Source: Brachyspira innocens ATCC 29796 (GTDB taxonomy: Bacteria > Spirochaetota > Brachyspiria > Brachyspirales > Brachyspiraceae). From it: a stretch of DNA of 39,896 bases. Below the pieces are notes generated by a model. The model saw nothing but the letters and a program-made list of their open reading frames with translations, was not told where the DNA came from and ran no database searches. The translations under genes were made by a program, and so were the position numbers. Location of the stretch: contig NZ_ARQI01000099.1 in assembly GCF_000384655.1 (NCBI RefSeq), positions 1 to 39,896 of the forward strand, in the 5' to 3' direction. The stretch's first letter is position 1, and the number at the start of each line of letters is the position of its first letter. Below, piece after piece: positions 1 through 39,896 of the stretch.

Positions 1-2
1 AA

Positions 3-806
3 GAATATAATCAAAACAAGTTAGAAGAATTATCTAGCCAGATAGAAAACAGTAAAGAAGAGCAATCAAAATTCTTTGAAGAAGAAAAAGAAAATATTTC
101 TAAATTAAAAGAAGAGTTAGAAGAAAGTATTACAGAGAAAATAGACAGTAACAATGCCAACTATAATAATGTAATGCTGGAACAGAATCTAAAAACTTTT
201 AAAGATATTTCATCTTTAAGAAAAGGACATAAAGACCTTGAAGAAGATATAAATAATAAAATTAATACTCATATAGAAGAACAGAATGCTAAATATGAAG
301 AATTTATTAGAACTATAAATGATATATTAGAAAAAAATAATATAAAATACGAAGAGCTTGCTGATAATTTGAATAATAAATTTAATATTGGTATTGATGA
401 ACAGAAAAAATATTTTGATAAAGAGAATCAAGATACAGACAGCAGATATGAAGCATTTATTAAAAATATCAATGAAATATTAGAAAATAATTATTTAAAA
501 TATGAAGAGCTTGCCAATACTGTAAATGCAAAATTAGAATCTAATAAAGTACAAGATTATAGTAAAGGATTAAACAGAGTAAATTATAATAACAATCAAA
601 ATGAAAAGCTTGTTAATTATATAGAAAATAGACTTAATGAAGAGAGTTCTAAAAATAATAAAAAGATTAAAAAAATAGAAGATAATCAAGTAAAAAATGA
701 TAAAGAGATTAAAGAAGTAAATAAAAAAATAGGTAATGTTGCTATAGTATCTGTTTCTTTATTTGTTATTATAATAATAGTATTTTTGGCTTATCAACTA
801 TTATAA
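3..806 (+). CDS. Coiled-coil protein with C-terminal membrane anchor (5' end outside window)
   Basis: The reading frame is open from the first bases of the window, so the first ATG (174) is internal and the gene starts upstream. What is visible is almost wholly charged and helical, rich in Glu, Lys and Asn, as expected of a long coiled coil. A segment of about 45 residues is repeated: KYEEFIRTINDILE...KYEELADNLN is followed by RYEAFIKNINEILE...KYEELANTVN. The last 25 residues (VAIVSVSLFVIIIIVFLAYQLL) form one transmembrane helix with almost nothing behind it, so the protein is a tail-anchored rod with the coiled coil probably in the cytoplasm. No enzymatic motif is seen. It ends 24 bases before rnhB and may share its transcript. 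The function is not recognised. Confidence 0.75.
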   Translation, partial: EYNQNKLEELSSQIENSKEEQSKFFEEEKENISKLKEELEESITEKIDSNNANYNNVMLEQNLKTFKDISSLRKGHKDLEEDINNKINTHIEEQNAKYEEFIRTINDILEKNNIKYEELADNLNNKFNIGIDEQKKYFDKENQDTDSRYEAFIKNINEILENNYLKYEELANTVNAKLESNKVQDYSKGLNRVNYNNNQNEKLVNYIENRLNEESSKNNKKIKKIEDNQVKNDKEIKEVNKKIGNVAIVSVSLFVIIIIVFLAYQLL

Positions 807-830
807 TATTTTTAGGAGGGATTAATTTTT

Positions 831-1529
831 ATGGATATGTTTGACTCTAAATATAATTCCTCCATCATAGACAAATTTGCCTATGAAAAAGAGTATTTAT
901 CATTAGGTTATAAATATATATGCGGTATCGATGAAGTAGGACGGGGCTGTTTATTCGGACCTGTTACAGTTGCCGCCGTTATAATGCCTTTAGAACTTAA
1001 TAATGATATTGAAGTGGTAAGAGAAAATATAGTAGAAGAGGTTGATGACTCTAAGAAAATATCTGCTAAAAAAAGAGAAGAGCTTTATGATAAAATTATT
1101 AATAAAGCATTATGTTATAGTGTATATTCGGTAGATGCCAAAACTATAGATGAAATTAATATTTATAATGCTACAAAACTTGCTATGGTTAATGCTGTTA
1201 GGGGGTTAAATATAAAACCTGATGTACTTCTTATAGATGCTGTAAAACTAGATATTGATATAAAGCAATGCTCTATAACCAAAGGCGATTTTAAATCCTA
1301 CAGTATAGGCTGTGCAAGTATAGTTGCTAAGGTAGAAAGAGACAGAATGATGAATGAACTTCCAGAAGTTTATCAGAAATATAAAGTTGCTAAAAATAAA
1401 GGCTACGGTACTAAAGAGCATATGAAAGCTATTGAGATGTACGGAGCAAGTGATATGCATAGATATTCATTTGAGCCTATAAAATCAAATTTCTCAAATA
1501 AAAAAGAAGAAGATAATCTCATTTTGTAA
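831..1529 (+). CDS. rnhB: Ribonuclease HII
   Basis: Cytoplasmic endonuclease that cuts the RNA strand of RNA/DNA hybrids and removes misincorporated ribonucleotides. The family signature GIDEVGRG is present with the metal-binding pair Asp34-Glu35. The third acidic residue is Asp136 in LLIDAV, and the fourth is Asp171 in SIVAKVERD. The motif NKGYGTKEH is also typical of the family. At 232 residues it has normal length, with a short extra N-terminus of about 25 residues. The ATG is preceded by a strong AGGAGG ribosome-binding site eight to ten bases upstream. The gene is followed by a repeat-bearing intergenic region. Confidence 0.96.
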   Translation: MDMFDSKYNSSIIDKFAYEKEYLSLGYKYICGIDEVGRGCLFGPVTVAAVIMPLELNNDIEVVRENIVEEVDDSKKISAKKREELYDKIINKALCYSVYSVDAKTIDEINIYNATKLAMVNAVRGLNIKPDVLLIDAVKLDIDIKQCSITKGDFKSYSIGCASIVAKVERDRMMNELPEVYQKYKVAKNKGYGTKEHMKAIEMYGASDMHRYSFEPIKSNFSNKKEEDNLIL

Positions 1530-1554
1530 TATTTGTTTAGGTTATACTGTAACA

Positions 1555-1830
1555 ATTTTATTTTGTCAGCTGATGGACTTTATATAGAATTATCGATTTT
1601 TTTTCCGCATACTTCTTTGGGCTTCGCCAAAGTTGTCGCCAAAGGCACGCAGAGCGAAAAACACAATTGATAGAACTTTATATTTTGTATACACGTATTA
1701 AATGTAGCGTATATTCTAAATTTAGTCTAAAAATACAGTCTTTTTGGTTCTTTGTGTCAACAAAAGAACTGGGGGGCTAGTCCCCACAAATAATAAATTT
1801 AAAAAATTAAATTTTTGACAAACTGTACTT
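1555..1830. repeat. Intergenic region with nested hairpins, probable dispersed repeat remnant
   Basis: The 407 bases between rnhB and the HAD gene carry no credible ORF. They hold a hairpin CTTTGG/CCAAAG (1615-1632, loop GCTTCG) followed by a second copy of CGCCAAAG. A second hairpin is GTTCTTT...AAAGAAC (1748-1769), directly followed by GGGG(GGCTAGT)CCCC. The G/C-rich blocks stand out against the AT-rich surroundings. The stretch around 1692-1730 (ATATTCTAAATTTAGTCTA) resembles the interior of the inverted repeat near the right end of the window (39719-39751). This fits a decayed dispersed intergenic element; the copy number elsewhere cannot be judged from here. Confidence 0.45.
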
Positions 1831-1936
1831 GTTTATGTATATACTAAAATTTATTTATATAAAAAGCCATATATATGATAATAATTGCTTAAATTTTAAT
1901 ACTTGTTTTTGTTAGATTTTATGGTAGTATATTTTC

Positions 1937-2746
1937 ATGAAAAGTTTAGATAAAATAAAATTAATAGCAACAGATTTGGACGGTACACTTTTAAATAGTG
2001 AAAGTGAGATAAGCGATTATAATAAAAAAGTTTTTCAGTATTTAATGAATAATGGTATTGAAATTATACTTTCTACTGGAAGACCTTTTAATGGTATGCA
2101 GCGTTATAAAGATATGATTAATAATGATAATTATTCTATAGTTTTTAACGGTGCTATAATTGCTGATACTAATGGAAAATTTGTGTATAATAAAGTAATA
2201 GATGAGGCTTCTTCAAGGAAGATAGCAGATTTGATTGATAAGTATAAAGTTTATCTTCATGTATACAGCGGAAATAAGTATATAGTATCCGAGCCTGATT
2301 TTTATTATGAAAGATATATAGAAAAAGAAAATATTACTGATACAATAATAGGTTTGGAAAATGTAGATAATTTTGAGTTCAGTAAAATGGTATTTATAGG
2401 TGAAAGAGAAGAACTTTTAAGGCTTCAGTCATATATAATGAGTAATTTTAATGTTCATACATCATTTTCACATACCAATTTTTTAGAGGTATTAGCTAAA
2501 GGTATAAATAAAGGCAGTGCTTTAAAATGGCTTTGTGATAATAAGGGTATTAAAAGAGAAGAGATAGCAGCTTTTGGGGATAATTATAATGATATAGAGA
2601 TGATAGAGTATGCTGGTGTAGGAGTTGCTATGTCTAATGCCGAAGAAGATGTCAAGAAAAAGGCAGATTATGTATGCTTAAGTAATGATGAAAACGGGGT
2701 AGGAGACTTTTTAAATAAGTTTTTGAATTTGAATATAATTATTTAG
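1937..2746 (+). CDS. HAD-superfamily phosphatase, Cof/IIB type
   Basis: Cytoplasmic phosphatase of the haloacid dehalogenase superfamily. Motif I is DLDGTLL with nucleophile Asp13 and acid/base Asp15. Motif II is LSTGR. Motif III includes the lysine in LAKGINKG. Motif IV is GDNYNDIEMI with its two metal-binding aspartates. The cap between motifs II and III (about residues 85-185) is the alpha/beta C2B type, and the length of 269 residues is normal for Cof-like enzymes. Such enzymes usually act on sugar phosphates, flavin mononucleotide or pyridoxal phosphate; the substrate cannot be read from sequence. The ribosome-binding site in front of the ATG is weak. Confidence 0.9.
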   Translation: MKSLDKIKLIATDLDGTLLNSESEISDYNKKVFQYLMNNGIEIILSTGRPFNGMQRYKDMINNDNYSIVFNGAIIADTNGKFVYNKVIDEASSRKIADLIDKYKVYLHVYSGNKYIVSEPDFYYERYIEKENITDTIIGLENVDNFEFSKMVFIGEREELLRLQSYIMSNFNVHTSFSHTNFLEVLAKGINKGSALKWLCDNKGIKREEIAAFGDNYNDIEMIEYAGVGVAMSNAEEDVKKKADYVCLSNDENGVGDFLNKFLNLNIII

Positions 2747-2764
2747 AATTTTATATTGGTAGTA

Positions 2765-2792
2765 TTGACATTTTTTTGTTTTATGTTATAGT
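2765..2792 (+). promoter_or_regulatory. Promoter for tRNA-Gly
   Basis: TTGACA (2765-2770) and TATAGT (2787-2792) are separated by 16 bases. The tRNA begins 15 bases after the -10 box. Confidence 0.7.
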
Positions 2793-2807
2793 ATTGTCAA
2801 TGTCTAT

Positions 2808-2880
2808 GCGGGAATAACTCAGTTGGTAGAGTTTCTGCTTGCCATGCAGACTGTCGCGGGTTCGAGTCCCGTTTCCCGCT
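2808..2880 (+). tRNA. tRNA-Gly (anticodon GCC)
   Basis: The cloverleaf folds completely. The acceptor is GCGGGAA/TTCCCGC, and the D arm contains CTCAGTTGGTAGAG. The anticodon stem TCTGC/GCAGA encloses the loop TTGCCAT, giving anticodon GCC. The T arm is GCGGG-TTCGAGT-CCCGT. The discriminator base is U, as expected for glycine. The next bases are CAT, so the CCA end is not encoded and must be added after transcription. Confidence 0.96.
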
Positions 2881-2888
2881 CATCTTAT

Positions 2889-2927
2889 ACCCCAGTAGAT
2901 GGCTTTTCTATTGGGGTTATTTTTTTT
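2889..2927 (+). terminator. Rho-independent terminator of tRNA-Gly
   Basis: ACCCCAGTAGA (2889-2899) pairs with TCTATTGGGGT (2907-2917) over 11 positions with one G-U pair. A run of eight T with one A follows. Confidence 0.9.
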
Positions 2928-2984
2928 ATTATAATTTTATTAATTAAAGCTTAATAATAAAGCTTAATAAAGGTATTATTAAAA

Positions 2985-4295
2985 ATGGATATTAAAGATT
3001 TGAATTTTGAAACTTCAACCGATGAAAAAGATTTAGTTACACTTAAACTCATTGTATCAAAAGATGCTTATAATAAAGAGTTGGAAAAACAAATAGAATA
3101 TTATAAGCCTAGAGTTAATGTTAAAGGTTTTAGAGTAGGTCATGCCCCTAACAATATTATACTTTCAAGATACAGAGAGGCTTTGGAAGGTGCAGCTAAT
3201 GAGGTTTTAATAGAAGATGCTTGGAATACTTATCATGATGAGAAAAATGTTAAAGCTATGGGTACTCCTAAACTTTTAAACTTAGAAAACAAAGAAGACG
3301 GACTTCATCTTACTTATGAGTATTACCCTATACCAGAGTTTGATTTGCCTGATTTATCTTCTATAAGTGTAGAAAAAAATAAATATACAGTTGATGACAG
3401 CGTAGTTGAAGAAGCATACAAATTATCTCTTCAAAGATTTGCTCATTTTGATGAAAGTGAGTTAAAGTCAGAAATAGGCGACAGGGTATATGTTAAAATA
3501 GAATTTGATGATGATGAAAATAAAAAATACAATAAAGAATTAACTGTTGTGGCAAGCGATGATGAAAATGACAGTATATTTGCAAGAAATGCTGTAGGCG
3601 TAAAAAAAGATGATAAAAAACTTCTTAAAACTTATGTTGACGGCAGAGAAGCTACACTAATAATGAATATTGTAAAAGTAGAAAAACCTGATATGAAAGA
3701 TGATTCTAAAGAAGAGGACAGACAAAAAGTAAAAGAATCTTTAAAAGATCATTTAATAAAAAGAGCAGAAGACAGAGCAAATAGCGAGCTTGTAAATGAT
3801 ACTTTATTTAATAAATTAATAGAATTAGTTAATATGACTCTTCCAAAAGGCTATTATGAAGAACAATTAGAAACTTCATTAAATGAATTTGAAAGATCTA
3901 TGTCAAGCAGAGGTATGAGTAAAACTGATTTCTTAATTTCTGTAGCAAAAACTGATGATGATATTAGAAAAGAATATGAAGAAAATGTAAGAAAACAAAT
4001 AACTTTTGATATGATTATGGCAAAATTAGCTGATACTTATAAAGATTCTATCACAGTTAATGAAGATAAGGCTAAAGAATATGCTAACAGAATGTATCAA
4101 TATCAAAGCTATATGGGACTTGCTAAACTTCCTAAAGAAGAACAGCAGAATATTATCAATTATATAATGCGTGATGCTCAAACTAGAGCTACTTCTGAGG
4201 CTATACTAGATTATGTAAAAGAACATGTACAGGTATCAGAAAAAGATGCAGGTAAATTCAAACCAGAAGAGAATGATGTTTGGGGCGGATATTAA
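2985..4295 (+). CDS. tig: Trigger factor chaperone
   Basis: Ribosome-associated chaperone for nascent chains. The ribosome-docking signature GFRVGHAP (G-F-R-x-G-x-x-P) is at residues 48-55 in the N-terminal domain. The C-terminal helical arms run from about residue 235 ([19 protein letters not shown]...) to the end. The middle part, about residues 155-232, stands where the FKBP-type prolyl isomerase domain should be. It keeps the opening [10 protein letters not shown] and the closing [13 protein letters not shown], but lacks the usual IPGFE-type active-site segment and is shorter than normal, so isomerase activity is doubtful. The gene lies directly ahead of clpP and clpX, the common tig-clpP-clpX order. 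The total of 436 residues is normal. Confidence 0.93.
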
Positions 4296-4333
4296 TTGTT
4301 AAAAGGATAAATATGGATTTGGAGAGAAATTAT

Positions 4334-4915
4334 ATGACTATACCTTATGTAATAGAGCAAACAAGCAGAGGAGAGCGTTCTTACGATATATATTCAAGGC
4401 TTTTAAAAGATAGAATTATATTTTTGGGCGGAGAGATTAATGATGATGTTGCTAATATAGTTATAGCACAGCTTTTATTTTTGGAATCTGCTGATCCAGA
4501 AAAAGATATTTCTTTATATATAAACAGTCCCGGCGGAGTTGTTACAGCTGCTTTGGGTATGTATGATACTATGCAGTATGTTAAGCCTGATGTTGCTACT
4601 TTATGCGTAGGACAGGCTGCTTCAGCAGGTGCTTTGCTTCTTGCAGGAGGGGCTAAAGGTAAAAGATTTGCTACTGCTAATTCAAGAATAATGATTCACC
4701 AGCCTTCAGGCGGTTCAAGAGGTATGGTTACTGATATGGAAATACAATTAAAAGAAACTATACGCTTGAAAAGCATACTTAATAATATTATGGCTAATCA
4801 TACAGGTCAGGATATTAAAAAACTTGAAGCTGATATGGATAGAGATTATTTTATGAGTGCTGATGAAGCTAAAGAATATGGTATAATAGATAAGGTTTTC
4901 TCTAGCAGAGAATAA
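4334..4915 (+). CDS. clpP: ATP-dependent Clp protease proteolytic subunit
   Basis: Serine peptidase that forms the barrel of the ClpXP/ClpAP protease. The catalytic triad is intact: Ser97 in GQAASAG, His122 in MIHQPSGG and Asp171 in MDRDYF. The segment [23 protein letters not shown] is classical. Three in-frame ATGs are possible: 4280 (overlaps tig and lacks a ribosome site), 4313 (AAAAGGA five bases ahead) and 4334 (GGAGAG seven bases ahead). I chose 4334 because [10 protein letters not shown] then matches the start of short ClpPs such as that of Bacillus, giving 193 residues without a propeptide. 4313 remains possible. Stop and start of tig and clpP are 38 bases apart, so the two are probably co-transcribed. 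Confidence 0.95.
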
Positions 4916-4943
4916 TAATATAATTTTTATTTGAAAAATAATT

Positions 4944-4975
4944 AAACAAGGGGCATATTAAGCCCCTTGTTTTGG
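4944..4975 (+). terminator. Terminator after clpP
   Basis: AAACAAGGGGC (4944-4954) pairs perfectly with GCCCCTTGTTT (4962-4972) around a 7-base loop. The T-run after the stem is short. It separates tig-clpP from clpX, which should then have its own promoter in the 120 AT-rich bases that follow. Confidence 0.75.
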
Positions 4976-5097
4976 ATGCAAGTTTTTATTTTATTATTGA
5001 AATTTATTATTGAAATACTTATATTTTGATATAGAATATATAAACTTAATTATTGATTATATGATAATATATTTTTTAATATATAAATTGGAGAGAT

Positions 5098-6333
5098 ATG
5101 TCTAAAAAAGGTAATGATAAAAAAGAAGTTTGTTCTCTATGCGGAAGAGAATTAAAAGAATTAAGCCGATATATTGAAGGCAATGAAGGATATTTATGTT
5201 CTGATTGTTCTGCTATAGCAAATGACTATTTTAACATGAATGTTCAAAAGAAGAAATCTAAAGAAAAAGATTATGAAATAAAAATACTTCCGCCAAAGCA
5301 GATAAAATCTTTACTTGATGAATATGTTATAGGACAGGATTATGCTAAAAAAGTTTTATCTGTTGCAGTTTATAACCATTATAAAAGAATAACTCAAAGT
5401 GCAGAAGATAAAAATGATGTAGAAATAGAAAAGTCTAATGTACTTTTAATAGGTCCTACAGGAAGCGGTAAAACTTTACTTGCTCGTACTTTAGCTAAGG
5501 CTTTGAATGTGCCTTTTGCTATTGCTGATGCTACTACTGTAACAGAGGCTGGATATGTAGGTGATGATGTTGAAAATATTCTTTTAAGGCTTATACAGAA
5601 TGCTGACGGCGATATAAAATTGGCAGAAAAAGGTATAATATATATTGATGAAATAGATAAAATTTCACGCAAAAGTGAATCCCGTTCTATTACAAGAGAT
5701 GTATCAGGCGAAGGTGTACAGCAGGCATTATTAAAAATTGTGGAAGGTACTGTTGCTACTGTTCCTCCTCATGGCGGAAGAAAACACCCTCATCAGGATA
5801 ATTTGCATATAGATACTTCTAATATACTTTTTATATGCGGCGGGGCTTTTATAGATATAGAAAAATCTATTGCTGAACGTACTTCTAAAAAAGGTTTGGG
5901 TTTTGCCGCTGAAGTTAATTCTATGGATAATCTTAATTATGATGAGATAATGAAAAATATTTCTACAGAAGATTTGGTTAAATATGGGCTTATACCAGAA
6001 CTTATAGGAAGGCTTCCAGTAATAGCCACTTTAGAAGAGTTAAAAGAAGAAGAGCTTTTGCAGATACTAAAAGAGCCTAAAAATGCTTTGACTAAACAGT
6101 ATCAAAAATTATTTTCTTATGACAATATAGAATTAAAAATAGATGATGAGGCATTAAAAGTAATAGTAAAAAAAACTATGGAAGAGCATACAGGAGCAAG
6201 AGGTTTAAGAGCTTTATTTGAACGTGTTATGCTTGATGCTATGTATGATATGCCTACTGATGACAAAGAAAAGAAAGTTTTTGAGCTTGATAAAGAATAT
6301 GTTGAAAGCAGATTAGGTACTGTAAACGAATAA
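5098..6333 (+). CDS. clpX: ATP-dependent Clp protease ATP-binding subunit ClpX
   Basis: Hexameric AAA+ unfoldase that feeds substrates to ClpP. The N-terminal zinc-binding domain has Cys12, Cys15, Cys34 and Cys37. Walker A is GPTGSGKT (119-126), Walker B is [10 protein letters not shown], the pore loop is GYVGDD, and the sensor-2 box is [10 protein letters not shown]. The ClpP-docking loop reads LGF in place of the usual IGF. The length of 411 residues is typical. GGAGAG lies two bases before the ATG-proximal AT, a close but workable ribosome site. It stands downstream of clpP after a terminator, so the two partners may be expressed separately. Confidence 0.97.
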
Positions 6334-6394
6334 TTTTATATATTTAATTATATTACAAATTAAAAATAACAAAATAATTTTTTAGGGAGTTTTA

Positions 6395-6958
6395 ATGTTA
6401 CCAGTAAATGATTTAAGAAAAGGCGATGCTATAATTTTAGACGGAGAAACTTATTTAGTTGTAGATGCTCACTTTCACAGAGCTCAGCAGAGAAAGGCAA
6501 ATGTAAAAACTAAATTAAAAAACATGCTTAAAGGTAATATGATAGAGAAAACTTTTTCATCTACAGAAAGTGTTGAAGAGGCTGATTTATCATATAAAAA
6601 AGCTCAGTATCTTTATGAAGAGGGTGACAGCTATGTGTTTATGATACTTGATAATTATGAACAGGTTCATGTAAGTGCTGATATATTAGGTGAGAGCAAA
6701 TATTATTTATTAGATAACAGCGAAGTAGATTTACAATACATTAATGATGAAGTTACAGCGGTACGTTTTCCTATACATGTGGTATTGGAAGTTACTTATA
6801 CGGAACCTGGTTTTAAAGGCGATACTACAGGTACTACATTAAAACCTGCTAAACTTGAAACAGGTATTGAGATTAATGTACCTTTGTTTATAAATATAGG
6901 TGATAAAATTAAAGTTGATACTAGAGATGACAGTTATGTTGAACGCGTAAATAAATAA
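6395..6958 (+). CDS. efp: Translation elongation factor P with non-canonical tip loop
   Basis: EF-P helps ribosomes through stalling polyproline stretches. All three domains are recognisable: the N-terminal KOW-like domain, the OB domain II, and the C-terminal part with TEPGFKGDT, PLFINIGDKIKVDTR and YVERV. The 187 residues are of normal length. The tip loop that normally carries the modified residue (KPGKG in E. coli, Lys34) reads RAQQRKA at residues 29-35; by ungapped alignment Gln32 stands where the modified lysine should be, with Arg33 and Lys34 next to it. The C-terminus is of EF-P type rather than EfpL/YeiP type. A TTAGGGAG ribosome site precedes the ATG. The stop codon overlaps the start of the next gene by one base (TAATG). 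Confidence 0.9.
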   Translation: MLPVNDLRKGDAIILDGETYLVVDAHFHRAQQRKANVKTKLKNMLKGNMIEKTFSSTESVEEADLSYKKAQYLYEEGDSYVFMILDNYEQVHVSADILGESKYYLLDNSEVDLQYINDEVTAVRFPIHVVLEVTYTEPGFKGDTTGTTLKPAKLETGIEINVPLFINIGDKIKVDTRDDSYVERVNK

Positions 6959-7521
6959 TGCTTTATATATTCACCATTATTTTAGCTTTATTTATATTAA
7001 TAACTATATTTTTTATAAAAGTTAATTTCTTAATATATACTTTAGCAGCTCTTTTTATAGTTCATATAATATTTACAAAGTCTTTTTATAAAACTATAAA
7101 AAAGTTGCTTTATTTAATTCCTTATTTTCTTGCAATATTTATCATTCAGGCATTAAACTCAAGAGGCGAGTACTATACTATTTTTGGTATTTATCTTGAT
7201 AAAGTTGGTGTAGATTTCACTATTATTTATTTTATTAGAATAGCATCTGTTCTTTATTTTTTATCAATTTTCTTTATCATAATAAAAAAATTAAAAGTTC
7301 CAAACGGACATTTTTTTGATGAGATGATAAGAATAAGTATCTTTATGAAGATAGTAAGAAAATCATTTTTTCTTGAGTTTAATAAGATAAGAGATAAAAA
7401 TAAAAGTTTTAAAGATAAACTAAATTTAATAAAAAATCTATTAGAGAATGTTTATAATGATTCTTTCAGACTTTATCCTTATGAGAGTTTAGTTTCTTAT
7501 TACAGAAATTTAAATAAGTAG
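6958..7521 (+). CDS. Hypothetical integral membrane protein
   Basis: A 187-residue protein with very hydrophobic segments at about residues 2-20, 24-42, 50-66 and 85-110, so four or five membrane helices. A basic amphipathic C-terminal third follows (residues 115-187, many Lys, Phe and Asn). Its start overlaps the efp stop by one base, which implies translational coupling. The overall shape (helices followed by a cytoplasmic basic tail) recalls EcfT/CbiQ-type transporter subunits, but no coupling motif is visible, so this is only a suggestion. No function is assigned. Confidence 0.7.
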   Translation: MLYIFTIILALFILITIFFIKVNFLIYTLAALFIVHIIFTKSFYKTIKKLLYLIPYFLAIFIIQALNSRGEYYTIFGIYLDKVGVDFTIIYFIRIASVLYFLSIFFIIIKKLKVPNGHFFDEMIRISIFMKIVRKSFFLEFNKIRDKNKSFKDKLNLIKNLLENVYNDSFRLYPYESLVSYYRNLNK

Positions 7522-7591
7522 TATAGCAAAATTGTTTTAGTTTTTTATGCTATTAATTTAAGTAATAAAAAACATAATTATTTAATTTAAG

Positions 7592-7631
7592 AATTATACA
7601 ATATTTTATATGCTGTATAATTTTGTTTTTT
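7592..7631 (+). terminator. Terminator after the efp operon
   Basis: AATTATACA (7592-7600) pairs perfectly with TGTATAATT (7614-7622) around a 13-base loop, followed by TTGTTTTTTT. It lies between two converging genes. Confidence 0.75.
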
Positions 7632-7738
7632 TATACAATTATGCACTCTCTCTAAAATCGTACTAAACAAAGATTATGGATGTTCTAGGCTGAAAAAGTT
7701 AAAAACATTTGTATACACAGCTTAAATATTAATAATAG

Positions 7739-9349
7739 TTAATTAGTTTGCTCCAAATAGCAGTAATTAAATCTATGCCTTCCTAAAGGATTTAATACCA
7801 AATCTCTCAAATACGGATATACTATAAAAGAATCGGATCTGTAATATAGCGGTATAATAGGCATTTCATCTAAAAGTATAGCTTCAGCCTCTCTCATATT
7901 TTTCATTCTTAAATTATTATCATATGATAATTTAGCTTCTGATATTAAACTGTCATATTTGGCATTTGAAAAACCAGAATGATTAACTCCTCCGTAGCTT
8001 ATCATAACATCAAGCATAGTCATAGGGTCATAATAATCACCAGTCCAGCCCATTCTAGCAATTTGATATTTCTTTTTTGTAAGGGCTAATAATGTAGCTG
8101 GAAACTCTTCTTCCTGCAAATCAGTATTAATATTTAAATTATCTTTCCACATTTTTTTAATAGCATCTCCAACTTCATAAAATATTCCGGGAGATACTTT
8201 TAACTGCAAAGCAGGATAGTTTTCTCCGTTTGGATATCCAGCCTGAGCCATTAATTCTTTAGCTTTTATAATGTTTTTTTCATAGCTGTCTGTATCTATA
8301 TAATTAGATGACTCCTCTCTGAAAGAATAATTAATTCCTTTTACAGCAGGAGGTACAAAAGCTCCAGCAGGAGTCTGAGAACCTTTAAGTATATTATCAA
8401 CTATATATTTTCTGTCTATAGCAAGGGATAATGCCTGTCTTACTAATTTATTTGTCAATGCTTCATTTGTTATATTTAATTCAAGATATATAGTTCCTAT
8501 AGCATTATTTGGAACAATATATCCTTTATTTTTAAGATATTCTAGCTCATCTGCGGGTGCTTCTAATGCTGAAAAATGTACCTGTCCGTTAGTAATTTGT
8601 CCAATAATATTTAGTACATCAGAATTTGACACAAAGGTTATTCTTTTAGCTATTATTTCACTTTTATCATAGTAATACGGATTTTCTTCAAATACTATTT
8701 TTTCATTTTCAGCTCTTTCTCTTAATTTATATTGTCCGTTACAAACATATGTTTCAGGTTTTAGCGTCCATTCATCTCCGTATTTATTTATAATATCTTC
8801 TCTCAAAGGAACAAATATTCCAGTGGAAGCTAGGAAGTCTATAAAGTACATAGAAGGAGTTTCCAGTACTACTTCTAATGTATAATCATCTAAAGCTTCA
8901 GCACCTAAATTTGATATGCTCATAAGTCCCATTCTTATATCTTTTGCATTTTTTACAATTTCCATCATATAGGCATATGAAGCATTAATATTAGGATCTA
9001 CTGCCCTTCTCCAACTGTATTGAAAGTCATAAGCAGTTACTGGTTTACCGTCAGACCATTTTGCATTTGTTCTTAGATAGAAAGTATATGTTAATCCGTC
9101 TTCTGATATATCCCAGCTTTCAGCCATTCCAGCTCTTATATTGTTATTAGGATCTGTTTTTGTTAATCCTTCAAATGCATGTAAGATATATGTACTTACT
9201 ACCCCTATAGAGTTTAGGGTAGGATCTATTGTAGCAGGCTCGCTTCCCATATTAACAATTATATCTCTTGTCGGGTCTATTTCTTCGTTGTGATTATTGC
9301 AGGAAATGATTGCAATAATGATTATTAAATATAAAAAAATATTTTTCAT
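7739..9349 (-). CDS. Peptide-type ABC transporter substrate-binding lipoprotein (OppA family)
   Basis: A periplasm-facing lipoprotein that binds oligopeptides or similar ligands for an ABC importer. The N-terminus is a lipoprotein signal: a hydrophobic stretch, then IISC with the lipidated Cys17. The mature part matches solute-binding family 5: MGSEPATIDPTLN near the start, GLTYTFYLRTNAKWSDGKPVTAYDF, and further on LVRQALSLAIDRKYIV and a GANG-like region. The length of 536 residues is typical of OppA. No permease or ATPase genes adjoin it, so it is an orphan receptor that must share transporter components encoded elsewhere. The ligand cannot be deduced; OppA relatives also bind heme, nickel or sugars. 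Confidence 0.88.
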   Translation of the reverse strand: MKNIFLYLIIIIAIISCNNHNEEIDPTRDIIVNMGSEPATIDPTLNSIGVVSTYILHAFEGLTKTDPNNNIRAGMAESWDISEDGLTYTFYLRTNAKWSDGKPVTAYDFQYSWRRAVDPNINASYAYMMEIVKNAKDIRMGLMSISNLGAEALDDYTLEVVLETPSMYFIDFLASTGIFVPLREDIINKYGDEWTLKPETYVCNGQYKLRERAENEKIVFEENPYYYDKSEIIAKRITFVSNSDVLNIIGQITNGQVHFSALEAPADELEYLKNKGYIVPNNAIGTIYLELNITNEALTNKLVRQALSLAIDRKYIVDNILKGSQTPAGAFVPPAVKGINYSFREESSNYIDTDSYEKNIIKAKELMAQAGYPNGENYPALQLKVSPGIFYEVGDAIKKMWKDNLNINTDLQEEEFPATLLALTKKKYQIARMGWTGDYYDPMTMLDVMISYGGVNHSGFSNAKYDSLISEAKLSYDNNLRMKNMREAEAILLDEMPIIPLYYRSDSFIVYPYLRDLVLNPLGRHRFNYCYLEQTN

Positions 9350-9396
9350 TTTTTTATGGAACTCCGAAACAAAAAAACATTAATATATATTTAATT

Positions 9397-9424
9397 ATTA
9401 TATTAAATATTGGTATAAAGTCAA
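9397..9424 (-). promoter_or_regulatory. Promoter of the OppA-like gene
   Basis: Read on the - strand, TTGACT (9424-9419) and TATAAT (9402-9397) are 16 bases apart. The leader to the ATG at 9349 is about 40 bases. Confidence 0.6.
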
Positions 9425-9609
9425 TATTAATATATATATTTTTGTGATTTAGTATAGTTATAATTATTTTTTTGTAATATTTTTATATTATATGATTTCA
9501 CAAAAATGCTTTTCATTATATAAAAAATATAATTATTAAGTCTATAAAAAGATATTAATTTGCCCTGTGTAAAAATACAAAAAAAATATGTTCAATAATT
9601 AAAATTTAA

Positions 9610-9638
9610 TTGACAATCAAATTTAAATTTACTATACT
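9610..9638 (+). promoter_or_regulatory. Strong promoter of the CoA-transferase gene
   Basis: TTGACA (9610-9615) and TATACT (9633-9638) are separated by exactly 17 bases. The TTG of the -35 box is also the first codon of an in-frame upstream extension of the next gene, which shows that the extension is not coding. Confidence 0.85.
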
Positions 9639-9693
9639 AGAGTTTATTAAAAAACGATTAATTTTATTCAAAAATATAAGCGGGGAGTTTTTT

Positions 9694-11043
9694 ATGGATT
9701 TTAAAAAGATTTATCAAGAAAAGTTAACTACAGCAGAAGAAGCTGTTAAGGTTGTAAAATCAGGTGATTGGGTTGATTACGGCTGGGTAGTTGCTACTCC
9801 AATAGAATTGGACAAAGCTCTAGCTAAGAGACTTCCAGAATTAAAAGACCTTAATTTCAGAGGCGGAATATTATTTTGGGAACCAGAGATATTCAAAGTT
9901 CCTGATGCTGCTAAATATATGACTTGGAACTCATGGCATATGTCTGGATTGGAAAGAAAAGCAATAGACAAAGGTTTTTGTTTTTATGATCCTATACGTT
10001 ATTCAGAAATGCCAAGATATTACAGAGATTTGCCAAGAGGTATAGATGTGGCAATGTTCCAAGTATCAGAAATGGATGAAGACGGTTATTTCAATTTTGG
10101 TCCTAGTGCTTCTCATATGCAGGCTATGATAGAAAGATGCAAATGTGTAATAGTAGAAGTTAATAAAAATATGCCAAGATGTTTAGGTTCAAAAACAGTT
10201 AGAGGAGAAGCAGTTCATATTAACCAAGTTGATATGATAGTAGAAGGCAATAATCCTCCTATCGTAGAAATGGGCGGCGGCGGAGCAGCTACTGAAGTTG
10301 ATAAAACAGTAGCTAAACTCATAGTAGAAGAAATACCAAATGGTGCCTGCTTACAGTTAGGTATAGGCGGTATGCCTAATGCTGTAGGTTCATTGATAGC
10401 ACAGTCTGATTTAAAAGATTTAGGTGTTCATACAGAAATGTATGTTGATGCTTTCGTAGATATATCTTTGGCTGGAAAAATAACAGGTTCTAAAAAGAAT
10501 ATAGACAGAGGCAGACAAACTTATGCATTTGGTGCAGGTACAAAAAAATTATATGATTATATAAATAATAACCCAGAATGTTTATCAGCACCTGTAGATT
10601 ATACTAATGATGTAAGAGTAATATCTTCTATAGATAATTTTATGTCAATCAATAATGCTGTTGAAATAGACTTATTCGGTCAGGTAAGTGCTGAATCAAC
10701 AGGCTTCAAGCATATAAGCGGAGCAGGCGGACAATTAGACTTTGTATTAGGTGCTTATTTATCCAAAGGCGGTAAGAGCTTTATATGTTTGTCTTCAACA
10801 GTAAAAGGTAAAGACGGACAATTACAATCAAGAATAGTTCCTAGTTTTGCAAATGGTACTATCATAACAGATACTAGAGCTAATACTCATTATGTAGTAA
10901 CAGAGTACGGAAAAGTTAATTTGAAAGGATTAACTACTTGGCAGAGAGCAGAAGCTTTAATATCTATAGCTCATCCTGATTTTAGAGAAGGATTGATAAA
11001 AGATGCTGAAAAAGCTAAAATTTGGAGAAAAAGCAATAAATAA
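9694..11043 (+). CDS. Butyryl-CoA:acetate / 4-hydroxybutyrate-type CoA-transferase
   Basis: Cytoplasmic CoA-transferase of the acetyl-CoA hydrolase/transferase family. The glycine-rich segment [10 protein letters not shown] is followed by HTEM, whose Glu248 aligns with the catalytic glutamate of 4-hydroxybutyrate CoA-transferase. [15 protein letters not shown] and [12 protein letters not shown] resemble butyryl-CoA:acetate CoA-transferases of gut butyrate producers. I take the ATG at 9694 (GGGGAG six bases ahead); the frame extends to a TTG at 9610, but that is the -35 box. The product is 449 residues. The next genes are an acyl-CoA dehydrogenase fusion and a flavodiiron protein, which supports a place in butyrate formation. 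The exact acyl-CoA donor is inferred, not proven. Confidence 0.87.
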
Positions 11044-11107
11044 ATTTGAATATTGATTATCATTTTTATATACTATTATTAAATAATATTCTTATAAGGA
11101 GAAAAAA

Positions 11108-13033
11108 ATGTTTAAAACTACTGAACAACATGAAGCGTTCCGTGCTAAGGTCAGAGCTTGGGCAGAAGAGGTTGTTAAACCTATAGCAGTAGAGCTAGAC
11201 CTTGATAACAAATTCCCAGATGCAGCTGTAGCTGAAATGGGTGAAAAAAAATTAAATATCATGGGTTTGCCTTATGATAAAAAATACGGCGGTGCAGGAC
11301 TTGATGTATTAAGTTATGCAATAGCTGTAGAAGAACTTTCAAGAGTAGATGGCGGTGTAGGTGTTATTTTATCCGCTCATACTTCTTTAGGTTCTTATCC
11401 TATCGATGCTTTCGGTACAGAAGAACAAAAGAAAAAATACTTAACTCCTCTTGCTAAAGGGGAAAAAATAGGTGCTTTCGGTTTAACTGAACCAGAAGCT
11501 GGTTCTGATGCAGGTGGTACAGAAACTACTGCTGTATTAAACGGCGATCATTATATTTTGAACGGTGAAAAAATCTTCATCACTAATGCTCCTAAAGCAG
11601 ATACTTATGTTGTATTTGCTGTTACTACTCCTGGTATTGGTACTAGAGGTATCAGTGCTTTCATCGTAGAAAAAGGCTGGGAAGGTTTTGAGTTCGGTGA
11701 ACACTATAATAAATTAGGTATACGTTCATCAGCTACTGCTCAATTACTTTTCAATGATGTTAAAGTTCCTAAAGAAAACTTACTTGGTAAAGAAGGTCAA
11801 GGATTTAAAATTGCTATGATGACTCTTGACGGCGGTCGTATTGGTATTGCTGCTCAAGCATTAGGTATAGCACAAGGAGCTTATGAAGCTGCTGTAGAAT
11901 ATGCTAAAGAAAGAATACAGTTCGGACGTCCTATCGCTCAACAACAAGCTATTGCTTTCAAACTTTCTGATATGGCTACTAAATTACGTGCTGCTAGATT
12001 CTTAGTTTACAGTGCTGCTGAATTAAAACAAGCTCATGAACCTTATGGTATGGAAGCTGCTATGGCTAAACAATATGCTTCTGATATAGGTTTGGAAGTT
12101 GTTAATGATGCACTTCAAATCCATGGTGGTAATGGTTACATTAAAGGTGCTTACATGGTTGAAAGAGCTTATCGTGATGCTAAGATCTGTACAATCTATG
12201 AAGGTACTAACGAAATTCAAAGAGTTGTTATTTCTGCTTCTATACTTGGTAAAATGCCTAAAGCTCCTGCAGGTGCTGTTGCTGGTCCTATGGCTAAAAA
12301 AGGTCCTATCACAGGTGAAAGAAGAAATATCATCTTCAAAGATGGTTCAGCTCAGGAAAAAGTTGATGCTTTAGTAGCTGCACTCAAAAAAGATGGAATT
12401 GATTTCTCTGTTGGTATAGATATGAACACTCCTATAATTGATGCTGAAAGAGTAGTAAGTGCTGGTAAAGGTATTGGTGCTAAAGAAAACATGAAACTTG
12501 TTGAAGATTTAGCTAAAGCTGCTGGTGCTGCTATAGGTTGTTCTCGTCCTGTTGCTGAAGAATTGAGATACTTACCTATCAACAGATATGTTGGTATGTC
12601 TGGTCAAAAATTCAATGGTAACTTATATATAGCCTGCGGTATTTCTGGTGCTAACCAACACTTGAAAGGTATTAAAAATGCTGCTATTATTGTTGCTATC
12701 AATACTAGAGGAAATGCTAAAATATTCAAAAATGCTGACTATGGTATTGTTGGTGATGTTAAAGAAATTTTGCCTTTGTTAACTAAAGCATTAGGCGGTA
12801 CTGCTGCTAAAAAACCTGCAGAAGTTCCATACAAAAAAATGAAAAAAATTGCTCCTAAGAAAACAATTGAAATACCTAAAATTTATGTATGCAGCGGTTG
12901 CGGTTATGAGTATAATCCATTCATTGGTGATCCAGAAGCAGAAATAGCTCCAGGTACAGACTTTACAGCTCTTCCTGAAGAATGGGTATGTCCTGAATGT
13001 AGTGAAGAAAAAGCTAACTTCATTAAGGCTTAA
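11108..13033 (+). CDS. Three-domain acyl-CoA dehydrogenase / ETF-alpha / rubredoxin fusion
   Basis: One 641-residue flavoprotein with three parts. Residues 1-380 are a short-chain acyl-CoA dehydrogenase: FGLTEPEAGSDAG, the flavin segment, and the catalytic glutamate Glu365 in YEGTNEIQ. Residues about 405-565 are the FAD-binding C-terminal domain of electron-transfer flavoprotein alpha: VVSAGKGIG, GCSRPVAEE, YIACGISGANQH, IVAINT and ADYGIVGD. The N-terminal ETF-alpha domain is missing. Residues 593-641 are a rubredoxin with iron ligands Cys595, Cys598, Cys628 and Cys631. An Ala/Lys/Pro-rich linker joins the last two. The likely reaction is crotonyl-CoA/butyryl-CoA interconversion with electrons passed inside one chain. 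No EtfB gene is in view. AAGGAG precedes the ATG. The gene is 34 bases ahead of the flavodiiron gene. Confidence 0.93.
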   Translation: MFKTTEQHEAFRAKVRAWAEEVVKPIAVELDLDNKFPDAAVAEMGEKKLNIMGLPYDKKYGGAGLDVLSYAIAVEELSRVDGGVGVILSAHTSLGSYPIDAFGTEEQKKKYLTPLAKGEKIGAFGLTEPEAGSDAGGTETTAVLNGDHYILNGEKIFITNAPKADTYVVFAVTTPGIGTRGISAFIVEKGWEGFEFGEHYNKLGIRSSATAQLLFNDVKVPKENLLGKEGQGFKIAMMTLDGGRIGIAAQALGIAQGAYEAAVEYAKERIQFGRPIAQQQAIAFKLSDMATKLRAARFLVYSAAELKQAHEPYGMEAAMAKQYASDIGLEVVNDALQIHGGNGYIKGAYMVERAYRDAKICTIYEGTNEIQRVVISASILGKMPKAPAGAVAGPMAKKGPITGERRNIIFKDGSAQEKVDALVAALKKDGIDFSVGIDMNTPIIDAERVVSAGKGIGAKENMKLVEDLAKAAGAAIGCSRPVAEELRYLPINRYVGMSGQKFNGNLYIACGISGANQHLKGIKNAAIIVAINTRGNAKIFKNADYGIVGDVKEILPLLTKALGGTAAKKPAEVPYKKMKKIAPKKTIEIPKIYVCSGCGYEYNPFIGDPEAEIAPGTDFTALPEEWVCPECSEEKANFIKA

Positions 13034-13066
13034 TAAAAATAAATAATAATAATTAGGAGGAAAATA

Positions 13067-14281
13067 ATGCATTGCGTTAGAAAAGTTACTGAAGATTTAT
13101 ATTGGGTTGGAGCTAATGAACACCGCTTGGCTCTATTTGAAAATGTACACCCTTTAACTAAAGGTGTTTCTTATAACTCTTATGTTCTTTTAGATGAAAA
13201 AACAGTTCTTTTTGATACAGTTGACTGGGCTGTTTGCAGACAATTCTTAGATAACTTAGAATATGTTTTAAATGGCAAAAAACTTGACTATATGGTTATT
13301 AACCACATGGAACCAGACCACGCTGCTTCTATAGACGAAGTTTTATTAAGACACCCTGAAACTAAAGTTATTTCTACTGAAAAAGCTTTCATGTTTATGG
13401 ATCAGTTCGGATTTACTGTTCCAGACGATAAAAAAATACAAGTAAAAGAAGGCGATACTCAAAAATTTGGTAAACACGAAATACTTTTCGTTGCTGCTCA
13501 AATGGTACACTGGCCTGAAGCTATGGTTAGCTTTGATACTACTAATGGCGTATTATTCTCTGCTGACGCTTTCGGTTCTTTCATCGCTTTAGACGGAAAA
13601 CTATTCAATGATGAAGTTAACTTCGACAGAGATTGGTTAGATGAAGCTAGAAGATATTATACTAACATCGTTGGTAAATACGGCCCTCATGTACAAAACT
13701 TGCTTAAAAAAGCTGGCGGAATCATTGATAAAATTAAAATGTTCTGTCCTTTACATGGACCTATTTGGAGAAATAATCTTGGATATATCCTTGATAAATA
13801 CAACAAATGGAGTACTTATGAACCTGAAGAAAAAGGTGTATTAATCGTATATGCTTCTATGTATGGTAATACTGAAAATATGGTTGGTGTTTTAGCTTGC
13901 AAATTAGCTGAAAAAGGTATTACAAACATCGTTATGCATGATGTATCAAGCACTGATGTTTCTTACTTGATTTCTGACACTTTCAAATTGAGCCATATTG
14001 TATTAGCTTCTGTTACTTACAACCTAAATATTTATCCGCCTATGCATAACTATTTAGATGATATGAGAGCTCTTAACGTTCAAAAACGTAAATTTGCTAT
14101 CATTGAAAATGGTTCTTGGGCTCCTAAATCTGGTGCTTTAATGCAGGAATTCATTGAAAATAATTTGAAACAATGTGAGATTTTAGATGCTCAAGTTTCT
14201 ATTACTTCTTCTATGAAAGCTGCTAACGTTGGCGAAATGGATGCTTTAGTTGATGCTATAGCTGAATCTATTAAAAAATAA
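13067..14281 (+). CDS. Flavodiiron protein (O2/NO reductase, FprA type)
   Basis: Cytoplasmic enzyme that reduces oxygen to water or NO to N2O. The N-terminal metallo-beta-lactamase-like domain holds the di-iron ligands His80, Glu82, Asp84 (HMEPDH), His148, Asp167 and His230. The C-terminal flavodoxin domain starts near residue 262 (VLIVYASMYGNTENM). The length of 404 residues is normal for the two-domain class without its own rubredoxin. It follows the gene whose product ends in a rubredoxin, the usual electron donor of such enzymes, with AGGAGG six bases before the ATG and a 33-base gap. The pair is therefore likely an acyl-CoA-linked or shared rubredoxin-to-oxygen pathway. Choice between O2 and NO cannot be made from sequence. 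Confidence 0.94.
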   Translation: MHCVRKVTEDLYWVGANEHRLALFENVHPLTKGVSYNSYVLLDEKTVLFDTVDWAVCRQFLDNLEYVLNGKKLDYMVINHMEPDHAASIDEVLLRHPETKVISTEKAFMFMDQFGFTVPDDKKIQVKEGDTQKFGKHEILFVAAQMVHWPEAMVSFDTTNGVLFSADAFGSFIALDGKLFNDEVNFDRDWLDEARRYYTNIVGKYGPHVQNLLKKAGGIIDKIKMFCPLHGPIWRNNLGYILDKYNKWSTYEPEEKGVLIVYASMYGNTENMVGVLACKLAEKGITNIVMHDVSSTDVSYLISDTFKLSHIVLASVTYNLNIYPPMHNYLDDMRALNVQKRKFAIIENGSWAPKSGALMQEFIENNLKQCEILDAQVSITSSMKAANVGEMDALVDAIAESIKK

Positions 14282-14308
14282 TAATATAATACAACATATT
14301 ATTCAATA

Positions 14309-14347
14309 AAGGCCGATTCGGGTTTTATACTTGGGTCGGCTTTTTTA
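14309..14347 (+). terminator. Terminator after the flavodiiron gene
   Basis: GCCGATTC (14312-14319) pairs with GGGTCGGC (14333-14340) with two G-U pairs, followed by TTTTTT. It closes the CoA-transferase/fusion/flavodiiron block. Confidence 0.85.
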
Positions 14348-14438
14348 TATAAATGATTTTGGAATTTTGACGAAAATAATAGACAGTAAATATTGGTTAA
14401 AGTATGTAAATATGATAATAATAAGGAAATAATTTTTT

Positions 14439-16061
14439 ATGGTAAGCATTAAAAGACAGAGACAGATTAAATTATTTTTTATATTATCTATTATATTAAT
14501 CATAATAATGATTTTATTTTTTGTACTTGGATATTTCCCTTATGGGCTTCATAAAAAAGATATGTCCGAAGTAAAAATACCAAAAGATAGTATCGCATAT
14601 ATTAGCGTGAAAAGCCTCGATAAAAGCGTACTTAAATTTTCTGATTCAATATATGCATATAGAATATCCCATGATGAATCTATGTATGATTTTTCTATTC
14701 TTGTTAGAAGTGTAGATGCATTTGCAAACAGATTAAAAACAAATGATAATTTTTTTGTTAAAATGGTTTCAGGTTCAATCTTAAAAAGAAATGCTGCTTT
14801 GTTATTGTGGGGATACAATGGAACATTAGAAAACTCTGAAATATTTTATATGTTTGATATAGGAAGGCTTAATTCTTTTTTATTAAATGCTTTTTTTAAT
14901 TCTGATACTCTAACAATAGAAAATAACACATATAATTTAAAAAAAGTTAATTATAATGGAAATAGAATATATGCTTTAGATAATGGTACGCCTTATTTCT
15001 TTTTTACTTTTTATAAAGGTGTTTTAATAGCAGCTAAAAATTATAATCATATTAAAAAAATTATAGACTTTTTAAACTCAAAACCTTCTGATTTAGGGGA
15101 GATAGCTTTGCTTAACAGAGTGAAAAGTGACTATAATGCGGATATTTCTTTTTATATCAATAAAAATCTATTTGATTACAATAAATGCGAAGGTTCTCTT
15201 TTATTTGCTCCTTTAAAATATTTTGAGAATGTTTATTCTATATACGGAAATATCAAACTTAATGATGATAATGGTCTTTGTGATATTTTTGCTGATTATG
15301 AGTACGGAGGTTCTGACAGATACTCTCTTTACGGATTAAATGGAAATATAGATATACAGAATTATCTCTCCAAAGATAGTACTGTTATGTATTTTGGATT
15401 AAAATCATATTTAGCTGGTCTTTATCCTATAATATATAATGATTTGAAACTTAAACATGATAATGAGCTTTCTTCTGAAATATTTAATCTATTTACAAAG
15501 ATGAATGATGTATATTCATTTGGAAGTATAATTAATGATCTTTATGGGGAAATGGCAGTTGCTTATGTAGAGGCTAAGAGATCCGAACTCATTTATCCTG
15601 TTATTATATTTAATATAGAAAATGATAATTCTCTTTTGCCTAAATTAGAAATAGCACTTTTAAACAAATATCCTACTCTTAATAAAGGCGAAAGAAGTTA
15701 TAATAATAATTTTATATATTCTTATGATTTGAATAATGGTTCTAATGTTCTTTATTATACCTTCATAGGCAGCATATATTTTGCAAGTGAAGATGAAAAG
15801 GCAATAGAAACAGTAATTGATAATAGTCATTCTTCAGAGACTTTGGAATCATATATAAAATCTCAGACTTCCAAAGATATGAATGCTGATTATATATTTA
15901 CAATACAGCTTTCTAAATCTCAGGATATATTAAGAAATTTTGATATCCCTCTTAGAACTTGGAGCTATCCTAACAGTATTATAGTGGGTTCTACTATCGG
16001 CTCAAATTATACACATATTAATATTGACTTTAAGGCTAATTTTAACAGCGTAACTAAATAG
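14439..16061 (+). CDS. Hypothetical membrane-anchored protein
   Basis: A 540-residue protein. The basic start KRQRQIK is followed by one transmembrane helix (about residues 11-33) and no signal cleavage site, so the remaining 500 residues should face the periplasm. The large domain alternates short strands and helices. The start of the outer part, PKDSIAYISVKSLDKSVLKF, and a later stretch, YFASEDEKAIETVID, resemble proteins of the DUF3352 kind, where a membrane-bound protein of unknown role holds repeated beta-alpha units; this is a weak, eye-level match. Aromatic residues, Asn and Ser are frequent. It sits between a terminator and the prfA promoter, so it is probably transcribed alone. Function not recognised. 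Confidence 0.7.
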   Translation: MVSIKRQRQIKLFFILSIILIIIMILFFVLGYFPYGLHKKDMSEVKIPKDSIAYISVKSLDKSVLKFSDSIYAYRISHDESMYDFSILVRSVDAFANRLKTNDNFFVKMVSGSILKRNAALLLWGYNGTLENSEIFYMFDIGRLNSFLLNAFFNSDTLTIENNTYNLKKVNYNGNRIYALDNGTPYFFFTFYKGVLIAAKNYNHIKKIIDFLNSKPSDLGEIALLNRVKSDYNADISFYINKNLFDYNKCEGSLLFAPLKYFENVYSIYGNIKLNDDNGLCDIFADYEYGGSDRYSLYGLNGNIDIQNYLSKDSTVMYFGLKSYLAGLYPIIYNDLKLKHDNELSSEIFNLFTKMNDVYSFGSIINDLYGEMAVAYVEAKRSELIYPVIIFNIENDNSLLPKLEIALLNKYPTLNKGERSYNNNFIYSYDLNNGSNVLYYTFIGSIYFASEDEKAIETVIDNSHSSETLESYIKSQTSKDMNADYIFTIQLSKSQDILRNFDIPLRTWSYPNSIIVGSTIGSNYTHINIDFKANFNSVTK

Positions 16062-16074
16062 TTATTATTAATAG

Positions 16075-16102
16075 TTGATAAATATAATTATTCGTATATA
16101 AT
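16075..16102 (+). promoter_or_regulatory. Promoter of the prfA operon
   Basis: TTGATA (16075-16080) and TATAAT (16097-16102) are 16 bases apart, about 30 bases ahead of the prfA ATG. Confidence 0.7.
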
Positions 16103-16132
16103 AGTCATTATTTTGGGAGAGAAATTTATTTT

Positions 16133-17209
16133 ATGTCTATAATTGATAAACTTTCTTTAGTAGAAAATACATACGAAGATATAGTGCAGAAACTTAATGA
16201 TGCAAATATAAAAGATAATAGAGTTATTCAGGATTTAATGAAAAAAAAGTCTGAAATAGAAGATATTGTTGAAGAATACAGAAAATTAAAAGCAGTATTA
16301 AAAGAAATAGAAGAATCAAATGAGATGATTAATAATCCAGAGACTGATAAAGACCTTAAAGAGATGGCATTAGCAGAAATAGAAGAACTTAATCAAAAAA
16401 AAGAAGATATCATAAACTCTCTTAGACTTCTGCTTCTTCCAAAAGATAAAAATGACGGAAAAAATATAATAATAGAAATAAGAGTAGGTACTGGAGGAGA
16501 TGAATCAGCTTTATTTGTTGGTGATTTATTTAGAATGTACAGCCGTTTTATAGAGAGAGCCAATTTAAAAATGGAGATAATAGATACAAGTCCTACAGAA
16601 CTTGGAGGATATAAAGAGGTTATATTTTCTGTTTCTGGAAAAAATGCATATAGAGCATTAAAATTTGAAAGCGGTACGCATAGGGTGCAGAGAATACCTG
16701 CTACAGAATCTGGAGGACGTATTCATACATCAGCTTCTACTGTTGCTGTTATGCCGGAGGCTATGGAAAGCGATGTTGTTATTAAAGATGAAGATATAAG
16801 AGTTGATATATTCCGTTCAAGCGGACCTGGAGGGCAGTCGGTTAATACTACTGACAGTGCTGTTAGGATTACGCATTTACCTACTGGATTGGTGGTTCAG
16901 TGTCAGGACGAAAAGAGTCAGCATAAAAATAAGGCTAAAGCTTTAAAGGTACTTCGTGCTAGGATATACGAAAAAGAAGAAGCAGAAAGAAAAGCCAAAG
17001 AGGCAAAAGAGAGAAGGGAACAGATTGGCTCTGGTGATAGGAGTGAGAGGATAAGAACTTATAATTTCCCTCAAAACAGAGTTACTGATCATAGAATAAA
17101 TCTTACTCTTTATAAATTAGATAGATTTATGGACGGTGAGATAACAGAAATAACTGATGCTTTATTTAAAAAAGAGCAGGAAGATATGCTTGCTTCATAT
17201 TCTGATTAG
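16133..17209 (+). CDS. prfA: Peptide chain release factor 1
   Basis: Reads UAA and UAG stop codons and triggers peptide release. The tripeptide anticodon Pro189-Ala190-Thr191 (in [17 protein letters not shown]) marks it as RF1 rather than RF2. The catalytic GGQ is at residues 233-235 in [13 protein letters not shown]. The length of 358 residues is normal. No prmC methyltransferase gene follows, although that is a common neighbour; three little-known genes follow instead. RF1 does not read UGA, so it does not compete at the two in-frame UGA codons elsewhere in this window. Confidence 0.97.
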
Positions 17210-17228
17210 TATTATTAACGGATTATTT

Positions 17229-17918
17229 ATGAAAGACGTAGAAAATATATTCGGCGAAGAAAAGATTATTCATAATATACATAATGAAGATAATATGATT
17301 GCTTATATAAAAAGTTTTGATAATGTTTTATACTGCGATTATTCTTATGGTAATGATGATGATTATTTGATGGGATTATTTGCTTATCATAAAGATGATA
17401 AATATATTTTTGGAGAGTTCGGTTCTTTTAGAGAAAATAGAGATGAATTAAAACTTGTAGTGAGTGATTATCCAGAGATTATAACTATAGACAGCTATGA
17501 GCTTACTAATGATAAGTTTATAGATTTGCTTAATTTATATAATATATCTATGTGTCAGATGTATTCTTTACTTGGAGAAAGTAAAATAAAAAATATAAAA
17601 ACAAGTGCATTAAAAAAAATTACTTTAAATGAATATAGAGAAATTTTTCCTCATAGATATATAAATAATAGAATAAAAATGTACGGTAAAGATAAATATG
17701 AAAGAGCTGCTATATACAATATATTAGATGATTTAGCATACAGATGCCCTTATTGCGGTGCCACTTCTCTTTTAAAAATAATAGATAATAAAGTTAATAA
17801 TTTTAAGGATGTGCTTATAAATGAACTTTATAATGAGCATATGGAGAATAGTTTATATTTATGCCGTATTTGTAATTTAATATCCAGAACTCCTAATGAT
17901 ATTATGGATTATATTTAA
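17229..17918 (+). CDS. Hypothetical protein with C-terminal zinc-ribbon cysteines
   Basis: A 229-residue acidic protein. The ATG at 17229 lies 19 bases after prfA; the frame is open further upstream into prfA, but that part is in another frame of prfA and is not coding. The N-terminal half is mixed alpha/beta. The C-terminal part has CPYC (about residues 174-177) and CRIC (about 213-216), spaced like a zinc ribbon. The middle (SALKKITLNEYREIFPHRY...YNILDDLAY) is faintly like the end of ribonuclease-H-fold exonucleases of the YprB kind, but the acidic catalytic set cannot be traced, so I give no function. It is in one operon with prfA and the SPASM-type gene. Confidence 0.7.
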   Translation: MKDVENIFGEEKIIHNIHNEDNMIAYIKSFDNVLYCDYSYGNDDDYLMGLFAYHKDDKYIFGEFGSFRENRDELKLVVSDYPEIITIDSYELTNDKFIDLLNLYNISMCQMYSLLGESKIKNIKTSALKKITLNEYREIFPHRYINNRIKMYGKDKYERAAIYNILDDLAYRCPYCGATSLLKIIDNKVNNFKDVLINELYNEHMENSLYLCRICNLISRTPNDIMDYI

Positions 17919-17940
17919 TAATTTAAAGAGGTTATAAAAA

Positions 17941-19371
17941 ATGAGTTTTTTAATATTGATTGATAAGTCTTTTGATAATGAGTTTTCTAAAGAGTTTGAA
18001 AGTATTTTTTATAATAAAGCTCTAGTTTTAAAAAATAATTTAAATTGTGATATTAAATATATAGAAAATAATGATCTTGAAAACATAGAAAATTATTTGA
18101 ATAATATTTATAAAGAAAGTGAGAATTATGATAATATAATTTATATACCAAGCGATATGCCTCTTTTTAATATTGAAGAGACTATTAAACTTACAAAAAT
18201 TCATGAAGAAAATATAGCTTATTTTAGTTATGGAGAAAATTATCCTTCAGGTATAGTTCCTTTTATAATAAGAAGAACAGCATTTGAGAAATTATTTAAT
18301 ATTATAAAAACAAAAGAGATAAAACCTTCTGAAAATGCTGTAAGCAATATAGTATTTGTTGATCCTAATTTTTTTGAAATAGAAATACTTATATCTGAAT
18401 ATGATATGAGATATTACAGACTTTATTTATTTGCTGATAGTAAAAGAAACGCTCTTATTATAAAAAGACTTATTAATAATGAAAGCTATAAAGAAATGGC
18501 TGATTTAATAAAAAATAATCCAAGCATAAGAAGAACTTTGCCTTCATATATAGAAATAGATATTAATAATAGACAAAATGTTTTAAATAAATATTTATTA
18601 AAAAATCAAACTATAAAAACAGAACTTAGCAAAGAAGAGAAAAATATAACTTTAGAAGAGTTTAAAACTATTTACAATAAGATATTAAGTTTCTGCGGTG
18701 ATTTTCATATGTCTATAGGAAGTTATTACGAGCCTCTTTTAAATAGCGAAGTATTTGATATATTAGACTTTGCTCTTCAAAATAAAAATGTTAATATATA
18801 TTTAGAGACTAATGCTTTGCTTCTTTACAGCGAAAAAGCTAAAAGATTAATAAATATGCAGTCAGAAAATTCTAATCTGCATGTTATAATTCATTTAGAT
18901 ACTATAGATGAAAATGTTTATAATAAAATATATGACAGCGGCGATATAAAAACCATTATGTCAAATATAGATTATTATCTTCTTAGAGAACCTAAAAATA
19001 CATACATGCAGATAGTAAAGCAGAAAGATAATTTTGATTATTTGGCATCATATTATAAATATTTTGATAAATATAAAATAGATATTATAATGCAGAAATA
19101 TTATACTTACAGAGGTATTATAGATGATAATAGAGTAGGGGATATGGCACCTCTTATTAATACTGGCTGCTGGCATTTGGCACGTGATTTATTTATAGAT
19201 TCTTACGGAGATGTTTATATTTGTAGGTTTGATATTAATAAAGAAAAGAAAATATCTTCAATATATGATACTTCTTTAGAGGATATATGGAGTTCACTAG
19301 ATAAATATTATGCTTTAAAAGATTTGGATTTTTGTAATAAATGCGATGAATGGTATTTATATAATTTTTAA
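17941..19371 (+). CDS. Spirochaete SPASM-type protein lacking the radical-SAM cluster motif
   Basis: A 476-residue protein. The first 200 residues look like a GT-A/MobA-style nucleotidyltransferase fold (YDNIIYIPSDMPLF...). Residues about 215-400 read like a radical-SAM barrel: SIGSYYEPLLNSEVFDIL, HVIIHLDTIDENVYNKI and YMQIVKQKDNFDYL. There is no CxxxCxxC, only isolated cysteines, so it should not hold the SAM-binding cluster. The last 70 residues are SPASM-like, with Cys410 (GCWHLARD), Cys428, Cys465 and Cys468 (CNKC). This matches the family I know as spiro-SPASM, restricted to spirochaetes and of unknown role; the family name is from memory. AGAGG precedes the ATG. Confidence 0.8.
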   Translation: MSFLILIDKSFDNEFSKEFESIFYNKALVLKNNLNCDIKYIENNDLENIENYLNNIYKESENYDNIIYIPSDMPLFNIEETIKLTKIHEENIAYFSYGENYPSGIVPFIIRRTAFEKLFNIIKTKEIKPSENAVSNIVFVDPNFFEIEILISEYDMRYYRLYLFADSKRNALIIKRLINNESYKEMADLIKNNPSIRRTLPSYIEIDINNRQNVLNKYLLKNQTIKTELSKEEKNITLEEFKTIYNKILSFCGDFHMSIGSYYEPLLNSEVFDILDFALQNKNVNIYLETNALLLYSEKAKRLINMQSENSNLHVIIHLDTIDENVYNKIYDSGDIKTIMSNIDYYLLREPKNTYMQIVKQKDNFDYLASYYKYFDKYKIDIIMQKYYTYRGIIDDNRVGDMAPLINTGCWHLARDLFIDSYGDVYICRFDINKEKKISSIYDTSLEDIWSSLDKYYALKDLDFCNKCDEWYLYNF

Positions 19372-19380
19372 TTGATAATT

Positions 19381-19812
19381 ATGGAACATATAGTAGTAAG
19401 ATATTTAGAGTTTGTTTTAGCCTGTTATGTTGTCAGATTTTTATCTATAAGGCTTGTATTAGAATTTCAGTTTATTAAAAAATTTTATTATATGAGAGAA
19501 ATACTTCCCGGTGTGCGTAATTGGAATAACAGGCTTAAACTTGTTTATTATTTTGAGCTTTTTTCTTTTATTCAAAGTTTATTTATAGCATTATTTTTTA
19601 TTGTTTTTTTTGAGTTCGTACCTTTAAAGGATCATATAAAACTAATTATCGGATTTTTAATGTACTCTTCTTTGATAATAGCTGATAAAGCAAGGTTCTC
19701 TATTATACATACAAATTATCCCTACTCTCTTTTTATAATGGATACAGCTATATTTTTATTTATTAGTCTCTTACAGTTTATAGTAATGGCATTTATGAAT
19801 GCTACTTTATAA
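19381..19812 (+). CDS. Hypothetical small membrane protein
   Basis: A 143-residue protein with hydrophobic stretches near residues 5-25, 55-80, 85-105 and 115-140, separated by a basic loop with FIKKFYYMREILPGVRNWNNRLK. The preceding gene ends at 19371. A TTG at 19372 is in frame, but the ATG at 19381 is the likelier start; neither has a clear ribosome site, which suggests coupling to the upstream gene. It is the last gene of the prfA-led operon. No family is recognised. Confidence 0.65.
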   Translation: MEHIVVRYLEFVLACYVVRFLSIRLVLEFQFIKKFYYMREILPGVRNWNNRLKLVYYFELFSFIQSLFIALFFIVFFEFVPLKDHIKLIIGFLMYSSLIIADKARFSIIHTNYPYSLFIMDTAIFLFISLLQFIVMAFMNATL

Positions 19813-19850
19813 AATATGATTATTATATAAAAAACCAATATACAAAAAAC

Positions 19851-19893
19851 AGTTTATATTACATAAAGAATTTATATGCAGTAAACTTTTTTT
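19851..19893 (+). terminator. Possible terminator of the prfA-led operon
   Basis: AGTTTA (19851-19856) pairs with TAAACT (19882-19887), followed by TTTTTTT. The stem is short and the loop is long, so this is a weak call. Confidence 0.4.
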
Positions 19894-19896
19894 ATG

Positions 19897-20883
19897 TTAA
19901 TTTTGATCTATTGTGATAGAAGCACCTATATCCATAGAATTAGTTTTTCCTTTATAGATTGCTTTTTCTGATATTATAGAATTATCCATAAAAGCATTTG
20001 ATATACTTACATCTTCAAATATGATGCAGTTTTTTAATATAGAGTTTTCTATCTTTGAATTTTTTCCTATATGTACATAAGGACCTATTACAGAACTTTC
20101 TATTTTTACATCTTTATCTATAAATACAGGAGGTATTATAGCAGTATCTTTTATTCCTTTGCTTAATATTTCATGTTTTATGATAGTTTTATTAGTTTCT
20201 ATCATAGTAGATTTTTCGCCGCAGTCATACCAGCCGTCTAATTTAAAAGTTTTGAATATTATGCCTTCTTCTATCATATGTTCTAATGCATCTGTAAGCT
20301 GATATTCATTTTTAGTTTTTATGTCATTGTTTATTATGTATTCTATGGCAGAAAATAATTCTTTGGAGTTTACTATATTGTACATTCCAGTGAGAGCTAA
20401 ATTACTTATAGGTTCTTTAGGTTTTTCTACTAATTTAGTTATAACTCCATTATTATCTAATATGGCAACCCCGAATCTGCTTGGATTATCTACTTCGCAT
20501 ACTCCTAAAGCATTTTCATTTTTGCTTACTATATTTGATAAATTTAATTTAAATATAGTATCTCCTAAAATGATAAATATTTTATCATCATCTTTTATAT
20601 ATTCTCTTGTAAGTTGAATAGCATGGGCTAATCCCTTATATTCCTTTTGTTCTACGAATGTTAATTTTATATTTTTGTATTTATTTGTTAAATATTCAAT
20701 CATCTGATCTTTTAAATATCCAACTATAAATATTACCTCTTCTAAATTATCTATAGAAGAAATTTCAGTCATAATAAAATCTATAATAGTAGAGCCTGCT
20801 ATTGGAAGAATTGGTTTTGGTTTCGTAATAGTATGAGGTCTTAATCTTGTACCTTCGCCTGCAGCTGGTATAATAACTTTCAA
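19897..20883 (-). CDS. Sugar-phosphate nucleotidyltransferase with left-handed beta-helix tail
   Basis: Cytoplasmic enzyme that joins a sugar 1-phosphate to an NTP. The N-terminal motif IIPAAGEGTRLRPHTITKPKPILPI carries the nucleotide-binding G-x-G-T-R-L-R-P and the lysine pair. The catalytic segment ILGDTIF and the later GLAHAIQL fit glucose-1-phosphate thymidylyl- or uridylyltransferase relatives. From about residue 240 a hexapeptide-repeat region follows (VIGPYVHIGKNSKIENSILKNCIIFEDVSI). The base and the sugar cannot be fixed from sequence. The start is a TTG at 20883 with AGGA seven bases ahead; there is no in-frame ATG at the right place. The length of 328 residues is slightly above the core enzymes because of the tail. 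Confidence 0.88.
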   Translation of the reverse strand: MKVIIPAAGEGTRLRPHTITKPKPILPIAGSTIIDFIMTEISSIDNLEEVIFIVGYLKDQMIEYLTNKYKNIKLTFVEQKEYKGLAHAIQLTREYIKDDDKIFIILGDTIFKLNLSNIVSKNENALGVCEVDNPSRFGVAILDNNGVITKLVEKPKEPISNLALTGMYNIVNSKELFSAIEYIINNDIKTKNEYQLTDALEHMIEEGIIFKTFKLDGWYDCGEKSTMIETNKTIIKHEILSKGIKDTAIIPPVFIDKDVKIESSVIGPYVHIGKNSKIENSILKNCIIFEDVSISNAFMDNSIISEKAIYKGKTNSMDIGASITIDQN

Positions 20884-20892
20884 CTTTCAATC

Positions 20893-20938
20893 CTTAAAAA
20901 AAATCTTTTATATATATTATAATATATATAAAAGATTT
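20893..20938 (-). terminator. Terminator of the DJ-1 family gene
   Basis: A perfect 38-base palindrome (20901-20938; arms AAATCTTTTATATATATTA) is followed on the - strand by a run of eight T. It lies between the DJ-1 gene and the nucleotidyltransferase start, so the two are separate transcripts or linked only by read-through. Confidence 0.85.
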
Positions 20939-20962
20939 AATAAAATCAATATAAATTGTTAT

Positions 20963-21517
20963 TTATTTTATTAAATTAACTAATAAATCATTAGCTAATT
21001 CTTCATTAGAGCCTGTCAAGTATTTAACTAATTCTAAAGCAAAAAATACAGTAGTAGCAGGACCTTTAGAAGTAATAACATTATCATTGCATACAACAAT
21101 ATCTTTTTCTACATATTCCCCGCCTTTAACAGCACTTTCACAGCTAGGATAGCAAGTATATTTTCCTTTTATAACTCCAGCCTCGCCAAGTACTATAGGA
21201 GAAGCACATATTGCAGCTACTAATTTTTTATCTTCATACATTGTTCTGATTTTTTCAATAACTCTCATATCTGCTTTAAGATTGTTCATTCCGCCGTAGC
21301 CTCCTGCAAGTGCTATAGCATCAAAATCATAATTCATAATTTTTTCTAAAGAAGCATCAGCTTTTATAACTATATTATGAGCTCCCTTTACTTCCAAATT
21401 ATCAGTTAATGATGCTGTAATAACTTCTAATCCGCCTCTTCTTAAAACATCAATTATTGTTACGGCTTCAACTTCTTCAACGCCTTCGGCTAATGGTACT
21501 AAAACTTTTTTTGACAT
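20963..21517 (-). CDS. DJ-1/PfpI family protein (YajL-like)
   Basis: Cytoplasmic protein of the DJ-1 superfamily, implicated in glyoxal and oxidative stress protection. The nucleophilic-elbow cysteine is in AAICASPIVL, the N-terminal strand and elbow are KKVLVPLAEGVEEVEAVTIIDVLRRGG with the conserved Glu, and the end has SKGPATTVFFALELVKYL. This order is that of the YajL/DJ-1 group rather than the PfpI proteases. AAGGAG lies nine bases before the ATG at 21517, giving 184 residues. The frame runs on upstream to 21547, but the first ATG there overlaps the ribosome-binding site, so I reject it. Confidence 0.9.
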   Translation of the reverse strand: MSKKVLVPLAEGVEEVEAVTIIDVLRRGGLEVITASLTDNLEVKGAHNIVIKADASLEKIMNYDFDAIALAGGYGGMNNLKADMRVIEKIRTMYEDKKLVAAICASPIVLGEAGVIKGKYTCYPSCESAVKGGEYVEKDIVVCNDNVITSKGPATTVFFALELVKYLTGSNEELANDLLVNLIK

Positions 21518-21587
21518 AATCATATGCTCCTTTTTATTATAATACATTAGTAATATGATAATATTATATTATTAATATTGCAAGTAA

Positions 21588-22169
21588 TTAATTATTTTTA
21601 ATTTTATTTAATGCTTTTTCATACCCTAAATCTGCAGATTTTTGTAAGAATTTATTAGATTTTAGTAAATATTTTTCTTTTATCTCTTTATCTTTTTCAT
21701 GATTAGAGAGTATATTATAAAGTTTATATAAATCATAATAGGCTATATAGTCCTCATTGTTAAACTCTAATGTGAGTTTTAAATACTTAATTGCCTTTTT
21801 ATATTTTTTCTTTTTTCTATAAGCTACAGACATTAAATAGTAAGCATCAGAATATGCTTGATTTTTTATAATAGCTTTTTCTAAATCTTCAATAGCCTTA
21901 TCATATTCATTTTGATACAAATAAACTTCAGCTCGGTAATAATAAGCATCACTGTCATGAGGATATATTTCTATAGATTTATTGTAAGTCTCTATAGCTT
22001 TTTCATAATTTTCTATTTCATAATAAACCCTTGCTAAATTATGATATGCATCTAAATTATTGCTGTCAAGCTCTATAACTTTTGTTAAATCATTAATGGC
22101 CTCATCATATTTTTTATTTTGTATATTGTTTAAAGCACTATAAAAATATTTATTTTTTTCATCAATCAT
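21588..22169 (-). CDS. Tetratricopeptide-repeat protein
   Basis: A 193-residue protein made of about four TPR units and a C-terminal helical tail. The unit pattern is clear in KYDEAINDLTKVIELDSNNLDAYHNLARVYYEIENYEKAIETYNKSIEIYPHDSDAYYYRAEVYL. There is no signal peptide or membrane helix, so it is probably cytoplasmic. TPR proteins are scaffolds for protein-protein contact; the partner is unknown. It follows the hexuronate genes on the same strand after an 86-base AT-rich gap and need not belong to that pathway. Confidence 0.9.
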   Translation of the reverse strand: MIDEKNKYFYSALNNIQNKKYDEAINDLTKVIELDSNNLDAYHNLARVYYEIENYEKAIETYNKSIEIYPHDSDAYYYRAEVYLYQNEYDKAIEDLEKAIIKNQAYSDAYYLMSVAYRKKKKYKKAIKYLKLTLEFNNEDYIAYYDLYKLYNILSNHEKDKEIKEKYLLKSNKFLQKSADLGYEKALNKIKNN

Positions 22170-22255
22170 TATAAATAGTCCTATTTTTAATATAATTATT
22201 TTTATTTATTATTATATATTAAAAATTATAATATTGAAATTGTTAAAAATAAGAC

Positions 22256-22888
22256 TTATTTATTTAATTCTTTTATCAATTTAGAAGCCTCTTCAAATCT
22301 TTTTCTAATTTCCTTCCAATTTTTCTCTTCCATTAAGTTTCTAGGGCAAAGCCAAGAACCTCCGCAGGCAAATACATGCTTATTTTCTAAATACTCTTTT
22401 ACATTATCAATGCTCACTCCTCCTAAAGGCATAAATTTAACACCAGTATGCTGATAAACAGGAGCTATATTTTTTATCCAATTAATTCCTCCAAATAAAC
22501 CTGCATGGAAAAATTTTATATATTTATGCCCATAAGCTAAACACTGCTCAACTTCAGAAGGTGTTGCAGCACCGGGTATATAATTATATTTTTTAGTTTT
22601 AGCATATTCAAGCATAATAGGCTGAAAACCTGGGCTTATTATTAAATTAGTTCCTAAATCAAGTATTCTGTCTACTTGTTCTGTACTTAAAACAGTAGCA
22701 GCAGCCCTTGGAAGAGTAGGGTAGTCTTTTGCTAATATCTCTAAAGCTTTATATCCGTATTCTGTTCTAAGTGTTAATTCTATAGAAGGCAGAAACTCCA
22801 AACAAAGTTCGGCTATATTTCTTATCTCTTCTTCATTTTCTACAACCACTACAGGTATAATTTTATTTTGTATATATTTTTCAAACAT
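22256..22888 (-). CDS. eda: 2-dehydro-3-deoxyphosphogluconate aldolase (KDPG/KHG family)
   Basis: Class I aldolase that splits KDPG into pyruvate and glyceraldehyde 3-phosphate, the last step of hexuronate degradation. The Schiff-base lysine is Lys125 in YIKFFHAG, and the acid/base Glu37 is in IELTLRT. The phosphate-binding LGGVS and GGSWL are also present. Two positions differ from the classical enzyme: KFFPAE is KFFHAG, and GAGTVL is AAATVL. The length of 210 residues is normal. GGAG lies five bases before the ATG. It follows uxaC by 42 bases and is last in the row of pathway genes. The position in the glucuronate operon makes KDPG the likely substrate. Confidence 0.92.
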   Translation of the reverse strand: MFEKYIQNKIIPVVVVENEEEIRNIAELCLEFLPSIELTLRTEYGYKALEILAKDYPTLPRAAATVLSTEQVDRILDLGTNLIISPGFQPIMLEYAKTKKYNYIPGAATPSEVEQCLAYGHKYIKFFHAGLFGGINWIKNIAPVYQHTGVKFMPLGGVSIDNVKEYLENKHVFACGGSWLCPRNLMEEKNWKEIRKRFEEASKLIKELNK

Positions 22889-22930
22889 AAAAACTCCGTA
22901 AAAATAATAGGTAATTTTAATTTATCATAC

Positions 22931-24337
22931 TTAACTATTAAAGTAAATATTAGAATTATTAAAACATATATTTTCTATTATACTTCCTAAATATTTAATA
23001 TCATTAGGCACTTCTCCGTCTTCTGCCCATTTGCCTATTAAATTACATAGTATTCTTCTAAAATATTCATGCCTTGAATATGAAAGAAAACTTCTTGAAT
23101 CGGTAAGCATTCCTACAAATAAAGCTAAAGAACCGCTGTTTGCAAGAACTTTTAACTGCTCTTCCATTCCGTCTTTATTATCTAAGAACCACCAAGCAGA
23201 ACCAAGCTGCATTTTACCTTTTATGCCTTCATCTTGAAAGCAGCCCATAAGTGTAGAAAGCGGATAATAATCTTTATTGTTAAGACTATAAAAAATAATC
23301 TTTGGAAGTCCACCATTATTATTGGCAGTTTTTAATAGTGATGATAATTTTTCTATAATATTAGAATCTCCTACCGAGTCATATCCAGTATCAGCACCTA
23401 GTTTTTTAAACATCACTTCATTATTGTTTCTCATAGCTGAAATATGTATCTGCATAACTAGATTTGATTCTTTATATTTTTGAGTTAATTTAATAAGTAT
23501 ATATGTTTTATATTTTTCTATTTCTTCTAAAGACAATTTTTCTTTATTCATAGCCTTTTGGAAAATAGCATCTATATTATTTTCATTATCTAAATTAAAA
23601 GGCACTAATGACAAGGAACAATCGCTTGATACACAGCCTAAAGTTTTAAAATAATCTATTCTTTTATATAAAGCTTCAGTTAATGATTTTATATCTTTTA
23701 TATTAACAGAACTTGCTTTTTCTAACTTTTTTATATATTCGCTGAAGTCCTGCATTTCTATATTAATGGCTTTGTCTGGTCTGAAAGAAGGAACAACATT
23801 TGTATCAATTTTACCTATTTGAGCTTTTCCTTCTCTGATTAATTTATGATATTCTAAATCATCTATTGGATCATCAGTAGTGCCTATTGTATGAACTTTA
23901 AATTTTTTAAGAATATCTTTAACTGTCATATTCTGTAATTTTTCATTGGCTTTTTTCCAAATTATATCAGCATTATCTTCATTTATAATTTCATAAATAT
24001 CAAAATATCTTTGAAGCTCTAAATGACTCCAATGATATAAAGGATTTCCTATTAAATTAGGCACAGTTTTTACCCAAGCTCTGAACTTGTCATAATCTTC
24101 AGCATCTCCTGTTATAAATTTCTCATCTATTCCATTTGCCCTCATCATTCTCCATTTATAATGATCCCCGTAAAGCCAAATTTCAGTAAGATTATTAAAT
24201 TTTTTATTTTCAGCAATTTCTTTTGGGCTCAAATGACAATGATAGTCAAATATATTACATTTAGAAGCATAATCATGAAAAAGTATTTTAGCTGTATCAT
24301 TGTATAATAAAAAATCTTTATCCATAAAATTTCTCAT
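22931..24337 (-). CDS. uxaC: Glucuronate isomerase
   Basis: Converts D-glucuronate to D-fructuronate (and galacturonate to tagaturonate) in the cytoplasm. The metal-binding FDYHCHLSP is near the start, followed by GDHYKWR and TIGNPLYHW. GTTDDPID, PSFRPDKA, GMLTDSRSFLSYSRHEYFRRIL and NICFNN are all diagnostic. I take the ATG at 24337 with GAGGG nine bases ahead, giving 468 residues and an N-terminus (MRNFMDKDFLLYN) like that of E. coli UxaC. An in-frame ATG at 24403 lacks support. The gene lies 83 bases downstream of uxuA. Confidence 0.96.
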   Translation of the reverse strand: MRNFMDKDFLLYNDTAKILFHDYASKCNIFDYHCHLSPKEIAENKKFNNLTEIWLYGDHYKWRMMRANGIDEKFITGDAEDYDKFRAWVKTVPNLIGNPLYHWSHLELQRYFDIYEIINEDNADIIWKKANEKLQNMTVKDILKKFKVHTIGTTDDPIDDLEYHKLIREGKAQIGKIDTNVVPSFRPDKAINIEMQDFSEYIKKLEKASSVNIKDIKSLTEALYKRIDYFKTLGCVSSDCSLSLVPFNLDNENNIDAIFQKAMNKEKLSLEEIEKYKTYILIKLTQKYKESNLVMQIHISAMRNNNEVMFKKLGADTGYDSVGDSNIIEKLSSLLKTANNNGGLPKIIFYSLNNKDYYPLSTLMGCFQDEGIKGKMQLGSAWWFLDNKDGMEEQLKVLANSGSLALFVGMLTDSRSFLSYSRHEYFRRILCNLIGKWAEDGEVPNDIKYLGSIIENICFNNSNIYFNS

Positions 24338-24420
24338 AATATTTATCCCTCTTAAATTAAAAATAAATGCAATACAATTATAACTTTTATAACCGTATTG
24401 CATTAATGATATATGTATAA

Positions 24421-25488
24421 TTATTTACTCATTTTTTCTATAGCTTCCCATAAACCTTGTAAATAAACAGCACCTAATGCTCTGTCATAAAGTCCATATC
24501 CGGGCATAGATACTTCGTCCCAAATAGCTCTTCCATGATCTGGTCTGAAAGGTCCTTCAAAACCTATGTCATAAAATGCTTTCATAATGGCAAACATATC
24601 CATAGAACCGTCGCTTGATAAATGTGCTGCTTCTTGGAATTTTCCAGGTGCAGTATGCTCTAAGTTTCTAACATGTGCGAAGAAAATTTTGCCTTTCAAA
24701 CTTCTTACTATATCAGGTATATCGTTTTTAGGATTAGAACCTAAAGAACCAGCACATAAAGTTACCCCGTTGCAAGGGCTATTAACACTATTAACCATTC
24801 TCAAAATGTTTTCTTTATTAACTATAATTCTAGGAAGTCCAAATACTGGCCAAGCAGGATCATCAGGGTGTATAGCCATTTTGATATTGTATTTTTCACA
24901 AGTAGGCATTACAGCACTTAAGAAATATTTTAAATTTTCAAATAATTTCTCATCATCAACACCTTTATACATTTCAAAAAGTTCTTTTAATCTGCTGAGT
25001 CTTTCTGGCTCCCATCCAGGTAAAACAAATCCATTAGAACTTGAATCAATTTGTTCAAACATTTTTTGAGGATCTATTTTATCTATTATATCTTGATCAT
25101 AAGATAAAACAGTAGCTCCGTCTGGTCTTACCTTTGCTAAATCGCTTCTAGTCCAGTCAAATACAGGCATAAAGTTATAGCATACCAGATTAATTCCAGA
25201 TTTACCTAATACTTCTAATGTTTTTATATAGTTTTCTATATATTTATCTCTGCTAGGCAAACCTATTTTTATATCATCATGTATATTTACACTTTCTATG
25301 CCGTATATTTTTAATCCAGCTTCTTCAACTTCTTTTTTTAATTTTTGTACATCTTCTTCTTTCCAAGCTTCTCCAACTTTACTGTCATATAAAGTTGTTA
25401 TAACTCCTTTTACTCCGGGTATTTGTCTAATCTGTTTTAGAGTAACAGAATCAAAATTCTTTCCAAACCATCTTAAAGTCATTATCAT
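24421..25488 (-). CDS. uxuA: Mannonate dehydratase
   Basis: Dehydrates D-mannonate to 2-keto-3-deoxygluconate. The family features MTLRWFGKNFD, GVKGVITTLY, MAIHPDDPAWPVFGLPRI, CAGSLGSNPKND, HVRNLE and FRPDHG are in order; the last three include the metal ligands. The length of 355 residues matches the compact bacterial type. AAGGAG lies ten bases before the ATG at 25488. The gene begins 19 bases after uxuB, so the two are in one transcript. Confidence 0.96.
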   Translation of the reverse strand: MIMTLRWFGKNFDSVTLKQIRQIPGVKGVITTLYDSKVGEAWKEEDVQKLKKEVEEAGLKIYGIESVNIHDDIKIGLPSRDKYIENYIKTLEVLGKSGINLVCYNFMPVFDWTRSDLAKVRPDGATVLSYDQDIIDKIDPQKMFEQIDSSSNGFVLPGWEPERLSRLKELFEMYKGVDDEKLFENLKYFLSAVMPTCEKYNIKMAIHPDDPAWPVFGLPRIIVNKENILRMVNSVNSPCNGVTLCAGSLGSNPKNDIPDIVRSLKGKIFFAHVRNLEHTAPGKFQEAAHLSSDGSMDMFAIMKAFYDIGFEGPFRPDHGRAIWDEVSMPGYGLYDRALGAVYLQGLWEAIEKMSK

Positions 25489-25507
25489 AATAGAATTTCT
25501 CCTTAAT

Positions 25508-27136
25508 TTATTTAATATATTTGTTTAAGCATTCCCTAACAGCATTTACGCCTATTATCATCTCTTTGAAATATTCTTCTATTCTGTTTCCTAGATTTAT
25601 TTTTTCATCATATAAATCACAAGCAAATATAATTTTGTTTGATAGTATAGGTTTTAAATTATCTCCTACACTATTTACATCTTTAAATTTTATGTTTTTT
25701 ATATGTTTCTGCAATTCATCAAGCATAGGGTCAGGACTTATTTCCATAGTATTTCCTTTGTCATCGATTCCCATTAAATATCTAAGCCAAGCTGCTATAG
25801 TTATAGGTATTCCAATTAAAGAAGAAGTATCAAGTCCGTTTTTTACATAAGATTTTAAGGTTTCTCCATATCTGATAGGTATTTTTTGGGAGGTGTCTGT
25901 GGCTATTCTTTTAGGAGAATCTGGTATATATGGATTGACTAATCTTTCTTCTATAACCTCTTTTATGAAGTCCATTGGATTTAAGATTTTAGGATTAATA
26001 ACTACTTTCATACCTTCATCATATCCTATTTTTTCTACTAGCTTTTTTAATATGGGGTCTTTCATTTCATTATATATAAAATCATAATCTAAAAGACAGC
26101 CGAATATTGCTAAAGATGTATGAAGAGGATTTAAACAAGTAGTAACTTTCATCTTTTCAGAGTTTTTTACAGTTTCTCTGTCTGTGATATATACTCCTGC
26201 TTTAGCTAAATCAGGTCTGCCGTTTGGAAATAAATCCTCAATAACTAAATATTCAGGTACTTCCGCATTTACAAAAGCAGCCATTGGATTATGTCCTACT
26301 TTGAATATCTGCATATCTTCAAGCCCTATACTCTCAAGTTTTTTTGATATAATTTCAGAAGGTCTTGGAGTAATTTTGTCAATCATACTAAAAGGAAAAG
26401 CAGCTTTTTTATTATCTTCAAGGTATTCTATAAATCCATTGTCAGCAAAACCTTTTTCTACCCATTCTTTAGCTATATCAATAACAGCACTTTTTAATTT
26501 ATCTCCATTATTAGAGCAGTTATCAATACTAAGCATTGCGATAGGATAGGCTCCATTTTTATATCTTTCTAAAAGCATAGCACAAGCGATACTCATAATA
26601 TTTTTTGCTTTTTTAGGCTCATTTTCAATATCATAAGCAACTATTTTATTATAATTACCGTTAGAATCTTTTATAGAGTAACCTTTTTCTGTTATAGTAA
26701 AACTTACTATTTGAAGCGAATCTGATATAAATATTTTTTTTAATTCTTCATAATAATTGATAAAATCAGCATGAAGTATATCAGTAATGCTTCCTATAAT
26801 TTTTTTATCTATATTCCCATCACTTTTAATAGATGCTAAAAGAGTGAGATTATCGAAAGGCTTATAAACTTTTTCAAGCATTTCATAATCATCATCTCTT
26901 CCAGCAGCATGTGTATCGACAGCTATTATACCAGTATTTATAATATTATCATTTAAAAGAGTATCAGATATTCTCGCAACAAAACCTCTGAATATATTAC
27001 CAGCCCCGAAATGAATCCAAGTTGGTTTTTCATTCGTATTTTTTCTAATTTGTTTTATATCATACTTTGGTATTTCTATATTATTTTTTTCAAAAAAGGT
27101 TTTATTGTTTATTAAGTTTTCAATATTAATTTTCAT
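25508..27136 (-). CDS. uxuB: Fructuronate reductase / mannonate oxidoreductase
   Basis: NAD-dependent reductase of the mannitol-dehydrogenase family that turns D-fructuronate into D-mannonate. The nucleotide-binding IHFGAGNIFRGFVA is near residue 40. FKVGHNPMAAFVNAEVPEYLVIEDLF and the KVTTCLNPLHTSLA region hold the catalytic lysine and histidine of the family. The length of 542 residues is at the long end but usual for the branch that includes uronate reductases. It is the first gene behind the palindromic operator at 27155-27166, with AGAGG before the ATG. uxuA and uxaC follow on the same strand. Confidence 0.94.
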   Translation of the reverse strand: MKINIENLINNKTFFEKNNIEIPKYDIKQIRKNTNEKPTWIHFGAGNIFRGFVARISDTLLNDNIINTGIIAVDTHAAGRDDDYEMLEKVYKPFDNLTLLASIKSDGNIDKKIIGSITDILHADFINYYEELKKIFISDSLQIVSFTITEKGYSIKDSNGNYNKIVAYDIENEPKKAKNIMSIACAMLLERYKNGAYPIAMLSIDNCSNNGDKLKSAVIDIAKEWVEKGFADNGFIEYLEDNKKAAFPFSMIDKITPRPSEIISKKLESIGLEDMQIFKVGHNPMAAFVNAEVPEYLVIEDLFPNGRPDLAKAGVYITDRETVKNSEKMKVTTCLNPLHTSLAIFGCLLDYDFIYNEMKDPILKKLVEKIGYDEGMKVVINPKILNPMDFIKEVIEERLVNPYIPDSPKRIATDTSQKIPIRYGETLKSYVKNGLDTSSLIGIPITIAAWLRYLMGIDDKGNTMEISPDPMLDELQKHIKNIKFKDVNSVGDNLKPILSNKIIFACDLYDEKINLGNRIEEYFKEMIIGVNAVRECLNKYIK

Positions 27137-27154
27137 TTTATAGCCTCTAAGTTG

Positions 27155-27197
27155 TATACTAGTATATTAATTCTACAAAAATAATATAAACTGTCAA
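27155..27197 (-). promoter_or_regulatory. Promoter and operator of uxuB-uxuA-uxaC-eda
   Basis: On the - strand TTGACA (27197-27192) is followed after 16 bases by TAGAAT (27175-27170). Just downstream is a perfect 12-base palindrome TATACTAGTATA (27155-27166), which shares the core ATACTAGTAT with the site ahead of the porin gene. It should be the site of the GntR-family regulator encoded at 31636. Confidence 0.8.
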
Positions 27198-27209
27198 GCA
27201 AAAATTATA

Positions 27210-28649
27210 TTATTGATTTTTAGCTTTTATTTCAGCTATAGCTCCTTGTATCTCTTCCATTTTCTCTCTAGTAAGAGGATAGAATCTCATAGCTATTATA
27301 TTTAATACCCATCCAATCATAGGAGCAAGGAATACACAGAACATAGTTACCCAGAAAATTCCTGTTGAATAAGGAGTATCAGGAGTAGGCTGAGTAGTTT
27401 TGAAACCTATCATAGCAATTAAAAGTCCTACTATAGTAGTAGCGAAAGATGATATTATTTTATCAACACAGCTGAATAATGTACCCATCAAACCCGGAAC
27501 ATATTTTCCAGATCTATAAGTTTCATAGTCGGCACAGTCAGCAGTCATAGGTATAACTATATTAGTAGATATTCCAGCAAAACCCTGCATTAATATCCAT
27601 AATACTATAAATGCTATAGTAAAGAAATTAGGATTTTTAAAGCTCATAGTAGTAGGCTCTCCAAAGATAAATAATAACAATAGAAGAGCAGCAAATATTA
27701 TACAGCCTATAGTACCAAATAATAATGCTTTTCTCTGACCCATACGGCTGGCTATAAATTTCATACCCAATATTATTATAATGATACTAGGTATACTATA
27801 TATAGCAGAAACCTCTCCGCTTAGAGCATAATTTCCGCATATTATACCGTAAAGCATAACTAATACTATAGAGTTAGATTGTATAGTAACAAAAAGTTTA
27901 CTTGTAGAAGCTGCAATTACAAGCATTTGTATTGCTCTGTTTTTTGTTATAACAGTCCAATAGTCTTTAAATGTAATTAATTGAGGCTTTCCAAGTCCGA
28001 AATATTCTGTTCTGTCTTTAGTCCATAATCCTATTATAGCTAGTGCAGATAATATGGCAGATACAATTATAGTAAATATTAAGAAAGTATTAAAAAACTC
28101 AGCATTAAAACCGCCGTATTTTGGTATCCATATTTTAGAAACTACAATCTGCATACCAGCAAATAATACAACATTATAACTTCCGTCAAATATTGTAAAA
28201 TAAGGTCTTTGTTTAGGATCATTAGTAAGACAAGTTTGAGCTGATTTTGTAACAACACATTGTAAAGTATATCCTATAATATATACAGCATATACCAATA
28301 TAAAGAATAATAATCTCATATTTTCAGGAGCTTTATATACAAATTTGTACATTATAATACAGGATATAATCATTACGATGTTTCCAGCAACTATAAAAGG
28401 TCTGTTTTTACCAAATTTTCCATTAGTTTTATCCAACATATAACCAACAAAAGGATCTGTTATAGCGTCCCAAATACGCATAGCAGTAAGAAGTGTAGAT
28501 ACCAAAACTACTCCTAATCCTAGCATTCCTGTAGCGTAATAAGATATAAAAAACATGAAAAACATGTATAAGTTAGTAGCTGTATTATTAAAAGCAAAAA
28601 ATGCTATCTGCCATATTTTGGCTCTATGATAATTAATTGTATTATCCAT
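27210..28649 (-). CDS. GPH-family sugar:cation symporter, probably for glucuronides
   Basis: A 479-residue inner-membrane transporter with about twelve helices. The N-terminus with the conserved aspartates in MRIWDAITDPFVGYMLDKTNGKFGKNRPFI is the signature of the glycoside-pentoside-hexuronide group (MelB, UidB). It stands between beta-glucuronidase and uxuB on the same strand, so glucuronides or glucuronate are the most likely substrates. AGGAGG lies eight bases before the ATG. The stretch between it and the glucuronidase gene holds an intercistronic hairpin. Confidence 0.92.
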   Translation of the reverse strand: MDNTINYHRAKIWQIAFFAFNNTATNLYMFFMFFISYYATGMLGLGVVLVSTLLTAMRIWDAITDPFVGYMLDKTNGKFGKNRPFIVAGNIVMIISCIIMYKFVYKAPENMRLLFFILVYAVYIIGYTLQCVVTKSAQTCLTNDPKQRPYFTIFDGSYNVVLFAGMQIVVSKIWIPKYGGFNAEFFNTFLIFTIIVSAILSALAIIGLWTKDRTEYFGLGKPQLITFKDYWTVITKNRAIQMLVIAASTSKLFVTIQSNSIVLVMLYGIICGNYALSGEVSAIYSIPSIIIIILGMKFIASRMGQRKALLFGTIGCIIFAALLLLLFIFGEPTTMSFKNPNFFTIAFIVLWILMQGFAGISTNIVIPMTADCADYETYRSGKYVPGLMGTLFSCVDKIISSFATTIVGLLIAMIGFKTTQPTPDTPYSTGIFWVTMFCVFLAPMIGWVLNIIAMRFYPLTREKMEEIQGAIAEIKAKNQ

Positions 28650-28675
28650 ATTTGGTGCCTCCTATTTTTTATAAA

Positions 28676-28706
28676 GGGCAGGAAAATTATTTTTAATTTC
28701 CTACCC
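28676..28706 (-). other. Intercistronic hairpin between glucuronidase and symporter genes
   Basis: On the - strand GGGTAGGAAA pairs with TTTCCTGCCC with one mismatch, around an 11-base loop. The tail is TTTATAAAAAAT, so it is at best a weak terminator. It may set a different mRNA level for the two genes. Confidence 0.55.
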
Positions 28707-28718
28707 ATAATTTTTTAA

Positions 28719-30527
28719 TTAATTATTTTTATAATCTAGCGGTAATTTAGTCCATCTGCTTCTTATTTGATGAGCAACTGCTTTAGGCTGACGGCTTCTA
28801 GTAAATATACCTTTTTTATTTCCGTCTACTCTGAATATTCCTTCAGTAGTTTGGAAATCAGCAAAGTTCCATAACTGTTCGCCTATTATAAAGTTGTAAC
28901 TATCAAAAACTTTGAAGTTCATTTCGTAGTATTCGCATTGATATTCTTCGCTCCACATAACAGAAGGAAGTTTATGAACACCTGCATAAGTATCAGCTCC
29001 GTATTCTGTAAACATAACTGGCTTATTCATATCTTTATAAAGGTTCATCTCTTCTCTGAATTTTTCTTCTGACATGTCTATTTCATAACCGCCCAAGAAA
29101 TACCAGCCGTAATATCTGTTTAATGTAATTACATCGCATAGATGCATGCATTTGCATTTACCTGGTGCTGATGCCTGAATAGCAGCAAAAGTTTTTGGTA
29201 AGTTTTGTTTATCTATGCTTTTTGCAAAGTTGAATATATCTTCAAAGTATGGCAAAGCTTCATCTTTGGAAGTGTCAGGCTCATTAAATAAGCTCCACAT
29301 AACAACGGAAGGGTGATTCTTATCTCTTGTAATAAGTTCTTCTACAGCTTTTTTATGAATTTCTTTAGTTTTTGTATGCACTTCTTCTAAAGAGAAATAG
29401 TCAGCTTTTGAAGCACCCGGATTTAATACAGATCCCACATCAAACATACCAACAGCAGCTATTTCATCTATAATAACTATACCTTCTCTGTCAGCAGCCT
29501 GCATTATCTCTTCACTATATGGGTAATGAGATGTTCTAAATGAATTAGCACCTATCCATTTAATAAGTTCAAAGTCTCTTTTTATTACAGGAGGATTATA
29601 ACCTCTTCCAGCTGTTTCACTGTCTTCATGTTTTCCGAATCCTGTAAAGTAGAAAGGTTTTCCGTTTATTAAGAATTTTGTACCTTCAACTTTTATTGTC
29701 CTTATTCCAAAGTCAAGATAATATTCATCTATTAACTCTTCACCGTTTTTAATGCATGCTTCAAATTTGTATAAATAAGCAGCTTTCGGATTCCATAATT
29801 TAGCATTTTTAATAACTATTTTTCCGCTTTTTCCTTCAGCACTTGCTACTTCTTTTCCTTCTTCATCATATATTTTTACGAATACTTTATTTTCACCTGT
29901 AGTATGTACTTCATAATTTACAATTCCGTCACTGCCGTTTATATCTGATAATATATCTATATCATAAATATATTCTTTGTTTGTAACGGTAATTTTTACA
30001 GGTCTGTTCAAACCAGCATAATTGAAGAAATCAAAAGAAGGTTTTATATATTTTTTGCCTGAAGGTTTAGTTTCTGTATGTCCGCAAGGCAATGTAGTAT
30101 TGCTAAGTTCATTATTAACAACTACAACTAATTTATTTTTTTCTCCGAATATTCCAGCTTCATTAACTGGAGCATTGAAAGGCATAAATCCGCCTACATG
30201 CGTGCATACTTCTTTTCCGTTAATATATACAGCAGCTTCATGTGTAGCACAGCCGAATCTTATATTAACATTTTTATCTTTCCATTCTAAAGGAAGATAG
30301 AATGATGTTTCATACCATATATCTCCAGCATGTTCTCTTATATTTTTATCTGTGAAAAGATCATTAAAACTAGATGGTACTGGTATAAATGTAGTGTCTT
30401 TTAATCCGCTAGCATAACCATTTTTTCTACCTTCATTGTTTGAGTCTATTTTAAACTCCCACATTCCAGATATATCAATAACTCTTCTTGTTCTGCTTTC
30501 TCTAGGATATAACATAGAATTAATCAT
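28719..30527 (-). CDS. uidA: Beta-glucuronidase (glycoside hydrolase family 2)
   Basis: Removes glucuronic acid from glucuronides. The order is sugar-binding, immunoglobulin-like and TIM-barrel domains. The acid/base is Glu416 in LFNEPDT and the nucleophile is Glu508 in FTEYGADT. The NKKGIFTR segment holds the Asn-x-Lys pair that recognises the sugar carboxylate, which separates glucuronidases from beta-galactosidases. Between IIDEIAAVG and VEELITRDKNHPS the sequence MFDVGSVLNPGASKADYFS stands in place of the active-site lid of E. coli GusA (loop 1), so a loop-1-like type is likely. There is no signal peptide, so it acts in the cytoplasm after uptake by the neighbouring symporter. The length of 602 residues matches E. 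coli. Confidence 0.96.
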   Translation of the reverse strand: MINSMLYPRESRTRRVIDISGMWEFKIDSNNEGRKNGYASGLKDTTFIPVPSSFNDLFTDKNIREHAGDIWYETSFYLPLEWKDKNVNIRFGCATHEAAVYINGKEVCTHVGGFMPFNAPVNEAGIFGEKNKLVVVVNNELSNTTLPCGHTETKPSGKKYIKPSFDFFNYAGLNRPVKITVTNKEYIYDIDILSDINGSDGIVNYEVHTTGENKVFVKIYDEEGKEVASAEGKSGKIVIKNAKLWNPKAAYLYKFEACIKNGEELIDEYYLDFGIRTIKVEGTKFLINGKPFYFTGFGKHEDSETAGRGYNPPVIKRDFELIKWIGANSFRTSHYPYSEEIMQAADREGIVIIDEIAAVGMFDVGSVLNPGASKADYFSLEEVHTKTKEIHKKAVEELITRDKNHPSVVMWSLFNEPDTSKDEALPYFEDIFNFAKSIDKQNLPKTFAAIQASAPGKCKCMHLCDVITLNRYYGWYFLGGYEIDMSEEKFREEMNLYKDMNKPVMFTEYGADTYAGVHKLPSVMWSEEYQCEYYEMNFKVFDSYNFIIGEQLWNFADFQTTEGIFRVDGNKKGIFTRSRQPKAVAHQIRSRWTKLPLDYKNN

Positions 30528-30573
30528 AAAAACAATTTCCTCCGTAATTATCTATAATCTTAATTTATATTAA

Positions 30574-31461
30574 TTAATCAAAGAATAATTTTGTCAAGTC
30601 AATACCAACTTTAAGTTCAAATCCCCAGCCATTTTTATTAAATTGAGATGAGCCTATTCCTAAAGCAGACATATCTTGTTTGAATATACCGCCATAGAAT
30701 AATCTAGGTTCGATGAAGAAAGTCCATTCTTCTAGGAAGAACTGTAAACGAGGATTGAATCTAATCCAATACCAATCTTTAAATGAAGTCTGAGCACCTG
30801 ATAATATTTTGAACTGTATTTCTGGTCTTAAAGCAAACCAATCATTGAAACGCATTTGATAAGCTACTCTAAACTCAGTACCGTCATACCAGCCTTGATT
30901 TAATTTTCCAGTCTTAGGATCATACTGATTTCCTCTTAAATATATATTCTGCTGAGCCATTACTGTTATAGAATGAGATTTGAAAGCTGCAACATCTGGA
31001 AGTTTTTTATTCAAATACATTACAAATACAAAATCACCTGATGAAGTAAGTCCCAAACTAAAAGTATTAAACAAATACATATTTCCTGTTAATTCAACAT
31101 AAGAAAAAGGGTTGGAAGTATTTTTTCCAGTACGGCTTCCTTCCTTCCAAGTAGGATCATAAACGCTTGGATTGTCAAACTGTGCTTGAAGTATGAATCC
31201 AAATCCTAACCATGGTACGCTTTTTAATGTCTGCAAATATGTAAGTTTGGTATCAAAGTTTTCCATCATTCTTTTTGCTTTAGGGTCTGTTCCTAAACTT
31301 GTTAAATCTCCTGAAGCATATTCAATGTAAAAACTTAACATTTTCATTGAACCAGGGTACACATTAAAAAACTTGAAAGCAGGATTCTGAGCATTAGATT
31401 GAGCAAAAGATATGCTGTAAAATAATGATATCATTATAATGCTTATAAATAATTTTTTCAT
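30574..31461 (-). CDS. Outer-membrane beta-barrel protein, candidate glucuronide porin
   Basis: A 295-residue exported protein. The signal peptide is MKKLFISIIMISLFYSISFA-QS, cleaved after Ala about residue 20. The mature part alternates short strands rich in Phe, Tyr and Trp (FSYVELTGNMYLFNTFSLGLT, EWTFFIEPRLFYGG) and ends on a strand finishing in LFF-D, as barrel proteins do. No exact porin family can be named; position suggests uptake of glucuronides or uronates, as KdgM-like porins do for oligouronates. I place the start at 31461 (AAAGGAG seven bases ahead). The frame runs up to 31482 into the operator. It is the first gene after a well-formed promoter and operator and leads the glucuronidase-symporter row. 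Confidence 0.85.
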   Translation of the reverse strand: MKKLFISIIMISLFYSISFAQSNAQNPAFKFFNVYPGSMKMLSFYIEYASGDLTSLGTDPKAKRMMENFDTKLTYLQTLKSVPWLGFGFILQAQFDNPSVYDPTWKEGSRTGKNTSNPFSYVELTGNMYLFNTFSLGLTSSGDFVFVMYLNKKLPDVAAFKSHSITVMAQQNIYLRGNQYDPKTGKLNQGWYDGTEFRVAYQMRFNDWFALRPEIQFKILSGAQTSFKDWYWIRFNPRLQFFLEEWTFFIEPRLFYGGIFKQDMSALGIGSSQFNKNGWGFELKVGIDLTKLFFD

Positions 31462-31472
31462 ACAAAACTCCT

Positions 31473-31517
31473 TTACTAACATACTAGTATTTTAGTAAAA
31501 TAAAATCCCATTGTCAA
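31473..31517 (-). promoter_or_regulatory. Promoter and operator of the porin-uidA-symporter operon
   Basis: On the - strand TTGACA (31517-31512), 17 bases and TAAAAT (31494-31489) form a near-consensus promoter. A 26-base palindrome (31473-31498) with a single symmetric mismatch pair covers the -10 box: TTACTAAC-ATACTAGTAT-TTTAGTAA on the + strand. A regulator bound here would block transcription. Confidence 0.88.
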
Positions 31518-31554
31518 TAAAAAACAGAACTTTTTTATATTTTTTTTTAATACC

Positions 31555-31583
31555 TTGAAGTTTATTAATAAATAATGTATGCT
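31555..31583 (+). promoter_or_regulatory. Probable promoter of the GntR-type regulator
   Basis: TTGAAG (31555-31560) and TATGCT (31578-31583) are 17 bases apart. The -10 box overlaps the first in-frame ATG (31579), so translation should start further down at 31636. Confidence 0.5.
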
Positions 31584-31635
31584 TTATTTGATATTAGATA
31601 TTAATAAATATTTTTTAAGGATATACTTTGATACT

Positions 31636-32343
31636 ATGGCGAAATCTAAAAATAATAATGCAGATAATATTATAGTACTTGAAAGAGATATAAATGAATC
31701 TATAGGTGATTATGCTGTAAGATGTTTAGAATATAATATTATGACAATGAATTTGGTACCTGGTACTTTTATAAGTGAAAAAATTATAAGTGAAATGTTA
31801 TCAATAAGCAGAACACCCATAAGAGAGGCTTTCTCCAGACTTGAGAAAATAAATTTAATAGAGATATATCCGCAGAAAGGTACTATGGTATCATTAATAG
31901 ACACATCTATTGTAGAAGAAACAAGCTTTATGAGAATGGTATTTGAAAAAGAAATAATTAAAATTGTTTGTAAAAATATCGAAGAAAAAGATATAAAACT
32001 TATAAATAAAAATATAGAAGCATATGAAAAAAACATTAATACTCATAAGCTTTATGAACTGCTTAAATTGGATAATGAATTTCATAGAATACTTTTTTTT
32101 ATAGCAGATAAAAAATTAACATATAATCTTATTAAGGATTCTATAAAACATTTTAATAGGGTTAGAATATTTAATATGCTTGAAATGGACAGAGGAAGAA
32201 CATTAATAGAACATAAAAATATATTAGAATATATAAAAGAAAAAAATACTAAAAAACTTCTTCCCTTAATAGAATCGCATATTACTCATGTAAAAGATGA
32301 CATGGTTTTTTTAAAAAGTAAATTTCCTGAATATTTTAAATAA
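31636..32343 (+). CDS. GntR-family (FCD) transcriptional regulator of hexuronate genes
   Basis: A 235-residue DNA-binding regulator. The winged-helix domain includes LVPGTFISEKIISEMLSISRTPIREAFSRLEKINLIEIYPQKGTMVS. The FCD ligand domain follows, with metal-type residues in LLKLDNEFHRILFF, LIEHKNILEYI and IESHITHV. The FadR subgroup to which it belongs includes UxuR/ExuR-type uronate regulators. Divergently oriented from the porin operon and convergent with the kinase gene, it is the only regulator in the locus. The three palindromes in the locus (27155-27166, 31473-31498, 33389-33412) are its likely sites. AAGGA lies 14 bases before the ATG, which is long, so the exact start is uncertain. Confidence 0.88.
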   Translation: MAKSKNNNADNIIVLERDINESIGDYAVRCLEYNIMTMNLVPGTFISEKIISEMLSISRTPIREAFSRLEKINLIEIYPQKGTMVSLIDTSIVEETSFMRMVFEKEIIKIVCKNIEEKDIKLINKNIEAYEKNINTHKLYELLKLDNEFHRILFFIADKKLTYNLIKDSIKHFNRVRIFNMLEMDRGRTLIEHKNILEYIKEKNTKKLLPLIESHITHVKDDMVFLKSKFPEYFK

Positions 32344-32344
32344 T

Positions 32345-33367
32345 TTACCTTTTTACATCAAGTCCGTCTTTGGATTTCACAAGATTTATTACCTCCTCTT
32401 TTGTAGTTAAATTCCAATCTCCGGGTATGCTGTGTTTTATACAAAAAGAAGCCGCTGCAAACTCTAATATATCCTGATAATTAGTAAATAACTGCATTCC
32501 AGAAAGTATTCCAGCAGCAAATGAGTCTCCTGTACCTATTCTGTCGATAATATTTTTTATATAGTATTTTTTTGATTTATATAAATTATTATCTTTATAG
32601 AGCAGACTATATATGTTATTATGATTTGAGCTTATTGTTTCTCTTCTTGTTGTTACTACCATATCCAAGGAGTATTTATCTATTAATTGCTGCATAATAG
32701 ATTTATAATCATTGTCGCTTATATCTGAATCAACATCTATACTGCTCTGTACGCCCAAAATTTTAACAGCATCATATTCATTTGCAAATACTATATCAGA
32801 ATATTTTACTATTTCGGGCATTACATCATCTATTTTTTTACCGTATTTCCATAATTTTTTTCTATAGTTTATATCACATGATACCTTTACATTTCTCTTT
32901 TTAGCTTCTTTCACAGCATATAACGTAAGATCTGCAGCAGTTTGGCTAATTGCTGGTGTTACTCCGCTTATATGAAAATACGATGCATCTCTAAATACTT
33001 TATCCCAATCAAAGTCTTCTATTAAGGCTTGTGATATAGAAGAATATTCTCTATCATAAATAACATTTGAACTTCTGTAATTATTTCCTTGATCCACAAA
33101 ATATATGCCAAGTCTTTTACCTTCCCATGATATAGCTGAAGTATCAACCTTGTGACTTAAGAGCAATTCTTCAACTTTTTTTCCTATAGCATTATCTGGA
33201 AGAGCAGTTACATATCTGCTTTGCAAACCAAATATTGAAGCTAAAACGCATATATTTGCTTCAACTCCTCCGAATGTGGCATTAAGCTTTGACGATTGAA
33301 ATAATCTTTCATTGTCTGCTGATGAAAGTCTTAACATTATTTCACCGAAACCCACTATATATGACAT
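32345..33367 (-). CDS. kdgK: 2-keto-3-deoxygluconate kinase (PfkB family)
   Basis: Phosphorylates KDG to KDPG. The PfkB family anion-hole motif DRIGTGDSFAAGIL holds catalytic base Asp281. The N-terminus GFGEIMLRLS and the substrate-binding FGGVEANICVLASIFG fit sugar-acid kinases. The 340 residues are usual. The context fixes the role: uxuA makes KDG and eda splits KDPG, and both are in the same locus. GAGAGGA precedes the ATG. The operator at 33389-33412 lies just ahead of the gene, and the stop codon is one base from that of the regulator on the other strand. Confidence 0.93.
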   Translation of the reverse strand: MSYIVGFGEIMLRLSSADNERLFQSSKLNATFGGVEANICVLASIFGLQSRYVTALPDNAIGKKVEELLLSHKVDTSAISWEGKRLGIYFVDQGNNYRSSNVIYDREYSSISQALIEDFDWDKVFRDASYFHISGVTPAISQTAADLTLYAVKEAKKRNVKVSCDINYRKKLWKYGKKIDDVMPEIVKYSDIVFANEYDAVKILGVQSSIDVDSDISDNDYKSIMQQLIDKYSLDMVVTTRRETISSNHNNIYSLLYKDNNLYKSKKYYIKNIIDRIGTGDSFAAGILSGMQLFTNYQDILEFAAASFCIKHSIPGDWNLTTKEEVINLVKSKDGLDVKR

Positions 33368-33388
33368 AGAATGTCCTCTCTATAATTA

Positions 33389-33432
33389 TACTGACATACT
33401 ACTATATTAGTAAAATAAATATGAAATGTCAA
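33389..33432 (-). promoter_or_regulatory. Promoter and operator of kdgK
   Basis: On the - strand TTGACA (33432-33427), 17 bases and TAATAT (33409-33404) form a promoter. The palindrome at 33389-33412 (TACTGACATACTACTATATTAGTA) covers the -10 box in the same register as at 31473-31498, and most bases and the flank TAAAATAAA are shared. Confidence 0.86.
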
Positions 33433-33454
33433 TAATAAATTATAAAATTTTTTA

Positions 33455-33494
33455 AAAAATAAAAGAGTTTAAATATTAAAAATATTCAAACTCT
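33455..33494 (-). terminator. Terminator of the selenoprotein transcript
   Basis: AGAGTTTAAATATT (33464-33477) pairs with AATATTCAAACTCT (33481-33494) with one mismatch. On the - strand TTTTATTTTTT follows. It lies 32 bases after the stop of the last thioredoxin-like gene and ahead of the kdgK promoter. Confidence 0.8.
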
Positions 33495-33526
33495 CTTATA
33501 ATAATAGATAATATTTTTGTCTTTTA

Positions 33527-33865
33527 TTATATATTTTCTTTTAATAAACTTATTATCTCTTCTTTGCTTAACACCTTTCCGTATGAAAGCACTTTATCAT
33601 CTAATACTAAAGCAGGTGTTGACATCACACCATAAGAAGCTATTTCAGCCATATCCTCTACATACTGAACTATCAAATCTAGTTTAGCCTCTTCAATAGC
33701 AGCTATTACATTTTCTTCTAATTTTTGACAGTTAGAGCATCCAGTTCCAAGTATTTTTACTCTGGCTTCTACTGGGGATTCTTTATTTGTTTCCTCTTCA
33801 CCGAAGAGATTGATGGCAGGTCCTCAGCCGCAGCTTCCGCCGAAAAAAAGATCTTTTAATGTCAT
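33527..33865 (-). CDS. Thioredoxin-fold selenoprotein (TGA at codon 14 read as selenocysteine)
   Basis: A 112-residue protein when the in-frame TGA (33824-33826) is read as Sec14: MTLKDLFFGGSCGUGP, then a thioredoxin-like domain with CxxC (GTGCSNCQ, Cys43 and Cys46) and the cis-proline loop GVMSTPALVLDDKVLSYGKVL. It is about 70% identical by eye over the last 75 residues to the Cys paralogue at 34581-34880. AAGGAG lies six bases before the ATG, and no other start codon lies before the CxxC, so translation must pass the TGA. A hairpin with a GGU loop lies at the right distance after it. The N-terminal Cys-Gly-Sec forms a second redox site besides CxxC. Its sisters are next to an ArsP-type permease. 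Partner and substrate are unknown. Confidence 0.87.
33794..33808 (-). other. Bacterial SECIS-like hairpin of the first selenoprotein
   Basis: On the - strand CTCTTC-GGT-GAAGAG forms a perfect six-base stem with a GGU loop; one further U-G pair extends it. The stem begins 15 bases after the TGA, placing the GGU about 21 bases downstream. SelB-binding SECIS elements in bacteria have a G/U-containing apical loop at just this distance. Confidence 0.8.
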
Positions 33866-33880
33866 ATGTTTCTCCTTTTA

Positions 33881-34081
33881 TATATTAAAAATTATTCGCT
33901 TAAAGGCTCTTACCAGAGGCTCATAATTTTTAATTTGCTTATATATTAAAAATTATTCGCTTAAAGGCTCTTATCAGAGGCTCATAATTTTTAATTTGCT
34001 TATATATTAAAAATTATTCGCTTAAAGGCTCTTCCCAGAGGCTCATAATTTTTAATTCGTTTTATATATTAAAAATTATTC
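33881..34081. repeat. Three 61-bp tandem repeats, each an imperfect palindrome
   Basis: Units start at 33881, 33942 and 34003, and a fourth copy of 17 bases starts at 34065. Each unit opens with TATATTAAAAATTAT and has ATAATTTTTAAT near its end, so one unit can fold on itself with CTCT/AGAG at the tip. The units are nearly identical and differ mainly at the tip (TACC, TATC, TCCC). They fill the gap between the two selenoprotein genes and end some 15 bases ahead of the second start codon. Confidence 0.93.
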
Positions 34082-34113
34082 TCTGTAAAACTATTATCAA
34101 AATTTATATATTT

Positions 34114-34428
34114 TTATAATTTTTCTTTTAAAATATTTATTATTGTTTCTTTACTTAATACCTCACCATATGATATAAGCTCATCATTAACAACAAGTGC
34201 AGGCAAAGTCATAACTCCGTAATATGACATACTACCTTTACTGTCTGTAAATTTTATAGATAAATCCAAATCCAAATCTAATATAGCATTTCTTATATTG
34301 CTAAGCATATTTAATGAAGCCTCATCATCATTTCTGCCTAATAATAATATCTTTTCTATTTCTCTTTCCTCATCTTCTAGAGGATCAGGCAAACAGCCTC
34401 AGCCGAATTCTATATTTTTTTTAATCAT
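34114..34428 (-). CDS. Thioredoxin-fold selenoprotein without CxxC (TGA at codon 10)
   Basis: A 104-residue paralogue of the neighbour when the TGA at 34399-34401 is read as Sec10: MIKKNIEFGUGCLPDP. A conventional reading would start only at a TTG (34392) after the TGA, without a ribosome site, and would lose the Sec-Gly-Cys site. The thioredoxin-like domain keeps the strand order and the cis-proline loop GVMTLPALVVNDELISYGEVL, but the usual GTGCSNC is GRNDDEAS, so the CxxC pair is gone. The only redox residues left are Sec10 and Cys12. The ATG at 34428 has a weak ribosome site (AAGGG about 12 bases ahead). A hairpin follows the TGA at the right distance, less typical than that of the sister gene. 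Confidence 0.78.
34367..34384 (-). other. Possible SECIS hairpin of the second selenoprotein
   Basis: On the - strand TCCTC and GAGGA enclose TAGAAGAT; a further T-A pair with one bulged T narrows the loop to AGAAG. The stem begins 14 bases after the TGA. There is a G in the first two loop positions but no GGU, so this is weaker evidence than in the sister gene. Confidence 0.5.
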
Positions 34429-34467
34429 AATTTTTTTAATACCCTTTTATTTATAATTTATAAATAC

Positions 34468-34496
34468 ATAATATAGGTATATTGAAATAATTGCAA
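34468..34496 (-). promoter_or_regulatory. Probable promoter of the two selenoprotein genes
   Basis: On the - strand TTGCAA (34496-34491) and TATTAT (34473-34468) are 17 bases apart. It stands between the terminator of the upstream genes and the first selenoprotein ATG, so the two Sec genes may be a separate transcript. Confidence 0.55.
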
Positions 34497-34511
34497 ATTT
34501 AAAATTAAAAA

Positions 34512-34555
34512 ATAAATATAAAAAAGACTTAGATACAATCATATATCTAAGCCTT
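34512..34555 (-). terminator. Terminator after the Cys-type thioredoxin-like gene
   Basis: On the - strand AAGGCTTAGATA (34555-34544) pairs with TATCTAAGTCTT (34535-34524) with one mismatch, followed by TTTTATATTTATTTTTT. Confidence 0.75.
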
Positions 34556-34580
34556 AAATATAATTAAGAAGTATGCTCAT

Positions 34581-34880
34581 TTATTTTACTTTATCTTTTA
34601 ATAAAGCAATAATTTCGTCTTTAGTAAGCACCTTTCCATATGATAATACTTTTTCATCAAGCACCAAAGCAGGAGTTGACATTACACCATAAGAAGCTAT
34701 TTGTGCCATATCCTGTACATGTCCTACACTTAGATCAATACCCATTTCTTTTACAGCTTCTAAAGCATTTTTTTCAAGCTTTTGGCAGTTTGAACAGCCG
34801 CTTCCCAATATTTTAATTCTGGCATTTGATGATTCTCCGCTGCATGAACCTCCGCAGCAGCAATTTTTTTCTGATGACAT
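34581..34880 (-). CDS. Thioredoxin-fold redox protein, cysteine-rich N-terminus
   Basis: A 99-residue protein of the family called redox-active disulfide protein 2 (TM0996-like). The N-terminus is CCCGGSC (Cys7, 8, 9 and 13), the thioredoxin-like CxxC is GSGCSNC (Cys29 and Cys32), and the cis-proline loop is GVMSTPALVLDEKVLSYGKVL. It is the all-cysteine sister of the two selenoproteins downstream. AAGGAG precedes the ATG. It lies 43 bases after the permease gene in the order ArsR-permease-thioredoxin, a grouping often seen for COG0701 permeases. The probable job is to hand thiols or a bound metal(loid) to or from that permease; this is inference from gene order. Confidence 0.88.
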   Translation of the reverse strand: MSSEKNCCCGGSCSGESSNARIKILGSGCSNCQKLEKNALEAVKEMGIDLSVGHVQDMAQIASYGVMSTPALVLDEKVLSYGKVLTKDEIIALLKDKVK

Positions 34881-34923
34881 AGTTTTATCTCCTTTTTTGT
34901 TTTATTTTATTATTATATATTAT

Positions 34924-35934
34924 TTATACAAATAGAAAATAAAAATTATTAAATAAATATCCAATAATTATTATTCCTAAAGTTACTATACCCACAAAAA
35001 GAACAAGAAGCTGTATTTTTACTACCTTTTTTATCATAATAATTGATGGAAGTGATAAAGCAGTAACCGCCATCATAAAAGATAAAATAGTTCCTATTCC
35101 AGCACCTTTATAAAATAAACTTTCAGCCACTGGAAGAGTACCGAATATATCTGCATACATCGGTATACCAACTAAAGTTGCCAACGGAACAGAATACCAA
35201 TTATTTTTTCCTAGTACCGTATTTATCCATGCTTCTGGTATAACATTATGTATAAAAGCTCCTATTCCAACTCCTATAAAAATATATAAATAAACTTTTT
35301 TTATAGTCTGCATCACCTGATCTTTTGAGTATATAATTCTATCTTTTTTTGTCATAGACTGTATTTCTACATCTGTATTTGATTTTATATTTTTAACAAA
35401 ATCTTCTAAATATCTCTCCATTTTTAGTTTGCCTAATAATGTACCTCCTGCAACGGCAAGTACAAGCCCTACAATAACATAAGCTATAGCTATTTTCATT
35501 CCAAACACACTTGATAGAAGTATTAAAGAGGCCAAATCTACAAGAGGCGAAGATATTAAAAAAGAAAATGTTATAGAAATAGGTATTCCTGCAGAAGTAA
35601 ATCCTATAAATAAAGGTATTGAAGAGCAAGAACAAAATGGAGTAACCGTTCCAAAAAGTGCTGCTAATATATTTGCTGATATTCCGTTAAATCTGCTTAA
35701 TATTTTTTTGGTTCTCTCTGGAGGAAAATAGCTTTGAATATATGATATACAAAATATGAGTACAGATAAAAGTACAAATATTTTTATAACATCATAAATA
35801 AAAAACTGTATTACTCCTTTCATTGTTTCTGATAGGGCAAAATTATTTAATATATTGCCTATCAATGTATTGAGCCATTTCATTGATATAATTTGATCCT
35901 GTATAAAAATAAATATTGATTTTATAACTGACAT
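34924..35934 (-). CDS. Permease of the ArsP/COG0701 (YraQ) family
   Basis: A 336-residue inner-membrane protein with about eight helices. The conserved cysteine motif is TPFCSCSSIPLF (Cys101 and Cys103), followed by GFTSAGIPISITFSFLISSPLVD; a second half repeats the pattern with VGIPMYADIFGTLPVAESLFYKGAGIGTILSFMMAVTALSLPS. Members of this family export trivalent organoarsenicals (ArsP); others have unknown substrates. The ATG at 35934 has AGGAG ahead; the frame extends to 35988 into the regulator gene without support. An ArsR regulator with a metal-binding CVC sits 16 bases upstream. The substrate is likely a thiol-reactive metal or metalloid, inferred from family and neighbours. Confidence 0.87.
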   Translation of the reverse strand: MSVIKSIFIFIQDQIISMKWLNTLIGNILNNFALSETMKGVIQFFIYDVIKIFVLLSVLIFCISYIQSYFPPERTKKILSRFNGISANILAALFGTVTPFCSCSSIPLFIGFTSAGIPISITFSFLISSPLVDLASLILLSSVFGMKIAIAYVIVGLVLAVAGGTLLGKLKMERYLEDFVKNIKSNTDVEIQSMTKKDRIIYSKDQVMQTIKKVYLYIFIGVGIGAFIHNVIPEAWINTVLGKNNWYSVPLATLVGIPMYADIFGTLPVAESLFYKGAGIGTILSFMMAVTALSLPSIIMIKKVVKIQLLVLFVGIVTLGIIIIGYLFNNFYFLFV

Positions 35935-35950
35935 TTTTATAACTCCTAAT

Positions 35951-36274
35951 TTATTTTTCGCATTTACATTTTGCTGTGCTTTCAGCATTCTTATCTGATA
36001 TTATAGTTGTATAATAGTTTAATAATTTTTCTGCGTTTTTTATTCCTTCTTTATTAAAACTATAATAAGTCCATTTGCCTTCTTTTCTTCCTGCTACTAT
36101 ATTTGAATCGCAAAGTATTTTCATATGATGTGATAATGTAGACTGTACTATATGTAATTCTTCCAAAAGTTTGCATACACATATTTCACCGTCTTTAATC
36201 ATTTCTAATATTTTTAATCTATTCTCATCGCATAGAGCTTTGAATACTATTGCATTATTCTTATAATCCTGCAT
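35951..36274 (-). CDS. ArsR/SmtB-family metal(loid)-responsive repressor
   Basis: A 107-residue winged-helix repressor. ALCDENRLKILEMIKDGEICVCKLLEELHIVQSTLSHHMKIL contains the CVC pair (Cys32 and Cys34) of the alpha-3N-type arsenic/antimony site, and the helix-turn-helix QSTLSHHMKIL. The wing is GRKEGKWTYYSF. The C-terminus has an extra CKCEK that might add a ligand. It should release DNA on binding arsenic or antimony. It is the first gene of the cluster, just after a promoter dotted with ATATCGA sites. Confidence 0.93.
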   Translation of the reverse strand: MQDYKNNAIVFKALCDENRLKILEMIKDGEICVCKLLEELHIVQSTLSHHMKILCDSNIVAGRKEGKWTYYSFNKEGIKNAEKLLNYYTTIISDKNAESTAKCKCEK

Positions 36275-36317
36275 TTAATCTCCTGTTATTATTTTTTTTA
36301 TTTTATTATTCATGAAC

Positions 36318-36368
36318 ATATCGAAATATATCGATATATAGTATAACAAACATATCGATAATTGTCAA
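36318..36368 (-). promoter_or_regulatory. Promoter and operator of the arsR-permease cluster
   Basis: On the - strand TTGACA (36368-36363), 17 bases and TATACT (36345-36340) form a near-perfect promoter. Three copies of ATATCGA (36318, 36328, 36352) overlap the spacer and the first transcribed bases. Two of them form TCGATATA-type inverted elements, as expected of an ArsR operator. Confidence 0.82.
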
Positions 36369-36459
36369 TGTATCATCTTTATTTTTTATTATTTTATTGA
36401 AAAAATGAGATATAATGATATAATTTGCTATTACTATATAAAATATGGAGTTTTATAAT

Positions 36460-37485
36460 ATGCAGGCTAAAAATTTTGGAAACGGTTACCTTTTGTATGA
36501 ATTAAAAAATAAAAATGATATGATATTAAAACTTACAGATATAGGTGCTTCAATAGTTGGAGTATTTTTTAAGGATAAAAATGGAAATGAAGTACAGGTA
36601 TCATTTGGAAGCGATGATTATTCATTTTACTTAAAGCCTCATGATTATATAGGGGCTTCTGTTGGAAGGGTTGCTAATAGAACTATAAATGCAGAGTTTA
36701 CTCTTGACGGACAAACATATAAATTAGCTAAAAATGATAATAATAAACATCATCTGCATGGCGGTATAGAAGGAATTTCATTTAAGAAATTTGATTCTAA
36801 AGTTTTAAATAATAATTCTGTATCATTTACATATTTTTCAAAAAACGGAGAGGAGGGATATCCTGCCAATGTCAATATTGAAATAATATACACTTTGACA
36901 GATAATAATGAAATATTAATAAATTATTTGGCAAATGCTGATGCTCCTACACCTTTGAACTTAACTAATCATGCATATTGGAATCTTAACGGAGAAGGCA
37001 CAATATATGAACATGATTTATTTATAGATTCTTTGTTTTATCTTCCAGTAACCGAAGAATGCGTATCAAGCGGGGAAATATTAAAAACAGAAAACACTCC
37101 TTTTGATTTTACTAAAACAAAAAAAATAGGTACTGATATAGAAAAAGCAAATGGATATGATAATTGTTTTATTTTTAATGAAAAAAATATATTATCTTAT
37201 ACGAATGAAAGTAATAATTTTAATAAATTAAGAGCTTCATGCTATAGTGAAAAAACAGGAATATGTTTAGAGCTTTATACTACAAAACCTGCTATGCATT
37301 TTTATTCTGGAAATATGCTTGATAACAGAGAGGTGAGAAATACTGTTTTAAATAAGCATAATGCTTTTTGTTTTGAAACAGAGTTTTTACCTGCTGCTAT
37401 GAACTTTCCTTATTTTCCGAGCATAATATTTGATTCTAATAAAAATTATAATCATAAGACTATATATAAATTATTATTAAAATAA
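36460..37485 (+). CDS. galM: Aldose 1-epimerase
   Basis: Interconverts alpha and beta anomers of aldoses in the cytoplasm. The catalytic base and acid regions are seen: HHLHGG near residue 98, LTNHAYWNLNG with the histidine that protonates the ring oxygen, NGYDNCF, and FETEFLPAAMNFPYFPS with the glutamate. I prefer the ATG at 36460 (341 residues), with GGAG nine bases ahead; the ATG at 36445 overlaps that ribosome site. The length is normal. It does not stand in a galactose operon here, but it may serve general sugar use, as its neighbours are a methyltransferase and, upstream, the arsenic-type cluster. Confidence 0.92.
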   Translation: MQAKNFGNGYLLYELKNKNDMILKLTDIGASIVGVFFKDKNGNEVQVSFGSDDYSFYLKPHDYIGASVGRVANRTINAEFTLDGQTYKLAKNDNNKHHLHGGIEGISFKKFDSKVLNNNSVSFTYFSKNGEEGYPANVNIEIIYTLTDNNEILINYLANADAPTPLNLTNHAYWNLNGEGTIYEHDLFIDSLFYLPVTEECVSSGEILKTENTPFDFTKTKKIGTDIEKANGYDNCFIFNEKNILSYTNESNNFNKLRASCYSEKTGICLELYTTKPAMHFYSGNMLDNREVRNTVLNKHNAFCFETEFLPAAMNFPYFPSIIFDSNKNYNHKTIYKLLLK

Positions 37486-37521
37486 AAAATATAAAAATAA
37501 AAAATATTTTCGGGATTATTT

Positions 37522-38157
37522 ATGAATGATAAAAAATCAATTATAATAGAACATTACATTGAAAGGGTAAAAGATTTTAATATACCAGAATATCAGGTTT
37601 TGGATTGGGAATCACAAGATGCTCAGGAGGCTAGATTTAAAACTTTAATTGAGCATTTTGATATAAAAGGTTCTGTTTTGCTTGATGTAGGCTGCGGACT
37701 TGGGCATTTGGCTGAGTATATAGATAAAAAAAATATTGACACATATTATATTGGTATAGATATAATGCCAGAGATGATTGAAAGGGCAAAAAAGAAAGTT
37801 TTCAAAAATATCAATCCTCAATTTATGACTATTGATTTTTTTAAGACTTCTGATATTGAAGATGATTTTGATTATATATATTCTTCTGGAATATTTAACC
37901 TTAATCTTGGAAACAATGAAGAGTTTTTGAAAAATGCTTTAAAAAATTTCTTGATTGCGGCAAGAAAAGGTGTATGTTTTAATTTGCTTGATATTTCTTG
38001 CAAAGAAAAATATGGAGATAAATATTATTACTATAAAAAAGACGAAGTATTTAATATTGTTTGCGATATAGTAAAAAATTTGGATTTAAAGTGCAAGATA
38101 AAAATATCTGATGAGTATTTATCAAATGATTTTTCTGTGTTTATAGATATGCTTTAA
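37522..38157 (+). CDS. SAM-dependent methyltransferase, substrate unknown
   Basis: A 211-residue Rossmann-fold class I methyltransferase. Motif I is LLDVGCGLG (residues 53-61), motif II ends in YIGIDIMPEMIERA, and the later DFFKT and YIYSSGIFNL fit motifs III-IV. There is no extra domain and no hint of its target. The ribosome site is weak (CGGGA ten bases ahead). It follows galM by 36 bases, so the two are probably co-transcribed. It ends in a strong shared terminator. Confidence 0.88.
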   Translation: MNDKKSIIIEHYIERVKDFNIPEYQVLDWESQDAQEARFKTLIEHFDIKGSVLLDVGCGLGHLAEYIDKKNIDTYYIGIDIMPEMIERAKKKVFKNINPQFMTIDFFKTSDIEDDFDYIYSSGIFNLNLGNNEEFLKNALKNFLIAARKGVCFNLLDISCKEKYGDKYYYYKKDEVFNIVCDIVKNLDLKCKIKISDEYLSNDFSVFIDML

Positions 38158-38198
38158 TATTAATAAAAAAAGTAAAATATAATAGATTTTGTATAATT

Positions 38199-38243
38199 AA
38201 AAAATAAAGGCTGTTAGTTTTATAATATCAGCCTTTATTTTTT
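38199..38243. terminator. Bidirectional terminator between methyltransferase and alcohol dehydrogenase genes
   Basis: AAAATAAAGGCTG (38201-38213) pairs perfectly with CAGCCTTTATTTT (38229-38241). It has an A-run on one side and a T-run on the other, so it works for both converging genes. Confidence 0.92.
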
Positions 38244-38253
38244 AAAATTATTT

Positions 38254-39498
38254 TTATTTGTTTATAGTACGCATGTCTATTACATATCTGAATTTTACCT
38301 TTCCGTCTATAACTTTTCTGTATGCTTCTTTTATAGTTTGGGCATCTGCTTTTATTATTTCTACACTAGGATAAATATTATTTTCTATAGAATAGTTAAG
38401 CATTTCCTGAGTTTCTTTTATTCCGCCTATTAAAGAGCCGAATAATTTTTTACTGCCATGTTGCCCTATCATAGCTGTAAGTGTAGGCATTTTTGAAGTT
38501 CTAGGAAGCCCTAATAAACACATAGTACCTCCTCTTTTAAGCATACGCATATACATGTTAACATCATAGTATGCTGGTATGGTACTTATTATATAATTAA
38601 GAGTATTATTAACATTTTTTAAATCTTCTGCATTATTTACATTAACATATTTTACTGCTCCCATATTTAAAGCGTCTTCTCTCTTATCTTCTGTTATGTC
38701 AAAAACAGTAACTTCAGCACCCAGTTTTACAGCATATTTTACTGCCATAGATCCAAGTCCTCCGAATCCTGCAATGCCTATTTTTTCTCCCTTTTTTACA
38801 TTCATAGCTTTTATAGGCGAATAAGTGGTTATGCCTGCACAAAGAAGCGGAGCAACCTTATCAAGTTCTGCATTATCTGGTATAAGTATTGCAAAGTTTT
38901 CAGACACTACTATGTTGTCAGAGTATCCGCCTTGAGTTATCTCATTGCCATGAAATCTATCTCTTGAGCCGTAAGTATAAACTGCTCTATTTAAACAGTA
39001 CTGTTCTAAATTATCCAAGCAGCTTTCACATTGTCCGCATGAGTTCACCATGCATCCTACACCAGCAAAATCACCAACCTTAAATTTTGTTACTTTACTT
39101 CCAACTTGTACAACTCTTCCTGCTATTTCATGTCCTACTACAATCGGAGTGCTGCTTGATTTACCTTCAACAACATGTATATCACTATGGCATATTCCAG
39201 CATAAAGTATTTCTATTAGTACGTCATTATCTCCTACCGCATGCCTTGTAAACTCATGATATTTAAAATCCATATTGGCTGAAACTGCTGCAAAGCCTCT
39301 TGATTTTATTCTTCCATTTGCATTGGTTTGTATATTAATAGGGGCTTTTTTAAGATTCTGATTATACATTGCATTTGAAGAATTATTTTGTAAAGCATTA
39401 TTATTTTCTGTATTTATGCTTGTTTGAGCATTTGATGAATTATTGCATGACATTATAAATAATATTGATAGTATAGTTATTAATATAGATTTTTTCAT
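38254..39498 (-). CDS. Zinc alcohol dehydrogenase with lipoprotein signal peptide
   Basis: A 414-residue medium-chain zinc dehydrogenase of the YahK/cinnamyl-alcohol type. Zinc ligands include GICHSD (Cys103) and GHE (His123-Glu124); CGQCESCLDNLEQYC is the structural zinc site; GFGGLGSMAVKYAV is the cofactor-binding fold. It differs from a normal cytoplasmic enzyme by about 65 extra N-terminal residues: a lipoprotein signal ending in FIMS-Cys18, then an Asn/Ser-rich linker. AAGGAG lies eight bases before the first ATG, so this start is real. The enzyme is likely lipid-anchored on the outside of the inner membrane or on the outer membrane, where free NADP(H) is not available; its electron partner is a puzzle. 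Confidence 0.9.
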   Translation of the reverse strand: MKKSILITILSILFIMSCNNSSNAQTSINTENNNALQNNSSNAMYNQNLKKAPINIQTNANGRIKSRGFAAVSANMDFKYHEFTRHAVGDNDVLIEILYAGICHSDIHVVEGKSSSTPIVVGHEIAGRVVQVGSKVTKFKVGDFAGVGCMVNSCGQCESCLDNLEQYCLNRAVYTYGSRDRFHGNEITQGGYSDNIVVSENFAILIPDNAELDKVAPLLCAGITTYSPIKAMNVKKGEKIGIAGFGGLGSMAVKYAVKLGAEVTVFDITEDKREDALNMGAVKYVNVNNAEDLKNVNNTLNYIISTIPAYYDVNMYMRMLKRGGTMCLLGLPRTSKMPTLTAMIGQHGSKKLFGSLIGGIKETQEMLNYSIENNIYPSVEIIKADAQTIKEAYRKVIDGKVKFRYVIDMRTINK

Positions 39499-39680
39499 TT
39501 TTTTATCTCCTTCTTAAATTACTATAATTATATTATATCATTGAAGTAAACTCCAGAGTCAATATTTTTTCTATTAGTTTTTTATAAAATTTTATTCTAA
39601 TTCCCGCCCATTTTATTTTATGGTTTTATTTGTTATTATTGTTATTTTATTATTTATAAACTTTTACTGTTATTAATGAA

Positions 39681-39839
39681 GCCCGCCCAAGCTTTATTTA
39701 AATTTTAAGTATTCACAACGCACGTTAAACGAAATTCTAAATATAAACTAGTTATGAATTATAATTTTTATTATATATAAAATTCTGCTTACCGTGCGTA
39801 AAAATATTTTTAAATTTAATAAACACTTGGGTGGGTGCC
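39681..39839. repeat. Long nested inverted repeat in intergenic region
   Basis: The last 398 bases of the window hold no gene. Within them two arms of about 50 bases pair imperfectly. GCCCGCCCAAGCTTTATT and so on (39681-39730) matches the complement of 39789-39839 (ACCGTGCGTAAAAATATT...CACTTGGGTGGGTGC), at the ends and at ACGCACG-TTAA. The loop is about 58 bases. G+C islands in AT-rich DNA and symmetric ends suggest a small non-coding mobile element or a long structural repeat. Confidence 0.65.
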
Positions 39840-39896
39840 TTAATTTGTAATTAGACTATAAAAATAATAAAAATTAAAATGTGAAAATAAAACAAT

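Follow-up and report, generated by a model that had tools for sequence, protein, structure and literature searches.

A predicted local glucuronate regulon in Brachyspira with one FCD-type GntR regulator and three ACTAGT-centred operators

Escherichia coli UxuR and ExuR are, like the regulator described here, FCD-type GntR proteins for glucuronate breakdown; uxuR adjoins uxuA-uxuB, and the operator of UxuR and ExuR is of the GGTATACC type. The Brachyspira operator is instead centred on ACTAGT, and its regulator, unlike UxuR, is local, with no other FCD protein detected in the genome. Repression by E. coli UxuR is relieved by fructuronate, as stated in PMC12842492. Among the solved structures matched by the Brachyspira regulator, the nearest functionally studied hexuronate relative is UxaR (TM0439) of Thermotoga maritima, whose structures 3sxy and 3fms are among the best matches by both profile and fold. 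PMC3750489 describes UxaR as an FCD-GntR protein with a site before kdgA-kdgK-uxuB-uxuA, and the binding results given there were unresponsive to hexuronates or their intermediates. UxaR controls pectin genes too, unlike the Brachyspira regulator, and its motif is reported in the same source as 17 nt.

The geometry of the site can be set against other members of the family. Agrobacterium Atu1419, a VanR protein solved with DNA (6za3), is described as having the FCD fold with zinc in the effector domain and, as here, a 10-bp palindrome over the -10 box (PMC7797058). It binds ATGTATACAT, i.e., with the half-sites in the GT...AC order of FCD-family operators (NyGT-x-ACNy), whereas the Brachyspira core reads AC-TA-GT; according to the same source it also differs in controlling hydroxycinnamate genes and in forming a tetramer able to loop sites 190 bp apart. 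E. coli NanR is another FCD-GntR protein, several dimers of which are reported to bind adjacent boxes cooperatively (PMC8012715), but that system has direct GGTATA repeats, three dimers and sialic acid, in contrast to the inverted ACTA/TAGT boxes of Brachyspira. According to Suvorova 2015 (PMC4494728), GntR sites can have extra half-sites 7-12 nt away, and the outer TAGT boxes of Brachyspira fit these, except that the published boxes flank GT...AC palindromes and ours flank an AC-TA-GT core.

The window, i.e., the whole stretch of 39,896 nt from Brachyspira innocens ATCC 29796 that was analysed, has a G+C content of 28.5% and contains the features in Table 1. Profile searches agree with the gene identities proposed in an earlier note on this DNA, with the exception of the 'porin', which has no family match in Pfam or NCBIfam and whose predicted fold is strand-rich and too poor for identification (pLDDT 39). 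The gene is kept in nine loci, the window included. For kdgK the closest NCBIfam models include KDG kinases, all of them below cut-off. The uxaC open reading frame as listed, which runs to 24403, takes in an upstream hairpin.

Table 1. Genes, promoters and operators of the glucuronate locus, in window coordinates
Feature	Position	Strand	Remarks
eda, KDPG aldolase	22256..22888	-	TIGR01182 above cut-off
uxaC, glucuronate isomerase	22931..24337	-	PF02614; NF002794 above cut-off
uxuA, mannonate dehydratase	24421..25488	-	PF03786; TIGR00695 above cut-off
uxuB, fructuronate reductase-like	25508..27136	-	Mannitol_dh domains; best NCBIfam PRK15037 below cut-off
Operator 3 (uxuB)	27147..27174	-	with overlapping GTATAC box
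uxuB operator core TATACTAGTATA	27155-27166	-	directly after -10 box
Promoter, uxuB-uxuA-uxaC-eda	27197-27170	-	TTGACA-N16-TAGAAT
GPH-family sugar:cation symporter	27210..28649	-	PF13347 above cut-off; TIGR00792 below
uidA, beta-glucuronidase	28719..30527	-	NF007538, 771 bits, above cut-off
Exported protein ('porin' of the earlier note)	30574..31461	-	signal-peptide-like start; identity unproven
Operator 1 TTTACTAAAATACTAGTATGTTAGTAAA, palindrome of four boxes at the divergent promoter	31472..31499	-	identical in 9/9 porin-type loci
Promoter, porin-uidA-symporter	31517-31489	-	TTGACA-N17-TAAAAT
FCD-type GntR regulator, 235 aa	31636..32343	+	Pfam GntR + FCD
kdgK, KDG kinase (PfkB family)	32345..33367	-	PF00294
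Operator 2 (kdgK) TTTACTAATATAGTAGTATGTCAGTATA	33387..33414	-	close copy of operator 1, 3 mismatches/26
Promoter, kdgK	33432-33404	-	TTGACA-N17-TAATAT

The promoter architecture claimed in the earlier note is borne out: each of the three minus-strand promoters has TTGACA, and the same palindrome lies on or directly after each -10 box. Specifically, the operator covers the -10 box and the start site at the porin and kdgK promoters and sits just past the -10 box at uxuB. The 26-base near-palindrome proposed at 31473-31498 is real, with 12 of its 13 base pairs complementary, and the close copy before kdgK and the 12-base core before uxuB were likewise found where expected. The constant core ATACTAGTAT consists of two TAGT/ACTA half-sites placed back to back, so that its base order is AC-TA-GT, and further TAGT/ACTA boxes lie 8 bp out on both sides of the porin and kdgK operators. 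The outer arms of the uxuB site in the window are weak (17/26). From the genome density, the chance of finding the core in a given 70-bp promoter is ~2e-4; because the core alone is not rare, the uxuB site rests on its position and on its conservation in 9/9 species loci.

A genome scan, proposed in the earlier note as a check, gave different answers for the extended pattern and for the core. With at most three mismatches allowed, the 28-bp operator has two matches in the Brachyspira genome (3.28 Mb), both at the glucuronate locus, and the reversed-pattern control has none; in a looser scan with the 26-mer, both matches (2/2) again fall at this locus, with one match in the control. Within the window, the 26-mer with at most three mismatches gives two matches, compared with none in 100 shuffles. 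The extended pattern returned no additional regulon members genome-wide, and the scan of the contigs returned a single locus. The extended operator is thus confined to the locus that holds the regulator gene, as expected of the self-contained regulon that had been claimed. The 10-bp core ATACTAGTAT, by contrast, occurs in nine copies against ten for the control, which is the chance level, and the 12-base core with at most two mismatches is mildly over chance in the window (17 vs 9.9 expected). The core alone is not diagnostic of a regulon site, and the core-only genome scan was dropped as evidence because of this copy number. None of the seven other genomic core copies has a hexuronate gene nearby; two of them (L043 and L045) lie directly upstream of unrelated ORFs, a 301-aa one in L043 and an ankyrin-like one in L045. 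The low G+C content and the chance-level frequency of the core would suit AT-rich palindromes that arose by chance at ordinary promoters, or inverted repeats that act at the mRNA level, but we regard this as extremely improbable given that both extended sites fall at the locus with none in the control, that the sites are conserved across species with fixed geometry, and that the same core is found in distant-homologue loci averaging 46% G+C.

The regulator belongs to the FCD (FadR/VanR) group of the GntR superfamily. Its matches to PF00392 (41.3 bits) and PF07729 (51 bits) are both above cut-off, and its AF2 model (pLDDT 91) matches FCD structures, the best being 7u5q with a TM of 0.85. Translation likely starts at ATG 31636 and not at the upstream ATG 31579, orthologues aligning from 31636. 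It had been noted as the single FCD-type GntR gene of the locus, and the PF07729 search extends this to the genome, where it is the sole FCD protein detected. Residues D146, H150, H193 and H215, which we take to be the FCD-domain metal site, are invariant across 18 aligned sequences. The idea that the regulator is UxuR with a new motif did not survive: identity to E. coli UxuR is 20.8% over 202 aa (E 2e-7), and at ~21% orthology was rejected. The alignment with E. coli ExuR spans 49 aa only, and the regulator reached no equivalog cut-off in NCBIfam. In by-eye counts over the aligned rows, contact position 28 lacks Arg in 47/49, position 40 is Pro in 49/49 and position 59 is Gln in 48/49. By the GntR residue-base correlations published in PMC4494728, these residues would favour A/T over G/C as the N of TNGT, and the base observed in the operators is A (TAGT). 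As a separator of homologues with and without the motif, Pro40 and Gln59 were rejected, because both sets carry them.

Of 26 Brachyspira genomes, 14 have an orthologue of the regulator. The operator at the divergent promoter is retained in every one of these, although the transporter module that follows it is exchanged between genomes (porin-glucuronidase-symporter, TRAP, or dehydrogenase-TRAP-RspB). In the genus-wide scan, many three-mismatch matches to the loose pattern were no commoner than those of the reversed control, and we therefore counted only sites at the locus or the two relict-locus sites. The uxuB operator is found in 9/9 cases where the gene has its own promoter and in 0/4 where it follows a transporter/dehydrogenase operon, and the kdgK operator in 13/13 cases at the head of a unit and in 0/1 internally; pooled, this gives 22/22 unit heads against 0/5 internal genes, an unusually clean comparative record. 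A GTATAC box, which overlaps the constant core 4 bp off the core axis, occurs in 12 of 36 genus sites (uxuB 9/9, kdgK 2/13, divergent 1/14). The contention that the core is unlike the E. coli-type site therefore holds in part: GGTATACC occurs in 0/3 window operators, but GTATAC is in all nine uxuB sites. The genus site nearest to GGTATACC is GGTATACT, at kdgK of G017.

Two genomes (G001 and G011) keep the site with no regulator detected, as might be seen if another transcription factor bound the palindrome and the FCD-GntR gene merely adjoined it; in these genomes the pathway genes show damage or the contig stops at that point. We consider such a factor very unlikely, because the FCD-GntR protein is the only regulator inside the cluster as well as the only FCD protein of the genome, because the operator occurs in 14/14 genomes with the regulator vs 1/4 of the other uxuA-carrying genomes (4/816 = 0.005, relatedness ignored), and because the core is enriched beside homologues of 27-42% identity from other families. 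The uxuB site is absent from three regulator-less genomes that carry uxuB-uxuA. The co-occurrence across the genus and the same core beside distant homologues support the FCD-GntR protein as the regulator, as first proposed.

Starting from the observed sites, their positions, conservation and co-occurrence, and the sole FCD protein, the FCD-GntR regulator and the three operators very probably form a local regulon for glucuronides and glucuronate under negative control, with predicted binding and repression. The ligand-free regulator would bind at the operators of all three promoters (porin-uidA-symporter, kdgK and uxuB-uxuA-uxaC-eda), and RNA polymerase would be shut out at porin and kdgK, where the operator lies on the -10 box and start. 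A breakdown intermediate would enter the metal-containing FCD pocket, and the regulator would be released from its operators. As effector, D-fructuronate or D-mannonate is the likeliest, with KDG a possibility, and we would give this class about an even chance. UxaC was not found in the regulator-carrying G003 and G021, which is provisional as these genomes are 86-88% complete, and the operon of G021 includes an RspB-like dehydrogenase; together this makes glucuronate unlikely as the sole effector.

The distance from TTGAC to the operator centre is 32 bp at 9/9 porin and 3/3 TRAP promoters, a fixed spacing which implies that the operator covers the -10 box. At several kdgK promoters of other species the centre lies 46-55 bp past TTGAC, beyond the start and off the -10 box. 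This placement, and CitO as a described example of an FCD activator, would agree with operators that belong to the regulator but serve activation, or activation and repression both. Activators normally bind upstream of the promoter, however, and with the porin/TRAP operators overlapping the -10 box and start, and full TTGACA boxes at the window promoters, any activating role seems very unlikely. As for the regulator gene itself, the divergent operator is centred ~150 bp upstream of its ATG, and autoregulation is possible but not indicated.

Under repression, the outer boxes, 8 bp away or overlapping as GTATAC, suggest more than one dimer per site; judged from this spacing, such a stoichiometry is plausible, if somewhat short of an even chance. 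More tentatively still, the spirochaete FCD-GntR group may use an operator with ACTA and TAGT back to back (AC-TA-GT, outer boxes at 8 bp) and not the convergent GT...AC, two dimers sharing ACTAGT and repressing cooperatively, with the regulator-operator pair kept and the transporter module exchanged. The reversed half-site order offers a simple test case for the choice of operator geometry in GntR-FCD proteins. Literature searches found no hexuronate regulon of spirochaetes; in the open-licence literature neither TACTAGTA with GntR nor ACTAGT, FCD, GntR and operator together were found, and the matches listed for ATACTAGTAT look unrelated by title. The pair could help to predict hexuronate/glucuronide use across spirochaetes, and the regulon predicts when gut Brachyspira would import glucuronides.

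The motif, as far as sequence comparison indicates, extends to homologues of the regulator in other spirochaetes and is not private to the Brachyspira regulon. Across 43 distant-homologue loci, ATACTAGTAT ranks first among 1024 palindromes, occurring in 12 loci vs 0.15 expected, and in 0/20 control stretches of the same genomes (Fisher p 0.007). The exact 10-mer ATACTAGTAT is absent from 31 of the 43 loci, and TACTAGTA from 25. The sites at distant loci lie directly upstream of uxuA, uxuB, TRAP, ABC-transporter-like and regulator genes.

The earlier note had proposed a self-contained glucuronate regulon, with matching palindromes at three minus-strand promoters. All three were located: perfect TTGACA boxes precede uxuB-uxuA-uxaC-eda, the putative porin-uidA-symporter operon and kdgK, and the core ATACTAGTAT, or a form of it with one mismatch, is present at each. 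At the porin gene the operator is palindromic over 26 bases, 12 of its 13 pairs being complementary; the corresponding 28-mers at kdgK and uxuB have 10/14 and 9/14 complementary pairs, the latter including all six central pairs. The extended site occurs twice in the window, compared with 0 in 100 shuffles. These are also its only two copies in the genome (3.28 Mb in 130 contigs), where the reversed pattern is not found, which bears out the self-contained character of the regulon. The core alone is not enriched genome-wide (9 copies vs 10 for the reversed pattern). From the genome density of the core, its chance occurrence in a given 70-bp promoter is approximately 2e-4. Cores on two other contigs of this genome, L045 and L043, may be chance occurrences or weak sites. 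On the sequence evidence we regard this as a real and well-supported local regulon with predicted operators, of a type that recurs in other spirochaetes.

Coordinates of the features discussed, in the window and in loci (L) taken from the genomes (G) compared
Sequence	Position	Strand	Feature
Window	11108-13033	+	fusion of acyl-CoA dehydrogenase, ETF-alpha FAD domain and rubredoxin
Window	13067-14281		flavodiiron-type (ODP) protein gene
Window	24366-24404	-	hairpin between uxuA and uxaC, 18-bp stem, U-rich tail
Window	27147-27174	-	operator, uxuB promoter
Window	30574-31461	-	exported protein gene (putative porin)
Window	31472-31499	-	operator, porin promoter
Window	31636-32343	+	regulator gene
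Window	33387-33414	-	operator, kdgK promoter
L045 (contig C124, window's genome)	1501		core ATACTAGTAT, ~30 bp 5' of an ankyrin-like ORF
L043 (contig C113, window's genome)	1548		core ATACTAGTAT, ~30 bp 5' of a 301-aa ORF
L036 (G001)	3517-6790		fused frame, then galactarate-dehydratase-family gene and eda
L037 (G011)	5620-8020		locus with operator, no regulator detected
L053	8331		TAGTATACTA
L075	4701		TAGTATACTA

Among the 26 Brachyspira genomes compared, 14 have a regulator orthologue at 59% identity or more (a fifteenth within the E-value holds only a 32% paralogue, and three more genomes also hold such paralogues), while uxuA is present in 18 and UxaC in 16. Upstream regions were read in all 14 regulator-bearing genomes. 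The divergent promoter, in the window that of the porin operon, has the operator in 14/14, adjacency being presumed for G003, where the two lie on separate contigs, both near contig ends. Behind this operator stands a porin in nine genomes, a TRAP transporter in three and a dehydrogenase-TRAP operon in two. Where uxuB comes after the symporter, its operator is kept in nine of nine loci; where it comes straight after TRAP or dehydrogenase genes, the operator is missing in four of four, the best core matches there being 7 to 9 of 10 and lacking the outer arms. Likewise, kdgK has an operator in 13/13 loci where it has its own promoter (core matches 8 to 10 of 10) and none in the one locus, in G019, where it is the last gene of an operon. 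Because the uxuB and kdgK sites are present with an own promoter and absent inside operons, the operators are therefore placed at the heads of transcription units. The operator centre stands 32 bp from TTGAC at 9/9 porin and 3/3 TRAP promoters, so the operator covers the -10 box and the start, which argues for repression as the predicted sign of control. At several kdgK promoters the operator centre is 46-55 bp from TTGAC, i.e., downstream of the start. The transporter module itself is exchanged behind the same operator: porin-uidA-symporter is replaced by TRAP in L021, L029 and L031, and by a ureidoglycolate/malate-type dehydrogenase, TRAP and a Zn dehydrogenase in L030 and L038.

For genomes with uxuA, the operator is found in 14/14 with the regulator vs 1/4 without it (4/816, uncorrected for relatedness). 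G010, G013 and G016 have uxuB-uxuA and no regulator orthologue, and their uxuB upstream regions contain at best 8/10 core matches. G011 retains the operator with no regulator detected; at this locus uidA occupies two frames, next to a fragment of an IS1595-type transposase, and the contig ends. G001, which is without uxuA, has kept the operator before an open frame that begins with kdgK-like residues and continues as a mannitol-dehydrogenase-type protein, and we regard this locus as a relict hexuronate locus.

Outside the genus, regulator homologues at E 1e-25 or better bring the total to 54 of 392 Spirochaetota genomes, 40 of them not Brachyspira, and all 44 listed non-Brachyspira places were examined, as 43 loci averaging 46% G+C. 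When the 1024 ten-base palindromes were ranked by excess over first-order expectation in these loci, ATACTAGTAT came first (12 loci vs 0.15 expected, where 12 exceeds the number of independent events owing to near-duplicates such as L075 and L076) and TAGTATACTA second (5 loci vs 0.11). The latter is the GT...AC form, and often overlaps or adjoins ACTAGT. ATACTAGTAT was absent from 20 control stretches, drawn from 20 of the distant-homologue genomes, and TACTAGTA occurs in 18/43 distant loci vs 1/20 control stretches. Two of the 20 TACTAGTA sites lie within ORFs as called (L073, L091), and for L073 a long start had been taken for the regulator ORF. The other sites stand before uxuB (L052), uxuA (L053, L095), a Gfo/Idh oxidoreductase gene (L053), TRAP binding protein genes (L054, L055), the regulator gene itself (L085, L094), an unrelated-looking gene (L084) and ABC-transporter-like genes (L058, L059, L060, L074-L076, L078, L079), these last assigned mostly by eye, with a Pfam check for L058 only. 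The 25 of 43 loci where TACTAGTA is absent may use other motifs.

That the locus holds one FCD-type GntR gene is confirmed: its GntR and FCD domains both score above cut-offs, and it is the genome's sole FCD match, FCD matches being given by 8/14 control genomes. The named collection yielded a single relative of the regulator, in an uncultured Brachyspira, and the window is accordingly assigned to that genus. It shares 20.8% identity with E. coli UxuR across 202 residues and reaches no NCBIfam equivalog cut-off. The predicted structure is confident (pLDDT 91) and matches in fold the Brucella GntR protein 7u5q, VanR Atu1419, McbR and Thermotoga TM0439/UxaR; a profile search places 7u5q first and TM0439 next. 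All 18 aligned sequences share D146, H150, H193 and H215, consistent with the FCD metal pocket. Aligned to E. coli FadR, contact position 28 is Lys. In 49 homologue rows, counted by eye and including four loci of Brachyspira paralogues, position 28 is Arg in just 2, position 40 is Pro in 49 and position 59 is Gln in 48. For the TKGT/ACMA groups, PMC4494728 associates Arg28 and Gly59 with a preference for G/C at site positions 6/14, and Pro40 with its avoidance; the TAGT half-site fits this published correlation. The three contact residues do not split motif-bearing from motif-less loci.

In the 22 distinct sites of the genus, each of the ten core positions holds 1.35 to 2.23 bits, and the outer positions 4, 6, 23 and 25 of the 28-mer 1.0 to 1.3 bits. 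The best operator reads as half-sites ACTA, ACTA, TAGT and TAGT, with an 8-bp step and TA common to the inner pair. In 9/9 uxuB sites the core is overlapped by GTATAC, offset from its axis by 4 bp, and GTATAC is also found in 2/13 kdgK and 1/14 divergent sites. The published FadR-group consensus is GT...AC (PMC4494728) and the Atu1419 target is ATGTATACAT (PMC7797058). In our reading the operator consists of overlapping GntR sites set back to back and may bind more than one dimer; the several-dimer binding of NanR (PMC8012715) would be a parallel, and the outer boxes may be likened to the additional half-sites of PMC4494728. Judged by sequence, the regulator is a member of a known family, and the operator geometry a variant.

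UxaC has no match in two regulator-bearing genomes, G003 and G021 (86-88% complete). The G021 operon carries an RspB-like dehydrogenase, which would presumably feed L-gulonate into fructuronate. The effector, if conserved, would be one of the intermediates that every variant shares, namely fructuronate, mannonate or KDG. In E. coli, UxuR repression is relieved by fructuronate (PMC12842492). T. maritima UxaR responded to no hexuronate or intermediate tried (PMC3750489), which by analogy calls for caution over this proposal. A Brachyspira glucuronate regulon was not found in the literature searched, and glucuronide use in the genus is documented by results in B. pilosicoli: in PMC3532143, D-glucuronic acid and beta-methyl-D-glucuronic acid both gave a positive result with B2904 and WesB but not with 95/1000, a defect its authors tie to a missing KDG kinase.

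Of the 14 Brachyspira loci folded, 10 have strong hairpins at the uxuA-uxaC junction, with paired changes between them; a possible role is attenuation or protection of the uxaC-eda portion of the transcript. Elsewhere in the window, the acyl-CoA dehydrogenase fusion adjoins the flavodiiron-type gene.

Follow-up and report, generated by a model that had tools for sequence, protein, structure and literature searches.

The stretch of DNA analysed here, hereafter the window, comprises 39,896 nucleotides of Brachyspira innocens ATCC 29796 (contig NZ_ARQI01000099.1). Its minus strand carries, in the direction of reading, a gene for an ArsR-type metalloregulator, a gene for an ArsP_1-family permease, a cysteine-containing thioredoxin-like gene, two further thioredoxin-like genes that we call by their published names Sec.1 and Sec.2, and a gene for a pfkB-type kinase (Table 1). 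The longest ORF for the permease begins inside the arsR gene. The frames of Sec.1 and Sec.2 each contain one in-frame TGA, and the first-pass annotation, which was made from the letters alone and placed these codons at positions 14 and 10 of two minus-strand genes, was correct to the codon. Profile searches matched Sec.1, Sec.2 and the intact cysteine paralogue to PF13192 (Thioredoxin_3) and to TIGR00412 (MTH895/ArsE). Sec.2 and the Cys paralogue scored above the curated cut-off of TIGR00412; Sec.1 scored below it, and the CxxC motif is absent from this protein.

Table 1. Positions of the thioredoxin-like genes, their TGA codons and hairpins, and the neighbouring ars-type genes in the window
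Feature	Positions	Strand	Description
Sec.2, predicted selenoprotein gene	33527-33865	-	112 codons; MTH895/ArsE-type thioredoxin, predicted Sec at residue 14 in N-terminal tail, CSNC intact
Predicted Sec codon of Sec.2 (TGA)	33824-33826	-	codon 14, context GGSCG-U-GP
Candidate SECIS hairpin of Sec.2	33793-33809	-	UCUCUUC-GGU-GAAGAGG (DNA: TCTCTTC-GGT-GAAGAGG)
Sec.1, predicted selenoprotein gene	34114-34428	-	104 codons; thioredoxin fold without CxxC, predicted Sec at residue 10
Predicted Sec codon of Sec.1 (TGA)	34399-34401	-	codon 10, context EFG-U-GC, motif FGUGCxPDP
Candidate SECIS hairpin of Sec.1	34367-34384	-	UCCUC-loop-GAGGA (DNA: TCCTC-TAGAAGAT-GAGGA)
Cys paralogue	34581-34880	-	NCCCGGSCSGE tail, CSNC motif; predicted to contain Sec in four further genomes of the genus
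ArsP_1-family permease (PF03773)	34924-35988	-	below SaoE and SO_0444 cut-offs
ArsR/SmtB-type metalloregulator	35951-36274	-	CVC motif within EICVCKLL stretch

The ATG of Sec.2 is preceded by AAGGAG, the strong ribosome site that had been noted for this gene, and no start codon lies shortly 3′ of its TGA. The ribosome site of Sec.1 is weak in B. innocens ATCC 29796, with GGAGG at the same place in many relatives, and a TTG located 3′ of the TGA opens an ordinary 92-aa ORF. These two points on Sec.1 are small corrections to the first-pass annotation. This TTG is replaced by TTA or TCT in 8 of the 19 distinct sequences, so re-initiation at this codon is not conserved. The gap between the two genes is filled by a 61-base tandem repeat (3.4 copies, 94% match; 33878-34089), which has just partial, weak matches elsewhere in the genome; the gap is shorter in two close relatives (L049 and L050).

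Selenocysteine machinery, conserved TGA codons and downstream hairpins

The B. innocens ATCC 29796 genome is rated 100% complete and consists of 130 contigs. All of the sel genes that the first-pass annotation had named as a check were found in it, namely selB (290 bits, above the cut-off), selA (450 bits), selD (354 bits) and a tRNA-Sec gene with the anticodon TCA; selB, selA and the tRNA-Sec gene lie on one contig, within 4 kb. The tRNA-Sec model matched in 26/26 Brachyspira genomes, in 25 of them above the Rfam cut-off. In two Brachyspira genomes (G006 and G021), tRNA-Sec is present and no member of the MTH895/ArsE-type thioredoxin family was seen.

We read the cluster at 23 more loci from Brachyspira, and the counts that follow cover the genomes holding each gene, the window included. 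Codon 10 of Sec.1 is TGA in 23/23 genomes and codon 14 of Sec.2 is TGA in 22/22; TAA, TAG or a Cys codon was found at neither position in these 23 and 22 genomes. The exchange between TGA and Cys that had been suggested as a check is therefore absent from these two codons and occurs at the third paralogue, as described below. The frames beyond the TGA are under purifying selection, with pN/pS values of 0.28 for Sec.1 (22 sequences) and 0.22 for Sec.2 (21 sequences). Sec.2 of the closely related Brachyspira sp. G79 is 96% identical. The frames are intact in relatives save one, B. alvinipulli ATCC 51933, in which Sec.2 is frameshifted near its 3′ end (L068, 4007-4162) and the third paralogue has the Sec form; owing to this frameshift, Sec.2 may be dispensable in that species.

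Both candidate hairpins start 14 bases 3′ of the TGA, in agreement with the first-pass description, as is the GGU loop of Sec.2. The Sec.1 region folds more strongly than shuffled sequences (z -2.8), and 93% of the cells of its stem are paired across 15 distinct sequences, compared with 42-66% for slid stems. Both sides have changed at two pairs of this stem (five cells versus 1.7 in shuffles), a compensatory count equalled in 1/500 shuffles; in L062, Ser replaces Pro on one side and Ser replaces Gly on the other, with the stem retained. The Sec.1 loop has no G in its first two positions. The 54-nt fold of Sec.2 is no stronger than shuffles (z 0.1), and an apical hairpin as good as that of Sec.2, with a G early in the loop, occurs at just 1.8% of the coding positions of the window. 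The Sec.2 apex, UUC-GGU or GUU-GAA, is retained across the genus, and related apices are carried by the third paralogue where it has the Sec form (CCUUC-AGUU-GAAGG) and by the only thioredoxin gene of L070 (ACUUC-GGGU-GAAGU). Fold strength and covariation support the Sec.1 hairpin as a SECIS element, and the conserved apex and the rarity of such hairpins support that of Sec.2; SelB would presumably recognize both.

Because of the sel genes, the constant TGA, the purifying selection, the compensatory changes in Sec.1 and the TGA/Cys exchange at the third paralogue, we are highly confident that Sec.1 and Sec.2 are true selenoproteins. The first-pass annotation had drawn the same conclusion and had assigned both to a thioredoxin-fold family, and it was right on both counts; the refuting conditions that it had named all turned out otherwise, with sel genes present, no TAA or TAG at the codon and, save for the one frameshifted Sec.2, intact frames. 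SelB and tRNA-Sec would decode the UGA as selenocysteine, aided by the hairpin 14 bases downstream. The constancy of the TGA, the pN/pS values and the unbroken frames led us to reject a pseudogene or frameshift reading. That the TGAs are true stops, leaving pseudogenes or proteins initiated at a codon 3′ of the TGA, is very improbable: such stops would fit the 92-aa ORF of Sec.1 and the NCBI annotations, which miss or truncate both genes (PMC5330540), but not a codon that is never TAA or TAG in 22-23 genomes, the selection on the frame beyond it, the loss of the Sec.1 TTG in 8/19 distinct sequences or the want of a nearby start in Sec.2, whereas an ATG comes after each of the real stops that precede thioredoxin genes in six further spirochaetes.

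The published pair, the third paralogue and relatives outside the genus

The Sec.1/Sec.2 selenoprotein pair is already known. Santesmasses et al. 2017 (PMC5330540, Fig 7) described "Sec.1", "Sec.2" and a Cys gene as a cluster present in all Brachyspira genomes examined, and a 2026 review lists 'Thioredoxin-like selenoprotein Sec.1' and 'Sec.2' under PF13192 (PMC13188914); the core of our finding is therefore not new. The published genes and those described here agree in genus, in the three-gene cluster, in PF13192, in the selenocysteine within a short N-terminal extension, in the loss of CXXC from Sec.1 and in a bacterial SECIS after each TGA, and the window shows the published pattern, in which two Sec genes accompany a single Cys gene and one member lacks CXXC. 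The suggestion of the first-pass annotation that a permease-linked Sec pair might be undescribed was thus mistaken for the pair itself; what the text of PMC5330540 lacks is only the link to the permease and the arsenic operon, as it contains none of the words 'arsen', 'arsR' or 'transporter'. Beyond that text, our analysis adds the arsenic-operon company (arsR, acr3 and arsP), a selenocysteine-containing third paralogue and an apparent confinement to Brachyspira within the phylum, which together are a modest addition. It also indicates that reading the raw sequence can recover true selenoproteins overlooked by gene calling, and it confirms a published, little-studied family.

The 2017 study stated that one Cys and two Sec genes occur in all genomes. 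However, we found the third gene in a Sec form (SSCGU) in four genomes, namely L063, L065 (B. pilosicoli PC5538III-hc), L068 (B. alvinipulli ATCC 51933) and L069, and in a Cys form, as in the window, in 14 others; it is missing in some Brachyspira genomes, and one further locus (L070) holds one thioredoxin only, in the Sec form. In the alignment, the Cys forms have a Cys of their Cys-rich tail at the place of the Sec residue. The Sec rows of the third paralogue do not form one group on the protein tree, which implies at least two changes on a tree in which many forks are weak. Such exchange between Cys and Sec among paralogues of one genus offers a usable series on when selenium pays off.

Relatives outside the genus were found with short peptide patterns over genome contigs, and the statements on them refer to the matches listed. 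Among these matches, the nearest thioredoxin relatives belong to Peptoniphilus, Lachnospiraceae, other Bacillota and one uncultured member of the Spirochaetales; they adjoin arsP and mostly arsR, and the order arsR-arsP-thioredoxin occurs in Brachyspira, in Bacillota and in this uncultured member of the Spirochaetales. The acr3 gene follows the thioredoxin gene in three of the listed Bacillota. Several of the listed relatives have a Cys-rich tail (CCCGCGC, CCCNGAC or CCCGGK) at the position of the Sec tail, and none of those read outside Brachyspira has a TGA there, all being Cys or plain forms. A TGA-based pattern search over 393 Spirochaetota genomes likewise returned the Sec form from Brachyspira only, so within Spirochaetota this form is apparently limited to the genus. 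The six other Spirochaetota matches to the TGA pattern were rejected, because they are ordinary stops upstream of the ATG of the gene itself, for which a clear ribosome site is mostly present.

Arsenic-operon context and possible function

In 13/23 Brachyspira clusters, acr3 lies between arsR and arsP, and several of the others are incomplete at their ends. The product was confirmed as an ACR3 arsenite efflux transporter by TIGR00832 above the cut-off in the two clusters tested (368 bits in L070 versus a cut-off of 283). At the level of the genus, the cluster thus combines an ArsR-type repressor with an acr3 efflux gene, as an arsenic resistance operon does. In the genome of the window, neither acr3 nor the ArsC families PF03960 and PF01451 were found, so that the arsR, permease and thioredoxin part alone remains there. 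In L049, whose genome is close to that of the window, a frame change close to the C-terminus divides acr3 in two (4591-5647); as the gene is split there and missing altogether in the window genome, it may be decaying in the clade of the two. The permease reached no named transporter model at its cut-off, and its best named matches were SaoE (organometal) and SO_0444 (Cu/Zn). Given these scores, an arsenic role is argued from gene company, and because the cluster forms the tail of an arsR-(acr3)-arsP operon, it likely serves in the detoxification of a soft metalloid, probably arsenic. Campylobacter ArsP is an exporter of trivalent organoarsenicals (review PMC6205960). Among the papers listed by our literature search on Brachyspira with arsenic or arsanilic acid, none dealt with arsenic resistance in Brachyspira.

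Three known systems resemble the cluster. The MTH895/ArsE family (TIGR00412) shares its fold with the proteins described here and includes Sec.2 and the Cys paralogue above its cut-off; however, the selenocysteine lies in an added N-terminal tail, and Sec.1 scores under the cut-off and is devoid of CxxC. The AlphaFold models predict the thioredoxin domain with confidence, and MTH895 (1ilo) is the solved fold closest to them; the low-confidence tail that bears the Sec in Sec.1 and Sec.2 is probably disordered. The same thioredoxin family (redox-active disulfide protein 2) was reported within ars operons in 2010 (PMC2963123); in contrast to the present cluster, those operons contain CcdA, a thioredoxin and usually arsC, and Sec forms are not described for them. 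The Sec-assisted organometal (Sao) system, cited in the 2026 review (PMC13188914), couples the selenothioredoxin SaoT with the transporter SaoE. Sao likewise joins a selenocysteine-containing thioredoxin-like protein to a related efflux permease, but in the present cluster the selenocysteine sits in the tail and not at the thioredoxin motif. Membership in Sao was rejected, since the matches to SaoT (13-15 of 65 bits) and SaoE (101 of 325 bits) are far below the cut-offs; we saw no further gene of the Sao type next to the cluster.

From the gene order, we suggest that arsR-(acr3)-arsP and the thioredoxin genes are co-transcribed, with the thioredoxins at the tail. Most likely, the thioredoxins cooperate with the ArsP-type permease to detoxify a soft metalloid, which is probably arsenic in its trivalent state, organic or inorganic. 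The Sec or Cys tail would bind or reduce the arsenical, the selenol acting as a high-affinity nucleophile or ligand, and the thioredoxin domain of Sec.2 and of the Cys form would then reload the tail or hand the ligand to the permease. Sec.1, without CxxC, might serve through its tail alone, as a binding or partner subunit. Judged from sequence, an arsenic role of the Sec.1/Sec.2 cluster has about an even chance. We propose only tentatively the fuller model, in which an ordinary arsR-acr3-arsP-thioredoxin operon has been made selenium-dependent, with up to three selenol-tailed copies, one of them tail-only, that bind or reduce arsenicals. If this is true, selenium status would set the arsenical tolerance of Brachyspira gut spirochaetes.

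Two other functions have to be weighed, both of which we consider unlikely. The operon might handle another soft metal or metalloid, such as selenium, antimony, mercury or copper, with the Sec tail as the metal ligand or chaperone of the permease. The below-cut-off resemblance of the permease to SaoE and SO_0444, the Cys-rich tails of several relatives (CCCGGSC and CCCGCGC among them) and the retention of the tail, and not of CxxC, by Sec.1 would all fit such a role, but the acr3 gene in the cluster suggests arsenite. Alternatively, the selenoproteins might have a general redox role, in peroxide or disulfide defence in an anaerobe, and the permease neighbourhood would be historical. The recurrence of arsR, arsP and the thioredoxin gene together across phyla, with acr3 in 13/23 Brachyspira clusters and in three Bacillota, speaks against this possibility, even though the 2017 authors noted the redox-enzyme company of the family (PMC5330540), the window's genome lacks acr3 and the two arsenate reductase families searched, and Sec.1 and Sec.2 stay together even where the permease is 2-3 kb away. 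For the arsenic role or another of this kind, the operon context gives a family named for its fold a testable class of substrates, arsenicals or other soft metalloids.

Elsewhere in the window, a zinc-type alcohol dehydrogenase-like frame (38254-39498) starts with a signal that resembles those of lipoproteins (MKKSILITILSILFIMSCNN), together with a spacer rich in Ser and Asn; such a signal is unusual for a zinc-type alcohol dehydrogenase, which is normally a cytosolic enzyme.

Follow-up and report, generated by a model that had tools for sequence, protein, structure and literature searches.

Clustered selenoprotein genes of Brachyspira were described in 2017 in a paper whose authors we take to be Santesmasses, Mariotti and Guigo. 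According to the passages of PMC5330540 that concern them, these genes form a new family of selenoproteins, named "redox-active disulfide protein 2", with three clustered members, two of which carry selenocysteine (Sec) in a short stretch N-terminal to a PF13192 domain and are accompanied by candidate SECIS elements. One copy, "Sec.1", is described there as lacking CXXC. The same passages propose a function no further than oxidoreductase and do not mention ars genes. The protein that we analysed, U2, corresponds by description to "Sec.1", and U2 and its loss of CxxC are therefore already published in essentials in PMC5330540, as far as these passages go. They treat Sec as one alignment column; a swapped order of Sec and Cys, the constraint on single sites and the neighbouring ArsR, ACR3 and permease genes are not discussed in them.

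Kinship in fold and sequence connects the three proteins of our locus, U2 and its sisters U3 and T1, with the MTH895/ArsE family (TIGR00412, structure 1ilo). U3 and T1, with scores of 97.8 and 100, exceed the curated cut-off of 62, and 1ilo is the best solved match to the U2 model (E 3.5e-4, TM 0.75 by target), whereas U2 itself scores 39.6 and has no CxxC. ArsEFG and roxarsone are reportedly the subject of work by Chen, Zhang and Rosen from 2019. The literature passages that we found on ArsE consist of a bare mention with a citation, and searches linking MTH895 with thioredoxin, or Cys-Gly-Sec with selenenylsulfide, found no such publication.

The combination of a thioredoxin-like (seleno)protein with an ArsP_1-type permease is shared with SaoT and SaoE (NF040730 and NF040736), which belong to the selenocysteine-assisted organometal systems. 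Membership in SaoT/SaoE was ruled out, the scores being far under both cut-offs: SaoE is the best NCBIfam match of our permease with 100.3 of a cut-off of 325, and SaoT (cut-off 65) gives 13.2 for U3, 14.7 for T1 and no match for U2 at E 0.1. A literature search for "selenocysteine-assisted organometal" returned nothing on the subject by title. ArsD is a thioredoxin-like As(III) chaperone encoded in ars operons, in which a cysteine cluster binds As(III). None of the three proteins matches Pfam ArsD at E 0.1, which rules out ArsD membership, and U2 differs from ArsD in that its site precedes the first strand in our model. In mammalian thioredoxin reductase a flexible C-terminal tail holds a Cys-Sec selenenylsulfide that serves as a second redox centre; the enzyme is unlike U2 in fold and in the end of the protein concerned, and its Cys and Sec are adjacent, with no Gly between them.

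A selenoprotein without the thioredoxin disulfide

The window, a stretch of 39,896 nucleotides from Brachyspira innocens ATCC 29796 (contig NZ_ARQI01000099.1), contains the features listed in Table 1. Translation of the minus strand gives a U2 reading frame with one in-frame TGA, at codon 10, and the protein MIKKNIEFGUGCLPDP...ILLLGRNDDEASLN...MSYYGVMTLPAL. It contains Sec10 and Cys12 and no other Sec or Cys, and shows GRNDDEAS where the sisters have GxGCSNC. An earlier note on this DNA had claimed that the thioredoxin disulfide is gone, that Sec10 and Cys12 are the only candidates left for redox or metal work and that fold and cis-proline loop are preserved. All of this holds, the fold by prediction. 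PF13192 (Thioredoxin_3) matches U2 with 35.8 bits against a gathering score of 24.8, a model from 30 alignment rows shows a confident thioredoxin fold (mean pLDDT 85), and the loop is strongly conserved, as the codon analysis below shows. A chance TGA, a pseudogene or an assembly error is ruled out by the same TGA in 23 orthologues and by a pN/pS of 0.29. U2 is thus confirmed as a real, constrained feature. The orthologue in one genome (G008) has an extra stop codon near the C-terminal end.

Table 1 Features of the U2 locus in the window.
Feature	Position	Strand	Remarks
ArsR/SmtB-family metalloregulator	35951..36274	-	profile match
ArsP_1-family permease (PF03773)	34924..35934	-	profile match
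T1, sister with intact CxxC (GSGCSNC) and a tail rich in Cys (CCCGGSC)	34581..34880	-	
U2, thioredoxin-fold selenoprotein without CxxC	34114..34428	-	104 aa; ATG at 34428, stop TAA ends 34114
TGA codon 10 of U2, read as selenocysteine	34399..34401	-	TGA in 23/23 orthologues
Cys12 codon of U2, TGT	34393..34395	-	among 22 orthologue rows TGT 20, TGC 2
Candidate bacterial SECIS hairpin, UCCUC/GAGGA	34367..34384	-	begins 14 nt past U2 TGA
GRNDDEAS, site of lost CxxC in U2	34315..34338	-	residues 31-38
cis-proline loop of U2, MSYYGVMTLPAL	34195..34230	-	residues 67-78
U3, selenoprotein sister that retains CxxC (GTGCSNC) and has a Cys12-Gly-Sec14 tail	33527..33865	-	
TGA codon 14 of U3, read as selenocysteine	33824..33826	-	

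The genome of U2 encodes both a tRNA-Sec (60.2 bits, cut-off 47) and SelB (290.4 bits, cut-off 242.25). The evidence for the SECIS element from our analysis is modest: the six-pair helix of the candidate is paired in 98.3% of cells, with one compensatory pair only and with 47 of 500 shuffles equally good, and its folding gave shuffle z values of -0.8 to -1.7 in three folds. The U2-type SECIS is rated a good candidate in the relevant passage of PMC5330540. In two members of the genus (G001 and G003) none of the three thioredoxin genes and no close permease is present, yet a tRNA-Sec scores above the cut-off.

Constraint within U2

Among 26 Brachyspira genomes, 23 encode a U2 orthologue, all with the same in-frame TGA; position 10 is thus Sec in 23 of 23 and Cys in none. 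F8-G9-U10-G11-C12 is invariant in all 23, as are P14 and D15, although these rows are related members of one genus and do not count as independent trials. Invariant runs of at least four residues occur only twice, at residues 8-12 and 67-77. At the former CxxC position the residues vary and indels change the length. That U-G-C is fixed while the CxxC position drifts is the pattern that the earlier note had predicted for an alignment of orthologues.

The codon analysis, based on 22 orthologue rows, gave the same picture. For residues 8-12 pN was 0.000 and pS 0.575, and for the cis-proline loop (67-78) 0.010 and 0.457, in comparison to 0.266 and 0.566 for the stretch of the lost CxxC (33-40) and 0.148 and 0.502 for the whole protein. 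Residues 2-7, directly ahead of the motif, are free to change (pN 0.318). Gly11 is encoded by GGC or GGA and Cys12 by TGT or TGC, and this silent variation indicates that the constraint acts on the protein and not on the RNA alone. An origin of the U-G-C conservation from SECIS RNA alone was ruled out for residues 8-12, where third codon positions vary and the residues are fixed; RNA constraint may contribute at residues 13-21, where the candidate hairpin is located. U2 is therefore sharply constrained at two sites, the motif in the tail and the cis-proline loop. Because the constraint sits in exactly these two places, the proposal that U-G-C is the functional centre and the fold its platform is well supported.

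In the U2 model residues 1-5, 7-11 and 14-16 are below pLDDT 50 and the tail is disordered, as are residues 1-30 in the model of U3. Since the tails are disordered in both models, the Sec-Gly-Cys pair is probably carried by a flexible segment that precedes the first strand.

Sister proteins and origin of the CxxC loss

The three proteins have different tail pairs, namely U-G-C in U2 alone, C-G-U in U3 and C-C-C in T1. The statement that U2 had "kept" Sec-Gly-Cys is therefore inexact, since the sisters carry other motifs. In an alignment of 30 paralogues, Sec10 of U2 is placed over Cys12 of U3 and Cys12 of U2 over Sec14 of U3, so that all of them carry the pair, with Sec on opposite sides. Given the motifs of the sisters, U-G-C is U2's own version of a C/U-x-C/U pair. 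An alignment of Sec on Sec, as the figure legend in PMC5330540 implies, is a possible alternative because the motif is so short. U3 (20 rows) conserves Cys-Gly-Sec, both CxxC cysteines and nearly the whole cis-proline loop. The 18 T1 genes found have Cys in the tail in 14 cases and Sec in four, and one genome (G019) has a single-copy gene; the passages of PMC5330540, in contrast, report one Cys gene and two Sec genes in all genomes of that study. At least one sister with CxxC is present in each of the 23 genomes with U2. Interrupted genes were also seen, namely U3 in G002 and the start of T1 in G025, some of them possibly assembly errors.

Between U2 and U3 the window contains three near-identical tandem copies of a 61-base repeat (33878-34060) and a partial fourth (34062-34122). 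Short complementary arms flank a core richer in G+C. Within the genome of the window, full-length copies are confined to this place, and two partial matches lie at other positions.

In a tree of 78 distinct domains and 82 columns, whose bootstrap has not settled on the branching order of U2, U3 and T1, all U2 domains group in one clade (100/100), whose stem is long with 1.87 changes per column. As U2 is a single clade on a long stem, CxxC was probably lost once. GCxxC is found in none of 23 distinct U2 domains versus all 55 others (U3 15/15, T1 16/16, single copy 1/1, outside the genus 23/23). The single gene of G019, which combines C-G-U with CxxC and has ArsR, ACR3 and the permease as neighbours, may represent the pre-duplication state. 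Outside the genus we sampled 26 loci, 20 chosen among the matches of a 392-genome phylum search and six from 142 plasmid records. CxxC is retained in 25 of them; the other (L105) is a fragment that starts after the CxxC site. Tails with at least two Cys occur in eight of the 26 loci, and none of these tails contains Sec.

The ars operon setting

On the minus strand the genes are transcribed in the order ArsR, ArsP_1 permease, T1, U2, U3. The arsenite exporter ACR3 is encoded in 14 of the 26 genus genomes, and in all 14 it adjoins the permease at less than 400 bases on the same strand. A family check gave 380-384 bits for three full-length copies against a cut-off of 282.8, and one further copy was partial. 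Because ACR3 lies beside the permease in these 14 genomes, the gene content indicates that the cluster is by descent an ars operon of the type arsR-(acr3)-arsP-trx. An exporter together with ArsR, the criterion for an ars operon, is found in the genus through ACR3 and not in the genome of the window: ACR3 was not found there, and of the 23 genomes that encode U2, 10 lack it. In G009 and G021 ACR3 is in pieces. Cassettes of ArsR, permease and thioredoxin also occur in Monoglobus, Peptoclostridium, Ilyobacter and Acinetobacter plasmid records. A literature search for Brachyspira with arsenite returned no publication about Brachyspira by title.

The thioredoxin fold had also been suspected of docking to the permease, and this part of the earlier proposal was not supported. 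No close permease was found in G017, which has U2 and U3, and the reading frame of the permease is broken in G010, G022 and G024, where U2 survives; G022 and G024 are draft assemblies in which the broken frames may be sequencing errors, and G010 is a single contig. These four genomes weaken the idea of U2 as an obligate permease partner. As the permease is absent or broken in them and ACR3 is missing in 10 of 23 genomes, U2 can outlive the transporters. Two other genes separate the permease part from U2 and U3 in G016 (L118 3367-5765), G010 (L130 2987-5390) and G012 (L134 3025-5436). In G016 they are a lactose/cellobiose PTS IIC gene, which comes first, and a gene that matches nothing in NCBIfam; those of G010 and G012 were taken to be of the same kind from the way their sequences start. 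Single genes of the cluster are broken in various genomes, some perhaps through assembly errors, which suggests that ars functions decay piecemeal.

Elsewhere in the window, an ORF on the minus strand (38254-39498), named by eye as zinc alcohol-dehydrogenase-like, starts with an apparent lipoprotein signal peptide, which is unusual for a nucleotide-dependent enzyme.

Proposed function of U2

We propose, with about an even chance of being right, that U2 belongs to the ars operon as a thiol/selenol protein dependent on Sec, in which the tail would be the reactive centre, a sister with CxxC the partner, and the chemistry that of thiols in connection with arsenic. The selenol of Sec10 and the thiol of Cys12 would be free in one state and, in the other, linked as a selenenylsulfide or engaged in an arsenic adduct, and the pair would cycle between the two. 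The cis-proline groove, rid of its own CxxC, could hold the tail of U2 or that of a partner; the U2 tail is too poorly modelled to tell whether it reaches the groove. U3 and T1 would then reduce or unload U2 with their CxxC, a relay that we infer from the co-occurrence of U2 and its sisters in related genomes. The net job would be the reductive handling of trivalent arsenicals or of thiols damaged by arsenic. More tentatively, we envisage a split selenium relay for trivalent arsenicals within the ars operon, in which a fold without CxxC bears a mobile Sec-Gly-Cys tail, the emptied groove docks this tail or that of a sister, and two paralogues have the pair in reversed order, as U-G-C and C-G-U; this specific scheme is rather unlikely to be right.

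U2 might instead be an arsenic metallochaperone similar to ArsD, whose selenol/thiol tail would capture As(III) or an organoarsenical and pass it to a transporter or a sister without redox cycling. The ars operon context, the Cys-rich or Sec-bearing tails and the loss of the CxxC needed for redox work would fit such a role. So would the distribution of the permease outside the genus, where a homologue above 400 bits lies beside all eight loci with a tail of at least two Cys versus six of the 18 others. However, most known Sec residues serve in catalytic redox sites, T1 has a plain Cys tail, U2 offers two ligands only, and it persists in G017 without permease and ACR3. We consider the metallochaperone rather unlikely.

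The persistence in G017 can also be turned towards a general thiol or peroxide redox selenoprotein with a substrate unrelated to arsenic, for which the location in the ars cluster would be incidental. U2 and U3 survive the loss of the permease there and are parted from it by two genes in G010, G012 and G016, and redox-enzyme neighbours of the family are noted in a passage of PMC5330540. The fact that U2 outlives ACR3 and the permease also fits this explanation. The presence of ACR3 in the cluster of 14 genomes and the recurrence of ArsR-permease-Trx cassettes in Clostridia, Fusobacteria and Gammaproteobacteria speak against it, and we regard it as doubtful, slightly more so than the metallochaperone. 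That U2 is a pseudo-thioredoxin subunit without chemistry of its own, a scaffold for U3 or T1 as the lost CxxC, the long stem branch and the constant presence of a CxxC sister might suggest, is highly improbable given a Sec codon that needs special machinery and is retained in 23 of 23 orthologues, and U-G-C codons at pN 0.

In conclusion, our analysis adds a constraint map, the reversed motif and the ars operon setting to the published record of this family. With the Sec-dependent thiol/selenol protein described above, a testable function is now proposed for an ars-operon selenoprotein in which constraint singles out the Sec-Gly-Cys tail and the cis-proline loop. If this proposal is true, Brachyspira would provide a rare use of selenium in arsenic handling, and U2 would represent a natural separation of the thioredoxin docking surface from the redox pair.
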